Shown in pieces: positions 1 through 64,000 of a stretch of DNA of 64,000 nt; position 1 is the stretch's first letter, and each line of letters opens with the position of its first letter. A program made the translations under genes and the position numbers. The notes under the pieces are model-generated. The model was not told the origin of the DNA. It saw nothing but the letters and a program-made list of their open reading frames with translations, and ran no database searches. Origin of the DNA: Ceratodon purpureus (taxonomy: Eukaryota > Streptophyta > Bryopsida > Pseudoditrichales > Ditrichaceae); assembly GCA_014871385.1 (NCBI GenBank), contig CM026427.1, positions 926,068-990,067 of the forward strand, in the 5' to 3' direction.

Positions 1-547
1 CACGATACGATCGCAGGGTAGCAACTGCGAGGTCGTGCTCGGTCTTGAGCTCTTCGAGGTCTTTCCGAAATGTGTCAATGTCGCGCTCGGCTTCCAACAG
101 TTCCAATAGAACGGACCGTCCCAAGCCGTACCCAGCATGATTTCGGAGTTCGGATTCCGCGCGGGCTCGCTGGCATTTCAGTTGGAACAACTTCTCCTTC
201 AGCTCAAGCAGGTTGAGGCGCGTCTCTTCGCGTACCGCAGGGTCAGACGTTGTTGCATCAATCTGCGAAGTCTGAAGTGTGGCATCCTCGACCGACTTGG
301 CACAACGCAGATACCTGTTGTGAATGTCGCGCAACTCTCCTTCCACTTCCATGTAATCGTCCGCTGCAACCCCCTCTTCAGGCAACATGGGTACTTCGGC
401 GTGGAACTCCGCTGTAAGCATTCGCTCACGGACCTCGGCGAGTCCAAGTCTCCTGCCTGCATCGGACGACAGACGAAACTTGTGTGTTAGGATATCTGAA
501 ATTCGGGAAGGACGAGGAGAAGACGGACGGGCCACGGAACTCGGCAT
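1..547 (-). CDS. Coiled-coil protein, N-terminal part (runs off the left edge)
   Basis: The complement strand is open without a stop from an ATG at 547 to position 1 (182 codons, no end seen). The protein starts MPSSVARPSSPRPSRISDIL, a Ser/Pro/Arg-rich head. From about residue 55 it becomes highly charged and Leu/Glu/Lys-rich in heptad style (for example LLELKEKLFQLKCQRARAE near residues 115-133 and LLELLEAERDIDTFRKDLEE near 150-170), which predicts a long coiled coil. A TATATA lies about 95 bases upstream on this strand (646-641). I recognise no family. Its G+C and codon use match the transposase and methyltransferase genes beside it, and its MPSS start resembles that of the ParB-methyltransferase (MPSSTSR). 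I infer it belongs to the same mobile block. Its true length and any introns are outside the window. Confidence 0.7.
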   Translation of the reverse strand, partial: MPSSVARPSSPRPSRISDILTHKFRLSSDAGRRLGLAEVRERMLTAEFHAEVPMLPEEGVAADDYMEVEGELRDIHNRYLRCAKSVEDATLQTSQIDATTSDPAVREETRLNLLELKEKLFQLKCQRARAESELRNHAGYGLGRSVLLELLEAERDIDTFRKDLEELKTEHDLAVATLRSYR

Positions 548-1391
548 TTCTCTAAACTGTAGACTGGAATTTGCTAGTGTAGGAAATAGGCTTGAAACAA
601 GATTACGATAGATGGGCATATGACTAGTTAAGCAGCGAAATATATAGTACAGCCAGCGAGTTCCATAAACCGTCATTTAAGTCATCAGTGGCGCAAAGTT
701 AATATGGGTTTTGGCGGCCAAATTAGATAACCCATAACTTCTGAATGTCAGCTCATTCCAAACGGCGCCGGCGCCATATCCCATCCTGGTCACCTTATTT
801 TTATGGCTGGTTGCACTGCATATTTGAGAACCGGCCCTGGCGAAACCCGAGGATAACTTGATAGGACTTAGAATGGCTAATATGCGGGAGTTTAGGCAAG
901 GGAATTTACTGCACTGCCATCTGGAGCTCCATCCGCCACAGGGGTCTAAGGTAACTCAGTATAGGATCAGTCAATTGTTGAGAAGTTCTTTGACACCCTG
1001 ATTTTCAGAGAGATGACGGTTGTATTTTACTGTGATGCAATGAATTTTCGTTCTTTTGGAGAAGAAATATAATAAATAGGAATGAAGCAGAAAATGAAGG
1101 GGGGAGCAAAAGAGAAAATTGAATAAAATGATAGCAAAAACAAAAGAGAAATAAAGTAAAACTGAATGGCGCGAGCGCCATCTGATGCGTACGAAGTAAT
1201 TGCGCCACAAGCTGGCAAGTCGACCACAAAGATGTAATTCTTGTAAAGATTATTTATTAACAATCTCCAAGGGACAGCTAATATTCTATATCATGGTATC
1301 CAGAGTATATTAGAAAGTAAATCCAAACCACTTGGCGCCGGCGCCATCTTCCCTGATTCGAGAATTTAATTCACATTAATGTTCTAGAGTA
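548..1391. other. Intergenic, three palindromes, no gene seen
   Basis: This stretch lies between the coiled-coil gene and the 3' end of the transposase gene. It holds three copies of the region's palindrome (764-777, 1166-1181 and 1334-1347). The short AT-rich open frames at 971-1263 overlap in several frames and look non-coding. Confidence 0.6.
641..646 (-). promoter_or_regulatory. Possible TATA box of the coiled-coil gene
   Basis: TATATA on the complement strand, about 95 bases upstream of the ATG at 547. This is a single motif in moderately AT-rich DNA, so it is suggestive only. Confidence 0.35.
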
Positions 1392-4300
1392 CTACAATGC
1401 CGGCATCCATGCTTGGATGATGTCTTGAACGTCAGCTCTACTTAGTGTCGCTTGGTGGGGTCTGTCGTCATCCAAAGGTAGCCCAAGTACTTTGTGGTAA
1501 ACGTGATACATATGCTTGCACGTCTTGAAGAAGTGTCCTGCCTTATTCGCCGAAACACTGTTGACTAGAAACGCACAGGTGCATGAAGGCATTTCGCTTA
1601 TGGTGACAATATATTGCACCGGCTTGTTAGTGGTGGTCGATACGGTGGCTAACTGAAACGAGAAAGATGCAATCTCTGGGTTACTGTCAACAATTCGAAC
1701 TTGGGCACACATCCTTAAGCCTTCGTTCCTTCTACTGCAGCCTGAGTCGGTTAATGTTCGCCTATTGACACGCTTGCCAGCGCGCCAGATGGGTCTGCGA
1801 CTGGGATCCGCCGATGATTGGTTTGGTGATCGTATATTTTCGGAGTGCTCCCGGTCCAATGCACGACGCGCAATATCCTCGGTGAATCTGTTGACCAAAA
1901 CAAACCCTGCATCTGCGAGCGAGTTTGCCTCTAACATGCTTAACTTCGTCCCCATTTCAACCGGCCAAACATTCGGCAAAGGAGGCGGTCTACCACCCTG
2001 TAGATGAACAACGTGGTTGCTTGCGACGCATGCCTTCGATGAAGTAGGACAGAACCAATAAATCTGAAATGATTTGCTATATCCAATCTCAGAAGTGCCG
2101 TAAAAACTAGGTGCTGGGATACTTAGATCCGCTGACTCCTTGATGTATCGTGCGCATGACTCGTATCGTCCATTTTTGTAGATCACGCCAGCACACTTTG
2201 GGCTCTCTCCAGATATGCTTCTTCGGATGGCCCATTCCTTGCAATTGGTGTTGCGCTCAATAACCGGTATGCCAAACTGAATTACGTTATTTTGGAGTCC
2301 ATGGCTTGTTGGAGTGAACGCCTGCGGTCGGTCTGGCAACTGCGAATTTGGTGTGCCTTGAAAATTGTAAATTCGCTCGTCCGGTGTATGTAAGGGCGTG
2401 CCGTACTGTGTAGCTCGCCTCTGATGTGCAGCAGATGCAATTTCGGAAGTCGGTGCTACTCGAGCGAATTGAGCAGATAAATCCCGCCCCGAACCAAAAT
2501 GAGAGGCTATGGACGTCTTTGTCTGATATGAAAATTCTCGTCCATTGCAAGGTTGTCTAAGCGCTGACGACGGAGTCGAGAAATTTCGTGGTATTGGCCT
2601 GGTTAGTCGATTCTCGTCGCACTGGAACTGAGTAGACTGAAGAGTCTGTGTCCCCACGTAAGGGCACTGGCTTGTACTCTCGATGATGTTACTATTTGAC
2701 ATGGGTTGACCGAAGAAGTTGACACCAGGTCCACCAAGTACATGTGCATGCGGTATTGAATCAGGTAATGGCGCTGGCGCCATTCCATTGCCGGGCTGTC
2801 CTTGGTGCAGCCTGCCAGTGTTGTTGTACTGGATCGAATCAGGTAATGGCGTTGTCGCCATTCCATTGCTGGGGTCTCCTCGGTGCAGCCTGGCAGTGTT
2901 GTTATACTGGATCGAATGAGGTAATGGCGCTGGCGCCATTCCATTGCTGGGCTCTCCTCGGTGCAGCCTGGCAAGGTTGTTGTACTGGATCGAATCAGGT
3001 AATGGCGCTGGCGCCATTCCATTTTCGGGCTCTCCTCGGTGCAGCCTGGCACTGCTGTTGAACTGGATCGAATCATGTAATGGCGCTGGCGCCATTCCAT
3101 AGCCAGAGTCTCCGCGAATTACCCTGGCACTAATGTTCGTCCAATCAGGCTGTGGCGGGATGGTCGAAGCTTGTGCTTGAACGGGCAGTGAATTATTTGT
3201 CGGCAACTGCCGTCTTCGTTTGAATCCTTGTGTATCGCGCATTGATGGAGGCTGATCCTTCAAGGGCCGTCTAACGGTCCGGCTGTCCTTATCCGGTCTA
3301 TGAGATCTTGCAGATTTACGCTTTCCGATTCTCCCTGATAGTCGGACAGTTTGAGTGCGATCATTTTCGCCTTCCATACCGAGTCCTCTGGAGTGGAATT
3401 CAGTTCCTTGGACCGCTGCTTTAATTGCCATCGCAACCTTCTCCGGCTTATGGGACCTCGCCACATGCCTAAGCATTAGATCTGCTTTGGACGGGCCCGA
3501 TCCTCGTAGGAGGCCTTTCGAAGCTGCGAGACAAAATTGTTGCTGTAACAACGATCTTGTGATATCCTCAGCGCAGACAGTGTACAGGTCCATCTTGACT
3601 TTCAATCCGCTCGCAGATGTTGCCCACATCGAACTATGTACCGGTTCGCATAAGTTTGTTCGTGGGATTATTGCTTCGCTTTCAAGATCAAGGTCGAGCT
3701 CGTTCACGTGATGGTATGCAAAAAGGGTGCGCCTTGCCATCCACCATGACTTCCACGCGAGCATATGTCGAATATTGCTTTCCTCTACAGCACCCGAGGT
3801 TGTCCACCAGTCCTCTAGTTCTTGGGCTATTTGCCGAAATTCTTCATTAGTTGGCGCGTTTGCCCAACGCTTGCACATCTCTATATGGTGAATCCTAAAC
3901 TTGTCCGAAATCCACTTGTTAGTATGGTCACGAATACTCTGCACAAAATGGAAATAGCAGGTTCGCATGATAGTTTCTGGTTCATTCGATTCCGTAGTGG
4001 CGACTGGCACGGGCTCATCTGGATTTCCATCTAGGCCGTCTGTGACTCCATAGACATGGCGAACGGCGTTGTAATTAGCCGGTGCCGCATCCGCCATAAA
4101 TCCCCTGAATTTTGGCTTCGGCAGCCCAGCACGTCCTACGACTTCGTTAAGAAGTTCCCAAAACTTTATCTGGTTTTCCTTGTTCTCGAGCTTCATTTCA
4201 CACACAGCTATTGTTAGCAAGCGCTGTAAGTGATGATCATACACGTGTGCAGCCATCGTGGTCCACTGATGAACGCGCTTAATGTGGTCGAACATAACAA

Positions 4301-6017
4301 AGGCGTCCTTTAAATCTCCCGTAGTCATTCGCCGGACGAGCTCAACACCACTACCAATTCCGACCGTGGACATCTTGAATACGAACTGGATGCCATCGTA
4401 CGACTGGCCCGGGAAGTGACTATCCTGGATGTAGCTGTACCTCGAGTAGCGCTTCAATGCGAAGATGCACCTTTCCTGGTCCCCCCTAAACTTGGTCACT
4501 AAGTTCTTAACCCGAACCTTGTCATGGTATGGTGGGGCTCTCTCTAGCATGTCCATGAGATTTTCTTCGGTCAACAACTCTCTGTCATCTACTGTCGTGG
4601 TTTGCATGATCAACTCGAAGAAGTTCCTATGGGCGCATCGAAAACCAACCCACCCCGGGGCACCCATCAACCAGGGCTGGTCGTCTAGAAACCGCTGAAT
4701 CGTCTCCGACATATTAACATAGGCACCACGATTTCGACCCGGGGCAGATGCGTGGTTGTGTGTTCCTTGATGAACTATTGCGCGTGTATAAAATTCTGAT
4801 TCATGTGTCACCGTCCACAGTACGGCTCTACACTGCTTGATGCATTCTGGTGTCGACCTGCAAAACGAACATCGCCAATCCTTCTCGGCAGGACAGGATC
4901 CCAGAGCGGGTCGTGAGTTGCAACGACCTTCCCAATGTAGGGTATTGGGGCAATTGTGCAGTGTGATGTGATTGCAGTCTTCATTCCGGCACACAAAGCT
5001 CCCACCGCAGAAGGATTTTCGAACACGAAGGTTTGCATCCAAGAACTTTTGTGAGTTGTAACTGTTGGACTTTACCCAGGGATGTCCATCGAATGAGACG
5101 TCCGTTGCGATTGAGTCATCCCCCACCACTGGTGGCACCTCAAATATATGGTTATCATCATAAACCGTGGGCAAATACCTACACTTAGTATGTCGGAAAT
5201 CTGCAAGTGGGAGGCCGGCTAATTCCCCTGTACACCCCATGGTGGGCAATTGCAGTAGAATGGGATAAATCGACCATACACCTGGAAATGGTGACTCATC
5301 ATCTTCTGCCACAATTGCCCTAGGAATCCGAGGTGTATATGGGGTCTCAATCGTATCAGTATTATCACACATAGGCCCACTCTCCTCCATCAATGGTGCT
5401 TCACTGGTGTCAACATTCCGAGGAGTGGAACATGAGATTCTAGGATCATTTCCAGCATCCGTTTCCTCTGCTTGAAATGAAGACGCTGCATTGGAGTTGT
5501 CAAAGTCGTTTGAGAGATCATCCAGTCGCTGAACTGGGAAGTCCTCAAGCTCTAGCCCTCTCCGCCCTCTAACACTAGCTCTTCTCATAATCGGACTGAT
5601 TTGGTACTCTTGGCTCCCGCTGGACATGTCACTGCCACTGTCTTCGTCATTCGTTGTGGAATCCAGGAGAATGGTGCCCCGGTTATCCTGCGCATACAGT
5701 TCAACATTGGTCAAATCGGGCTGACTTGATGTAGACATCCGAACTGGTTCTCCATGTACAACGAATGTTGCTTCTTCCATTCTTGGCAACAAGAAGACAC
5801 TTCCAACTTCTCTCTCTTGCGGCCAGTAAATACAACCAATTGCACCATGGGAATCAATCCGCTTAATGTGAATTGTCCCCTTGGTCAACTGGAATGAGTT
5901 TGCTAAATCAACTTCTGTAATCTCGAGACTAGGACCTGCACAAGGATACGTGACCTTCACATCACTTCCAGCTAAAATCATGATGATTGGCACTGCTGTA
6001 GAACCCGACGAGGCCAT
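1392..6017 (-). CDS. Mutator-like (MULE) transposase with GCM-type zinc finger and SWIM finger, 1541 aa
   Basis: A single uninterrupted reading frame from ATG 6017 to a stop at 1392. Residues about 335-422 form a Cys/His cluster (CGGSFVCRNEDC ... CSFC ... GTHNH) of the WRKY-GCM1 zinc-finger class that accompanies many MULE transposases. Residues about 540-700 are a MULE-type DDE core: first Asp in VMFDHIKR, second in FMADAAPANYNAV, then the CYFHFVQ motif. A SWIM finger (CxC ... CKH, CTCAFL to KTCKHMYH) lies at about 1476-1506. Between them is a disordered stretch with basic clusters (KRKSARSHR, FKRRR; likely nuclear signals) and five 26-residue repeats at about 972-1102. Expected role: nuclear cut-and-paste transposase. 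An open frame of this length suggests recent activity or selection. It is divergent from the ParB-methyltransferase gene. I did not place the third acidic catalytic residue with certainty. Confidence 0.88.
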   Translation of the reverse strand: MASSGSTAVPIIMILAGSDVKVTYPCAGPSLEITEVDLANSFQLTKGTIHIKRIDSHGAIGCIYWPQEREVGSVFLLPRMEEATFVVHGEPVRMSTSSQPDLTNVELYAQDNRGTILLDSTTNDEDSGSDMSSGSQEYQISPIMRRASVRGRRGLELEDFPVQRLDDLSNDFDNSNAASSFQAEETDAGNDPRISCSTPRNVDTSEAPLMEESGPMCDNTDTIETPYTPRIPRAIVAEDDESPFPGVWSIYPILLQLPTMGCTGELAGLPLADFRHTKCRYLPTVYDDNHIFEVPPVVGDDSIATDVSFDGHPWVKSNSYNSQKFLDANLRVRKSFCGGSFVCRNEDCNHITLHNCPNTLHWEGRCNSRPALGSCPAEKDWRCSFCRSTPECIKQCRAVLWTVTHESEFYTRAIVHQGTHNHASAPGRNRGAYVNMSETIQRFLDDQPWLMGAPGWVGFRCAHRNFFELIMQTTTVDDRELLTEENLMDMLERAPPYHDKVRVKNLVTKFRGDQERCIFALKRYSRYSYIQDSHFPGQSYDGIQFVFKMSTVGIGSGVELVRRMTTGDLKDAFVMFDHIKRVHQWTTMAAHVYDHHLQRLLTIAVCEMKLENKENQIKFWELLNEVVGRAGLPKPKFRGFMADAAPANYNAVRHVYGVTDGLDGNPDEPVPVATTESNEPETIMRTCYFHFVQSIRDHTNKWISDKFRIHHIEMCKRWANAPTNEEFRQIAQELEDWWTTSGAVEESNIRHMLAWKSWWMARRTLFAYHHVNELDLDLESEAIIPRTNLCEPVHSSMWATSASGLKVKMDLYTVCAEDITRSLLQQQFCLAASKGLLRGSGPSKADLMLRHVARSHKPEKVAMAIKAAVQGTEFHSRGLGMEGENDRTQTVRLSGRIGKRKSARSHRPDKDSRTVRRPLKDQPPSMRDTQGFKRRRQLPTNNSLPVQAQASTIPPQPDWTNISARVIRGDSGYGMAPAPLHDSIQFNSSARLHRGEPENGMAPAPLPDSIQYNNLARLHRGEPSNGMAPAPLPHSIQYNNTARLHRGDPSNGMATTPLPDSIQYNNTGRLHQGQPGNGMAPAPLPDSIPHAHVLGGPGVNFFGQPMSNSNIIESTSQCPYVGTQTLQSTQFQCDENRLTRPIPRNFSTPSSALRQPCNGREFSYQTKTSIASHFGSGRDLSAQFARVAPTSEIASAAHQRRATQYGTPLHTPDERIYNFQGTPNSQLPDRPQAFTPTSHGLQNNVIQFGIPVIERNTNCKEWAIRRSISGESPKCAGVIYKNGRYESCARYIKESADLSIPAPSFYGTSEIGYSKSFQIYWFCPTSSKACVASNHVVHLQGGRPPPLPNVWPVEMGTKLSMLEANSLADAGFVLVNRFTEDIARRALDREHSENIRSPNQSSADPSRRPIWRAGKRVNRRTLTDSGCSRRNEGLRMCAQVRIVDSNPEIASFSFQLATVSTTTNKPVQYIVTISEMPSCTCAFLVNSVSANKAGHFFKTCKHMYHVYHKVLGLPLDDDRPHQATLSRADVQDIIQAWMPAL
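2760..3149 (-). repeat. 78-bp tandem repeat inside the transposase frame (five copies)
   Basis: The palindrome recurs at 2768, 2846, 2924, 3002 and 3080, exactly 78 bases apart, as the centre of a tandem repeat encoding 26 residues of the pattern NGMAPAPLPDSIQYNN-ARLHRG. The second copy has a degraded palindrome (GGCGTTGTCGCC). All copies keep the reading frame. The DNA palindrome encodes MAPAPL, so the same 16-mer exists as protein-coding sequence here and as non-coding sequence elsewhere in the block. Confidence 0.92.
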
Positions 6018-6492
6018 GATGAAAAGAGAATTCTGAAGCTACTGTATGGTACCGAAAGCACTTGGTGGACTGAAGACGTGGACTGTGTACATTTTATACA
6101 CTTCCAATGTGTCGGTTATGCAGCCGCATGAATTGGCACGAATAAAAATTTGTTCAACGAACCACAACGGGCCGGAATTTAATCAACGGGCACTTCCAGC
6201 CGGCGATCTTGTTAGTCGGATGCATCGCCGTGGGCACAATCTATGGGAACATGACGTTGAATAAGGATCACCAGCTTTTAATATCATACCAACGGGTCTT
6301 TGACTCGTTGGGTATACTTGATGGCCGATGCGTATAAAAAGAACCTGCTGGCCATGATACTTATCCATCCATTAGCAATCACGTAGTTGCCACCGTGTGG
6401 GCCAAGGAAGATTAGGTTTCTTGGAAAGACAGCTCGCACTCCGCGGCATCTGGCGGATAGCATGTAATTTTGCCTCCCTCAAGTATCCCACC
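6018..6492. promoter_or_regulatory. Shared bidirectional promoter of transposase and ParB-methyltransferase genes
   Basis: 475 bases between the two divergent start codons (6017 on minus, 6493 on plus). On the complement strand, TATAAAAT at 6098-6091 is about 75 bases before the transposase ATG. On the plus strand, TATAAAAA at 6333-6340 is about 150 bases before the methyltransferase ATG. No copy of the block's palindrome lies in this interval. Head-to-head placement would co-express the two proteins. Confidence 0.5.
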
Positions 6493-9400
6493 ATGCCTTC
6501 AAGCACTAGCAGAGTTAGCCGTCGGAGTGGAACGCTGACGCTCGATACCATATTTGGTGCTCCTTCGTCGCATTCGTGTGGGATGGAGGTAGTTGGGTCG
6601 GTGCGGCATCGGGGCGATGGAAGCGAGGACACCCTCTCGCTTAAAAAGCGCAAGACTGCTGAGCGCCCGAGTGATCGGGATGTGAGTTTCCGCACCCTCT
6701 TTTTGTGGGTTTGTGATGTAATACTCCATCTCAGTCTACTTGTCGAGTATGTTGCCCAGGATTGCTAGGTTCGCTTGTTGTCACCATTCATGTCCATGTT
6801 GCATGCGTTGCGCTCTTATTGCTTGCCGATCCGCTGTACAGACTAGCTAGCAAGGACCGGCTTTTAACTTCTTTGATCGTATTCGAGTGCGGATGTACAT
6901 AGAATTAGGTCTTTGCCTTCGTTTATGTATGAATCTTTTGGACACAATGTTGTCTGCGCAATCTTTACCCAAGTCGAAACAATGACTTCGAAGTCTGAGG
7001 CATGGCGCCGGCGCCATGCCCTTCAGATTATGTACTTTAATCTCTCGAGTACTCGAACTGCTAGATACTGATTATTGTGTCATCCGGTTCGGAGATTGTG
7101 CGAGGTGATGCCTGGTATATGGATGATGCGTCTATGGGTTCTGGCTGCGATTTTAAGCCATTGATCTCCTACGTGAGATGGGGATCTATCTTCGCATGTT
7201 TTCAAATAAGCCTTAGTGTGGTTGACATTTTAATGGTTTTCTGTTACTTGAGCCCACAGTGAGTATACGTAACAGCGTTCTTGCGCCGGCGCCATCAATG
7301 GCGAATGCGGGCGTATGTGTCCAATTATATCTACCGCATCTTGTTAAAATGATTTAGCGGCATAGATTTTTCACTATGTGTCACGAGCCATAGGAAGCTC
7401 TGATATGGCATCGGCTGATTCATTTGAAAGGTTTGGTTTTGGCCATGATTGACAACGTTTGAAATGTTTGGTGTAGGCCATGTTTGGTGTAGGCCAATAT
7501 TCCGAGGAAGACATCGATACCAGTGGCGAAGCCGAACCGGAACCTACGCTACCTGCCTTCACGAGCGTAATTGAACGAAAAGTGGATCCGAATCCTTCCG
7601 TGACCTCGTTTGAGCAGTTTCAGGAGTCGTTGTTCAGTCAGCTGAACATTCACAAGCACTTGGAAACCCAGAAACTGAAACCTTTTCAGCTTGAAATTCC
7701 CTTGTGCAGGCTATTGCCGACGAGATGGGTACGGCAAACTCTAGAGGCGGACGTTCAGACTGTCTATGATGGATTTCACATTGGTAACTGGGGTACGAAC
7801 TTCTGGGTTACTTGTTCAGGTAACCCAGCCGCGTATCCATTAGCAAGCTTCAGCGACAAAGGCCGATGGGCACATGTATCAGATGAGTTCGATACCGAAC
7901 TTCGAAGACTTTGCATTGCCGATCCTGGTCGCAAAGACATTTACGAGAAGATTATAGGGCATTACGTTCATGTGTGGGATGGAAATCACAGAGCCATTGC
8001 GTGGATGCGTCACATTGCGGAGAACAACGGGGATCCTATTAAAGTCAATTGTTTTGTTCTAAATGACGCCGAGTCGGACCGCGGGTGGATTTCAAATTTT
8101 ATGCGAGATATAAATGAGTATGTTCTTCATAGAACCCATCTACCTGCCTTATCATGTGTCGTTTAGTCTCGCTTAATATTATCATGATATCATATATCGT
8201 TTCCACTTAATTGATTTTGGATCGTAATTCAGTGGTTGTGTATTCTGCAGCGGCACTGCCAATTCGTCAGTTAAGAAGCAATTAGCGCATACTCTTTTTG
8301 AGGTTCAACAGATAGCCCAGAGAGATCCCTCGGATTACCGGCTCTACTTTACACAACCTGAGATTGACCGTATCAAGGAGGTTTGTAAAGGCCGATGGTA
8401 TAAAATGACTTGCGATGCTGTGAGCGAGGTATATTTCAAGGTATGTAATGAAATCCTGACTCGTATCTATCATTTTCTCTGTATTGCTTTCTTGAGGGAA
8501 CTTAAAATCTGCCGTTGATGTTCGTCTCGCAGAAAGAAATATCCCTCGCAGAGCGGGATGCAGTGAACGCATTGAAAGAGAGGATGCGGAATCCAACCGC
8601 CGCTGCTATCGAGAAAGCGAAAGTCACAGGGGCTGAGAAGGTCCGAAAGTCAAACACGGATTACATGAAGAAGATTTTCCGGCTATGCAACCCCAAGTAT
8701 CACCCCCACCTCACCGAAGAACTCGACAAACAAGTAAGAGGGCCGAAAAGGAAGACGGGCAACATGACGGTTGATAATCTTGGGATTCTCATTGGAGCTC
8801 AAGGCGTTGATATTAAGAGGGTGTTGAAATTATGGAACAGTAGTGCCGCTGAGAAGGACAGGTACAAGTTTCCCGATAAGGAGTTCACTCGAGCGGCCTT
8901 CCAGAAATGGCTTAATCGAAGAGCCTGGTGGGAGCAGGTATTACGTCATCGATAGACTGATTCATGTGGAGTCTAATAATGTTGCAATCTGAGTTCAGAG
9001 TCTAACTGCACTGGTTTCGTTGAGTGAGTTAAATTGTGAGCATTGGTGGATGTAATCGTCCGCTTTTTTCTAGGTCCTCATTGGTTTGATTTTTGCGTAG
9101 AACTTTATTCCTTAACCGTTCTCATCTTAAATGTCTTGCTAATTTACTTAAATGACAAATCATCGCAGATGCGTACAAGAGCCGGGGAAGTGTTTGGCGA
9201 GCTCGTGGGAAAATCTAGAGCCGACAAAGGAATTGGAGTCCTCCTGAAGTGCGATACTTCGGAGCTCATGGACAAATATTTTGACTCCGTTCTTGTGTTC
9301 GGATTTGACAAATTCTTTCCCGAAATATTTCTGGATGAGGGTGGGCCACTTCGGCACAAGTGTTGGCGAGAGCAACCTACATACACTGACGGGGAGAAGG

Positions 9401-12121
9401 TCGTCCGTAGGTTTGTGATGCGATTTGTCCGATGGCTTTGCGAGGTTCCAAGAGTGCTTCCGAATGAGCCAGGTGGTCTAGATACTTTTCCAGTTTTCGA
9501 AGACTGGATTCGTCAAGCCGAGAAGGGTACCTTCAGCAGGCTGCAGCATGATAGCTTTGCTCCAGCGCACCTCAGGTCTCTTGGTTGGTACATTGAGAGC
9601 GAGCCCGGCGATACGGAATATTTTGATGCCAGGGACAAGGAAATTTACGACAACGCGGAACTTGAGATTCAAAGAGTAAGAGAAGCACCACTTTCGGAGA
9701 AGTACGCGGTCTTAGAGGAAACGCTGGAGGTAATAAAGGAAGGCCTGGCAGCATCGGATAGCGACGGAGTGACCCCGGTTGGCATGGTAGATCGTTATCC
9801 ACCTAGTCTATCGTATGTAATGATTTGTGCCTTGTCGGGTAAAACTAATATTGAACTGTACGTTCCTCTCACTAACCCGGGCATTATCACTGAATACGGT
9901 CCAATCATGTTATATGAGCTGCAGGAACTCATAAATATTTCGAAAGACCTTGATACAATGCACCAAGATGATTTGGGTGTGGCCGTTGCGGATGTCGTTC
10001 GGAGCGTGGAGGCCATGGCCGAACTAGAGCAGGAGGCCGAATGTGTCATAACGGCGTCGACTCCCTCCAGTTCTCAACCTGCCGCCCCTGATCTCATTGC
10101 AGGGCATTATTTACGGCCGCGTGTGGACAAACCTACTCCAGATGAGCCTGTATCCTCTGCGCCTTCACAGAAAAAGCTAGTATCGAAACCGATGAAGAAA
10201 CCAACGAAGCTCAATCCAGATGATACCCCTGTTGTGAAATTCAAGGCCCTTCAAATTGATGGTGCGGAGAAGTCATTGCGGCGTTCTATGAATCTCTCTA
10301 TCGAGGGCTTCTATTTGGGAATTCGCCGTTCCGTTTTTCAGAAGTTCATGGGTTGCATACGAGAGGCAAGATTCCTTCATTCATTCTTTGACACTTCTCA
10401 TCTTTGCTCTTTTGTTTCGATCATTAGATTATTTCCATGATAGGTGTTTTTTTAATGCAATCAATGGTAGCTAGTACCAGTATGTTTAAATTGCCGTCGG
10501 CTGCTCATTCAATGTTATGCGCCTTCAGCACTTCGATCATAGGCCGCAAGTAGCGATTGCAGAAGCAGAGCTTCGGTCACCTCCTACAGTTCCGTGTCGT
10601 TTCTATCGTAGAGTCTCGATTACATAGTCATATGGTCACCTATTGTTTTACTTGAAGTTGTGAAACTTGATCTTGTCTATCTTCTAACAAGCTCGGGCAA
10701 GAAATCGTGATGAAATGAATCCAATGTACGACTATCTTTTAGCTGAATCGGCGCCGGCGCCATGAGCTGAGAATCTTTATAAGGAATCTGATATCACATA
10801 TTTTTTATATCGATTTTTTGTATTGTAACTTTGGTGCATTCGGCGCCGGCGCCATTTGCATGATCTTGCTTTATGCTGTGACAGTCTTTGAAATATGATT
10901 TTACAATGGGGCTAGCTACATCTAGATTCTCAGTATGATATTCTTAGTCCAACCGTCGCGGAGGTTTGAGGATAATCTGGCATTTGGACATGTCGCTTTG
11001 TATACGTGTTAATTCTTCTGCAGCCTCTTCGATTATGATAGCTAGTGTCGTTAGCATTGGCTAGCGCGGTTTACATTTTTGCAGATAGTATTCCCGTCGT
11101 TAATCTTATTGGATGATTAATTTTCTATTGTTGTTTGGCCTGCACAGATAAATGGCGGAAGGCTTCGGCAACATCACAGGGTCGCAAGCCCAAATTGTGT
11201 GGATCTCATTATTTGTGATACCCCCGACAACAGCAAAGTTCCAGACGTTACGTCTCCAACTCAGGTTCCAACGTGGAATATGGTTAAAAAGACGACATTT
11301 GACGCAATTTTCCATATTGCGGACTCAGTTCTTGCAGATTCAGGATTTTTGCTTCTATTTGTGCCCGCGGAGGAGCAGCCACAGCTTATGGCCGGACCAT
11401 GGGCAATGGAATGGGAATGTTTTCGGACTTTCTATGTTGTTAACCACCGACCATTTGATCCAGTGTGGGTAAGTTCTTCTATGTTGTGAATTGTAATCGT
11501 CGTTCTGGGTCTATATTGGTTATAGACGTCTAACCTGTCGATGTCTTATAATCTTTGCAGAAAAAGCTTTTTAAGGCCAAAGTGTTTAGGCGAAAGTGTA
11601 TGAGCCACGAAACTTTCAAGTTCAACGAGATTGCAAGCAAAGTCATGGACTGGCATCCAGAGGAATCAGATGTTGTGCAGAATGTTGTCACCGATTCAAA
11701 CCTTTTGCGCTGCAAGGAGACCTTTTCCTATCGTGGTTCAAAACAAAAATCTCCAGCATTCATGGAGTCAATGATCGAAATCTGTACCGTGAAGGGAAGC
11801 GCTGTTATAGATCTGACCGCTGGTGTTGGTAAGTCCTCAACAATGAGGTCTTTATTTTGTCCATTTTGTAATTTGCCACTCTGACTTAACCCTTGTTCGT
11901 TACTCGCAGGATCCTCTGTCGATGCTTGCGAGGTCAGTGGGCGTCATATTCTCGCGCTTGAGGACGATGTTGCAGCCTTCAGTGTTTTTCTGAAAGATAT
12001 TGCAGTTAAAATGGACGGTGTGGACGAATTGGCGGAGGATCCTGTCCTTAGCCTGCATCAGCACCTGGCAGAGCTCGAGCGTAGTGGATCACTGGCGACG
12101 GCAGCGTACTCCGGGTCCTAA
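6493..12121 (+). CDS. ParB-like domain - DNA N6/N4-methyltransferase-like fusion protein (eight exons, about 1134 aa)
   Basis: Proposed exons: 6493-6678, 7477-8117, 8251-8440, 8533-8937, 9169-10351, 11149-11468, 11561-11828 and 11910-12121. Phases agree at every junction and the sum is divisible by three. Exon 1 carries a KKRK nuclear-type signal. Exon 2 carries a ParB/Srx-like fold ending in VHVWDGNHRAIAW (the family's DGxHR motif). A long helical and acidic middle part of unknown type follows (exons 3-5). Exons 6-8 resemble PF01555 N6_N4_Mtase: motif IV position VDLIICDTPDNS, then late in the protein SPAFMESMIEICTVKG and the S-adenosylmethionine loop IDLTAGVGSS, then GRHILALE. The order IV-before-I and the ParB-first architecture match bacterial and phage ParB-methylases. 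The usual DPPY is DTPD here, so activity is doubtful. The exon 5 donor (weak) and the first intron (798 bases, could hide an exon) are the least certain parts. Expected nuclear; role inferred to serve the transposon. Confidence 0.72.
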
Positions 12122-12350
12122 ATCAGATCGGGTAGATTAGCGTACGATCTGTTGAATTTCTAAAGTACTTTCTCAGAAATAGTAACCATATCATCCTCTG
12201 GCATAAGATTGAGTAGACTAGTAATAGTGGTGATCTTATATATTCTGTCTTTTCGACAATAATCGAGTTCTATAACTCGATTTGCAATACATGAATAGAG
12301 TTTGAAATCCTCTTGCACTAGCGTTCCTGATACGACTATTTGATCAAAGT
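12122..12350. other. Convergent 3' spacer
   Basis: 229 bases between the stops of the methyltransferase gene (plus) and the small basic gene (minus). AT-rich 3'-UTR-like sequence; nothing else recognised. Confidence 0.5.
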
Positions 12351-12880
12351 CTAGTCTGAGCTTTCCGTGTCACTGGCCAAGTCCACCAAATAGTTAGATA
12401 TGGTTTCCATTACCATCGAAGATTCTAATTGCTCATCACACTCACCTTCCTCTTTCGGAATGCTACCTCCCGATACCACAAATACAGGGAATTCCCATGT
12501 CGGCATTTCCCGGATTATCGGCAATGTCATTCCGTCAGCCGTGTCTAAACTCACTATCCCTAGTCCGAAATCGACGGGCCTTATTGTGTCCGCATGGATT
12601 AGACATCCGAATTCTGCACACGCAATAATTTCGATGAAATGACTACATTGGCACTTGCGGAACTCTCAAAAGCAGGAGGAACATCGCACTCACCAGCACA
12701 GCCGCTTAATCTCTCTTGGCCAATCCTCTCCTTCCCTGAACCGACTTTGATTCCACGAGGACGGGATCGCCGCTTGAATGACCTCTTCGCTCTTTGCCTT
12801 TTTACTGCCATTGCAGCGTCCTCAGCACAGACGCTGCGAGGTAGACAATGGACTTGGTTTAGGTTAATATAGTTCTCCAT
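12351..12880 (-). CDS. Small basic/acidic two-exon protein, unknown family
   Basis: Two open stretches on the complement strand join cleanly. Exon 1 is 12880-12694 and ends at a strong donor (GTGAGT). The intron is 80 bases and ends in TGTGCAG. Exon 2 is 12613-12351, with phase kept (G|AA gives Glu). The product is about 149 residues. An N-terminal half has a very basic run (KRQRAKRSFKRRSRPRGIK, likely nuclear or nucleic-acid binding). A hydrophobic, structured-looking middle follows (VDFGLGIVSLDTADGM, TWEFPVFVVSGG), and the tail is acidic (DLASDTESSD). I recognise no family; the VDFGLG string is not in a kinase context. It is convergent with the methyltransferase gene and shares the block's composition. 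The model rests on splice signals and frame only. Confidence 0.5.
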
Positions 12881-13342
12881 CGGAATTTCAAATTCAAAAA
12901 CTGGCTGAGGTTAGTAAATGCCGTGGATTCAGTTATTCACACGTTTGAAGCGCCACCCAGAGATTGAGGTTGAATGCTGCATGGAAGCGCCATTTCATGT
13001 TTCGGCTCAGTTAAATCAGGATTCTTTCTCAATCAAGATTTACTGGTAATTAACGCTGAATGTAAATCCCAGTGTGGAGGTTATGGTGAAGTATAATCTT
13101 CAGATATCGCCATTGCTGGTACATCGTTTTCGATAAACACACCATGTTATATATATATATTTTGCCTAAAAATCAGTATATGAGTATTTTGTTCCTTTAG
13201 CATTGAATTTGTGGTTTACACATCACGGTTTATAAATGTCTAGCCAGGACTATGTTTACGTATTCCCATCTTTTTCTTACTTGTTGTTCTAGTTTTGCAG
13301 TAATCAATTACGCAACTGATCGTGTTGTTTTGGATCGCTGCG
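12881..13342. other. Intergenic, no gene seen
   Basis: Spacer between divergent small genes. It contains a (TA)n tract near 13148-13160 and, at 13271-13300, a pyrimidine-rich acceptor-like stretch ending TTTTGCAG just before the next gene. That acceptor does not join the next frame, because an in-frame stop follows it. Confidence 0.45.
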
Positions 13343-13972
13343 ATGACGAGAATCAGGCGGGGTGCTCATCGAACTGGAAAGGATCGAGATACTTCGGTAT
13401 CAACAGTACCAATCACTCCGGAGGTGCAGTCAATGCTGACCGGGTACGCGATGCGATGGTCCGATTTTGGTGGAGGAGCTCAAATTGTTGCGGACGTTTC
13501 GGAGAGCAGTGACTCTGATTTTCAACCGAACGAGGATTCCATCACTTCGAATCCTATCTTGTCCAGCCGCTGGTTCAAGTCTTTGTCTTCTGGCCGTTTG
13601 TTCAAGTTGTTAACAGTGGTTTTACCTCACCTGGATCCTTACCCTGAGGATTGTTTTACTTGGCAATCTCTCGTGAATGGGTTTGCTGTTGATTCCTTCC
13701 CATATCATCGACACTGTGTCCTGATTAAGGGTGGAAGTGTGGGGCCCGTCTCTGATCGAGTTTCCCTGTTCTTGAATCGCAAGTTGGACTCACTGTCTCC
13801 CGGGCAAGTGCTTATCACAAAGCAGGTCAAGGGTCGGATGGGTATGCAGGTGCTTCATTTCTGGCAGATTGACCAGGGCGGGTTGAACTGGATCCATCGT
13901 GGGACAGGTCGATACCGTATTGTTGATTCAAAGTCGTGGGAGGAGATTGAAATCCAACCGACGCATACTTAG
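13343..13972 (+). CDS. Unrecognised 209-aa protein of the mobile block
   Basis: Open frame from ATG 13343 (MTRIRRGAHRTGKDRD) to the stop at 13970-13972. It has a basic N-terminus, an acidic Ser/Asp patch (VSESSDSDFQPNEDS, about residues 52-66), and a folded-looking C-terminal two thirds rich in hydrophobic beta-type stretches and aromatics (CFTWQSLVNGFAVDSFPYHR, VLHFWQIDQGGLNWIHRG). No signal peptide or membrane segment. I recognise no family. A shifted frame over 13301-13512 is also open for 70 codons, so the 5' end could be wrong or spliced. Its position and composition tie it to the transposase/methyltransferase block. Confidence 0.5.
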   Translation: MTRIRRGAHRTGKDRDTSVSTVPITPEVQSMLTGYAMRWSDFGGGAQIVADVSESSDSDFQPNEDSITSNPILSSRWFKSLSSGRLFKLLTVVLPHLDPYPEDCFTWQSLVNGFAVDSFPYHRHCVLIKGGSVGPVSDRVSLFLNRKLDSLSPGQVLITKQVKGRMGMQVLHFWQIDQGGLNWIHRGTGRYRIVDSKSWEEIEIQPTHT

Positions 13973-15337
13973 TCGGATCACCCAATCCTATCAACACTTT
14001 GTGAGCACAGGAAGTGATAATTGGCACTGTGGTCGGAGCACTGGACGAGATAATTGGCACTGTAGTTTGATAGGTTAATCTGCCGACAAGTTTGTAGTGC
14101 TTGGGGCCGTTTTTGTGGTGGATTGCTTCGAACTACTTGAGATACCTTTTATGGATGTATCCGGTTTATTAAGCAAAGGTGGTCAGTCCATGTATTGTCC
14201 CCATTTCGCAATAGTACCGGGCCGGAAATGCTTGTTGCTCTCTGGATTTTGTATCTGCTTGAAGTACTTGGCATATGGCGCTGGCGCCAACTCCATATCT
14301 TTATATCGGGATCCCTCTGTTTGGATGTGTGTCTGATTTCGTGACTGAGTCTGGGAATGTGGTGCGTTCCAGATCACATGTGTTTATGACTTGGATCAGA
14401 CATCATACTTAACATTTATTTGGGTTGTACCGTTGCATTGGTTCTCAGCACTTGGCGCCGGCGCCATGTCTGGACTTCAATCTTTTGGGTTTCTACAGTT
14501 AAACGTTTACTTGCCATTACTGTTGAATGGTTCTGGGAACTCGCATTGACAGAGTTTCTTCCACCGGCACTGTATATTTTGTACATATTTTTCGGTTTTT
14601 GGTAGTTCAGCTTCCCGATTTAGAAATGCAAGCTAGGATTTTTATTTGTGCTATAACACAATAATAATTGGTTTTTTTTTAAGTTTTCATTAATTGCATG
14701 GTTCTACGTAATCATTAGTAGTGGTCTTGATCGCCTTGCGGCGCCACTGGTTTCCGGAGAAAGTGCTTGAACGGGGTCCTTCCGTATTTAACGTTGTTCA
14801 TTAGTGCATCGTCAACTGTGTTTGAAACTGAGTTAAAAGCGGAGCACTTATATTAAAAGTTCTGAGTTAGTTTGACGATCTTCTAGATTTGCATCTACTT
14901 AGATTGCTAGAGTTGGTTGTATATCTGCATCCTATAACTGCGGATGGCGCTGGCGCCATTAGGTAAGCAATATTCATTTCACCCCTTATACTTTATATTG
15001 ATGAGTCAGTTTCTTATTTTATTCGTTTTTCTGAGAGTTGGGTTTCTCGTAGTATGTACGTATGTTGTATGATATACACTACTAGTACTCGTACGATGAT
15101 AAGTGTTCTGTATGAGGAGAGGATCTGTTCATCAGTCGTATGGATTTTTGGTTGGACGAATGATACGGAGGATGTAGTATTTGGAGTTTGTACCGAGTGT
15201 ATTTTTCGTCGTCGCAGACTTTCATCTATAATTCGGTATCTCGTTTGGGGGAGATGGATTCCTGAATTGTTGAATGAATGTCGGTTTTGATCACAATCTG
15301 ACCTGGTCCTTTCGACTGACGCCGTCTTTTTTGACAG
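13973..15337. other. Intergenic with three palindromes, no supported gene
   Basis: Three copies of the block palindrome (14275-14289, 14454-14467, 14944-14959) and one half copy near 14740. Short open frames here show no conserved features. A/T content rises toward the right. Confidence 0.45.
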
Positions 15338-15434
15338 GCCTACGCGCACGGCGAAGGACGCACTGCGGGAATACTACCTCGTGCAGGACCAGCTGCTGAG
15401 ACTAGGTGCACCTATAATTAGGATTAGCAAGTAG
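15338..15434 (+). CDS. Possible orphan terminal exon
   Basis: A pyrimidine tract (GTCTTTTTTGACAG) is followed by 97 GC-rich bases open in one frame, ending in TAG at 15432-15434. The peptide is RPTRTAKDALREYYLVQDQ followed by LLRLGAPIIRISK. It sits exactly at the change from GC-rich block to AT-rich DNA. It could be the last exon of a gene in the block, or the tail of a host gene cut off by the insertion. No upstream exon was identified. Splice signal and composition are the only support. Confidence 0.3.
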
Positions 15435-16724
15435 CAACATGGAAGAAGTTCAAATAAAGAAGACTCCTTGGTTTTTGATACAATTGCACATGGTTTTGAT
15501 AACCTTTGTAACTCCATTACATCAATTCTAGTTTTTAGGTTTCTAGAAAATCAAAAAAAAATCAATATAACTTCAAACAAATTTGATGTATTTTTTAATC
15601 CGCATTCTCTACAATTGTCTAACTTACTTGTATTTTTTTGCATCAACTATGCCATTTAACAACAAGGCAAAATTAAGTGGCGGCTTCTCATGCTACTACC
15701 TCAAGCCATATGAGTGAAAGGTCAAATGTTAAAAATCACATTATGCTACATAAAAGGTAGCATTAAGTCTATATTGGATTGGTAATGTGTTGAACAAGCA
15801 ATTCTCTGTTTTCTTAATTCTAAAGGACAACGTAACGACGCTATCTTATGAGCGGTGAGCGATGAGCAAAGAAAATTGACTTTTCGGAAAAAAAATCTTT
15901 ATTTTTTTCTTCAAAAGTCAATATTTTTACTGAATTTTTACACTAAGAAGGTATGTAGGAACACTTTCTTAGAGTATGTGACTATAAAAAAAATGGGCCC
16001 TATAACCGTGGATACAAAGGAACAAAAATATTGAGTTAAAAACATAAATTTTTATTTCAAATTTTGGAGGCCCCGGAATATGTAGAATCAATGTTCTAGA
16101 TATTGGTTTTTTCTTTTACCTTTTTGGTGCTATTGGATCTGAGAAAAGAATCTTATGTAAACCCAAAAGAATATTTAGGTATATTGTGGTACTTTTGTAA
16201 AAGACAAACATCATCTAATACCAAAATCTGAAATAAACATGGTTTTAGAAAAAAAATGATCTTTATTCATATTCCGTGAATTCAAATTTTAAACAAGTGC
16301 AAATCAAATCAAATCCTCTTTAGAAGGAATATTTTCCCAAACCACATAGATCATTGAAAATGCCCTCCATTATGTGGAAACTGTTGAAGTGGTTCCGCAA
16401 CTTTAGCAAGTTCTAAAACTCACATAACCTCGTTGTAGATGAAGTTGAAGGCGTGCATGGAAATATCTACTTAGTAATTTATCTTACAAATATATTGAGA
16501 GATGTATTACATGTGTTTGCGCTACGTCTATTGACCATTTTTTTCTAGGGGTCTCTAATGTCATCTTAGAATATTGGGGCGGATACATCTTGATATATTA
16601 TTAACGGTAACACAATATATTGTTCCATTTCCACTATTTATAGAAATAACACATCCATTTAGACAATGATTTGTACATGGGGTATTTGTAAGTGAGACAC
16701 ATGAAGGAAAAATAAGAATCAAGT
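15435..16724. other. AT-rich, no gene seen
   Basis: Low-complexity A/T-rich DNA. It contains the left member (from 15840) of an inverted pair matched at 22994-23013. Confidence 0.5.
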
Positions 16725-17660
16725 TTAACCCCTAAAGGACCAGGAAAGCGAAAACTACTTTTTGTTGTTTCGGGCAGCCTAGATGAAGAGGTTAAAAGTA
16801 ATATTTTTGGCTAATTTTTTTACTGGATGCTTCCTTTACCGCAATGTGTACGTGGTAAAATTTTCAAAGTCAAATTCCAATTTTAGACCCTTCATCTAGA
16901 AATTTTAGGTTTCAAGTCCAAAACGGGCAGTTTAAAATTAGATTTTTTTTCATTTTTTTTTTATAAATATGTTCATGACCATATCACTACTCAAAATCCA
17001 AAGTGACCCAAGTCAAAAAGTTTACCAATTTTACAAGGGCAGCCTCCAAAAATTACATGAACAAGCTTCGAAGTTTTTTGAAATTTTACAGTTTTTCCTT
17101 TCAAAAATTGTCAAAATTTGAGATATAGGAAATTTTCAATTTTTTTTCTTCTTGAAATTCACAAACTCATAGATGTAACTTTTAACCGTTCAGATTTTCA
17201 AAAAACCAAAAACATTTGATGTTATTCAAGTTTTACCATATTGTGGTTTTTGAACCTTCCTCTAGAAAATAATATGCATGAAGGCCAAAAAATCAAAATG
17301 AGTCTCCAAAATTTTGCACGGAAGTGCCCAACTTAGTTACCTACATGGAAAAAAATATGAGCAAAATGTTTGGGGTAACAATCATCAAGTCTCCCTTGGC
17401 ACCATTTAGACTATGCCTTTACAACAATGCCAAAAAAAAAAAACAGTAAACTTTGATTGTTATAATCTCAAAAATGGTCAAGATCCAACGGTTGAAATTC
17501 AACATGGTGTAAGTGAAGATAGTTAGGTTGAAGATCTTACGGTTGGAAATACCAGAAAAGCAGATTCTATTGGAAACATACATCAATTTCCATAAGGTGG
17601 TGAAAATCTGCAGTTTTCGGTTTTGGAGGTGCCAGAACACCTTGGACCTTTAGGGGTTAA
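16725..17660. mobile_element. TTAA-flanked element, copy 1 (936 bp)
   Basis: Left end TTAACCCCTAAAGGACCAGG; the complement of the right end reads TTAACCCCTAAAGGTCCAAGG. Bases beyond TTAA do not match between the sides, so the duplicated target is TTAA (or TA within it). Terminal CCCC and TTAA targets are reminiscent of piggyBac-type or TA-targeting miniature elements. No coding capacity. The interior is AT-rich. Confidence 0.72.
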
Positions 17661-18337
17661 TAGTGCTAAGGGGTTTTAGATCATGTAGAAGTAGAGGTAG
17701 GGTATGAAGGCAAAGTACTCATTTTGCAAATCTCAAGGAGGTTAAAGCTTAGAAGAGACAAAGGAAAAAAATCTCTTATTTGCACAATGGAGGTTGATTG
17801 TAGCTTAGATGACACTAGAAAATCTCAAAATCAACAAATTAGTGGCCATTTGTCAGGTATTTAAAACGGAGTCTTTTTTATTATTTGTCATTATGACATC
17901 ATTACATGTGCATGGGCATCTTTACAAAAAATCAAATTGACCCTATTGCTCAACACTGGACCTATAAAGTGAAGCATGTCCAACAATTAGGTTGTTGGAC
18001 TTTGACTAACTCAAAGGTCTAGTCAATGATGATAACTTGTAGTCTAGCATTCTTAAGTGGAGTAATGGCAAAAACAAGAAGTGGTTTCATCTCAATCATG
18101 ATGCGTTCATTAACTTCCTATATAACATGAAGCCCATGAAGAAGCAATGTGAACATATGAAGACACTTCAGAAACGGCCACATGAGGGGATAGAATAGGG
18201 TGCCCGTAAAAACTAGTTGTCATTGCTTCTAAGAATGTTGAGGCTACAAAGACCTACCTCTCAACTGACCCAACCTAGTACCTTGCAATTACAAATCCAA
18301 CATATAGTAAAGACTTCTAAAAGTGCTAAATTCTACA
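17661..18337. other. AT-rich, no gene seen
   Basis: DNA between the two TTAA-flanked elements. No frame, repeat or RNA gene could be supported. Confidence 0.4.
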
Positions 18338-19153
18338 TTAACCCCTAAAGGACGAAACAACCACTTTTGGGTTGTGCCAGAAATTGAAAACCCAATAAAA
18401 TGCCCCAAAAGGGTCGGATTTGAGTGTTTTTTGTTCCTAACCTCTTTAGAATCAAGTTGGCAATAAGGGTACGCTAAAATTTTAGTGAAAAAGTGAAACC
18501 CTGATTTTAGAAAAAAGAAACAACATGGGTCGGTGACGTGTTTCTATAGTGAAGTTAGTGTTTCTACAGTGAAAATGTTTCAACTGTACTTTGAGCACAT
18601 TGTGCACTGAAATAAAGATCTCTGCTTGTGGATTTTTTTTTTAGCATTTTTTTGTGGAATGTTTGTATGACCACTACTTTATGGCTTCACCGTTTCGGAT
18701 TTATCAGATTCCCTTTTGAATTTGCCAAAAAGAGCCATATTGAAGAAAATAAAATTCAGAGTGACACTTATGTCAAACCCATTTTCTCCAAATTGGTAAC
18801 TTGGAAAAATCTAAAAAAAATTGTGCATGTTCCCAACATACTGGAAAAGAGACTTAGCTTTAGTTGCCAAGTTTTTGTAAATTTTTGAAGTAGTAATTTT
18901 TAGTCAAACTTGGAAACTCACTATTAGTATTTCAGAAATTCACTAATCTTCCAAACTTCACATGTTATCTTCCAATATGTTGCTTCTCCTAACCCAAAAT
19001 TTGGTACAGCTTTTGGTACTCCACTACTTTCAAAGATCTTACAGTTAAATTGCTTATGGTGATTCTTAAATTTGTCTCACTTTGGAAGATGCAAGAATGG
19101 CAGTGTAGGTGCTGAAAAACTGTGGAAATACCCCTCCGTCCTTTAGGGGTTAA
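18338..19153. mobile_element. TTAA-flanked element, copy 2 (816 bp)
   Basis: Left end TTAACCCCTAAAGGACGAAAC; the complement of the right end reads TTAACCCCTAAAGGACGGAGG. Same terminal 15-16 bases as the copy at 16725-17660, with the interior largely different. Again TTAA is the only shared flank. Non-coding. Confidence 0.72.
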
Positions 19154-19394
19154 ACTTTCTTCAACATCAATTCATATTTATTTTCATTTTTAAGATAAAT
19201 AAGTTAAGCTAAGGGCTCTCTCTGAACGAAGAAGGGATTAAAAGAGATTATACTATGAATTTCCTTACAATTGTTGAAGTCCACTAACAACTTGCCATGC
19301 ACTACTACATCATAGATTATACTTCCACATTGACACAAATCCTCACACCCCTCTCATTGGTAATTTTATTTTCTATTTTTATAGTGCATTGTAT

Positions 19395-19856
19395 GAGCTT
19401 GAGGCTCAGCTGGAACCAAAGAGGGATGTAGACAAGCAATTTTTGAATTTATTGTTTTAGTTCTTGCAGCAAATTGGTTGTAGATAGCACTCAACTAAGT
19501 CACCGTTTCACTTTTTTTTTTGAACTTTCGTTCACGCAGGCCTATTATTCATCATATAATGGTGATTTTTCATGGTGGTTGTGATGTGCTTGACCCCCTC
19601 TCGGATCCAATATGGGGTAGAGAGGGGTCAAGGTTTCCCATGTTTGCAGAGTTTCAGCAACATGGAGACAGCTGCCTCCGCCCTACAAAGTCAAAGTTTG
19701 TAATCTTTTTTTGATTTTTTGAGGTGAATAAGATGTCCTTGAGGCTCTATTGGATTTAAAGAGGGATGAGGATAAGCTATTTTTGTATTTATTGTTTTAT
19801 TTCTTGCAACAAATTGGCTGTAGGCAACACTCAACTAGTCACTGTTTCACCTTGTT
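19395..19856 (+). repeat. Diverged direct repeat of about 120 bp
   Basis: The segment at about 19395-19515 recurs at about 19736-19856. Shared core words include AAAGAGGGATG, TTTATTGTTTTA and CAAATTGG, and CACTCAACTA. In one frame both encode related peptides (LEPKRDVDKQFLN... and LDLKRDEDKLFLY...), but the first has stops. This suggests a duplicated exon of the decayed gene to the right. Confidence 0.55.
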
Positions 19857-20374
19857 TTTTGAAATATTTCAAAGCCTTTGGATGTTATGTTGGATTGGAG
19901 GAGGGGTTAGTAAGCTTGTTTTTTGGTTTGCAATTGTTTTGTAGGAGTGTGCAGCGCTGGGCTATGGGCATCATCTGTGGTTTTTTAGATTGGTTTTGTG
20001 CTTTTGGAGGTTTCATGGATATGAGGGCAGGTCTTTAGCTTGTTCCTTGGACTGTTATTCTTGTCTTTAAGAAAGAACCTCTGTATTAAGGACGACTTTT
20101 GTATTTTTTTGAAGTGTTTTTAACATTGGCCAAGGTCCGGTCGGATCTAAGGCAGGGTCATTGAGTTAGTGTTTGGACGTGAAATTGGTATTTGGGTGGA
20201 AGCATCTTTGTGTTGAGGGAAGCTTCTATTTTTTTTCCAAGGTATTTTAATCCCCGCAAAGGAGGGAAGGGGGGGAGGGGGTTTGCGAGCTTGATTTTTG
20301 GTCTTTGAATGCATTTTTATTACAGGTTATATGACATTTTATTCTCGTCCAGGTCAAGCTAAAGAAGAGTCTAA

Positions 20375-21940
20375 AAAAATTGCAACCAATTGCAATTGCC
20401 ATGGTGTCCGCAAAACACAAGGAGAGGTGGTTGAGGTGGTGGAATATGAGCAAAGAGAGTGGAAAGGAGTATAATTTCCCACCTTCACCTACTTTGGACT
20501 TATTTTTAAGTGTACGGATTAATGAAGCTGCATTTTGGGCTTGGGTGAGCTAATTTCATTTCATTTCAATTTCAGGATGTTTGTTTCTTTAATAGTTAGA
20601 GAGCCTTCTTTTTATTGTGATTATAGGGCTATTATTTTTTTTATTTTTAATGGTGTTGTTAGAGGATGAGGCAATGACTTGGTTTGAACAAATTGTAGAG
20701 GAACATGGTGACATTCTTAAAACCGAGGGCCTTCCAATTCTTGTTGATGATATTGGAGCTTGGATTGCATCTTATTGTATTACTCTATGGGGAAGGCCTT
20801 CAAGGATTTTTTTCTTAAGGCATGCACCTATACAAAGAAGATGCCATTTCTTGCACAAGTTGGTGTAGAGAATGCCATGAACATTGAAGAAGGCGATCTT
20901 GAGGTATTTCTGAAGGAAGTTAGTAGTCAAGGGGACATTTGTTAAGAAGGACATTCCTGTACAATTAAGTGGATGTTTCAACTAGTAGTGAATGTGTTTC
21001 TATAGAATATTATAAGGAGCATATTAATAAACATCACGTGTTAGAGTGTCTATGGTTTATTGAGTTATAGAAGAATGAGAGATGTCTAAGGCAGGAGAGG
21101 AATTTTTAGAGCTAGCAATGACGTTATAATGCACATACAAGAAATTGAGAATTTAATACAAATAGAAGAGGATACATCAGAGGATGGTGATGATGACACA
21201 TTGTTTTACAAGTGAAGGAGGAAGTTGGCTGATAAGAGGGATAAAGTTGAGGCACGTTCAAAAGGAAAAGAATATAATAAGGAGAAGATGGAGGAGCTGA
21301 AGATGAAGAAGGAGGTTGTTGTACGAAATAAGGAGTTGACCAATCTTGTGTTGAAAGAGGGGCTAGAGAAGCTTCTTTCTCATGTAAGTATCTCTTCTTC
21401 TTGCAGCAGTATACCCTCAATCATTGCTCCATCAATATCTTAGGTACCCATTCTAGTTGTTCTACTTCCTTTGCAGACGGTTTACATCATTCTATATTCC
21501 AATATGGAAGATGTTCAGAGTGAGTAGAGATCGTCAATGACAATCCTTCGGAAATTTTGGACTTGTTTGATGATGTCACTAAATGAGATGAGCTAGAGAT
21601 TTGGAGACGCATCAAGGATTGGATAAAAAATTACTAGGGGAGCAAGACTCGGTGCTATGGGGATTTTGAGGATGATAGTTTGGTTGACTTCATTTTATCT
21701 GATGTTCCAAAGGATTTACCTACACCTAGCCTTAGCCTAGTTGGAGAATCCCTTCTTTTGATGGACATCTTATGAACCTCATTGGTGTGGATTTTCTAAC
21801 AATTGAATCACGGAATCGCAAGCGTTTTAGAAGAGCACCGGAGAAAATTGCTAATCTTCTATAGTCTCTTGATTATCTTTCCACTCTTAAAAGTGACATT
21901 GTCATGGACATCAAAGCTTCCAAGTGCTCTTGTAAATAAG
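20375..21940 (+). pseudogene. Broken multi-exon gene, family not recognised
   Basis: Exon-like pieces occur in order. The first is 20375-20546 after an acceptor (CGTCCAG), starting VKLKKSLKKLQPIAIAM and containing HKERWLRWWNMSK, with a GTGAGC donor. The second, at about 20650-20944, holds EDEAMTWFEQIVEEHGDIL, shifts frame near 20790 and continues as KAFKDFFLKACTYTKKMPF. The third, at about 21130-21390, is Lys/Glu-rich (KEYNKEKMEELKMKKEVV). The fourth, at about 21520-21775, is interrupted by stops in EIWRRIKDWIKNY*GSK and followed by DDSLVDFILSDV. Frameshift and stops argue for a dead copy. It lies inside the 15840-23013 inverted pair, so it may be that element's former transposase or a captured gene. 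Confidence 0.45.
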
Positions 21941-24900
21941 TATATACTATCTATTCTCTAACAATTTGACATAGACCTTTACCACTACTCCTAGATGTCT
22001 AATTGTTGTTTTTCTTGCAAACAAGGGTCGAAAGCGTTGATGTCTCAAGGGATCCTCTCAAGGCATCTCAGCAAGCATTTGTCCTCTACAGCTTTTTTAC
22101 CATGTTCAGATTCTTGCACATGCATATACGGCGGTTCCATCACATTCCTCTTCTGCACAATAATCTAATATTAACTGTGTTGTAGAGAGATACTGTGAAT
22201 TTATTATAGAAGTTGATAACATGGTACTATCTAGTGATAATGACTCCAGTCATGGTCGGATTGAGACAACTAGTGATGACAATATGTCTAGTTGACTAGT
22301 CTTACAATCTCTACAAAGATACGTTTTTAGTTATTCTATTTTAATTTATTTGCATCTTTAATATCTTCATTATGCATCATAATATTGGAGATATATTGAT
22401 TTATGTTTAAGGCGGTGCATCACGATTTTGAATCTATGGAAAGCATACACTGCAAATACTCACTTTAAACATATTGGAATCAATGTTATAGTTCACAAAC
22501 TTCATTACACACAGCCTTTTGGAGAAATCAACGACTTGGATTATTACACATTCACTTATATGTATGTATCAACCATAGTTTGACCTAGCCAAATCAAACA
22601 CTTCAAACTTCCAACAACACTTTGCTCGTTATACTACAATTATTGATCACCAATGCTTACACTACATATTGGCAAACCTATATACTAAAGGAGTCTGCAT
22701 TCTTTCCTTTGAATACAACTCATTAGCCTGGAAATACATATCTAGACAAAGAGTGACTTCATGTTGGACGATGCTTCATTATTATATTACTACAAATGTA
22801 GAGTCTAACCATTCCTACAGAAATAGGGTATCAAAAATTTTCCGATGGAATTTATGATATACTTCTTATGAATTACTCTAAATGTATTCCACGGTAATAA
22901 GCCCCATTTTTAGCGTAATTGAAAAAAATTGATAAAATTTCCAAAAAAAATCCAAAAAATTTAAATTTTTTACTTGTTGTTCCCAGCTCACATTTCACCG
23001 CTCACAAGATAGCATTCATGTTTATCACATAAAAGATAAATATTTAGTTCTTTTGTTCTTTTTTTTTTTTTCTACTTCTAGAATAGACATAAACCTTTGA
23101 AGTATGTTTTGACCGCGTGGATTTTTTTTAAAAATAAAATAAAATAGTTTATCAAAAAAACAAAATGAGTATTAGCATTGACATGAGCCCATGTTTCTTA
23201 TACAACATTTTTCACGATGCTACACCTTTTTGTTAAATCTAACAATTGGTGCACAAGTAACTAACATTATGTATATCATATTAGTACAAAACCCTCAAAT
23301 CGTATAGTGCAATTTTTTTATACAAAGAGACCTCAAAGTCTACTAGTCCTCTTTGGAAAGGATAAAATAAATCAATGTTTTCTTCTTCAAACTCTTTAAT
23401 CTTCTAATCAACTAAGCCAAATTTATTGTAATTGTTTGTGCATGATCTTCTAGAAGTCTTAAGAGAGATCCAACTATTAAAGATGCAGCAAAAGCTTTAG
23501 TTTGGTTTGTTCACACTTCCTTCAGAAATAATAGTTTCTGGAGAGTTTTTGGTAAGAAGTGGTCATGGACAATTAGGGGTTAAAGTCAATAGAATGGTAA
23601 TACATGGCACGTATAGATATGGAGATGATATTTATACTAAGTCTCACAAAACCAAGTGATTATGATCAAAGTTTTATAATTTAATACTCTTTTTTTGCAT
23701 CATGTTATATTGCATTTTATTTTGTTTGAAATGAATTGACTTTCTTAAAAAACCTTTTTCATGACTTTATTGAATGTGATTGATTAAATTATTTCTCTTA
23801 CAATCAAAATTAGGCTTTTATTGAATACAATATCATTAATATCATTTTTAAAATATATAATGTAATTTTTATTATTTAAGAAGAATTGATTACAAACATG
23901 CTTAAAATTACATAAAATAAAAAAACAAAAACATTGTACACGTTCACTTTTCAACTGCTGCATGTAGTTTTAACAAAACCAATGTTGTATAGTAGAAGTA
24001 TCCGTAGCAAATAACCTCTACAGATACTTCTACGGATACTTCTTAATTTGAATCAAGTTTTCAACTTTTTAATTTGTAGATATTTTAGTTTTTACAAAAT
24101 CCAAAAAATGCATATATTTCTTTGATGTTATTTTTGATATGAGATTGTTTTTTCTTGCATTCAACTTCTACTATGAAAATTTTGTTAATTTATTTGTTAC
24201 ATGTACCTTTATCTCACTACAATGACAAAATAATCTTTTGTGACAATAAAAGCCAAAGCCGGTTTAATATATACGGAATAATAAATCTATTTCCACAACA
24301 ATTCTATTTTGTCACCATGACTAATTCTATTCCGTGTTGTCTCCAAGATTCTCATAGCAATGTACTTGCACATAGTGCCTGATTGAAAACAACAATGCAC
24401 AATGGGATATCAATCAAAATGTTGTTTTCGAATTTGCAGTATAAAAAATTTCAGTATTGCCAACTTTTGAAAACCTCCTAAGAACTGAAAAATTGGTATT
24501 TCACCATGAAATTCATACCAAAGAACTATCTTTTACTTGATCATATGTATGCCAAATTTCAAGGTCAAAAGATTCACCAAAAAAAAGTAATTTGAAATCT
24601 ATCAAACATAGGTAGATGTTGAAATTTTTCACGGTAAGGAACTTGAACAGCCTTCCAAAGATTGATTTATTTTTATTTTTTAAAAAATATATACTTTTTT
24701 TCTATAAAATTCTTGGATCAGAAAGCTCTTTATATTAATAATATATGACAAAATAACATATTAATTTCAAGGTTGAAACATTCGAACTAATTCTGATATC
24801 GTGGTGGGTATTTTAAACTTTATTGGAACAAGATACAACTTGAAATTGAGGTAGAGAAGAGACTTCAATTGAATAACAAGAGGAAAATGGCTATTAGACT

Positions 24901-25626
24901 GGATAACATTTAAAATAAATCTTACAACATCTGTATACAATACTTTTGATATGAAACATCATCAAAGACATTGCATCATACAATCAAAAATTAACAACAT
25001 TTTCAGAACAAATGTAACGTTTTTACATGATATTTATATATACATATTTATAAAAGTATAATAATAATCATAAATATAATTATAAGGCGATATCAACAAA
25101 CCTGGTTGTGAGTGAGTAATTCCAATTGGTTGATTGACGCCCATACCACTGACCAAGTATCATCCGGTTCTAGAAGGTCTGCACACCACCACTCCCAAGG
25201 TTCACATACCCGTCCATACCCGTGGGTACACGGGCGATCATGGTGGACACACAGCACTAGTGCAAACCGACGCAATTCGCATGCATGTGCATTGTGCATT
25301 GTGCGCTGGGCTGATGTCAAATAAGTTAGTCCCAAACAACATGAAAAAAGATTGGAAAACTGGGAATAAAATGGGAGGCTGGCCACTCCTACTGGTGGGG
25401 GAGGGCCACCTGGGCTGCTGCCACGTGGCCCATGTCCAAACCATTGTGCAGTTGCTGGGACCATCCTCTTCCTCTCTTCTCTCCCACTTCTGTCCCTTTC
25501 CTATCTTCCGCATATGGGCCATATCCCATCATCATCCTTCCCCCTACCCTTTACTCCCCCTGCCCTGCCATCCTGCATTCGCCCAACTCCCAACCCCACA
25601 CTCAAACACATCACACGAAAGACCAA
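21941..25626. other. AT-rich, no gene seen
   Basis: Contains the right member of the inverted pair (to 23013), A/T homopolymers and a small hairpin (23994-24043). From about 25090 the composition becomes C/T-rich and promoter-like ahead of the zinc-finger gene, with a CCCGTG-GGTA-CACGGG hairpin near 25220. Confidence 0.45.
23994..24043. repeat. 14-bp inverted repeat
   Basis: AGAAGTATCCGTAG (23994-24007) and its exact complement CTACGGATACTTCT (24030-24043) with a 22-base loop; the loop contains a further partial copy. No other context. Confidence 0.6.
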
Positions 25627-28600
25627 ATGCCCAACAGCAGCACCAGCATCCACCACAAAACCATCACCTTCGTCCCCATCAACCCCCAGGTGCCCCAAAA
25701 TCCGCTGCAACAACACCACCACCAGCAGCCAGCACCAGCACCAGGGCCCCCAATTCAGACATCTCAGGGAGGGACCAGCCTAACCTCCATAACAGTCTCG
25801 TCGTCTCTCGTCATGGATTAGCTCGGCGGACTCTCGCCCAGGTGCGGACTCCGGACAATCCACGGTGACGCTGGCGTTGTGACCCCTCCAAGGTGGCAGT
25901 TTTGTGGTCGGGAATTGGAGTCGGTCCAACTTGTGAGTATTCCAGGTTAGTTTCTCAGTTGCAGTTTGTAAACCTCTATTATGCTATCAGTATGTTGGCG
26001 GTGGTGTGGGGTTGGTTTCTGTGTGGGTGCGGGATGGAGGGCGTTGCATGCGTTGAAGGTGTTTCCATAGTGACGGGATGGCTGCAACATCGTGGTGGAA
26101 AGGTGATAACTTGGGGGCCAATGCATTTTGAGTGCGGGGAGAATTAAGAGAAGGGTGGCTGCAATGCCGGGTTAGGAGTGATTGGAGAGAGCGCATAGAG
26201 TGGGTGGGGTTGAAGTTGTGAGGCAAATGGTTTGCCGATTGATTGATTGATTGATTTGGGGACGTTTGCTGCCAGTGAGTTGTGAGGTCAGCAGTTGGTG
26301 AAAGCGTGTGCTTGGTTGGTGCCTTGAGGTATTTGGTGTGCCCTTGGGATACTGTCCTACAAATGCTTTCGATATGAGAGCAGTTTGCTCTAGCAAGGTT
26401 CTCTTCTGCAGCGTGCTAACATGTAGAAGGTGGTCGATTGTGCACCGGAGCGTGGGTGCGAGCCCGTTGCAAAAGTGGAAGTTGGGTCCCACAGGCGAAC
26501 ACTGGCTCGTAATTTAGGAAATTAACAATGATTGAGTGAGTGCGCGTGATTGGCGATGTCCAGAGCGTGGCTGCACAAGGTGATGGGAATGTGACTGCGG
26601 TGAAGCGTGCCGTTTTTGCAAAGTGAATTTGTGGAATGGCAGACATACAGACCACCCGCATATATGTTGCACAGTTTGGAAATTGGGGAGAGGTGATCGT
26701 GGAGGTCGATGCCTGCAGGTTTGCATCGTGTGATTCTGCGGGTCCGAAAGCGACGCTCCTCCATTGAAAATTGAAATTCCACTGGGCATTGCCGTGCAGA
26801 AGTCGAAGGTGGAATATGATACAAGGTCGTGGGATCGGCTGAGCGTGTGGTGACGTTGTGGGGTGGAGGCGTGAATGTCGGTCGATGTGAATGGGCGAGC
26901 GGTGAGAGGTGATGGCGAATGACTAATTCCGCGTGAGGGGTCCTTGGAAGAGCCTCCGGTCCCCTGCACAGGAAGTGTGGGGAGGAGTCTCGGACAGGGC
27001 GGGAGGTATTGTAGGTTAGATGTATGGTGGCGGCGAGGAGTCTGGCGGGCATTGTATGAGCCGGGTGCCCAAGCATCCTCGTTTTTCTAGGTACTCCCAC
27101 AGGTCTTCCTCCAAGAGGGTCCTGGTTGGAGATAGCAGGCGTGGTATTTTGTTGTGGCCAGGAATTGCGAGAAGTGTGGTGTGTGTCCAGATTGACCTAA
27201 GACGAGGAACAGTGGTGAATTGGCTGAGTGGGCGTGTGCGTGTTTCCTGTTGTGTCGCGAGCATGCCGTGGTGATGTACGAGAGTTGGGCATGACGTGGG
27301 AGTGGTTTGGAAGCAGCGGATGCGCATGTTGTGTGTTGACTTGGTGGTTGGAATGGCGTGCATGGTGGTGGACAGAATGCAAGGACTGGCGGAGCAGATG
27401 AACGGGGAAGCAGGGCTGCTGCAGCGAGGAAAGCAACCGCGGCCTCTGGAGGATGGGAACTGGGTGTGCGATGACCCGTCGTGCGGGAACGTGAACTACC
27501 CTCGGAGGACTGAGGTGAGCCGCATGTCGCCGAACTGGAACGGTAACAGCATCGTCAGGGTCATGAGAAATCACAGTCGCTTCAGGTTTTGTGGAAATTG
27601 GATGCATGCTGCTTCGGTGGCGGATGGCCCTGTTGGTATTAAAATAGAAGCGGGTACTTTACTTCAGTTGAAGGGATGTATGCCTGCCGGAGCTTGAGGA
27701 GGATTGCTTGAAAGATCGGACATTGTTGAGGCGGCTGATCAGTATATCCATAGATGTTAATGTGCATGCCCTAGGTGACCTAGACACGGCGTTGGTGAAG
27801 CAAGAGAGTGTAGTATTCGGTGGTGTTATGCTATGTTTCAATATACTTGCAGATCATTTGGTGGACGGATATAGCCGAGATGCTTAGCGTTGACGGGTGT
27901 ATGTGGTGGGGATGGGCTGTGTGTGATGTGTAGTGCAACAAGTGTGGGAAGCGGAGGGGGCCACTGGGAGATGCGGTGGTGAAGGCGTACATAGACACGA
28001 TCAAGATTGCTCGTGACATGGGTCCCGGATCAGGGCTACCTCCGCATCTGGTAAGACGAAGGTCACTGCCCGGGCCTTGTGAATTGGCACTTGTTAGCAC
28101 GTTACAGGGGTAGCGAGGATGGGGTGGGAAGTGTGAGGCCGTGGAATGAGTGTTGGCTTGGTTTGGGTGCAGATGTCTGGAGATCCGGGGGGAATACTGC
28201 CTCGAAACATGATGTCGCACATGGGCGGCGGCGACACGCAGCAGTCGGGGATGTCGATCTCTCCAGGGTCGAGTCATGCGACGGTGGGGGACATGGAGCA
28301 TTGGATGGGGGGAGGGTTCGACTCGCCACTGCTGCCGTCGTTCGCATCACATTATGTGACTGGGGATGGCGGGATGTCTGGGCGAAGATCGACGCTGAGG
28401 TATGGACGCGCTAGGTCCCGAGTCATTGGTCACTTTCTGGATGCTGTGTGCCCTGATTGTTCGAGTTTAGGTGGTTTTGATCGCGGGGTAATGCGGATGG
28501 CTGTTGCTCGGTCACGCCAATTTGAGATGTAGTTGACGATGGACGTTAGGTACTGAGCTGTGCATGTGAGTTTGATACGGCAATGTGGTTATACTTGCGA

Positions 28601-30649
28601 TGAAAATGACTACGGTAGTCAATTGGAGAGGGAATCGTTGTGAGTTGCCTGATCAAAGTCGACAGTCATGTGTAATGACAAGTGTGATCAAGTTACAGTG
28701 GTTTTCGACATTTGAGGTTGAGTGATCGGTCAAGGTCGAGTCTTGCAAGTATGTGCGGATAGTGAGTGCAATGCGGGGTGTTGGGAGCATGATTCCGTCG
28801 GCTGGTTGTGCAGTCGATAGAGGTTGCAGTTGTACGAAGGTGACAGAAGCCCTGACGCGTGGGTTGTGGTGGAATGGTTTTTGCAGTGCGGCGACGGAAG
28901 GGAAGCGGTTGGCCGAGCAGCTGGTAGCGTCGTTTGCGGCATCCACAGACCCGGTTGGGGACGCGGGCGAGTGCCTGGCGTCAGCAGCCCTGTGGTTGCA
29001 GACGATGAAGTCGAGAATGCAGACGGGGGATTCAGGTGGTGGTTTGGTATCGTCGCCCATGTCGTGTCTAGGTTCTAGTGGGGGCTCGCTTGGGCTGAAT
29101 GCCTCGATGAATGGGGTTAACATGCTGTCGCCATCTCATTCAGGTGGGAACTCTGGGCCGGGGGGCTTGGGCAACCTGGCGATCAATTCGGGGCCGGGAC
29201 TGGCACATGGCAACAGTTTGGGGAACTATCTGGCGAGGGGCAGTCTGGCGGGAGCGGTGGGGAGCCCGTCAGGAGTTCGTGGAATCATGGGTCGGCCGGG
29301 TCTGCGTTTCGAGGACTACAAGGACCGGCCGAGCGACTTCCTGCGAGTAGGATCCGGACTCCGTGAGATTGGGTGTGGTTGTGGTGGGGGTGCATGGAAT
29401 TGTGCTGTGAGTAGCATGTGTAGGATCCGAGATGTTGATTGCGTTGTTGAGTGTGATGGCGTCGGTTAGTTGGCATTGTCTGTGTGGTCTCCGTTGAGAT
29501 TGGTGTCGGTGTGAGGTATCTTTTTGGTGGCGTGGGTCATCACCAGCTCTTCGCTGATGGTGTACAGAGGTATGTGGGCTAGGAATTCGGGGACCCCGCA
29601 GCAGTGAACGCAACAGCGATGGGAGGCGGGCAGAAGCCGGAACCGGGGGTGAATGGCAACTGGGAGTGCGAGGACTGCAAGAACGTGAACTTTCCTAGGC
29701 GGTGAGGCATCCTAGACCCATGCATGTTTGATCTTGATGTGGGGGGAGCGAAGTGTGAGAGAGAGTTTTATAATAGGTGGAATGGCACACTGTTGTGTAG
29801 AAGAGATTACAGATTCTGCTTTAGTGTAGGTTGTGGGGGCAGGATTGCTACAGTTGCGTGTTTGTTGAGGATATTGGAGAGTTTGTTTTGTGGAGAGAAT
29901 GGGGGAATGTTGTGGTGGTGATTATGGTGTGGTTTTGCCGGTGCCAAGAGCGCGTGTGATGAAAGAGACCATGTTTGGGTTTTTGCATTGTCTGGTGGCA
30001 TTCATTCAAGGGTGGGGGCTTCATTAGGACCAACTGCTTTCAATGCCACAAGCGGCGGGGGCCCAAAGGAGACGAGATCGTTCGGAAGTATGTTCGGACT
30101 CTGATCGAGGATTCGGGGAGCATGCGGGGGTGAGAAGCCGCGGGGGCGGGGGTTGTGGTGGGTGGCGCTGGGTGTTGGAGCGTGTATGAAAGGTTGAGAA
30201 GGTGGATTCACGGCAGTTCCATGTCACAGATGGTGGCATGTGGTATGGGAGTGTGGGTGATCAGGTAGATGAGGAGGCCCGGGAAGAGGGGGCGTACGGT
30301 TCGGTGATTGAACGTATTCTGCTTGACGAAAGGTGTGGTGAGTGGTGGGGGTTTGTAAGCTGTAAGTAGCGTGGGTGTGACGATCAGCTATGACTGTTGG
30401 GTTGCTCTGTTGGTGGGTAGGGAGTTAGGGAGAAGGGAGGGAGGGAGGAATGGTTTGAGTAGGAGTTGAAGTAGGAGTAACGAGGTTGATAAGTGTAGGT
30501 TTGGTCAGGTTCATCAAAATCCGTCGATATCTCATGGTACTACATTCAGGTCGGTCAGTGCTGGGTCAGTGGGAGGAATGGGGCCAGCAGTGGCGAAGCG
30601 AAAGAGCGAGAGAGCTCATGTGGCTTCGCAGAATAAGGCGTGGATGTAA
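25627..30649 (+). CDS. Protein with two RanBP2-type zinc fingers (at least eight exons)
   Basis: Exons supported by splice sites and phase: first exon from ATG 25627 (MPNSSTSIHHKTITF, Gln/His/Pro-rich; donor uncertain, before 25821), then 27376-27514, 27934-28050, 28173-28399, 28887-29362, 29605-29701, 30028-30129 and 30550-30649. Finger 1 spans two exons: DGNWVCDDPSCGNVNYPRR then TECNKCGKRRGPLGDAVVK. Finger 2 is NGNWECEDCKNVNFPRR then TNCFQCHKRRGPKGDEIVR. Each fits W-x-C-x(2-4)-C-x3-N-x6-C-x2-C and is followed by the same RGPxGDxxVxxY tail, so they are internal duplicates split at the same intron position. Between them is a Gly/Ser/Met-rich linker. The end is basic (VAKRKSERAHVASQNKAWM). Family members bind single-stranded RNA or ubiquitin; RNA binding is more likely for NxNF/Y-type fingers. 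Introns are G/T-rich on the coding strand. Confidence 0.72.
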
Positions 30650-31131
30650 AGATCAGAAATCTTAGGCTTGGAATGGAAGGGGTGATTCAGTGATTTGAAC
30701 TCCCAACATTTTGATATGCTTACATGCTTTGTAGTCTTCTGGAGACATGTATAGGTTGTATCAATTAATTCTATTGCTCGTTTTTGTTTCCTTTTTTGCG
30801 CTGTCTGGTGTGCAGTGTATATGTTAGTATCATGATTATATGCTGATTTTGGTCTTGATGTACGATGTTAAGTTAGTCCTTGTCAACATAGTGTTGGAGC
30901 AAGGCTTAGTCTTGTGTAGTCTGTGTAGTGTTTCTTTTTTTTTTGGTCAAATGGTGGACATCCATTGCAATAAAAGAACTTACATCGCAGCAAACCAGGG
31001 CAAGAGAACTTACCTGGCGAGAAATGTTTTTGAACTTTTACCTCCTTATATAAACCTGTTACACTACCTGAGAGACTACCTGTGAACAAAACCTGAGAAA
31101 TGAGCTACCTAAGGTAGAGAGCCGCTAGAAG
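30650..31131. other. 3' flank of zinc-finger gene and LINE 3' end
   Basis: Downstream sequence of the zinc-finger gene. A T-run at 30935-30944 is the complement of a short poly(A), the likely 3' end of the LINE fragment to the right. Confidence 0.4.
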
Positions 31132-31473
31132 GCCCTACTCTGTTCGGAACGTGCCTCCAGCCGGAGGAGTGTGCACCCAGGAGATGCCATCCCTCCGGAG
31201 AAAACAGAGAACGTCGGAGAAGGCCCATCGTTGAAAGAAAGCAAGACGACTACGAGCGGCTACCACCGGGGACAGGCGCTGGGCCTGTTTAACCTGGATC
31301 CAAGTCATACGGGCCAAGTCGACGATACCATCCCATAAGCGTTGCTCGAGGACGGGAAGGGGCCACGGTTTACCCCGGAAAATGCAAGCGTTACGGCGAA
31401 GCCATATTGTCCAGAGGACAGAGCCCCGCATAAGGGACCAGAGGCGAGCACCGTGCCTAATCGGGCCTGGCAT
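31132..31473 (-). pseudogene. LINE (non-LTR retrotransposon) reverse-transcriptase tail, truncated
   Basis: Open frame on the complement strand with the C-terminal signature of plant LINE polyproteins: WSLMRGSVLWTIWLRRNACIF, then WIQVKQAQRL. This corresponds to the zf-RVT end of the family. The core reverse transcriptase and endonuclease are absent, so the copy is 5'-truncated. A T-run at 30935-30944 fits the poly(A) of a minus-strand insertion, and a second T-run (31473-31495) abuts the 5' side. No target duplication was found. Confidence 0.65.
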
Positions 31474-31495
31474 TTTTTTTTTTTTTTTTTTTTTT

Positions 31496-32675
31496 CATTT
31501 CACACTCAGGACACCTTGACTTTCCCAATTTTCGGTTGTAATAATGTGTTTTTATTTTCTTATTTTGACCATATTGTGTGTTTTAGCGATCTTGTGTTCG
31601 GTTCTTCGACTTTTGTTTTTTTGGGGGTACGGGGACGGAAGATGTAAGGTTTAATCAAAGGTCTTTCGACTGTCTCATAAGGGCTACTATCCATTGAGCA
31701 GATCTGCTTGTATAGCAATTGATGTTGCAGCTTTTGGTCCTTCAGAACAAATCTACTGTCTCTAGCCCGTCTTCATGCTTGCTTCTGGGTATTCAGTGTG
31801 GCCCTGCAATTTTGGAATTTGGATCATAAATTCAGGCTGATCATATTGATCACCTAAGCAATGCGAGTGTAGCACCACTCGCTATGGACCTGAATGTGTT
31901 CACTTAAGAAATGCAAGTGCCACAACTGTACCTAAACTTGCGGCTGTTGGGAAAAATACCTGAATTGTGTCTCCTCAGGGCCAAGCACAATGAAAGACAC
32001 AACCAGTGGCGCACAGAAATATTTATAATCTTATTTTTAAGTCTACAAAGCATGAAATTTCAGAAGCTGATCTTGTGGGTTGAAAATTGTATTACCTCCT
32101 AAAATTTCTTGGTGTTTTTGGAGCCAAATCTACCAAAAATATACCAGAATTGAGAATAGCCTCTTGATTTTTAGAACTAGAAATCACATAGGATTTCTAA
32201 AACTAGAAATTACATATAGTTTATAATCATAGGATCTTGTTTTCGCCTTGTATACAAAGGTGTACACCAAATTAGAGTACAATCCACTTCTCAAATTCAA
32301 AGATTATAAGATTCAAAGTCATTGTGAAAGTTTTTTACACTTTCAAATATTATAAGATTCAAAGTCATTGAGAAAGTTTTTTACACTGGTCAGGTCAAGT
32401 TCTTCAACTTTGAGCCCCATACATGCTTCATAGGCAACAAGAAATATTTGTTTCAATTATTAGGGGTGTGCTAAAAATGCCTTACATTTTCTGAAATTTA
32501 TAACAACCAAAATCGCAACCTAAACATGTTTAATCGTAAATCCAAATTGTGAATATAGTCTTGTCAATGAAGAAAAAATCCTTAAAAAATTCCAATTATA
32601 TTAGAATAAAACTTGAATTTTTGCTAATTATTAAAGTACAATCAATATAATTTCCTATAAATTTTAAAGAGATAA
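31496..32675. other. AT-rich, no gene seen
   Basis: Only a 46-bp tandem duplication (32296-32386) stands out. Confidence 0.45.
32296..32386. repeat. Two tandem copies of a 46-bp unit
   Basis: The word ATTATAAGATTCAAAGTCAT, followed by TG(T/A)GAAAGTTTTTTACAC, occurs twice in tandem with few differences. Confidence 0.8.
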
Positions 32676-32683
32676 CTCTAAAA
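32676..32683. repeat. Left target-site duplication of the hAT-like element
   Basis: CTCTAAAA, identical to 37205-37212. Confidence 0.85.
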
Positions 32684-32696
32684 CGAGGTTGTTCAA

Positions 32697-33400
32697 ATAG
32701 ACGTCCGACCCGGCTCCGGACGTCCCGACGTCCGACCCGGACGTCCCCCGTCACGGACGTGGCGTCCTCGACGCTCGAGAATTACGTCGCGGTAATAAAT
32801 TTCCGACCCCATGGGAATAAAAACATCCCCCAACCGTCCAATCGGCCGATCCCGCCACCACGCCCCATCTCGGCCGTCCGTTCGCGAGGACGGCCGCGAG
32901 GACGGCCGCGGGGTCGCTGGGGACGGCCACACCTCGATCCGAAGGCCAAGATGCGGCCGTGCTGGCACATCGCGGGCCGTCGGATGTGGGCGGCCCTCCA
33001 GGGCCGTCAGATCCCGCGGCCGTCGCCGTGGCCGACCACGGGGACGGCCGCGGGATCCGACGGCCCGGATCGACCCCGGCGCGGACCATCGGGGACCGCC
33101 CGATCGCTGCGGCCGACCGCGGGCCGTCGGATCCCCCGGCCGTCCCCGTGGCCGTCCCCGCGGTCGGCCACAGCGACGGCCGCGGGATCGGACGACCCGC
33201 GGCCGCCATGGTCGGCTTGGGAGGGCCGTCCGATCGGACGGCCGTCTCCGCGGTCGGCCGCGGGAACAGCCACGGGATTGGACGGCCCGCGGCTAGCATG
33301 GTCGGCCGCGGAGGGCCGTCCGATCCCGCAACCGTCCGTGTGGCCGACCGCGTGGAGACGCGGCCGTCCCCGGCAACGGCCGCAGAGACGGCCTCAAATT
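32697..33400. repeat. GC-rich subterminal and internal repeat block
   Basis: About 700 bases of very high G+C inside the hAT-like element. GACGTCCG words cluster in the first 60 bases, and degenerate tandem units built on GGCCGTCxGATCC and CGGCCGCGGGATC follow. All frames stay open for long distances because stop codons are rare in such sequence. The predicted proteins are Arg/Gly/Pro-rich noise. Confidence 0.8.
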
Positions 33401-33430
33401 AAAAAAAAAAAAATCCCGAATCTTAAAATC

Positions 33431-33554
33431 CTCATAACTTCTTCAAAACGTATCCAAATCGGGCTAATGAGGTGTTTTTTGGCATCTACATTTCCTGTAG
33501 ATGCCAAAAAACATCTCATAAGTCCAATTTGGACAAGTTTTGAAGAAGTTACGG
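33431..33554. repeat. Hairpin unit 1
   Basis: An almost self-complementary unit of about 125 bases. The core is TTTTTTGGCATCTACA, five loop bases, then its exact complement (33475-33511). The outer arms start ATAACTTCTTCAAAAC and end GTTTTGAAGAAGTTAC. Confidence 0.9.
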
Positions 33555-33660
33555 GAATTTCGTGATTTCGGGGAGTTGTGTGTTCGGCCATCGGCGGGGA
33601 CGGGGGGGGCCGACCCCGCTGACGGCCGTGGAGACGGCCGGCCGTCCCCGGCGACGGCCG

Positions 33661-34525
33661 CTGAGACGGCCTCAAATTTTTAAAAAGAAAACTCGAAGCT
33701 TAAAATCTTCATAACTTCTTCAAAACGTATCTAAATCGGGCTTATGAGCTGTTTTTTGGCATCTACATTTCCTGTAGATGCCAAAAAACATCTCATAAGT
33801 CTAATTTGGACAAGTTTTGAAGAAGTTACGGGAATTTCGAGATTTTGGGGAGTTGAGGGTTCGGCCGTCGGCGGAGACGGGGGGGGCCGACCCCGCTGAC
33901 GGCCGTGGAGACGGCCGGCCGTCTCCACGGCGACGGCCGCGGAGACGGCCCCCCGTCCGCGTGGGGGCGGGGTCTCGCAAGGCCTTCCTTCTTCTCTTGG
34001 GTTTTCTCTAGAGACGGCCTCCCCTCCCCTCCGCCCCTCGTCCAACCTTGACAAAAAAAAATCTATTTCTAGATACTCTAAAAACAAAATCATTACTGAA
34101 TTAGAAATTTCAGACATATCCCTGAAATCATGGAAAATGTCCAAAAGATTTTGTAATCGGGATTGTGGGATCCGCCTTGATGTTGGGGTATACTTTAGAA
34201 GGAGATATTTATGGCGTTCAATTGTTGGTGCTCTACTATGGTTTGCAAATATAATCCCAATGTCTAGAAGGAAGATTACATTTGTTTTGGAAATGAAATT
34301 ATGGCCCATGGGCCTATAGAAGAGGGAGGTATACAATGGGTGGTACAACTTAAAAGGTAATGAGAAGCTAATAAAAAATAATATTCTTTTATTTGAAGAC
34401 ATTATTTCGTTAGGTAATAAAATTAAAGGAGAACTCGACATGGATTTCTCTTACATTAATATGACAAGTTTGTATGTTTTTGGCTTTAATTTTATATGGC
34501 AAATCAAATCCTTTTTCCATAAATG
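33661..34525. repeat. Left arm of long inverted repeat
   Basis: It matches the complement of about 36112-36893. The encoded 170-residue stretch starting MSSSPLILLPNEIMSS is identical from both arms, so the arms are nearly identical over at least 500 bases. The two arms differ near the GC-rich ends (the left arm has an extra GC-rich piece). Confidence 0.85.
33708..33831. repeat. Hairpin unit 2
   Basis: Direct repeat of unit 1, about 277 bases downstream, with the same 16-bp core stem. The GC-rich sequence after each unit is also repeated. Confidence 0.9.
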
Positions 34526-36111
34526 GAACATTGGAATTAAATAAAGGATAAAATTGAAATTTAGAAATGAATTTGAATGAGAGGATTTGGAAGGTATGTT
34601 GTAGAGGAGATAACACTTAGAAATTAGATTTCAAATCAAATTAGATAGAGGTTGAAATTGTGTGAAGGAGGTTGGAGGACTCATTAAATAGAATTGAGGA
34701 TTGTAAAGTTGAATTAGAAGTCGAAGATGGTGGACAAAAAATTCATTATAAGTGATAGAGGATAGAAATTTAAATACAACAATTTTTAGTTCTAATAATA
34801 AATAAATTGATTAATTAATTAAAAAACCAAGCCATCTGACAAGGGTGGATGTATAATTTTAAAAGGTGAGTGAATTTTGAAGGTTTTGGGAGTTGACATT
34901 AAGAGAACTGTTTCTTGCTTTTGAAATGCAGGATATGCTAATATTACATTTAAGTACTTGGGCAAGTGAATGCCACATTGTTTGCCTTCCATTCCTTTTA
35001 GACAAACACCGAGTCTATATGGCTTAAAGTTTAATAAATCTCGTCAATTTTTTATTCTGAGACTTATGAATTTTTTCCATATTAAAGGTGATTCATAATC
35101 AATATTTTTATGAATTAAGGACATAACATGTGGATTCATCTAAATGTGGAAATACAAACACATACTTCATAGCCAAAATTTTATATTTGTTTATTTATTT
35201 ATTTAAGTATTTAATTATTTTGTATTCTTTCCTTAGTCTCCGATTCTATCTTTTATTTTTATATTTTTTCCATTTGCCTTCCATTCTATCTTCTTGTTAT
35301 TTTATTATTACACTATTATTCCATTCTATACTCTTAACTTTTTATTATTACACTATTTTTCCATTCTATCGTCTCTTTAGTTTTTTATCTTAACATTATT
35401 CTTCCATTTTATCTTCTCATTTTCCTATCCTTCCATTCCTCTTCCATCATCTATTTATTTATTTAATATTCCTCTAATCTGTCTCCCATTCTATCTTTTT
35501 ATTTTTAACTATTGGAAGAAAGGAAAAATAAATAAAAGATTAGGGGATTATATTATGTACAAGACAATAATAAAAAACAGACAATTGAAATAAAATACAA
35601 TATGACAATAAATGAAACATAACAAATAACCGCGAGCCAGACAAACTACAATGGGAAAAGGTTTGAAGGAAATAGATGTGTATAGAGAAGATAGATATCA
35701 AGGGAAAAAACAAAAAATAAAAAAAGTACATGAGAGGTAATAACAAATGAAAAAGATAATTAGAATAAAAGATCAAATAAATAATAATAATAATAATTGC
35801 AAGAGTAGAAATGACATACAACAAGAAATGAGGAGTATGAAGTGAATAGAAAAAACCATATCATGGTGATAACATTATGGCAAAAGAAAAAACTAAATAA
35901 AAATATCCAACTTAGAAAGGACTTTTATCTTAAAGATTAAAGGATTAGATAAAGCACGAGACAATAATTGGAAAATAGTTAATTATAATTACATAGAATA
36001 AAATGGTATTTGAAAACATAAGAAATAAGTTCAATAACACTAAGATATACAAACTACAGTAAATATAATTTTAAATACCCAAGAAAGCAATTAATTAGGA
36101 AAAGATCATTT
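34526..36111. repeat. AT-rich loop of the foldback structure
   Basis: AT-rich DNA. At about 35270-35480 it has a degenerate minisatellite of roughly 50-55 bases (recurring CCATTCTATC and TTATTATTACACTATT words), followed by A/T microsatellites. No gene. Confidence 0.65.
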
Positions 36112-36893
36112 TCATGGAAAAAAGGATTTATCTTGCCATATAAAATTAAAGCCAAAAACATACAAACTTGTCATATTAATGTAAGAGAAATCCATGTCGA
36201 GTTCTCCTTTAATTTTATTACCTAACGAAATAATGTCTTCAAATAAAAGAATATTATTTTTTATTAGCTTCTCATTACCTTTTAAGTTGTACCACCCATT
36301 GTATACCTCCCTCTTCTATAGGCCCATGGGCCATAATTTCATTTCCAAAACAAATGTAATCTTCCTTCTAGACATTGGGATTATATTTGCAAACCATAGT
36401 AGAGCACCAACAATTGAACGCCATAAATATCTCCTTCTAAAGTATACCCCAACATCAAGGCGGATCCCACAATCCCGATTACAAAATCTTTTGGACATTT
36501 TCCATGATTTCAGGGATATGTCTGAAATTTCTAATTCGGTAATGATTTTGTTTTTAGAGTATCTAGAAATAGATTTTTTTTTGTCAAGGTTGGACGAGGG
36601 GAGGAGGGGAGGGGAGGCCGTCTCTAGAGAAAACCCAAGAGAAGAAGGAAGGCCTTGCGAGACCCCGCCCCCACGCGGACGGGGGGCCGTCTCCTCGGAT
36701 GGCCGACCCCTCAACTCCCCGAAATCTCAAAATTCCCGTAACTTCTTCAAAACTTGTCCAAATTAGACTTATGAGATGTTTTTTGGCATCTACAGGAAAT
36801 GTAGATGCCAAAAAACAGCTCATAAGCCCGATTTGGATACGTTTTGAAGAAGTTATGAAGATTTTAAGATTCGGGAATTTCTTTTTTTAATTT
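36112..36893. repeat. Right arm of long inverted repeat
   Basis: Inverted partner of 33661-34525. The arms flank a loop of about 1.6 kb. Confidence 0.85.
36738..36856. repeat. Hairpin unit 3 (inverted orientation)
   Basis: Third copy of the hairpin unit, within the right inverted arm; same core stem. Confidence 0.9.
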
Positions 36894-37204
36894 GCGGCCG
36901 TCTCTGCGGCCGTTGTCGGGTACGGCCCCCCCTCCGCGGCGACGGCAAGGGGCCGTCGCTGGGGACGCCCCCCCCGACCTCGGCAACGGCAAGGGGCCGT
37001 CGCCGGGGACGGCCCCTCCATCGCGGCGACGGCCGCTTTTTCCTTCCGCAACCCGTCCCCCCGCGTTCAATGTGTGGTTTCACCCCGGGGTGAAACCTGT
37101 GCGGGTGATTTTTTTTTTCTAAGTCATAGGACGTCCTATGGCGCTGGCGGACGTCCGCGGACGTCCCCACGTCCCGAGCGTCCCGGATGTCCGTGACAAC
37201 CCTG

Positions 37205-37212
37205 CTCTAAAA
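37205..37212. repeat. Right target-site duplication of the hAT-like element
   Basis: CTCTAAAA, identical to 32676-32683. Confidence 0.85.
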
Positions 37213-39285
37213 TAGTGGGTCTTATGGATGGACCGATTGCCACAACATAGAACTAGGATGATATGTATAAGCACTAGATAAAAACTGAAAACTGGATGTA
37301 AATTATTCTATGGATGAAACATATGTTTTGGATGAGAATGGACCTATAGATGGTATTTATCAACCGGATGGAAATTTGGTAGGGATGTAAACTCTTCTGG
37401 CTGGAAACCGTTAGTTAGATGAAAAATGTCCATGGAATGAAAACTATCAACAATGTGTACGGATGAAATAACATTGGACCCATTATGTTGCCAAGTGTCT
37501 ACCTTTTGAAATTTAGTCTTGTCACTTTTTGTCCTTGTAAATGACATGCAACTTAGTTAAAAAATTGGAGATTAAGATTGGTTATTGGTTGCCCAGATTT
37601 AGGCCATGTGTAGTAAAATATTAGAAAATTCCAAAAATCCAAGAGCTTAAATTAGCTTGCTCAAAAGTTTTGCAACCACAATGTGGTCTCAAAGAGCTTT
37701 AGAAGTTAAGCTACAAATTTGTACAATATATTAAATCACAAAACATAAAGTGCATTGGAGGAGCATTAGTGTCTAGGTTTAATTATTATGAAACATTGTA
37801 TCAGTATTTGAAAGAAGTTAATGCAATCTTGTAAAATGAAAAATGGTTAAATATTTGTATATCAAGAATTGCATAATTCCAATGTATAGTTTAATAATTA
37901 ATATCTTATACTGTCCCAAACCGTACCACAATTTTTACTTGAATTAAACTTGTTGTGGTACAAAAGTAACGAAACTAGACTAAATCATCTTCCTAATGCA
38001 CTCTAGAGTTCTTAATTTGATACATTGATGTGCTCATAATCGCTCATATATGCTTTATAGTGTCATAGGTGGGGGGAAGCACAATAAAGTGAACCAAAAA
38101 AGTACTTATCTTTTCACCAATTTCAGCCCCTTCTGTATACACTAGGGAAAGTGGGATCTATGTTATGTCGATGCAAAATAGCGTATTCCACTCTGCTGAA
38201 CGTATTCACTTAGTTCAAAATTCCTCTTTGCTCATTTTGTCCAGTAGTCACTTGTGTAATGCAGTGCTGAAAAGAATTATCGTTTATTCTCAATTCACAT
38301 GTGCACCATACACGAGACCATAAAAAATTGAACTGATAGCAAAGGAAATGGTTCTGATAAAAGTAACTTGCGTTAAAGTAAATAAATATTTGTATATGAT
38401 CTATTTGTTTGAACTTTTAAAACAATTTTCTACTTTCTAGTCCAGATTCACCTTCTCTATGTTTCCACCATTAAATGGACAAATTCCACCATTCAACCGA
38501 GCCTATTCCAAGAAGTCCCAGTCCTTCCAGCCCAAGTCCTCTGCGAGCCCTAACCATGACTAGGTTTGGCCAATACCACCAAAGTGCTCAGGGCTGCTCC
38601 ATTTCCAAGGTGATCGAACGGCTAATGTGAGCTGATGATGAAATACGGTCGGATGGTGCCTCAGCAAGTCCTCCATTTCGACGCTGGCTTGTCGCAAGGA
38701 GTGTACTGAAACTTTTGGATTCTGAGTCTGTACTCTGGATTCTGGATCTAAAAAGGAAGAAAGTTGAAAAATCTCGTCCACAACTGATGACTCATTCCAC
38801 CACTTCAAAAATTAGAAAAACACTGAAAGAGGCTGTTACTGTACAGTTAAAAGATCCCAATTAGCATCAGAAGATATATACTCTCACTTACACACCAAAC
38901 TTGCTACTTGCGCACAGCAGGCGCGTCTGACCAGTCATGACAGTGCTACCTAGAGCATAGTAGTCGACGCTTACATCACACCAGCTTCTACTTATCTCAT
39001 CTGCATGCTGCCTCGCAGCGTGATAGTTGAAGCTTAGATCATACCCGCTTCTACTCATCTCATCTGCATGCTCGCATGCTCGCTTGCTGCTACAGTTGTC
39101 AACAGTACTACTGTTGTCGATCGACACTCTGCAGCAGATTGCAAGCTTCCTTGGACATGCATAGAACCAGTCACTTCAACAGATTCTTGTTTTCGAATTC
39201 AAGTTGATTGAAGCGATTCAAGTTGATATAAGCGATCATAATTATGGCGAGTTCAACATAAAAGGCATCCCATTACCGTCACCGC
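37213..39285. other. Intergenic, no gene supported
   Basis: Moderately AT-rich. At 38071-38105 there is one end of the GGGGGGAAGCACAATAAAGTG miniature-element family without a visible partner. The frames at 38560-39127 lack recognisable features. Confidence 0.45.
38071..38105. repeat. Solitary end of a miniature-element family
   Basis: GGGGGGAAGCACAATAAAGTG, then AACCAAAAAAGTAC, matches both ends of the element at 44624-45371. No second end found within several kb. Confidence 0.55.
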
Positions 39286-40700
39286 ATGCTGGCGCCGATA
39301 CTAGTACTGCTCGACTCTGTGAACGCTGGCTTCAATGGCTCCATCGATCCGTCACTGATGGAGATATCATCGGTTATGGGATCTCGAAAACAAAGGTCTC
39401 GTTTGCTCTCACAGATTCGGATACTACTGCAGCTCGGTCGCGTGCGCTTCCTGGTGTATTCTCCGATTGCCTACGCAGCAGGCGTCACGTGCGCGACGGC
39501 GAATACCAGCGACCCGTGCTTCTCGATCTGGCTATTTCTTGTAGGGCAGGTGTTTGTTAGCGCAACTCACATGCTGACGCACTTCTTCAATGAGTACTAC
39601 GACCTCGCTGCAGACTCTCTCCACGAGTTCCCGTCGCCATGGACTGGCGGCAGCCGCGTGCTGGTTGCAGGGAAGGTCCGACCACTCACTTCCTACCGCC
39701 TCGGCTGCACACTCACGGTCCTCATGCTCGCATTACTCACGATTATCCCTAACATGGAAACGAGGCTCCTTGGCGTTGTCATCGTCGTCTTCGCAGTCGG
39801 GTACTCCACGCCCCCATTGCAACTCGGCAATCGCGGACTGGGTGAAGCTGACGTCATGCTCGTGCTCAACATCCTCGTCCCCCTCTTCGGCTACTCCCTC
39901 TTCCGCAACAGCCATTCCTCCGCAATCCTCCTCCTCGCCATGATCCCTCCAGCAATCGTGGAATTCGTCCGCATGATGGTCATGAACATGGCGGATGTCG
40001 TGGGCGACACAAGGGCACGAAAACTTACCTTGGTCGTGCGTCTCGGCCTGGAGCACAGCGTCCGCATCCATATGTTTGGCATGGGACTCGCATACTTTAC
40101 CCTCGTGACCCTCTTCCTCCTCAATTACATACAGTGGGCGGTGTTCCTTCTGGAATTATCTACCCTTCCTATAGGCGCGCTAATCTGTTGGCGCTTGTTT
40201 CAACGACAAGAGTATCTATCTCTGATCAAATTCTACAACTTGCCATTCGTGTCCACTCAGCATAACGGCCTCATCCTTATCGCGGCAGTTGTGGGACTGG
40301 TATGATAGTATGATTTTTATCATTTTGAACGTAATATTTCACCATGTTGTAATTTTTTGTATATTAAAATCAAAGATCGGGAAACTCCCAGTGACAAAAA
40401 TTGGAAGTCTAATAATATCAATGCATTTTCGTGAAATTCCACCAGGTGTGGGGGGATGAGAAGCGCGGGGTGATGAGCGCGATGAGTCAGGTGCGATTGC
40501 TAGGGGTGTGGTTTTTCTTGGTGCAGTTTGGGGTAAAGGCGTGGCTGGGATGGCGCAGAGGGTCACTGGCGGCGGTGTTCAATCCGCAGATCGCTGTGGG
40601 TGAGAGAGTGGCGAAGAGTGCGCAGATTGAGGAGTGGGAGCGGGGGATTGCCCAGGCAGCGCGACCATTTTGTCACAACGACAAGCAGCGACAAGATTGA
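39286..40700 (+). CDS. UbiA-family prenyltransferase, MenA-like (two exons, about 422 aa)
   Basis: Exon 1 is 39286-40299, with a GTATGA donor after GTG GGA CTG. Exon 2 is 40446-40700 after CCACCAG. Phase 0 is kept. The protein is very hydrophobic with about eight to nine membrane segments. First Asp-rich motif: HFFNEYYDLAADSL at about residues 99-112 (NxxYDxxxD). Second: MNMADVVGDTRARKLTL at about 232-248 (DxxxD). These bind the prenyl diphosphate through magnesium. PSPWTGGSRVLVAGKV following motif 1 is typical of bacterial, archaeal and fungal MenA-like enzymes and unlike the plastid phylloquinone enzyme as I know it. Acceptor and prenyl donor cannot be read off. The true start may be a later Met (39358, MEISS, or 39376). 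Markedly GC-richer than its surroundings, with a single intron, so horizontal origin is possible. The tail after exon 2 is unusually long. Confidence 0.75.
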
Positions 40701-43032
40701 TTTGGTCCAATCTAGTATTTGGACAAATCTTTATCTGGTCATTGATCGATCAACCAGTTGGTTCTTACTATGTTCTACAAGTTTCTAACATATATGGGAC
40801 TGGATTTAAAGTTTACAGTATGGATATTGATCATTGTTAACAAGTGATCGTGTAGACTTGAACATGTACATCTAGTAGATGTAACTGAAAAAATCGTTAA
40901 CCGACTTTACTAGTCTTTAGAAGTAGATTTCATTGAGAACATTTGTGCAGTTGTAAATACTCGTTTACACGAAATGACCTGGCTTGCCATTGAACAAACT
41001 TTCTTTTATCAACCTTGATCATGTACTAAAGTGATTAAGATTGAACACGTCATAAGCCAAACACAACTGTAGCATGTTAAGCGAAGTATAAGTTATCAGT
41101 TAAGTCTTCAGAACATCCAAGAAATACTAACCGGATATTAAAGTAATGTGAAATTTTCTTATATGTGAATCATTATAACATTCATACCTAAATTGACTGG
41201 GTCTGTGTAGATTCTTGCGTGTAACTAAAAATTGCGACTCTGGGCACCCTGGGTGGACGTACCCGGATATTTTGCTTGGACATTTAGATAGAATATTTTT
41301 CTACTACATGCATGTTAATCACTTCAAATATATGAGCAAAATCTCACCAATGTTACAGTCTGTCGGATTTTACTCTGCATTCACTGAACAAATTCTCGTA
41401 AAATCCCATCACCTAGCAAGCTCTGAAGCTTGTTTATCAAATGTTGAATTATTGGGCTTTGATGAGGGCTCTAGATTCACCAGCCCTGCTGCCCTGGCCT
41501 TGATGTCATATTGTAATTCTCAGCTGCCAGTGATTCGAATTTCGAGTTTAGCTGGGGAATCTAATTATCTAAGCGAGAGGATTTTTGTGCAGTAGATTGA
41601 GCAAATTTGACGAAAATGAATTACACCGAGTTTAGTACCGCACCTTAAAGAACTGGTAAATCCTATGAAGATCACCCACTATTATCCCAAACAGTTGATT
41701 CAGCTCTATTGCTGCTCACTCCTGGTATGGGTGTGATGATTGCATTATGGTGGGTGGCTCAATCCCATTGGGCAGCTTCAGCGGGGTACATACCAAGTGC
41801 CAGAGGTCTGGGTACACTTACAGTATTAATATTCAAGAAGGGGACTCACGACTTTTTTCATTTTTTACTTCAAAGGAATGGGGCGACATGATTAACTTTC
41901 TAGTCGAAGTACTAGGCTGATAGAGTTGGTGAAAGCTCGTTTGGAAGTAAGGTGTAAGCGTTGTTTGCTTGACATGAGCCTCGTGTTTACAGCTATGCAA
42001 AGGGATTCTTGCACATTGAAGATGACGAAACATGGTAGATTTGTATCTGTGTTTTGAAGATGAACATGAGAAGAGTAGGTCAGGGACCGAATGTACAAGC
42101 ATTTCAGCGGCACGCATGTAAACCAGAATCTGAGAAATCAAAAGCTCTAACCATCGTATCATTGAATTCCCCTCTTAGTCAACCTTCGATGTAAACCAAG
42201 GATTCATAGAAGCCATTCGCAGCATAAGATCAATTACAAATCCGGCTGGTGCAAAAAAAGCGTTACAAAGCAGAAGTATCCTGGAAACAAATACTTCACC
42301 CACTGTCAGTACCCTCGTGGACCTATGGAAGAGAGACTTCTGGGAGCAGGTCCTTACTTTTTCTGTCTGGATCTCCCTCTCCTGAATCACTCGATAGCAC
42401 CATTTAAATCTTGTCTGCGCGCAATAGGGAGATGATGTTGCTCCGTTTAAAAATGCTGTGAAATATGCTTTGAACAAGCTGCTTTTGCTGCATAGTGACT
42501 TTTTTCCATCCCATGTGCAGACCACACCGAAAGGCTCCCATACTTCTCTAGGAACTACTTGAGAACTATGCTTGACTATCACATGCTGTCTACGTCATTT
42601 ACAGAAGAAATGATTATTGCATGCGTAAGCAGTTTAACCGCAAGTCTATTCAAATTCAACCTGCAGCGTAAAGTTCATATGAAGAGATGGCGCTTACAAC
42701 ATAGTGCGTAACAAAATCCTCCTCAAAAGCGGTCACATCTGCTCGGCCCTGTCGCGAAACGATGCCATTGTAACCCTTTCGCTGCTCTATACTCAAGAAA
42801 AAACCACTGACCAGGTGTCCTTCTACGGCCCTAGGCTTTTTCATACATCGGAGGTACGGCAACAGTGCTATGAATGCCAACCATACCTCGTGCCGCTGAG
42901 CCTTTGACTTTCCTTGATTAGTGAACTTATTCCTCCCTGCTCGGCACACATCTTTCCACACAGCATAACGGTGGAACATTTTCCGACACTTGGCTCAATT
43001 GAATGAGAGCTTGCTCGGCAGGTCAGAGTATG
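40701..43032. other. Intergenic, no gene supported
   Basis: Short frames (for example 41215-41595 plus and 42175-42582 minus) have no recognisable motif or splice partners. Nothing else seen. Confidence 0.4.
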
Positions 43033-43204
43033 CACTGGTAGCAAAGGCGTCGTGTTTGGTTCAACCATGAATCCAATCCGTCACAACAGACAAACGTAGT
43101 GTGATCTTGTCCTGTAACCATTGGCGTCCGCAGGTCCCAATGTTTGTCTGTTGTGACGTTTTTGATTCAACCTTGAATAAAAAACGACGCCTTTGCTACC
43201 AGTG
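43033..43204. mobile_element. CACTA-like miniature inverted-repeat element, 172 bp
   Basis: The ends are CACTGGTAGCAAAGGCGTCG and its complement. The arms (about 64-68 bases) pair imperfectly through TTCAACC to GTCACAACAGACAAAC, leaving a loop of about 45 bases. A 3-base duplication ATG flanks it (43030-43032 and 43205-43207). CACT ends with a 3-bp duplication fit the CACTA/EnSpm superfamily. Too short to code. The RNA would fold into a long hairpin, so it could also be a small-RNA precursor. Confidence 0.75.
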
Positions 43205-43207
43205 ATG

Positions 43208-44623
43208 CTCCAGACAGCTTCGGGTCTCAGATCAGAACTACCATTCCACCGCAAAATCCAGCTGCCAACAAAGATTTATTCGTAACAGCCACTGCTTCCT
43301 TTCGCTCAGCCGCGTCTTATATGAGCCAGACGTACGTCGATATTTGCAGGTGAAACAAATTTTCAAACGACTAGACACGTCACACATAGCATGAAGTGTG
43401 CAAAAGTGGACCCACTCAATGGGCCGGATGTCGGTAATCGAAGCTCACTTCCCATTTCTGTTCGGGCGACCGCCAGGGCCTCGACTTGGCTTCGCTTGGA
43501 TCGAATTAGAAAAATGTCCCCACTTCAGAGGCTGTTTGTATCGCCACGGCTCAGGTGCTTCTACAGCTGACAGCTGCTGCCTCTCACGTACAAGATTTGC
43601 AGCAGTGTCTCCATGAGAGAACGGTCCATAAGTTAGACATTTCACAGGTTTCATATCACAAGCCAAGTGCCATCTTCTATTCCACAGAAAAGCTCTCCAC
43701 GTTCTTTGCATGCGACGTCGAGCTTCTCACCGGCTTCCGATGCAGGGCCTTTAACTTATTCTATCCAAGTTCAAGACCAGGGAAACGTCCTTCCCGTGCT
43801 GGTGATAGTACTTGTTGACAAAGGCCGGCTGGCGATGTGAATCCTTCTGCTTGTCTCATATCTATGTCTGAAAGGCTGACTTAGAGACCCTTGTAACATA
43901 CAGGCACTGGTGGAAAAGGTGTAACAGCTAGTGAGGGGCCACACCAAAAACCCAGTAGCTTCCGTCACCAAAAATATCAAGCCGATATAAGGTATACATA
44001 CCCACAACCGATAACACCCATTGCAGATAAGTAGACTTCCTGGTTGCTGTGAATTGGAAAACCAGGAACTGATAATTGATGAACAGGAGATTCACGATGC
44101 GTCCTTCAATAGGATGCCTCTGTGACTGTTGCAGAAATAAATAGTTTTATGTTTGTTCATTACTCTTGTTGTTGTCGATTATAGGTGAGGATATATATTG
44201 GTTATGGGTTGTGACCAACTTTTGAACAAAAAAAATTATAGTAATTCTTATTTTACTTAATTAATTTTGAAAAAAATCTCATTCTTCATGAACCTTATCT
44301 TCCTATGCACAAAAAATAACTCCTCCTTGATAACTTACGATATACTATGCGGAAATGCTTAAGTTATCAGTTATAGGTGTGTATACCTTAATTCCCAAAA
44401 ATATTGGGTTGGAATTTTAGTTGGTTGGAGCTTGTGAGTTGGTGGAAGGAGGGGGTAACCTTGCAACCAACAACTGCAGCCAACTGAAGTTCTAGCCCAA
44501 TATTTCCTGAGATTATATTGAGCAAATATTTTTGGCTCGGTCTTGGATGGGCCGCCAGTGTGGCAAGTTGGTATGAAGAAGATGCACATCCACTGAGGAG
44601 TCCATAGTTGATCTTTAGCTAGC
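43208..44623. other. Intergenic, no gene supported
   Basis: Overlapping short frames on both strands between 43398 and 44007 are mutual shadows without motifs. Confidence 0.4.
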
Positions 44624-45371
44624 GGGAGAGAGCACAATAAAGTGGACCACAAAGTACAAATTGTGATCACTAGGAAGTGAATATGAAGTGTGCTGTTTTT
44701 CCAAAGCTCAAAGCTGATTTTGAGCATTTTGGTGTAGTTTTTGAGCATTTTAGTCACTTCCTAGGGTGTCATTCAGTATCTTACACGCATCTTCATAAAA
44801 AGAACATTGTGAATTGAAACTAAATTTGACCTCTAGTTCTAAATCATGAAAATAAACTTTTCCAAAGTCTTGATTTCTTCATTTTGGGCCCTCTATTGTC
44901 TTTAGATGATGTTTTTTTCAATTTAAAAAACAATGTTCGTTGAAAAAAAGTGACAAAAAGTATCGCCGAAAAGACCCTCCTAAAAACATCCTTGCGGTAC
45001 TTTTAGAACCCTAAATTAAACAATGAATATATGAATTGACTATTTTAGAATACCTCATAAACATACAGAGTGCCCCACTTCATCAAAAGTGATTTTTAGA
45101 TAGTTTTTGATTCTTTTCTAACCACTTTTTGAAATGACTGCATTCACTTTGCTTGGATTTAAAGCCTTCATACAATAACTTTAAAGTGTCTACTTGGCAC
45201 GAAACTTTTTCAAGTTGTAGAAAAACAAGTTGAGAATCCATATTAGCAAAAACAAATTGACTTCAATTACATTTTTCCATCACTTTTATGCAATTTTTGC
45301 AAAAGGGCTAAAATGGACACGCCGCAAATAGCTAAGCACTTTTGTGGTCCACTTTATTGTGTTTCTCCCCC
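44624..45371. mobile_element. Miniature element with GGGAGAGAGCACAATAAAGTGG ends, about 750 bp
   Basis: The left end contains GCACAATAAAGTGGACCACA. The right end is its complement (TGTGGTCCACTTTATTGTG, 45341-45359) followed by CTCCCCC. A possible AGC duplication flanks it. The interior is AT-rich and non-coding. The same end occurs alone at 38071. Confidence 0.62.
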
Positions 45372-47590
45372 AGCAGCTCCTAGGGACGCATTGTACCTTG
45401 TATTAGTGGGTTTATTTAATTATAATGGTAAATATTATATTTAAACTATATTAAAAAAAATCAACTTTTTTTTTCAAAAACCTTGGCAAAATGAACTAAA
45501 ATATCTTGATATTTAATTGTATACTAATAATAAAAATTGGAAGAGCGCGCCTCTAAAGTATTTGCTAGAATTTGCACATATTGTTCAGTGGGCATACACT
45601 AGGTATGTGATTCATCAAAGGGATCCATAGAAAGGTCAAGTGAAAAAAATTAGGCAATTCAATTTTACCTTGTTTGCTAGTCTTCACAATGCACAAATAT
45701 TTAGTACAACAGTGGGAACAAGTAATAATGATTTTGAGTTGTTGCAATAGACGTTAGGATATCAAGCTTGTGACTTTACATGGTTCATTGAAAACAATCT
45801 GTCACATTTGGGTTTTTTAGAATTTGGGCATATACGTGTGGGTTCAATTTAGGATAAGTTTTTTTGAAACTTTCGGTAAATTTTTGTTGTAACAAAGACT
45901 TTAAGGGAATCAGGGGAGTAGATCTTTACTTCCATACCTTTATCATGTAGGGCCTAGGCAGTGGATTGGAGGTGGATCGAACAGACACTCAATTCAAGTC
46001 GGTTATTGGAGGAGACCAAAGTTTCACTCTCTCTTTTTAGAAGATTTTTTTTTTTTCAATTAGACATTTCAAAAAATAGTTATCGTACTAAAACTAGAAT
46101 TTTGTGTTTAGTGGGCAATTTGGGCAGTCAATGCTAGTCATGCTAAATACATCATTCCTTTGAATTTTTTCCTATAAATACTTTATGTTGTCATCTTTGA
46201 GATTTCTAAAAAAAATCTTCTTTAGGAACAAAATGTTCACCTCACAAAAGATTAAAGTTTTTTCCCCGTGTTGGGCAGTGTACCAAAGAAAACTTCTTTC
46301 TTTCATAAAAGTTAGAAAATTTTCTATTTTATATTTTTTTCTTTTTCTTTACTTAAATAATAGACATCAATCTTTACTTTGACTGTTTGGATTGGGACTT
46401 TATGAAATAATGGAATTTCTAGGAAAGAAATATGAATTAGCATTCTAATGTATTCAACTTAATAAAAATATTGTTTTCAACATGCTACACTTGTCTTTTG
46501 TGTGTAATTTCTTTATACAAGTAGCTAATATAGTCGTATGTCATGCACTAAAACCCCCAAAATCTATGATGCCAAAAACCTAAGAAAAGAAAAGTTAGAG
46601 TATGTCAACCTAGTCAAAAATCATGTTTACAAATTTCAATTATTATAATCCTTTAATCTCTACGGTCAATTATGATGAAATATTTTTAGTTATCTACTAA
46701 AATATTTCAATTGAAGATCTCACCGTTATAATTGGAAAATAATGATGTTTTAGTCATTTATGCTTGTTACATTAGAATTGGCAGTTTTGAAGAGCGTTTT
46801 GGTAAAACATAGCCCAGGAACTTCAGGGATTAAATATAAAGCAATTGAACAACTTAAATTTAAATAATTTCATTATTTTATTCCTCCATTATTCTCATCT
46901 ATATTAACTTTTTTATCTGAATAACCTTTGAGTTGTGCATTAGTGAAGAATCAATCATTGTAAGATATTGACTTGTCAAAAAAAAGTAATTTCATGAATT
47001 TAAATGTTTCACTAAAGCCAAACCATCAATAATGTGCAATGGACTCAAAATAAATACAATTTAATTCAATTTTGAAAATTGGAATGATAATTTTGTATTT
47101 GAACAAGTGGGTGATTTACAGCTAGTACAAGTTGATGGGGTCTTACCATAATTCTTACTTGATTTTACATGCAAGTTTTAGGTTTTTTCAACAAATTTAA
47201 AATTTACATATAATTTGAGCATGGTACCTAATATTTCTTTATTAATTTTAAAATGCATCTATGGTAGAATTTTCAAATTGCAACCAATGTTTTAAAAAAA
47301 AAAATTTAAAAAATGAATAGAAGGTAGCATAGAAGTTCTTCCAATAACTATATAAAATTCATATTGTACATCAATTACAGTGGCTAAAAATAACATCCAC
47401 GTTGAAGCCTATTTCCATATTTACAGGCTCACACAATATCAGATCAATGTAACTTGCTGTAACCATCTAAAGAATTTTATGATGGACGGGAGACATGTAA
47501 TACCCCTCTTTAGCATAGAAAAAAAAGATACTTCCTCTTTGTCAATATTTTTCAAAAGAATGCATGTTATAACTCCAAGTGCGCTCTCTC
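45372..47590. other. AT-rich, no gene seen
   Basis: The stretch 46640-46830 resembles the right half of the TTAA-flanked element at 16725-17660 (words TTATAATC, GAAGATCT-ACGGTT/ACCGTT, ending AGGGATTAA), so it is a probable diverged third copy with an unclear left end. Confidence 0.4.
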
Positions 47591-49765
47591 CTATGCAGGA
47601 GGTACCGGTGCTTCACCACCTTCCCCACCTTCACCACTTGAGTTAAGGTCACCACTCGTTTCGCTACCAGCTTCTGTTTCATCCTCACTTTCTGATGATT
47701 CTTCTATTGGTCTGTAACCATATAGCAAACTCTTGTTGAAAGAGAGAGATGTATCAAACAAATCCAAATGAGACCAACACATACCTAAATGACACCAATG
47801 TAAACTCAAATGAGACCGACATATATTCAAAATTTTATTTTGCCCCATGTAGTTTATACCCATGGGACAAAAATAGGCAGTGGAGAACCACTATTTCTGT
47901 TAAGATTAAATTCTTCGTAAGCAGACTGAGAGAAATTGTCAGTAAATACAGAATGTTCACTTTACTTACTTTCGTTCATCTTTAGATCATGAAAATTCAA
48001 TGACACTATATATTATCATATACTGCTGGCTAATTTTTTTAATAAGAGTGTCTATAGTTATATGCAAGACAAGCAAAAAAGTTTGGTACTTACAGTTTTT
48101 GCCACCCAGCAATGGCTGCTGAAAAGAATTTATCAGCTTCAACTTGTACATTTATAGGCTCACTATCGCGGCGCTTGGGTTTTGCTTGGAACTGCAATTG
48201 CATGGAATTGCGACGTTGTGCCAAAGCATCTTGCACACTAGCAAGGACGGTCTCGGATGATCTGTGTTTTGAGAATGCTTTTGTCCGATTTCTGAAATCA
48301 ATATCCTCAGCTTTGGTTTCTGATTTTGGTTTCAGCTCCACTGGGATGCACTGCCGAGCCCATGTGTCAATGGGAGGGAGCTGACACTCTTTATCCTCAT
48401 CCCATTCTTCAAGGTGTTGTCCCGGAATTGGGTGATCCCACCCATTCATTCTATTGAGCCTCGCAAAGCACACCACGTTGACCATCTGTGCACCCAAGCC
48501 TGTTTATATACCAACATACATAATTTGGTGACCATGAATTACGGTTGGTGACCATGAATTTAGTGCATCCTATTCCATTCTGATGCATTTTGAACTTCAA
48601 AACTACCAAATTTTACAAATTTCTCTGTGATCTTTTCTCTTTGAATAGTAAGACTTATAACTATAGTGGCATATTATGAAATCCAATACAATCTAGATGA
48701 ATGGAGTTACATGATTCATGATCTTATTTATTTCTTTGTTATTTACTTATAGATAGATCATTTTTCACACATTTATTGAGTATATGAAACTATAAATGAA
48801 AAAAGTGAAGATACTACATACATAACTCAAATGTTTATAACATGTTACGCTATTTCAATTCATTTCATCGCATTAAGTTTAGTTTGGACAATTTGCATCT
48901 AACGTTGTCATAATACATTGGAATTTTACAAATACGAATAGCGTATATTTTGCATTGCACTGACCTGAGCAACTGTGTGACCTACGGCATATGCAACATA
49001 TCGAGGATAGTATTGTTTGTCTGTGACGTGTGAATCAATGCCAAACCAAATGTCCGCCCAAGCTGCCTGCACAGCTTCATCTCTCTCTGGATCCGGCGGA
49101 ATCAGTTGGCTTGCTGGCAATCCCATCCATTAAAATGTTGTGTAAGTCAATAATGTTCAAAATCATCCAAAACATTTGTATCATTGGAGCCAGTCCTTTA
49201 GGGTTGGAAAAAATTAAAATCATGTAACATTTGACTAAAAAGTATTGGTCAAGAACTCCTTGATGTGGCAAAACTTGTGTATCCTTTTTCATTTGTTCTA
49301 AGAGATCTTCATTTAATTTTGGCTACTTTCAACAACTTGAACAAATTATGTACATGTTTATAAATTTAATAACAAATTTTGAAACTAAATTTGTTTCAAT
49401 TGACTTAATTTGAATTATTTGAGTATATAAATTGTAATTTTTTAATTTTATTTTATTAAATAAGAAATCTGGAGTTCCATTTGATTTAAAATCTTCACTA
49501 ATATAAAGCATTTCAAATCGATTGAAATTCTTATGTACCTTTAAAATTTTGTGGAAATAATTTAATAATGTGTGTATTTGTATATCACATGCAAACTACA
49601 ATATCAATCATTCAGGTAGATGAAAGTTTAAAACAATGGTAAATATTATCTTAAGTTTTATATTATGCTGTATAAAATAGTTCAAATTTTGTGCACACCT
49701 CGAATGCTTTCAATTCTTGCAAGACTCGCTGCTCTTTGAGTCTCTGACATCTTTTTTGGTGCCAT
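47591..49765 (-). CDS. C2orf81/DUF4639-like protein, probable cilia-associated (four exons, 242 aa)
   Basis: Exons on the complement: 49765-49699, 49113-48965, 48485-48094 and 47711-47591; phases join and total 729 bases. Start MAPKKMSETQRAASLARIES; then PPDPERDEAVQAAWADIWFG; then a Cys-containing helix; then the signature EEWDEDKECQLPPIDTWARQ followed by CIPVE. W-x-E-D ... D-x-W-A-x4-P is, as I recall it, the conserved core of the animal C2orf81 family (DUF4639), which is linked to testis and cilia. The rest is charged, with an acidic Ser/Glu/Gly C-terminus (ESSESEDETEAGSE). No signal or membrane segment. If right, it should be expressed in sperm cells of this plant. The first intron (about 590 bases) is A/T-rich. 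The family call rests on one motif. Confidence 0.55.
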
Positions 49766-52700
49766 GATTCAAAAAATAGATTTATGATATTTTTTTTCTT
49801 TCCTCTCAAAATCAACTCGCTTCTTACAATTGAATATGCTATACTATAAGCTTCTCTTGTACATGTAATAAATAATTGCATTCATAAATCACCCATATTA
49901 TTGATTTAAAGAACAATAGTGATATCAAATTATATTGTAGTGTATCAAAATTTGAAAATTTCAAAGTCAGAGGTTTGTTTATAATAGATTAAGTGATTTT
50001 GACGGCATCATTATGTATTCGAGATTAATTAATTACTAAAAAAATATCTAAATGAAAAATACCAACATATTCTAACTTTAAAGTTATCTTCAAAAAGTTG
50101 TCCAATTTAATGAAGGTAGTGTAATTAACCATTTAATTAATTTACAAACAATCATAACTAGTAGTTAAAGTATAATTAATTTTGAAATAGGTACTTGTGG
50201 ACTAGAATTGGGCACATAGACCCTTTTTAGTTACATTTTGCTCAAATAATTAAGCTTTTGAGTAACAGCTTTCTAAAAAATATTGATTTGAGCATTTGTG
50301 ATATCTTGCAATTTGAGATGCGATACAGAACCATTTAACAATGCATTGATATTGAATTTTATAGACAATTTTTTACTTGTCAATAAGACTAGTGTTTGAA
50401 TTTTTATTTTATTTTATTTATTTTTATTTTTATTTTATTTTTTATTTTTATTTTTTCACATGGTTTTAGGGAGGATTTTTAAAATCTTCCTTAAAAGTAA
50501 ATATTGTATACCATAAGCAACAAAATGTGTCTACATAATGCAAGAATATAGTAAAGTAAACCTACATCTATGTACATCTTATTCTTGTCTTCAAAAATTC
50601 TTCAATCTTAAAAAAAAATAAAAAATTATGGAAATTATAATATGTAATAGCTTACTATACTTAAATAGCAGGTTTGTCTTTCAAAATAATTAAATTTTAC
50701 AATTCTTGTTCTTAAAAGAAAATCACTTAGAAATAGCCTTTAATGGTCAAATAAAAGAAAAAACATCTCAAAAATAATTCCTTATATATTTAATTTTATA
50801 TCTTTAAAATTTTTAATTTCTTTGTTTTCTTATTTTTGAATATTTATGAACAAATCTGCTATTCAACTACGTGTTGGCCAACAACAATTCACTGGCGCAT
50901 TTGGCAATAATATATAATCATGCTCTATAAATCATTGTTAATCTATCTAGTATAGAGAATTGATACATCTACTTTATCATGGTATTTTGGAATAAAAAAA
51001 TAGTTATAGTTCTTGAAAAATTAATATTACAATAGAAGCATAATGTTTTAAAAATAATCTTTAAATTTGCTTTTATTTCATTTTTATTTTTATTTTTTGA
51101 TACTAGTAAAAACACATAAATTTGTGTTAAAATGTAAATTTTGTAAACTTACACACACAAATATATAAAATTTATAACGTTTTCTTGCATTTACTATATT
51201 ATTCTTGAACCAACTTTTTCATTTTATGAAAAATAAACAAAACTAAAGATTTCAAGAATTCCAATATTTTTGAAAGAATTTATAAATGCATTTTGTAAAG
51301 ATACTTATGAAGAATTGTTTTTAGATTATGTCAAATAATAAAGAAAGAATGATTAAAAAATTCAAATAGTACATAGACAACCTTTCAGATGGTAAAAAAA
51401 GTTTAAGTTTTTAAAATACATACTGTAGATTTCATGTAAGATTTTAAGTAGAATTGGCTGATAATATAGATATATATTAGCACAGCATGGATGAAAAAAG
51501 GATCTATAGAAAAATTATTACTACATTAATTTGAGGTTTATGTATGGTATAAAAAAATAAATCTAAATCTAATCATATATTTACTAAATAAGAATATTTT
51601 CCATCTATTTGAGGTTTTATTGAAGTAGTTTATATTGTCACATGTTTTTACACAACAACAGAATAAATATTCAAAGGTATGAGATTTGATTGTAATTGAT
51701 AAGCTTTGCCCTTTAAGAATATTAAAACCTCGTTTTCTATTTTACAAACGATTTTAAGGAAAATTCTTGTTTTCTCTTTCAGAGTTTTTTTTGCCCAAAA
51801 CCAAAAAAAAGAAAAGAAAAGTTGATTATCAATATAGTAGTGTTGACCTCACATTTTATGTGCAAAGTGAAGAGGGCTAAGTGTAATAAGTGTAGAATTG
51901 ATTGTACTCAACAATTGTAATGAATATAATTTTTATCTATTTAAAAAAAGTTTGTGACCTCCTTTCATACAAAAAATACAAATATCTATAATTTAATATA
52001 ATATATCCAAAAATAGAACATGCCCATATATTCTCAAGAATTTCAAAATAATCACCATTAAACCTTAACTTGATGATTTATAGACCTCATATTTTTATTT
52101 TATTTTTATAATTTTAAATCTTCATTTTTTAAATTCAAGACTTTAAACATCAAAACCATGATTGTGTAAATAATCGAATTACTCTAGAATTTAACATGTA
52201 ATTCATGTAATTATTTTTTAATAAACACAGATTTTAGTATTCCACAAACATCCAAAATATAGTTACACTTTTTCTTTTTTTATATTTAACTATTTTATTT
52301 TTCTATACAGATTATTTATTGCTCTGTCCATAAAATCATTATTTACATATTGGTAAAAAATATATTGAGATATGCTCATATTAGATACATGTACATCATC
52401 TATAATTTTAATCCACTAATTGTTTTTTAAAAAGTTTCTACAATTTTGAAAATAGACTTCAAAATGAATATTTAGAATTTTTTTTTGTGAAACATTCATT
52501 TTGTTTTCATTTTTTTCCTTCCTTTACATATCAATATCGATAATTATTTTTATTAATTGCATCTACTTTAAATTTTTTTAGTTTTTAATTTTTTAATAAT
52601 TTCAATAAATGTCTTGTAATTATTTTGTAATAATATTTAATTCCATATAAAGATATTAGATTTTATTTTGTCAACCTTCAAGAAACACACAATTTGCACA

Positions 52701-53566
52701 ACTCCTTTCATTAATTTCATTCCATCCTTCTCCAGTTTTGTAACTCTATATATTTTTAAATCAGCTCAAATGTCTTTAAACACTTTAAACACTTTAAACA
52801 ACATTAAGTTTTCATTGGCCTACTCAGTTTTAAGAAAGACCACCCTAAGCTCAACACCTCTATTCTTGATTGAGTGTGATATATATTTAATGGGCATTTA
52901 ATCCAAGTAGAAGTTTATCAAATTAATTATTTAATTAATCAAGGCTGAAAAGTATCCAGAAGATCCTAATCTTAATTTTTGGATGAGAAATGAAAAAATA
53001 ACACAAGCTCTGTTCGTTCGTCAAGCTCACACCCATCTGACGACACTAAGGCTGTTTGCATTGATCAAGCAAAGGTTGTGAGTTTTACAGTGCCGAGATG
53101 CCAATGGTGCCGTAACTCTCCTCGATGCCTTAACATATTCAGACTTGTGAATTGATCCTTAAGTACTTACCATTTAGGATATGATGGATATCCGATCATC
53201 ACTTTCGGCCTCTTACATGCTCCTACTACATGCATCGATGGCTGCTATTACTTACCAATTTCAAACGCAATTGTCTCACGCATCACCATCCCCAACAATT
53301 TCCAACTACTCTTTGCCCGACAACAATGTGGATGAAAGAGGAAATTGGGTAGGGTTCATGGAGTGTAGAATCTTTACAATCATAAGAAAAAACAAATTAA
53401 AAAATGAAATAGTTCATTTACTATAGCACACCATAATTTGGGTCTAGAGGAAAACACATTTACACAACTAGTACACGAATGTGGTATAGAATTGTAATTT
53501 TATTTATTTACTTTGACATAGACAAAATAACATTTTATTGGAAACAATTGAGAGCGGTCACTTCTT
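49766..53566. other. Very AT-rich, no gene seen
   Basis: Homopolymer-rich A/T DNA, including a TTTTATTTTA-type low-complexity tract at about 50400-50456. Nothing supportable on either strand. Confidence 0.5.
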
Positions 53567-54871
53567 CTAAACACAATATACTGGAAAGTCTTTGGCTACA
53601 CTTTCGAACACCTTCCAGACGTGGAGGGCAAGGTCTGGAGGGGGCACAGTATTATTTTGGGGCACATAAACACCCATCCAAGTAGCAGTGGTGGTTCCTT
53701 CTTTGGGGCCAGGTAGAAAGTCCATGACTGCTGATAGGTACTTGTACTTGGGATCACCTTGCAGCACTGTGTAGGCCCATTTCTTATTGACACAATCATT
53801 TATGTCAATGCGCTCCAATATGCGATTGCCACCTGGAATTGCTGCAAAATTCAATAAGAGATTTGGGACAAAAGTTAGGACGATATTCAATCACATGAAC
53901 AAGCATATTATATTTGATACATGACTATTTTTTTTTTTTATTATCAAAGATAGCTTAGACACAAACAAACCTTCTATTTCTCCATTTATGATGATTGCAA
54001 TGTCAAGACTTCTTACCATGACCCAATCTGAGGAGACGGATGCTACCGCATTGTCCCCATCCTTCTATGTAATTATAAGAAGCAATGATATGAGGAATGG
54101 CCTTAGGAAGGACCTCATGTTCATGCATCAAAACGTCCCATAGAGTATCAACGGGTGCTTTAAGCACCATTGTGTGCCTCACAATCCGCTTCTCTATCAC
54201 AGCACGCTCAATCGTCTTTACCATAATGATGGCCATTTTCTTCACATTCTCAAGAAGACCCACTTCATCTTCATTGTGCTTGTATTTTAATGTCCAAATG
54301 GCACATGTTTGCTCATTTTTTTCGGGTATAAACTTCATCTTTGCCTCAAAGAAGCTAGGGTTAACAACATCCCCTTCTGAAAATGAAAATATAGTATATT
54401 CCGACGTTTGAGTTTTATTGTCTACCTTTCCTATTTCATGCTTCACACTTCCACCTCTAGAAATACCTACACAACCATCAAAATCCAATTAATAATTTTA
54501 TTTAAAACACAAACTAAACAAGTAAATCTACTTTTAAACCATAATAATTCAAAGTCAAATTATACAACATTTGAAAGCATACAAAATTTGGGTACAATAA
54601 AATAAGGTGATTTTTGAAGGGCTCCAGTAAAGTACATACCCGGCCCAAAGTGGAAGATAATGATGCTACCCGGATCTCCTTGGCCGCACACAAACTTAGC
54701 CTTGGCGCAATAGTGTGGTGCAAGGTCAGGGAAAAGGGCTACAACATGCTTACTAACCTCCCATAAATCATTTGAATTGCCATTGAGTATTTTAGAATAA
54801 ATAAAAGTTTGTTCTTTTGGGCTCTCAATTACTCCATGAGTGGCCTCTTCTGCAACTTTAATCGATGCCAT
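53567..54871 (-). CDS. Protein with two tandem Bet v 1/START-like domains (three exons, 318 aa)
   Basis: Exons on the complement: 54871-54640, 54466-54017 and 53841-53567; phase 1 at both introns, 957 bases in all. Domain 1 (about residues 1-165) runs from MASIKVAEEATHG through VSKHVVALFPDLAP and CGQGDPGSIIIFHFGPG (glycine-rich loop) to GLLENVKKMAIIMVKTIERA (long C-terminal helix). Domain 2 (about 170-318) repeats the plan: LKAPVDTLWDVLMHEHEVLP, YIEGWGQCGSIRLLRLGHG, and a final helix HVWKVFESVAKDFPVY. An intron splits each domain just after the glycine-loop region, so the two halves are an internal duplication. The fold binds hydrophobic ligands (PR-10, MLP, norcoclaurine synthase-like). Ligand or enzyme role is not deducible. 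Soluble, no signal peptide. A TATATATAA at 55030-55022 is the likely core promoter. Confidence 0.75.
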
Positions 54872-56760
54872 AGTAAAAAAATGAGAGGCGATATGCAAAT
54901 ATGCAAAGATGCAAATAAAATAAAATAAATTCAATGATACTATCTCCCCTCCAAATCTAATAACAATCACTTCGAAATAAAAATATATATGATGTTCTTT
55001 GTGATCAACTCCTTAAGCCTTTATATATATTTTTATCAACTTTACTTTTATCTTATGCTTTTACTTTCATATAAATATGATTATTCTAAGCAATCTATAG
55101 TAAAAGCTTTTATTTTACTTTATTTATTTATTTTACATTATTTTATTTTACTGTGAGCAACTTGGCAACGAAAGTTGGCAGGAGATCATCTAATTCCAGT
55201 ATGAACTACAGCATTCAAAGCTCTACCTCAAAGGTAATGTTTTCAATATTGTTGACACGTCGATGATGGAAGCCTGTCGAACTCCCCAGCCTGCAAAGTA
55301 AAATCCTCACCTTTCAACCAGAAGCTGGGCTAGAAAATAGCGGCACACCGGTGAATAGTCGACGAACAGTCCATGCTGTTTGAGGTAAATTTTTACAAAA
55401 CACTTGCGAAGGGCAGTTTTAGGGCCTTTAATTTGCTATGATTTTTGTGAAGTAATCCTCATATTTCCCAAACAACCGTTAATTAAGGGGGTCAATCGAA
55501 GCAGGTGAAGTAATAAGTTGGAGCCTGGTGCTGGTGGGACGAAGACCAGGAAGTCAGACGGCGGTGGACTACTCTAAATGCCAGCAACTTCAACTGATTG
55601 CCAAGGATTCTGGTGTGCCTCCAATCCACACTGGAAGGAATTATCATCGCCGAGGAGCCACCAACTCCACAGGAACTGCACCTCATGATCAAGTCTTAGA
55701 ATGTTCATTCCATTCCTTGTGGTAAGGTACAATTGTACAATCTTTCATTTGGTAGGCGTTGACAGATTACCGAAAAGGTGCATCTGGTACGTCATCGAAA
55801 TTTGCGCTCGAATGGATGTGTCCGTTAAGGCAGGAATCAGCGAAGAGGGCTGCCTACCACGAGGCAGAGGTAAGGACCTCACATGGCTGAAGTCAAGGCG
55901 GTGATCAAGCCACGAGGTCAATTGCCGATGATCCACAATTTTCATGCTGCAACTGCAATCCTTGAATCTGCACGAAAATTAATGATACATCAGTGAAATG
56001 GAAGAGGTTCCAAATCCTAGTCTCTTCTGCTTTGAAGCCCAGTGTATTGTTGAGCCTAGCCGATCGAGTATTCGTCTCGAGTGGATAACGTACCAGTTGG
56101 TAGAGCCTCAGATTAATCAGCGAATAGGTGAAGTGTCGAACGGTCGATTTTCTTCCAGAAGACGTGTCGTCGAAACATATATACCCACAGAAACACGTAA
56201 CTCGGAAATAAGGTTTCAAAGACTCATCGAATGGTCAGAGAGGTCACCGTTATCGCATACTAGCTCAATGAGGATCGGACATCTAGCGGAGTACAAACGA
56301 CGTCAAGATGCTCGACGACCGAACCTCAGAGCAAAGACTCCGTGTCTACTTTGAGGTCTACCAACTTGAGATCATGGCTTCGCACAAGGCTACTTGCACA
56401 GTCCTTGTATATTCATATACGCACGCTAGGTTTCCCAGCATAGCAATTGGAATATTCGAGTTCACGTCCGCGCCATCACAGCCGCATCAGCTGCTTCTGG
56501 TACGTGGGAAGTAGGTCTTGAAAACTTTCAGAAAAAAGTTTTGGAACCTGCAAGTTTAATCATGAAATCATTTCGAATTGATACGGCAATACATTGCTTC
56601 TAAAGCTGCGAAATCACTGGGAAAAGTCGCCGAAGGCATGAAATTCGTTGACCTTTCACAGAACATGGGAAAAACCTCGGTTAATTCTGCAGCTGGATTA
56701 CCGTCTAATTGGCTACACCTTGCATGTGCGCTTTGCATCGAAGTCACACACACATGAACA
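54872..56760. other. Intergenic, no gene supported
   Basis: It contains the promoter of the Bet v 1-like gene at its left. The frames at 55492-56514 on both strands overlap and have no recognisable features. Confidence 0.4.
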
Positions 56761-59319
<2,559 letters not shown>

Positions 59320-60602
59320 CCCAATTCTCCAAAGATCCTTCAAAAGCAGGGTATTTCCTTGCTCATCCACCAGGAAGGGTAGAAATCAGAGGAGAACGAC
59401 CTCCAGTTGGTGGTACATGTAATCTGCTCCCGGTCACCCCAATCCTTTCCACCATAGCAAAGCTGCCTCAGCTTCCTTCATGCTATATATTATTTTCGTT
59501 TCCTTTTCTCAAAAAGAAAAAAATTCAAAATTTCAACTTATTCTTCGGCTACAATCCACGAAGGAAGGAAATCCAAGGAGAGCCACGGTCTCCAAGTAAC
59601 GGTGCATGTGATGGGCCCCTGGTCTCTACCATCAGGCTACCCTCCATAGCCATCTTCATGCTTAGTTTCTTTTAATTTCTTGCATGTAAAAAGTTTGTAG
59701 AATGGAGAACGTCCAGGCCACAAAAACTCCCTCCATATGTAGAATCTAGCTCGTGGCTTCTTCTAGAAACTATTACAAATGGTGTTATTATCAGTTATAG
59801 ATTTAGGCTCCGAACGAGCATGTGGAGAAGATCAGAGGATGCTAATTGCTCCAGGTTCGACAGGATTACGAATGTAATACCTGGATGATCTGGTTGTGTG
59901 CTGATTCTGCCGCCCGGCTTCTCTCATCAATAAATCCAGTCGCTTCTATCATGCAAATGGCTCACTTGCATACAGCGATTGGTATCTCATGTATTCGCTA
60001 GCTGTTCTTCAACGTTATATTTGGGTGTCAAAGTTTGAGAGACTCCATTCACTACTTGTCTTCAGCAGGTCTGCTCAATCAAACCTTGAACGCAAAGAGT
60101 CAAGCTCATGAAAAGAATATGAGTCACTCCGGTAGGAAAACTCAACGTTTGCACATGACTGATTACAAACGATGAAAGTGCGTCCCAAGTTGCTCAAAGA
60201 GTGGGAAGTTGGAAACATATTCTAGTGGACCTGAAACTACCAATATGACCAGCACACTACGACTGTGAACGGCTTCATATCTGAAGTCAATCTGAAATAA
60301 CCACTTCTGATGGATCATTGTTACACCAAAAATCCTGCTATAATTTACCACACCACAGGTGCAATTGAAGTGCTGTGGGCAGTGGATAACACTTCTGATG
60401 GATCATTGCTACACCAAAAATCCTGCTATAATTGTTGTGTCCGCACATAGAACTCAACAAGGAGGATCCAGAAGAGAAGTATTGGACGAGTCTGAGTTCA
60501 TTTGAATTTGCTATATGAATCCAAATCACTTCTTCCACGCCAGCACAGCCACATTTCGAACCTATTCAGTATTCGAATTTCGACATTCTTCGGGGATAAT
60601 CC
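59320..60602. other. 3' flank with two diverged duplications, no gene seen
   Basis: A stretch of about 120 bases after the endoglucanase stop (about 59370-59490) has a diverged echo at about 59560-59680 (shared GGAAATC-AGGAGA, GTxCATGTxAT and CCATAGC). A clean 44-base duplication lies at 60302-60345/60390-60433. Confidence 0.4.
60302..60433. repeat. 44-bp direct duplication
   Basis: CACTTCTGATGGATCATTG, then (T/C)TACACCAAAAATCCTGC and TATAATT, occurs at 60302-60345 and 60390-60433 with a single difference, 88 bases apart. Confidence 0.9.
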
Positions 60603-60686
60603 GTCAACATGGCCGAGTGGTCTAAGGCGCCAGACTCAAGTTCTGGTCTTCGAAAGGGGGCGTGGGTTCAAACCCCACTGTTGACA
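60603..60686 (+). tRNA. trnL-CAA: tRNA-Leu (anticodon CAA)
   Basis: Class II cloverleaf of 84 bases. The acceptor stem GTCAACA pairs with TGTTGAC, with discriminator A. The D arm has GGCCGAGTGGTCTAAGGC. The anticodon arm is CCAGA-CTCAAGT-TCTGG, giving CAA. A long variable arm follows (CTTCGAAAGGGGG region), then the T arm GTGGGTTCAAACCCCAC. The A box and B box (GGTTCAAAC) are intact. CCA is not encoded, as expected for a nuclear gene. No intron is seen in the anticodon loop. Confidence 0.93.
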
Positions 60687-62408
60687 CCTGTACATTTTGA
60701 CTTTTGGACTCAAAACAACCATCTTTTAGTAGGGGTGTTCAGAGTGAAAAATTCGGCCAGCACAAGTATCCAATAGAATGCAAGCAGTCGTGAGCTACCC
60801 ATTTGAGCTTGCCACTCACTGCCACTTTCCACCAAATCCGAGCTGTAAAGCTGTTCAGTAAAACCGAGCAACTCAGCTGTTCGATAAGAGGAGATAGCCT
60901 TGGAACGCAGCTAGCCTTTATGATTCTTACATGTTTTTTCTGAAGTTGAACATGTCTTAAGTGTCGATATTTTTGTAAGTGATGATTAGTCTGTTGTGTA
61001 AATTCATCTCTTGTGTGATCCACCGAATATGCTAATCTATGCACATCTCAATACCGACACTGCACCTCCGACTTTACAACCTCTATGGTAACAGACTAAA
61101 GTTTCGGAGTCGATATTAGAAGCTCACTTACTTGGACGAGAGTCTTCCGTGACGCTTAACAAATACCATGTACAAATGCAATACCAACGTGTAAATCCAA
61201 GCCAGTAGTGGAATCCACAACATGGTACAGCTCCAGATGATTCTACAGTTCACAGGTTAATCATCACAAGCAAATCAGGTGGAAGTGAACCAGTCTTCGA
61301 AGTGATGAGCAAATCAACCTGACATAGAGGTGAGTTTAGAGTCCGCAATGTAAACCAAATATGCTCAAATAAAGTGTGTTCAGTCTGTTGACATGAATGC
61401 TCATGAAATCCCATTTAGGGCTACACTTGACGATGGTTGAAGTGAAAAGACCGCGCAACTGGGAAAATGAACCAAAAGCTAAAGGAGCCGGCATCAGACT
61501 TCTTCCGGCCTGCCAATGCACACAAACAGAAGATGCAGGAGAAGATACACCAGCCAATTCGTGTCGAACAATTACCTTCAAAAAAAGAAGAAGCATTTTT
61601 TACAGTTTCGAAGTGGCGGAGCACTGGAGGAAAATGGACGAGAGCTGACGAGGCCAACAACGGAGCTAAGGAGGACAAAAAAGCGTCACTTAAAACTCAT
61701 CGAGGAGACCCCCACCCTCCTCGATGAGTTTCAAGTACTGGAAGCAAATCCAATGACTAGAAACCCGGTCTTTTGACAGCTGTGAACAAGTGGGGCGTCA
61801 AGTGGTCCCCAGGGAAGCCGTGAACACCCCTAGTGCAAATGGCCTTCCTAGAGCTAAATTTTGGACCCGTTGTGTGCCCGAAGGTAGACCAGAGCCAAAA
61901 AGCCACTGGGCCATAAATTCTCCTTCAGGGGTTAATTGAAAAGGTACCTTCTCAAAACCTTGGAAGTTTAGCTTCAAAACTATTCTTTCCCACTAAATCT
62001 TCAAGGTTATGGTCCATGGTTCATTCAGGATATCAACTTTTGCTGTCGGTTTACACTCACGGAAACACCAAGGTTCGTCATCTGAGGAACACGGTTTCTG
62101 ACACTGGTAATGTTAAAGCTCTGAGTCTCGGCCAACAAGAGTTTAATAAGCACCAATGCTCCAACCACGGCCTCTTCCGTCATCTTATGCCCGCCCTCAT
62201 CTACGAGTCTAATGAAGCCATATCATGGCCGAAGCACAATAAGCTCAGAGGTGCAAATGGCAGGTTGAAATCATGATGTTGCTGATTTACTTCTTGAAGT
62301 GGAAAGTACATTGAGGAAAGAGTATGTAAAAGATAAAATACCTACATGAAAGATGCTCTGTAGAACATTACAAAATTGATCCTATAAGCTAGCTTCTATT
62401 GTATGCAA
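60687..62408. other. Intergenic with one strong hairpin, no gene supported
   Basis: A charged frame at 61467-61727 (MNQKLKEPASDFFRPANAHK) is Lys/Glu-rich but has no family and no splice partners. The perfect 15-bp hairpin at 61693-61731 overlaps its end. Confidence 0.4.
61693..61731. repeat. Perfect 15-bp hairpin
   Basis: AAACTCATCGAGGAG (61693-61707), nine-base loop, then CTCCTCGATGAGTTT (61717-61731), an exact inverted repeat. Confidence 0.9.
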
Positions 62409-63966
62409 TCAAGACGAACCAGTCTTCGCTGGGATCTGGCTAACGTATTGTGCGATGGCCTGAGCACTTTCATATGCACCTTCAACACATCGGCCTAGGG
62501 CAACTCCTACGACATAGTTGCCACCCAGAAAGAGTCCCTCGCAATTTGCATTTTTGAGAGCTCCTTTGGCGCTTTCCAAGTGATCAAGATGGCCAATGGT
62601 AAACTGAGGAATGGCTGTAGGCCATGTTCGGACTCCATGCATTTGTGGAGCAGGCGCATCGGGCTTCAAGAGCATTGTTCGAAGGTCCTTGTCCACTGTC
62701 TTGACGATTTCTTCATCACTCTGCAAGAACAGAATATTTCTGAAGGAATTAGACCACAGTAGCTGCAGCAAGTATTGTGTTGAGGATCCTATAGATACAA
62801 TACAAAGACCTTCGAACTTAAAGAGCTGGCACCAAAAACACATATTGCCCAATGATATATTGTCTAGCATGGTGTCACAGAGCAGATACGCTGAGAAGCC
62901 CATCAGTCTCGACTGGCATGATAATCATCATTATTAATTAATGTAATTTACCTTCTCAGTGATCTGTGTGAACTGGGCACCACCAATGTAGTTAAGGAGT
63001 AGCACTCGGTCCTCTGGAGCCCGATTAGGAAACAATGAGGAGCTGTAGATGGTACCTGGTGATTCAAGACAACACAGGTGCAGCATAAGCCCATATAAAA
63101 CATTTCGCGCTACCATGTAAACGAACGAGACGTTAAAGTCTAATAGTTCACAAAAGCATCAACAAATATAAAAATTCAATTCACGTGAACGATCCAAAGT
63201 ATAATTCACAGTGTTTTAATATCTTCACAACCATCAGCTCTCAGCATCACCATACGCCTGCACGGAAGATCATACCTAGTGTCTGGACACCCTGTGTGCG
63301 GGGGTGAAGCTGCCCGAACCCAAATAACTTCCCGTCCGTGAGGCGGTCTTCACGTAGAGCTGACAATGGATAGGAGATGGTAGCGGCACACACTGGGGGG
63401 TAGTAAAATTGAGAAAGCGCCTCAGCTGCCCCTTCCTAGTCCACCCGCCAGAACATATCAGAAATCTCAATGGCCTCTATAATCTATGTAGAAAAGGGAA
63501 TTTCTATACCTCAGCAAGTACAACAAATGGTGGGTAACAGTTGAAGTTATTAGGAGAGGGATAAAATCTATTTGAACTAAGGTCCAATGTGTTTCTGAAA
63601 GCCAGGATAACATTGACAGGTGGGTCCATACTCAAGGAAATGTAACACAATCACATGCTATTCCATACAGGCTTGATGACGATGTAATCTGTGTTTCACC
63701 ATGCAACACATGCGGTTTGCTATCATCTAGTGATCAAACATTTAAAATTCTGACATTAGTATATCAAACATCATAAGGAAAAGAGAAAATTACATACAGA
63801 GAGGGGGCGCAGAATCTCCTTTGCAACATATGCAGGCACTGTGAGGACTAGGGATCTTGCGTTCACAGTTTTTGTTCCTTCGGGTGTCTCATACGTCAAG
63901 GTGTAGCCCACGTCTGTCTTCTTAATGGTGGTAAGCTTCCAATTAACCTTCACTTTATCTCCCAGT
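62409..63966 (-). CDS. Protoporphyrinogen oxidase, C-terminal part (gene continues off the right edge)
   Basis: Exons on the complement: 63966-63798, 63435-63276, 63055-62952 and 62720-62409 (stop). Phases agree. Conserved stretches in order: TLTYETPEGTKTVNARSLVL then TVPAYVAKEIL; FYYPPVCAATISYPLSALRE; KLFGFGQLHPRTQGVQTLGT then IYSSSLFPNRAPEDRVLLLN; VKTVDKDLRTMLLKPDAPAP; and the FAD-binding end GLFLGGNYVVGVALGRCVEG. This is the plant PPOX family (oxidation of protoporphyrinogen IX to protoporphyrin IX, the last common step of heme and chlorophyll synthesis). Plastid or mitochondrial isoform cannot be told without the N-terminus, though the YYPPV and FGQLHPRTQG forms recall the plastid type. 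The acceptor of the second listed exon (GACTAG) is weak. Confidence 0.9.
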
Positions 63967-64000
63967 CTGCAATAATCAACACAACCCTTATTGTCACATC

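Follow-up and report, generated by a model that had tools for sequence, protein, structure and literature searches.

Introduction

Genes that join a ParB-like part to a DNA methylase have already been published from algal transposons (PMC12477816). The accessible portion of that paper describes an accessory protein of 1104 aa, ParB-like plus DNA methyltransferase, for Sola1-1_Ec32 of Ectocarpus, mentions similar transposon proteins from green and red algae, and cites Iyer 2011 and Petroll 2025; self-modification of these elements is a proposal. In bacteria, Bce_0392 has a ParB-like part fused to an amino-methyltransferase, and the ParB activity given in the available text of PMC5512222 is nonspecific nicking. 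Among plant transposons, VANDAL21 of Arabidopsis encodes VANC, which induces loss of DNA methylation. As far as the consulted part of PMC5735166 goes, its motif YAGTATTAY is non-palindromic and found mostly in non-coding DNA, and its targets are tandem repeats that vary between related elements.

The window, i.e. the whole stretch of 64,000 nucleotides analysed here from the moss Ceratodon purpureus, carries a ParB-like plus DNA methylase gene (ParB-methylase) at 6493-12121 on the forward strand. It lies head-to-head with a transposase-like ORF at 1392-6017 on the reverse strand, a single open frame of 1541 aa from its first ATG. The moss protein, likened here by description, resembles that of Sola1-1_Ec32 in size (1140 versus 1104 aa), in having both domains and in being encoded on the strand opposite the transposase within a large DNA transposon, where the moss element's ends are presumed and its ParB part is recognised by motif. 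It differs in its land plant host, in a transposase that has no Sola1 assignment, in the motif IV (DTPD) of the window's subfamily, and in clade-specific palindrome arrays, which the accessible text on the algal element does not mention. VANC and the moss protein are both transposon-encoded accessory proteins with a dense, element-specific short motif and, in the text consulted, tandem-repeat targets that differ among related elements; the moss sites, however, are palindromic, and some of them lie within a coding repeat. To our knowledge, VANC is unrelated to ParB-methylases. Bacterial and phage ParB-methylases, as far as the sources consulted describe them, share the fusion of a ParB-like part with an amino-methyltransferase but are prokaryotic, and we know of no palindrome arrays belonging to them. 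In parABS partition, ParB is accompanied by a cluster of palindromes of about 14-16 bp. The moss element likewise combines a ParB-like protein with a palindrome cluster, whereas no ParA is seen, the element is chromosomal, a methylase is fused, and there is no sign of a partition role.

The transposon ParB-methylase is not new as a kind, and the earlier note on this DNA, which had ranked it as an undescribed system, was forestalled by the algal report (PMC12477816, as accessible). The clade-specific palindrome arrays appear to be the new part; no published report of dense arrays of this type in such elements was found in the literature searched. They may be the cis partner that has been missing, and they offer a specific, falsifiable target sequence per clade, in two clades. 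If this is confirmed, plants would harbour transposons that tag their own chromatin by a base modification of bacterial type, which would give a direct handle on the escape of mobile DNA from silencing and on reported 4mC and 6mA signals in plants.

Methylase and ParB-like halves of the protein

The ParB-methylase gene has eight exons encoding 1140 aa plus stop. Exon 1 (6493-6681, with the ATG at 6493) is followed by exon 2 (7477-8117), which carries the ParB-like region with DGNHRA at 7978-7995. Exons 3 (8251-8440), 4 (8533-8937) and 5 (9169-10365) align to an annotated paralogue; exon 4 holds a conserved middle region, and exon 5 the middle region and a linker. The methylase occupies the remaining exons: exon 6 (11148-11468) contains the motif IV region with VDLIICDTPD at 11199-11228 (CDTPD at 11214-11228), SAM motif I begins in exon 7 (11561-11828) and is split as IDLTAGVG|SS between exons 7 and 8, and exon 8 (11910-12121) completes it, with GRHILALE at 11939-11962 and the stop codon. 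The motifs DGNHRA, VDLIICDTPD, IDLTAGVGSS and GRHILALE are found in the exons to which the earlier note had assigned them.

In the alignment, motif IV precedes motif I and the SAM motif is present, which is the beta-class N6/N4 arrangement. With the PF01555 profile, the window protein reaches 18.3 bits (E 0.0024) and the paralogue 24.1 bits, both below the 26.7-bit cut-off; the match in the window copy is restricted to the SAM-motif end. A genome search with PF01555 gave at least 32 other places, all above cut-off, with 150 of 772 candidates scored and the window gene not among them. Additionally, the family profile matched DpnA (E 6e-8) and CcrM (E 6e-5) in PDB. A prokaryote-type DNA methylase domain is supported by these sequence comparisons. 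Of the two profiles suggested in the earlier note, PF01555 stays under cut-off in the window protein, the methylase being supported by the further places in the genome and by the DpnA and CcrM matches, and PF02195 does not match. The same note's view that plants lack such methylases is doubtful, as Marchantia has an enzyme for N4 cytosine methylation. The gene may derive directly from a phage or prokaryote. A tblastn search of phages returned 81 records, the best 20 of which matched the methylase region only (top E 2e-4), and none of 39 pattern matches in viral contigs was confirmed. Database relatives of the ParB-methylase were found in Ceratodon records and contigs only, with 8000 candidates scored per search.

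The canonical catalytic motif of beta-class N6/N4 DNA methylases is [DNS]PP[YFW]. It is absent from the window copy and the paralogue, where motif IV reads DTPD and the usual aromatic residue is missing, and from four copies of a second clade (type B), which have DQPF, DQPY or DTPF; the loci C1c and C5a have DVPE. Because DTPD lacks the aromatic residue, methyl transfer by the window copy is uncertain. This motif, together with the confinement of the PF01555 match to the SAM-motif end, would fit a methylase domain that is catalytically dead in the window's subfamily, the protein being a DNA-bound scaffold or reader, which is compatible with site recognition. Such a reading is possible but less likely than not: the alignment retains motif I and GRHxxxxE, as well as the invariant D and P within motif IV, DQPF or DQPY occurs in other clades, and the C-terminal methylase exons of type B appear to be under purifying selection. 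The dN/dS values were 0.25 and 0.27 for two pairs of these type-B C-terminal regions, 0.46 for the methylase exon pair of C1c and C5a, and 0.12 in two ParB pairs, while five pairs were saturated. The values of 0.12, 0.25 and 0.27 indicate purifying selection in these ParB and methylase C-terminal pairs.

No match to PF02195 or to an NCBIfam ParB profile was obtained, and a PDB profile search with the ParB-like region gave no match. PHROG 1033, 'ParB-like partition protein', was matched by 6 of 16 family members (best E 0.057). Taken with the DGNHRA motif and the published analogue, these weak PHROG matches give a tentative ParB-like assignment, with a putative ParB fold. Matches of exon 2 to 'TehB' in Pfam/NCBIfam (E 0.01-0.02) and of 6/16 members to an unnamed PHROG (E 0.0036) were set aside.

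Clade-specific palindrome arrays

Dense palindrome arrays accompany the methylase gene in two of its clades, each clade having a palindrome sequence of its own. Palindrome A, ATGGCGCYGGCGCCAT, belongs to the clade of the window element and, with at most one mismatch, occurs 10 times between -2000 and 15400 (17.4 kb). No site occurs in the window's other 48.6 kb, over 8 kb at the start of L009, in 11 other scanned loci (C5a, C1c and nine of type B) or in 200 shuffles. The site scan placed palindromes at 762, 1166 and 1332 (762-1347); at 2768, 2846, 2924, 3002 and 3080, within a 78-bp tandem repeat of 4.4 copies (2758-3104) inside the transposase ORF; at 7002 (a perfect ATGGCGCCGGCGCCAT) and 7280 in intron 1 (7002-7295); at 10748 and 10840 in intron 5 (10748-10855); and at 14275, 14452 and 14944 (14275-14959). 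Palindrome sites are partly in tandem arrays, and those of A are distributed throughout the element, introns included, not just near its ends.

Palindrome B, GTTCKGYRCMGAAC, is that of type B, with 8-26 sites per locus at up to one mismatch in nine loci. At the same stringency it is absent from C5a and C1c, and the window element has one site; with this exception, A and B are each missing from the scanned loci of the other clade. Exact ATGGCGCCGGCGCCAT occurs 214 times in the genome versus 0 for the reversed control, and exact palindrome B 984 times versus 11. Exact palindrome A lies within 25 kb of all seven gene loci listed on contigs C1-C3, and 24 of the 46 A sites on these contigs are farther than 30 kb from a listed gene or transposase. 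Among the first 50 listed B sites, all on C1, 47 fall within 25 kb of the three gene loci in this range other than C1c (loci taken from the PF01555 genome search), and three have no listed gene nearby. The type-B loci C12a and C3a have one-mismatch B sites only and no exact ones, and at C1c no array accompanies the gene.

A further array, C, was tried as that of the ParB-methylase in C5a and rejected. None of its 11 sites lies before 11,994, so that all fall outside the block that C5a shares with C1c (6,423-11,705), and the 2,484 exact GTCGGCKGNCMGCCGAC sites in the genome point to another, higher-copy element; for these two reasons it is not counted as support. Array C lies near another ParB-like ORF and suggests that a ParB-like protein with a palindrome array may be a more general way in which large transposons of Ceratodon purpureus are organised.

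Proposed mechanism

It is about as likely as not that the ParB-methylase is directed to the palindromes of its own element and there puts a mark on the DNA; we infer both the binding and the methylation. The palindromes may bring the protein to its element, as parS does ParB or VANDAL motifs do VANC, and it may spread or cluster at them like ParB at parS. The methylase part would mark element DNA with N4-methylcytosine or N6-methyladenine; in the window subfamily it could, perhaps, instead be a non-catalytic SAM-fold module acting at the palindromes. The likely benefit would be discrimination of self from host, so that host silencing would be kept off or the DNA marked for the transposase. Such a protein would resemble VANC from the Arabidopsis VANDAL elements in its mode of action, while being of a different, prokaryote-type kind. 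More tentatively, with rather less than even confidence, a parS-like self-recognition can be envisaged in which ParB-methylase and element-wide cognate palindromes co-evolve per clade and a non-5mC mark (4mC or 6mA) escapes or replaces host silencing.

Many cut-and-paste transposases bind repeated motifs. The palindromes might accordingly be internal or subterminal binding sites of the transposase, with the ParB-methylase acting elsewhere or nonspecifically, for instance as a helper of transposition that nicks or methylates. Exact palindrome A is found within 20 kb of all six transposase loci listed on C1-C3, one of which has no listed ParB-methylase, and the tandem repeats sit within the transposase ORF. 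We nevertheless regard this reading as rather unlikely. Sites extend through the whole element, and type-B loci have palindromes and ParB-methylase with no relative of the window transposase detected across the 20 kb fetched, although about 3 kb of two type-B arrays on C1, beyond the fetched DNA, may hold another transposase. In one ParB-methylase from bacteria the ParB domain nicks nonspecifically (PMC5512222, as far as accessible), which agrees with the transposase-site reading; because of this nicking, specificity under directed marking by the ParB-methylase may need another part of the protein.

One gene in a multicopy transposon

The stretch from the DGNHRA motif to the N6/N4-methylase domain is confirmed as a single spliced gene, beyond chance, since the annotated paralogue aligns continuously over six junctions. 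This paralogue from Ceratodon purpureus (P0001, M758_11G066700, 1084 aa) includes both halves and is 57% identical to the window gene across 93% of it; its alignment is unbroken from junction 2/3 to 7/8, with junction 1/2 and exon 1 uncovered. In the window sequence the eight exons join in consistent phase with no internal stop, six of seven donors are GT and one is GC (GCAAGA after 10365, following exon 5), and all seven acceptors are AG. The earlier note's reading of one spliced gene beside a transposase therefore holds. Although the model is drawn from genomic sequence rather than transcripts, it is very improbable that the ParB and methylase exons are separate genes joined by a prediction artefact, given the phase-consistent junctions, the paralogue that spans both halves, and the identical order of the two regions in all 10 relatives with both sides fetched.

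The transposase-like ORF shows what look like DDE spacing and a SWIM-like finger. It had no Pfam match at E 10, no MULE model matched at E 1 in two C5a pieces, and no database relative was found among 5200 candidates scored. MULEs are marked by terminal inverted repeats and an 8-11 bp target duplication; no clear or convincing inverted repeat was found between the candidate element ends. The genome has at least 30 transposase loci and at least 34 of the ParB-methylase gene. A ParB-methylase gene lies within 20 kb at 20/30 listed transposase loci, in 19 cases head-to-head, and 14 of 34 listed gene loci have no listed transposase inside 20 kb. In the 19 divergent pairs the matched pieces are separated by 1.5-7.4 kb, with transposase identity down to 52%. 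A repeatedly conserved partnership of the two genes is supported, and these pairs uphold the earlier assignment of the gene to a DNA transposon.

The best explanation is that the ParB-methylase gene is an accessory gene of a large multicopy DNA transposon in the moss. An ordinary host gene beside a transposon by chance, though it too would be spliced, is scarcely credible with at least 34 loci, a sister copy of 98-99% identity on another contig (C2), and the conserved head-to-head pairing. The segment shared with this sister copy is taken as the element, with presumed ends, which would assign positions 1-15380 of the window to it. Homology stops near 15380 on the right and on the left continues for at least 2005 bases beyond the window start, into DNA that holds a RING-like ORF.

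A spliced gene with ParB-like and methylase parts

The region 6493–12121 comprises eight exons, whose translation keeps phase at every join and encodes 1140 aa. The splice sites are canonical, bar a single GC-AG intron after 10365. An annotated Ceratodon purpureus paralogue, P0001 (M758_11G066700, 1084 aa), is 57% identical with 93% of the gene aligned, and the alignment is unbroken over six of the seven exon junctions. Judged by this second gene model, the ParB-like and methylase exons appear to belong to a single gene, and the phase-consistent fusion proposed in the earlier note is upheld. Searched against the window's own genome, P0001 matched four loci over exon 5 at 97–98%. Additionally, 15 exon-like proteins (P0002–P0010 and P0012–P0017, 62–100% identical; sources ena and lgn) come mostly from short contigs, which are perhaps moss DNA in environmental samples.

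The N6/N4 methylase-like domain claimed in the same note is borne out, as the family profile of the methylase matched DpnA and CcrM in the PDB, and PHROG DNA methyltransferases matched P0001 at E 6e-6 and the copy on C8 at E 9e-10. Motif IV comes ahead of motif I in this C-terminal part, as in beta-class amino-methyltransferases. The suggested PF01555 assignment is tentative for the window gene itself: the window copy and P0001 were both under the profile cut-off, and at least 32 other places in the genome were all above it (150 of 772 candidates scored). The canonical catalytic motif of such methylases is DPPY-like. At the corresponding place the window copy and P0001 read DTPD, two distant loci of this genome (C1c and the frame of C5a) read DVPE, and four copies of type-B, a second clade of ParB-methylase loci, read DQPF, DQPY or DTPF. 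Given its DTPD, the window enzyme may or may not be catalytically active.

The N-terminal part features an invariant P-C-R box (IPLCR-like) in an alignment of 16 members, 15 of which carry a VWDGNHR..AW core; one is without most of it. In sequence this part looks like ParB/Srx. The ParB claim is tentative: the conserved core speaks for it, as does PHROG 1033 (ParB-like partition protein), which matches six of the 16 with E values of 0.057 at best, and searches of Pfam, NCBIfam and PDB did not confirm it.

Transposase pairing and the sister copy

The divergent neighbour of the gene is an ORF on the minus strand (1392–6017), whose motifs are taken to be those of a transposase. No Pfam model matches it, and the label transposase-like is therefore based on these motifs, its repetition and its pairing. 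A genome search, with the best candidates scored, gave at least 30 transposase and at least 34 ParB-methylase loci. Among the matches listed, a ParB-methylase lies within 20 kb of 20 of the 30 transposase loci; 19 of these pairs are head-to-head with matched pieces 1.5–7.4 kb apart, and one (on contig C12) is differently arranged at 16.6 kb. The other 10 transposase loci have no ParB-methylase within 20 kb, and 14 of the 34 ParB-methylase loci are without a transposase, again among the matches listed. A copy of the window transposase at C7:786127-790074, ~140 kb leftward and reported as 100% identical, matches only from residue 224 onward, with no ParB-methylase within 20 kb among the matches listed.

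A sister copy on contig C2 is 98–99% identical, with one TAG in its transposase frame. The homology stops near window position 15380 on the right and extends leftward at least 2005 bases past the window start, where a RING-like ORF with weak Pfam scores is found. The sister copy is split by a 16.2-kb insertion (C2:8539832-8556040), and the flanking alignments overlap by ~10 bases, which would fit a target duplication. Short GAGAGCG repeats occur at the start of this insertion, which is read as another large element.

Distant relatives

The type-B set consists of nine loci, eight of 20 kb (pairs L010–L025) and L028, a 10-kb stretch that covers only the part after the gene and that its PF01555 match and similarity in DNA place in this set. 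Each of the eight 20-kb loci has a diverged ParB-methylase gene in which the two parts keep their order, as they do in 10 of 10 loci when C1c and C5a are included. Type-B loci are also repeated, since the two members of C12a/C3a, C1a/C3b and C1b/C9a, on different chromosomes, have DNA in common along most of their 20 kb. In several, a RING/coiled-coil ORF and an ORF for a small membrane protein lie beside the gene; the type-B stretches examined yielded no homologue of the window transposase. C1c and C5a possess a transposase relative (25–43% identity), divergent from the ParB-methylase in C5a, as in the window, and on the same strand in C1c. Upstream of type-B genes lies a short conserved ORF whose product has a single hydrophobic stretch and ends in acidic residues (L013:8196-8714, L020:1556-1918, L023:7895-8248, L018:229-672).

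Selection was assessed pairwise from stop-to-stop frames, with some intron codons included. For the ParB part, dN/dS was 0.12 in both C12a/C1b and C1c/C5a. The methylase C-terminus gave 0.25 (C12a/C3a) and 0.27 (C1b/C9a), and the methylase exon of C1c/C5a gave 0.46; the value of 0 for C1a/C3b comes from 3 synonymous changes. In five more pairs synonymous sites were saturated.

Clade-specific palindrome arrays

A scan of the whole window and of L009, the stretch adjoining its left side, placed 15 copies of ATGGCGCCGGCGCCAT with up to 3 mismatches, every one of them within 762–14944. Six are intergenic, four intronic and five within a 78-bp tandem repeat of the transposase ORF. With up to 1 mismatch, ATGGCGCYGGCGCCAT has 10 sites from -2000 to 15400, and none in the remaining 48.6 kb of the window, the first 8 kb of L009, 11 other loci scanned or 200 shuffles. 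The examined ends of the C2 sister copy also hold such sites, as expected. Genome-wide there are 214 exact ATGGCGCCGGCGCCAT sites versus 0 for the reversed control. On C1–C3, the contigs with a complete listing, an exact site lies within 25 kb of all seven listed gene loci; of the 46 sites there, 22 have a listed gene or transposase within 30 kb and 24 do not.

The type-B palindrome, GTTCKGYRCMGAAC, is unlike that of the window clade. With up to 1 mismatch, it has 14 sites in C8a, 12 in C12a, 12 in C3a, 25 in C3b, 26 in C1a, 20 in C1b, 21 in C9a, 18 in C6a and 8 in C10a; those in C12a and C3a all carry the mismatch. The same scan gave one site in the window element, and C5a, C1c, the initial 8 kb of L009 and the window outside the element had none; when five type-B loci were shuffled 200 times each, the maximum was one. 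No site of C8a falls inside the neighbouring ORFs at 4.7–8 kb, which are taken to resemble an exportin gene. The genome holds 984 exact sites, and the control has 11. Those listed first, 50 in number, form four clusters on C1 spanning 19–21 kb, the last perhaps extending beyond its listed span. Among these sites, 47 are within 25 kb of three PF01555-listed gene loci there (C1c excepted), two being examined type-B loci and the third known from the genome search listing; three have no gene nearby among the matches listed.

A third palindrome, GTCGGCNNNNNGCCGAC, has 11 sites (up to 1 mismatch) in C5a from 11,994 onward, and the scan of the other loci gave none; the narrower form GTCGGCKGNCMGCCGAC occurs 2,484 times in the genome, versus 0 for the control. 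Beside the array lies a ParB-like ORF with GGQHTFEA, to which ParB profiles gave no match. Array and ORF are probably part of a neighbouring element of higher copy number, and a third family is possible at 11994–20000. Two NIF-like phosphatase ORFs (PF03031) also lie in this interval (L029/L030).

Possible recognition and precedents

The two element clades differ in array sequence and share a protein architecture, the pattern expected if a protein–DNA recognition pair had evolved divergently. The main rival is binding of the palindromes by the transposase instead. The ParB-methylase is the favoured recogniser because its gene is seen in both clades, and it may mark or shield element DNA. VANC21 offers a precedent, as it binds YAGTATTAY motifs that occur at high density in VANDAL21 (PMC5735166); here, an element protein would bind in a comparable way.

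The earlier note's proposal of an undescribed system is not supported, as PMC12477816 already reports the ParB-like plus methylase architecture in a brown algal Sola1 element, with self-modification proposed and with Iyer 2011 and Petroll 2025 cited for its occurrence in green and red algae. Titles and abstract openings of the open-licence papers listed yielded no description of palindrome arrays in ParB-methylase elements. With the architecture known and the arrays without a precedent in those sources, the moss elements would represent a variant on an already reported system.

Further observations

A dispersed repeat of ~0.94 kb (16722–17662) recurs in at least 41 other places at 74–99% identity, and GC-rich tandem repeats with units of 12, 90, 32 and 277 bases occupy 32883–33950. 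Between C1c (L026/L027) and C5a (L029/L030), dS is 0.62 in the ParB exon and 0.05 in the methylase exon, which is read as recombination or gene conversion.
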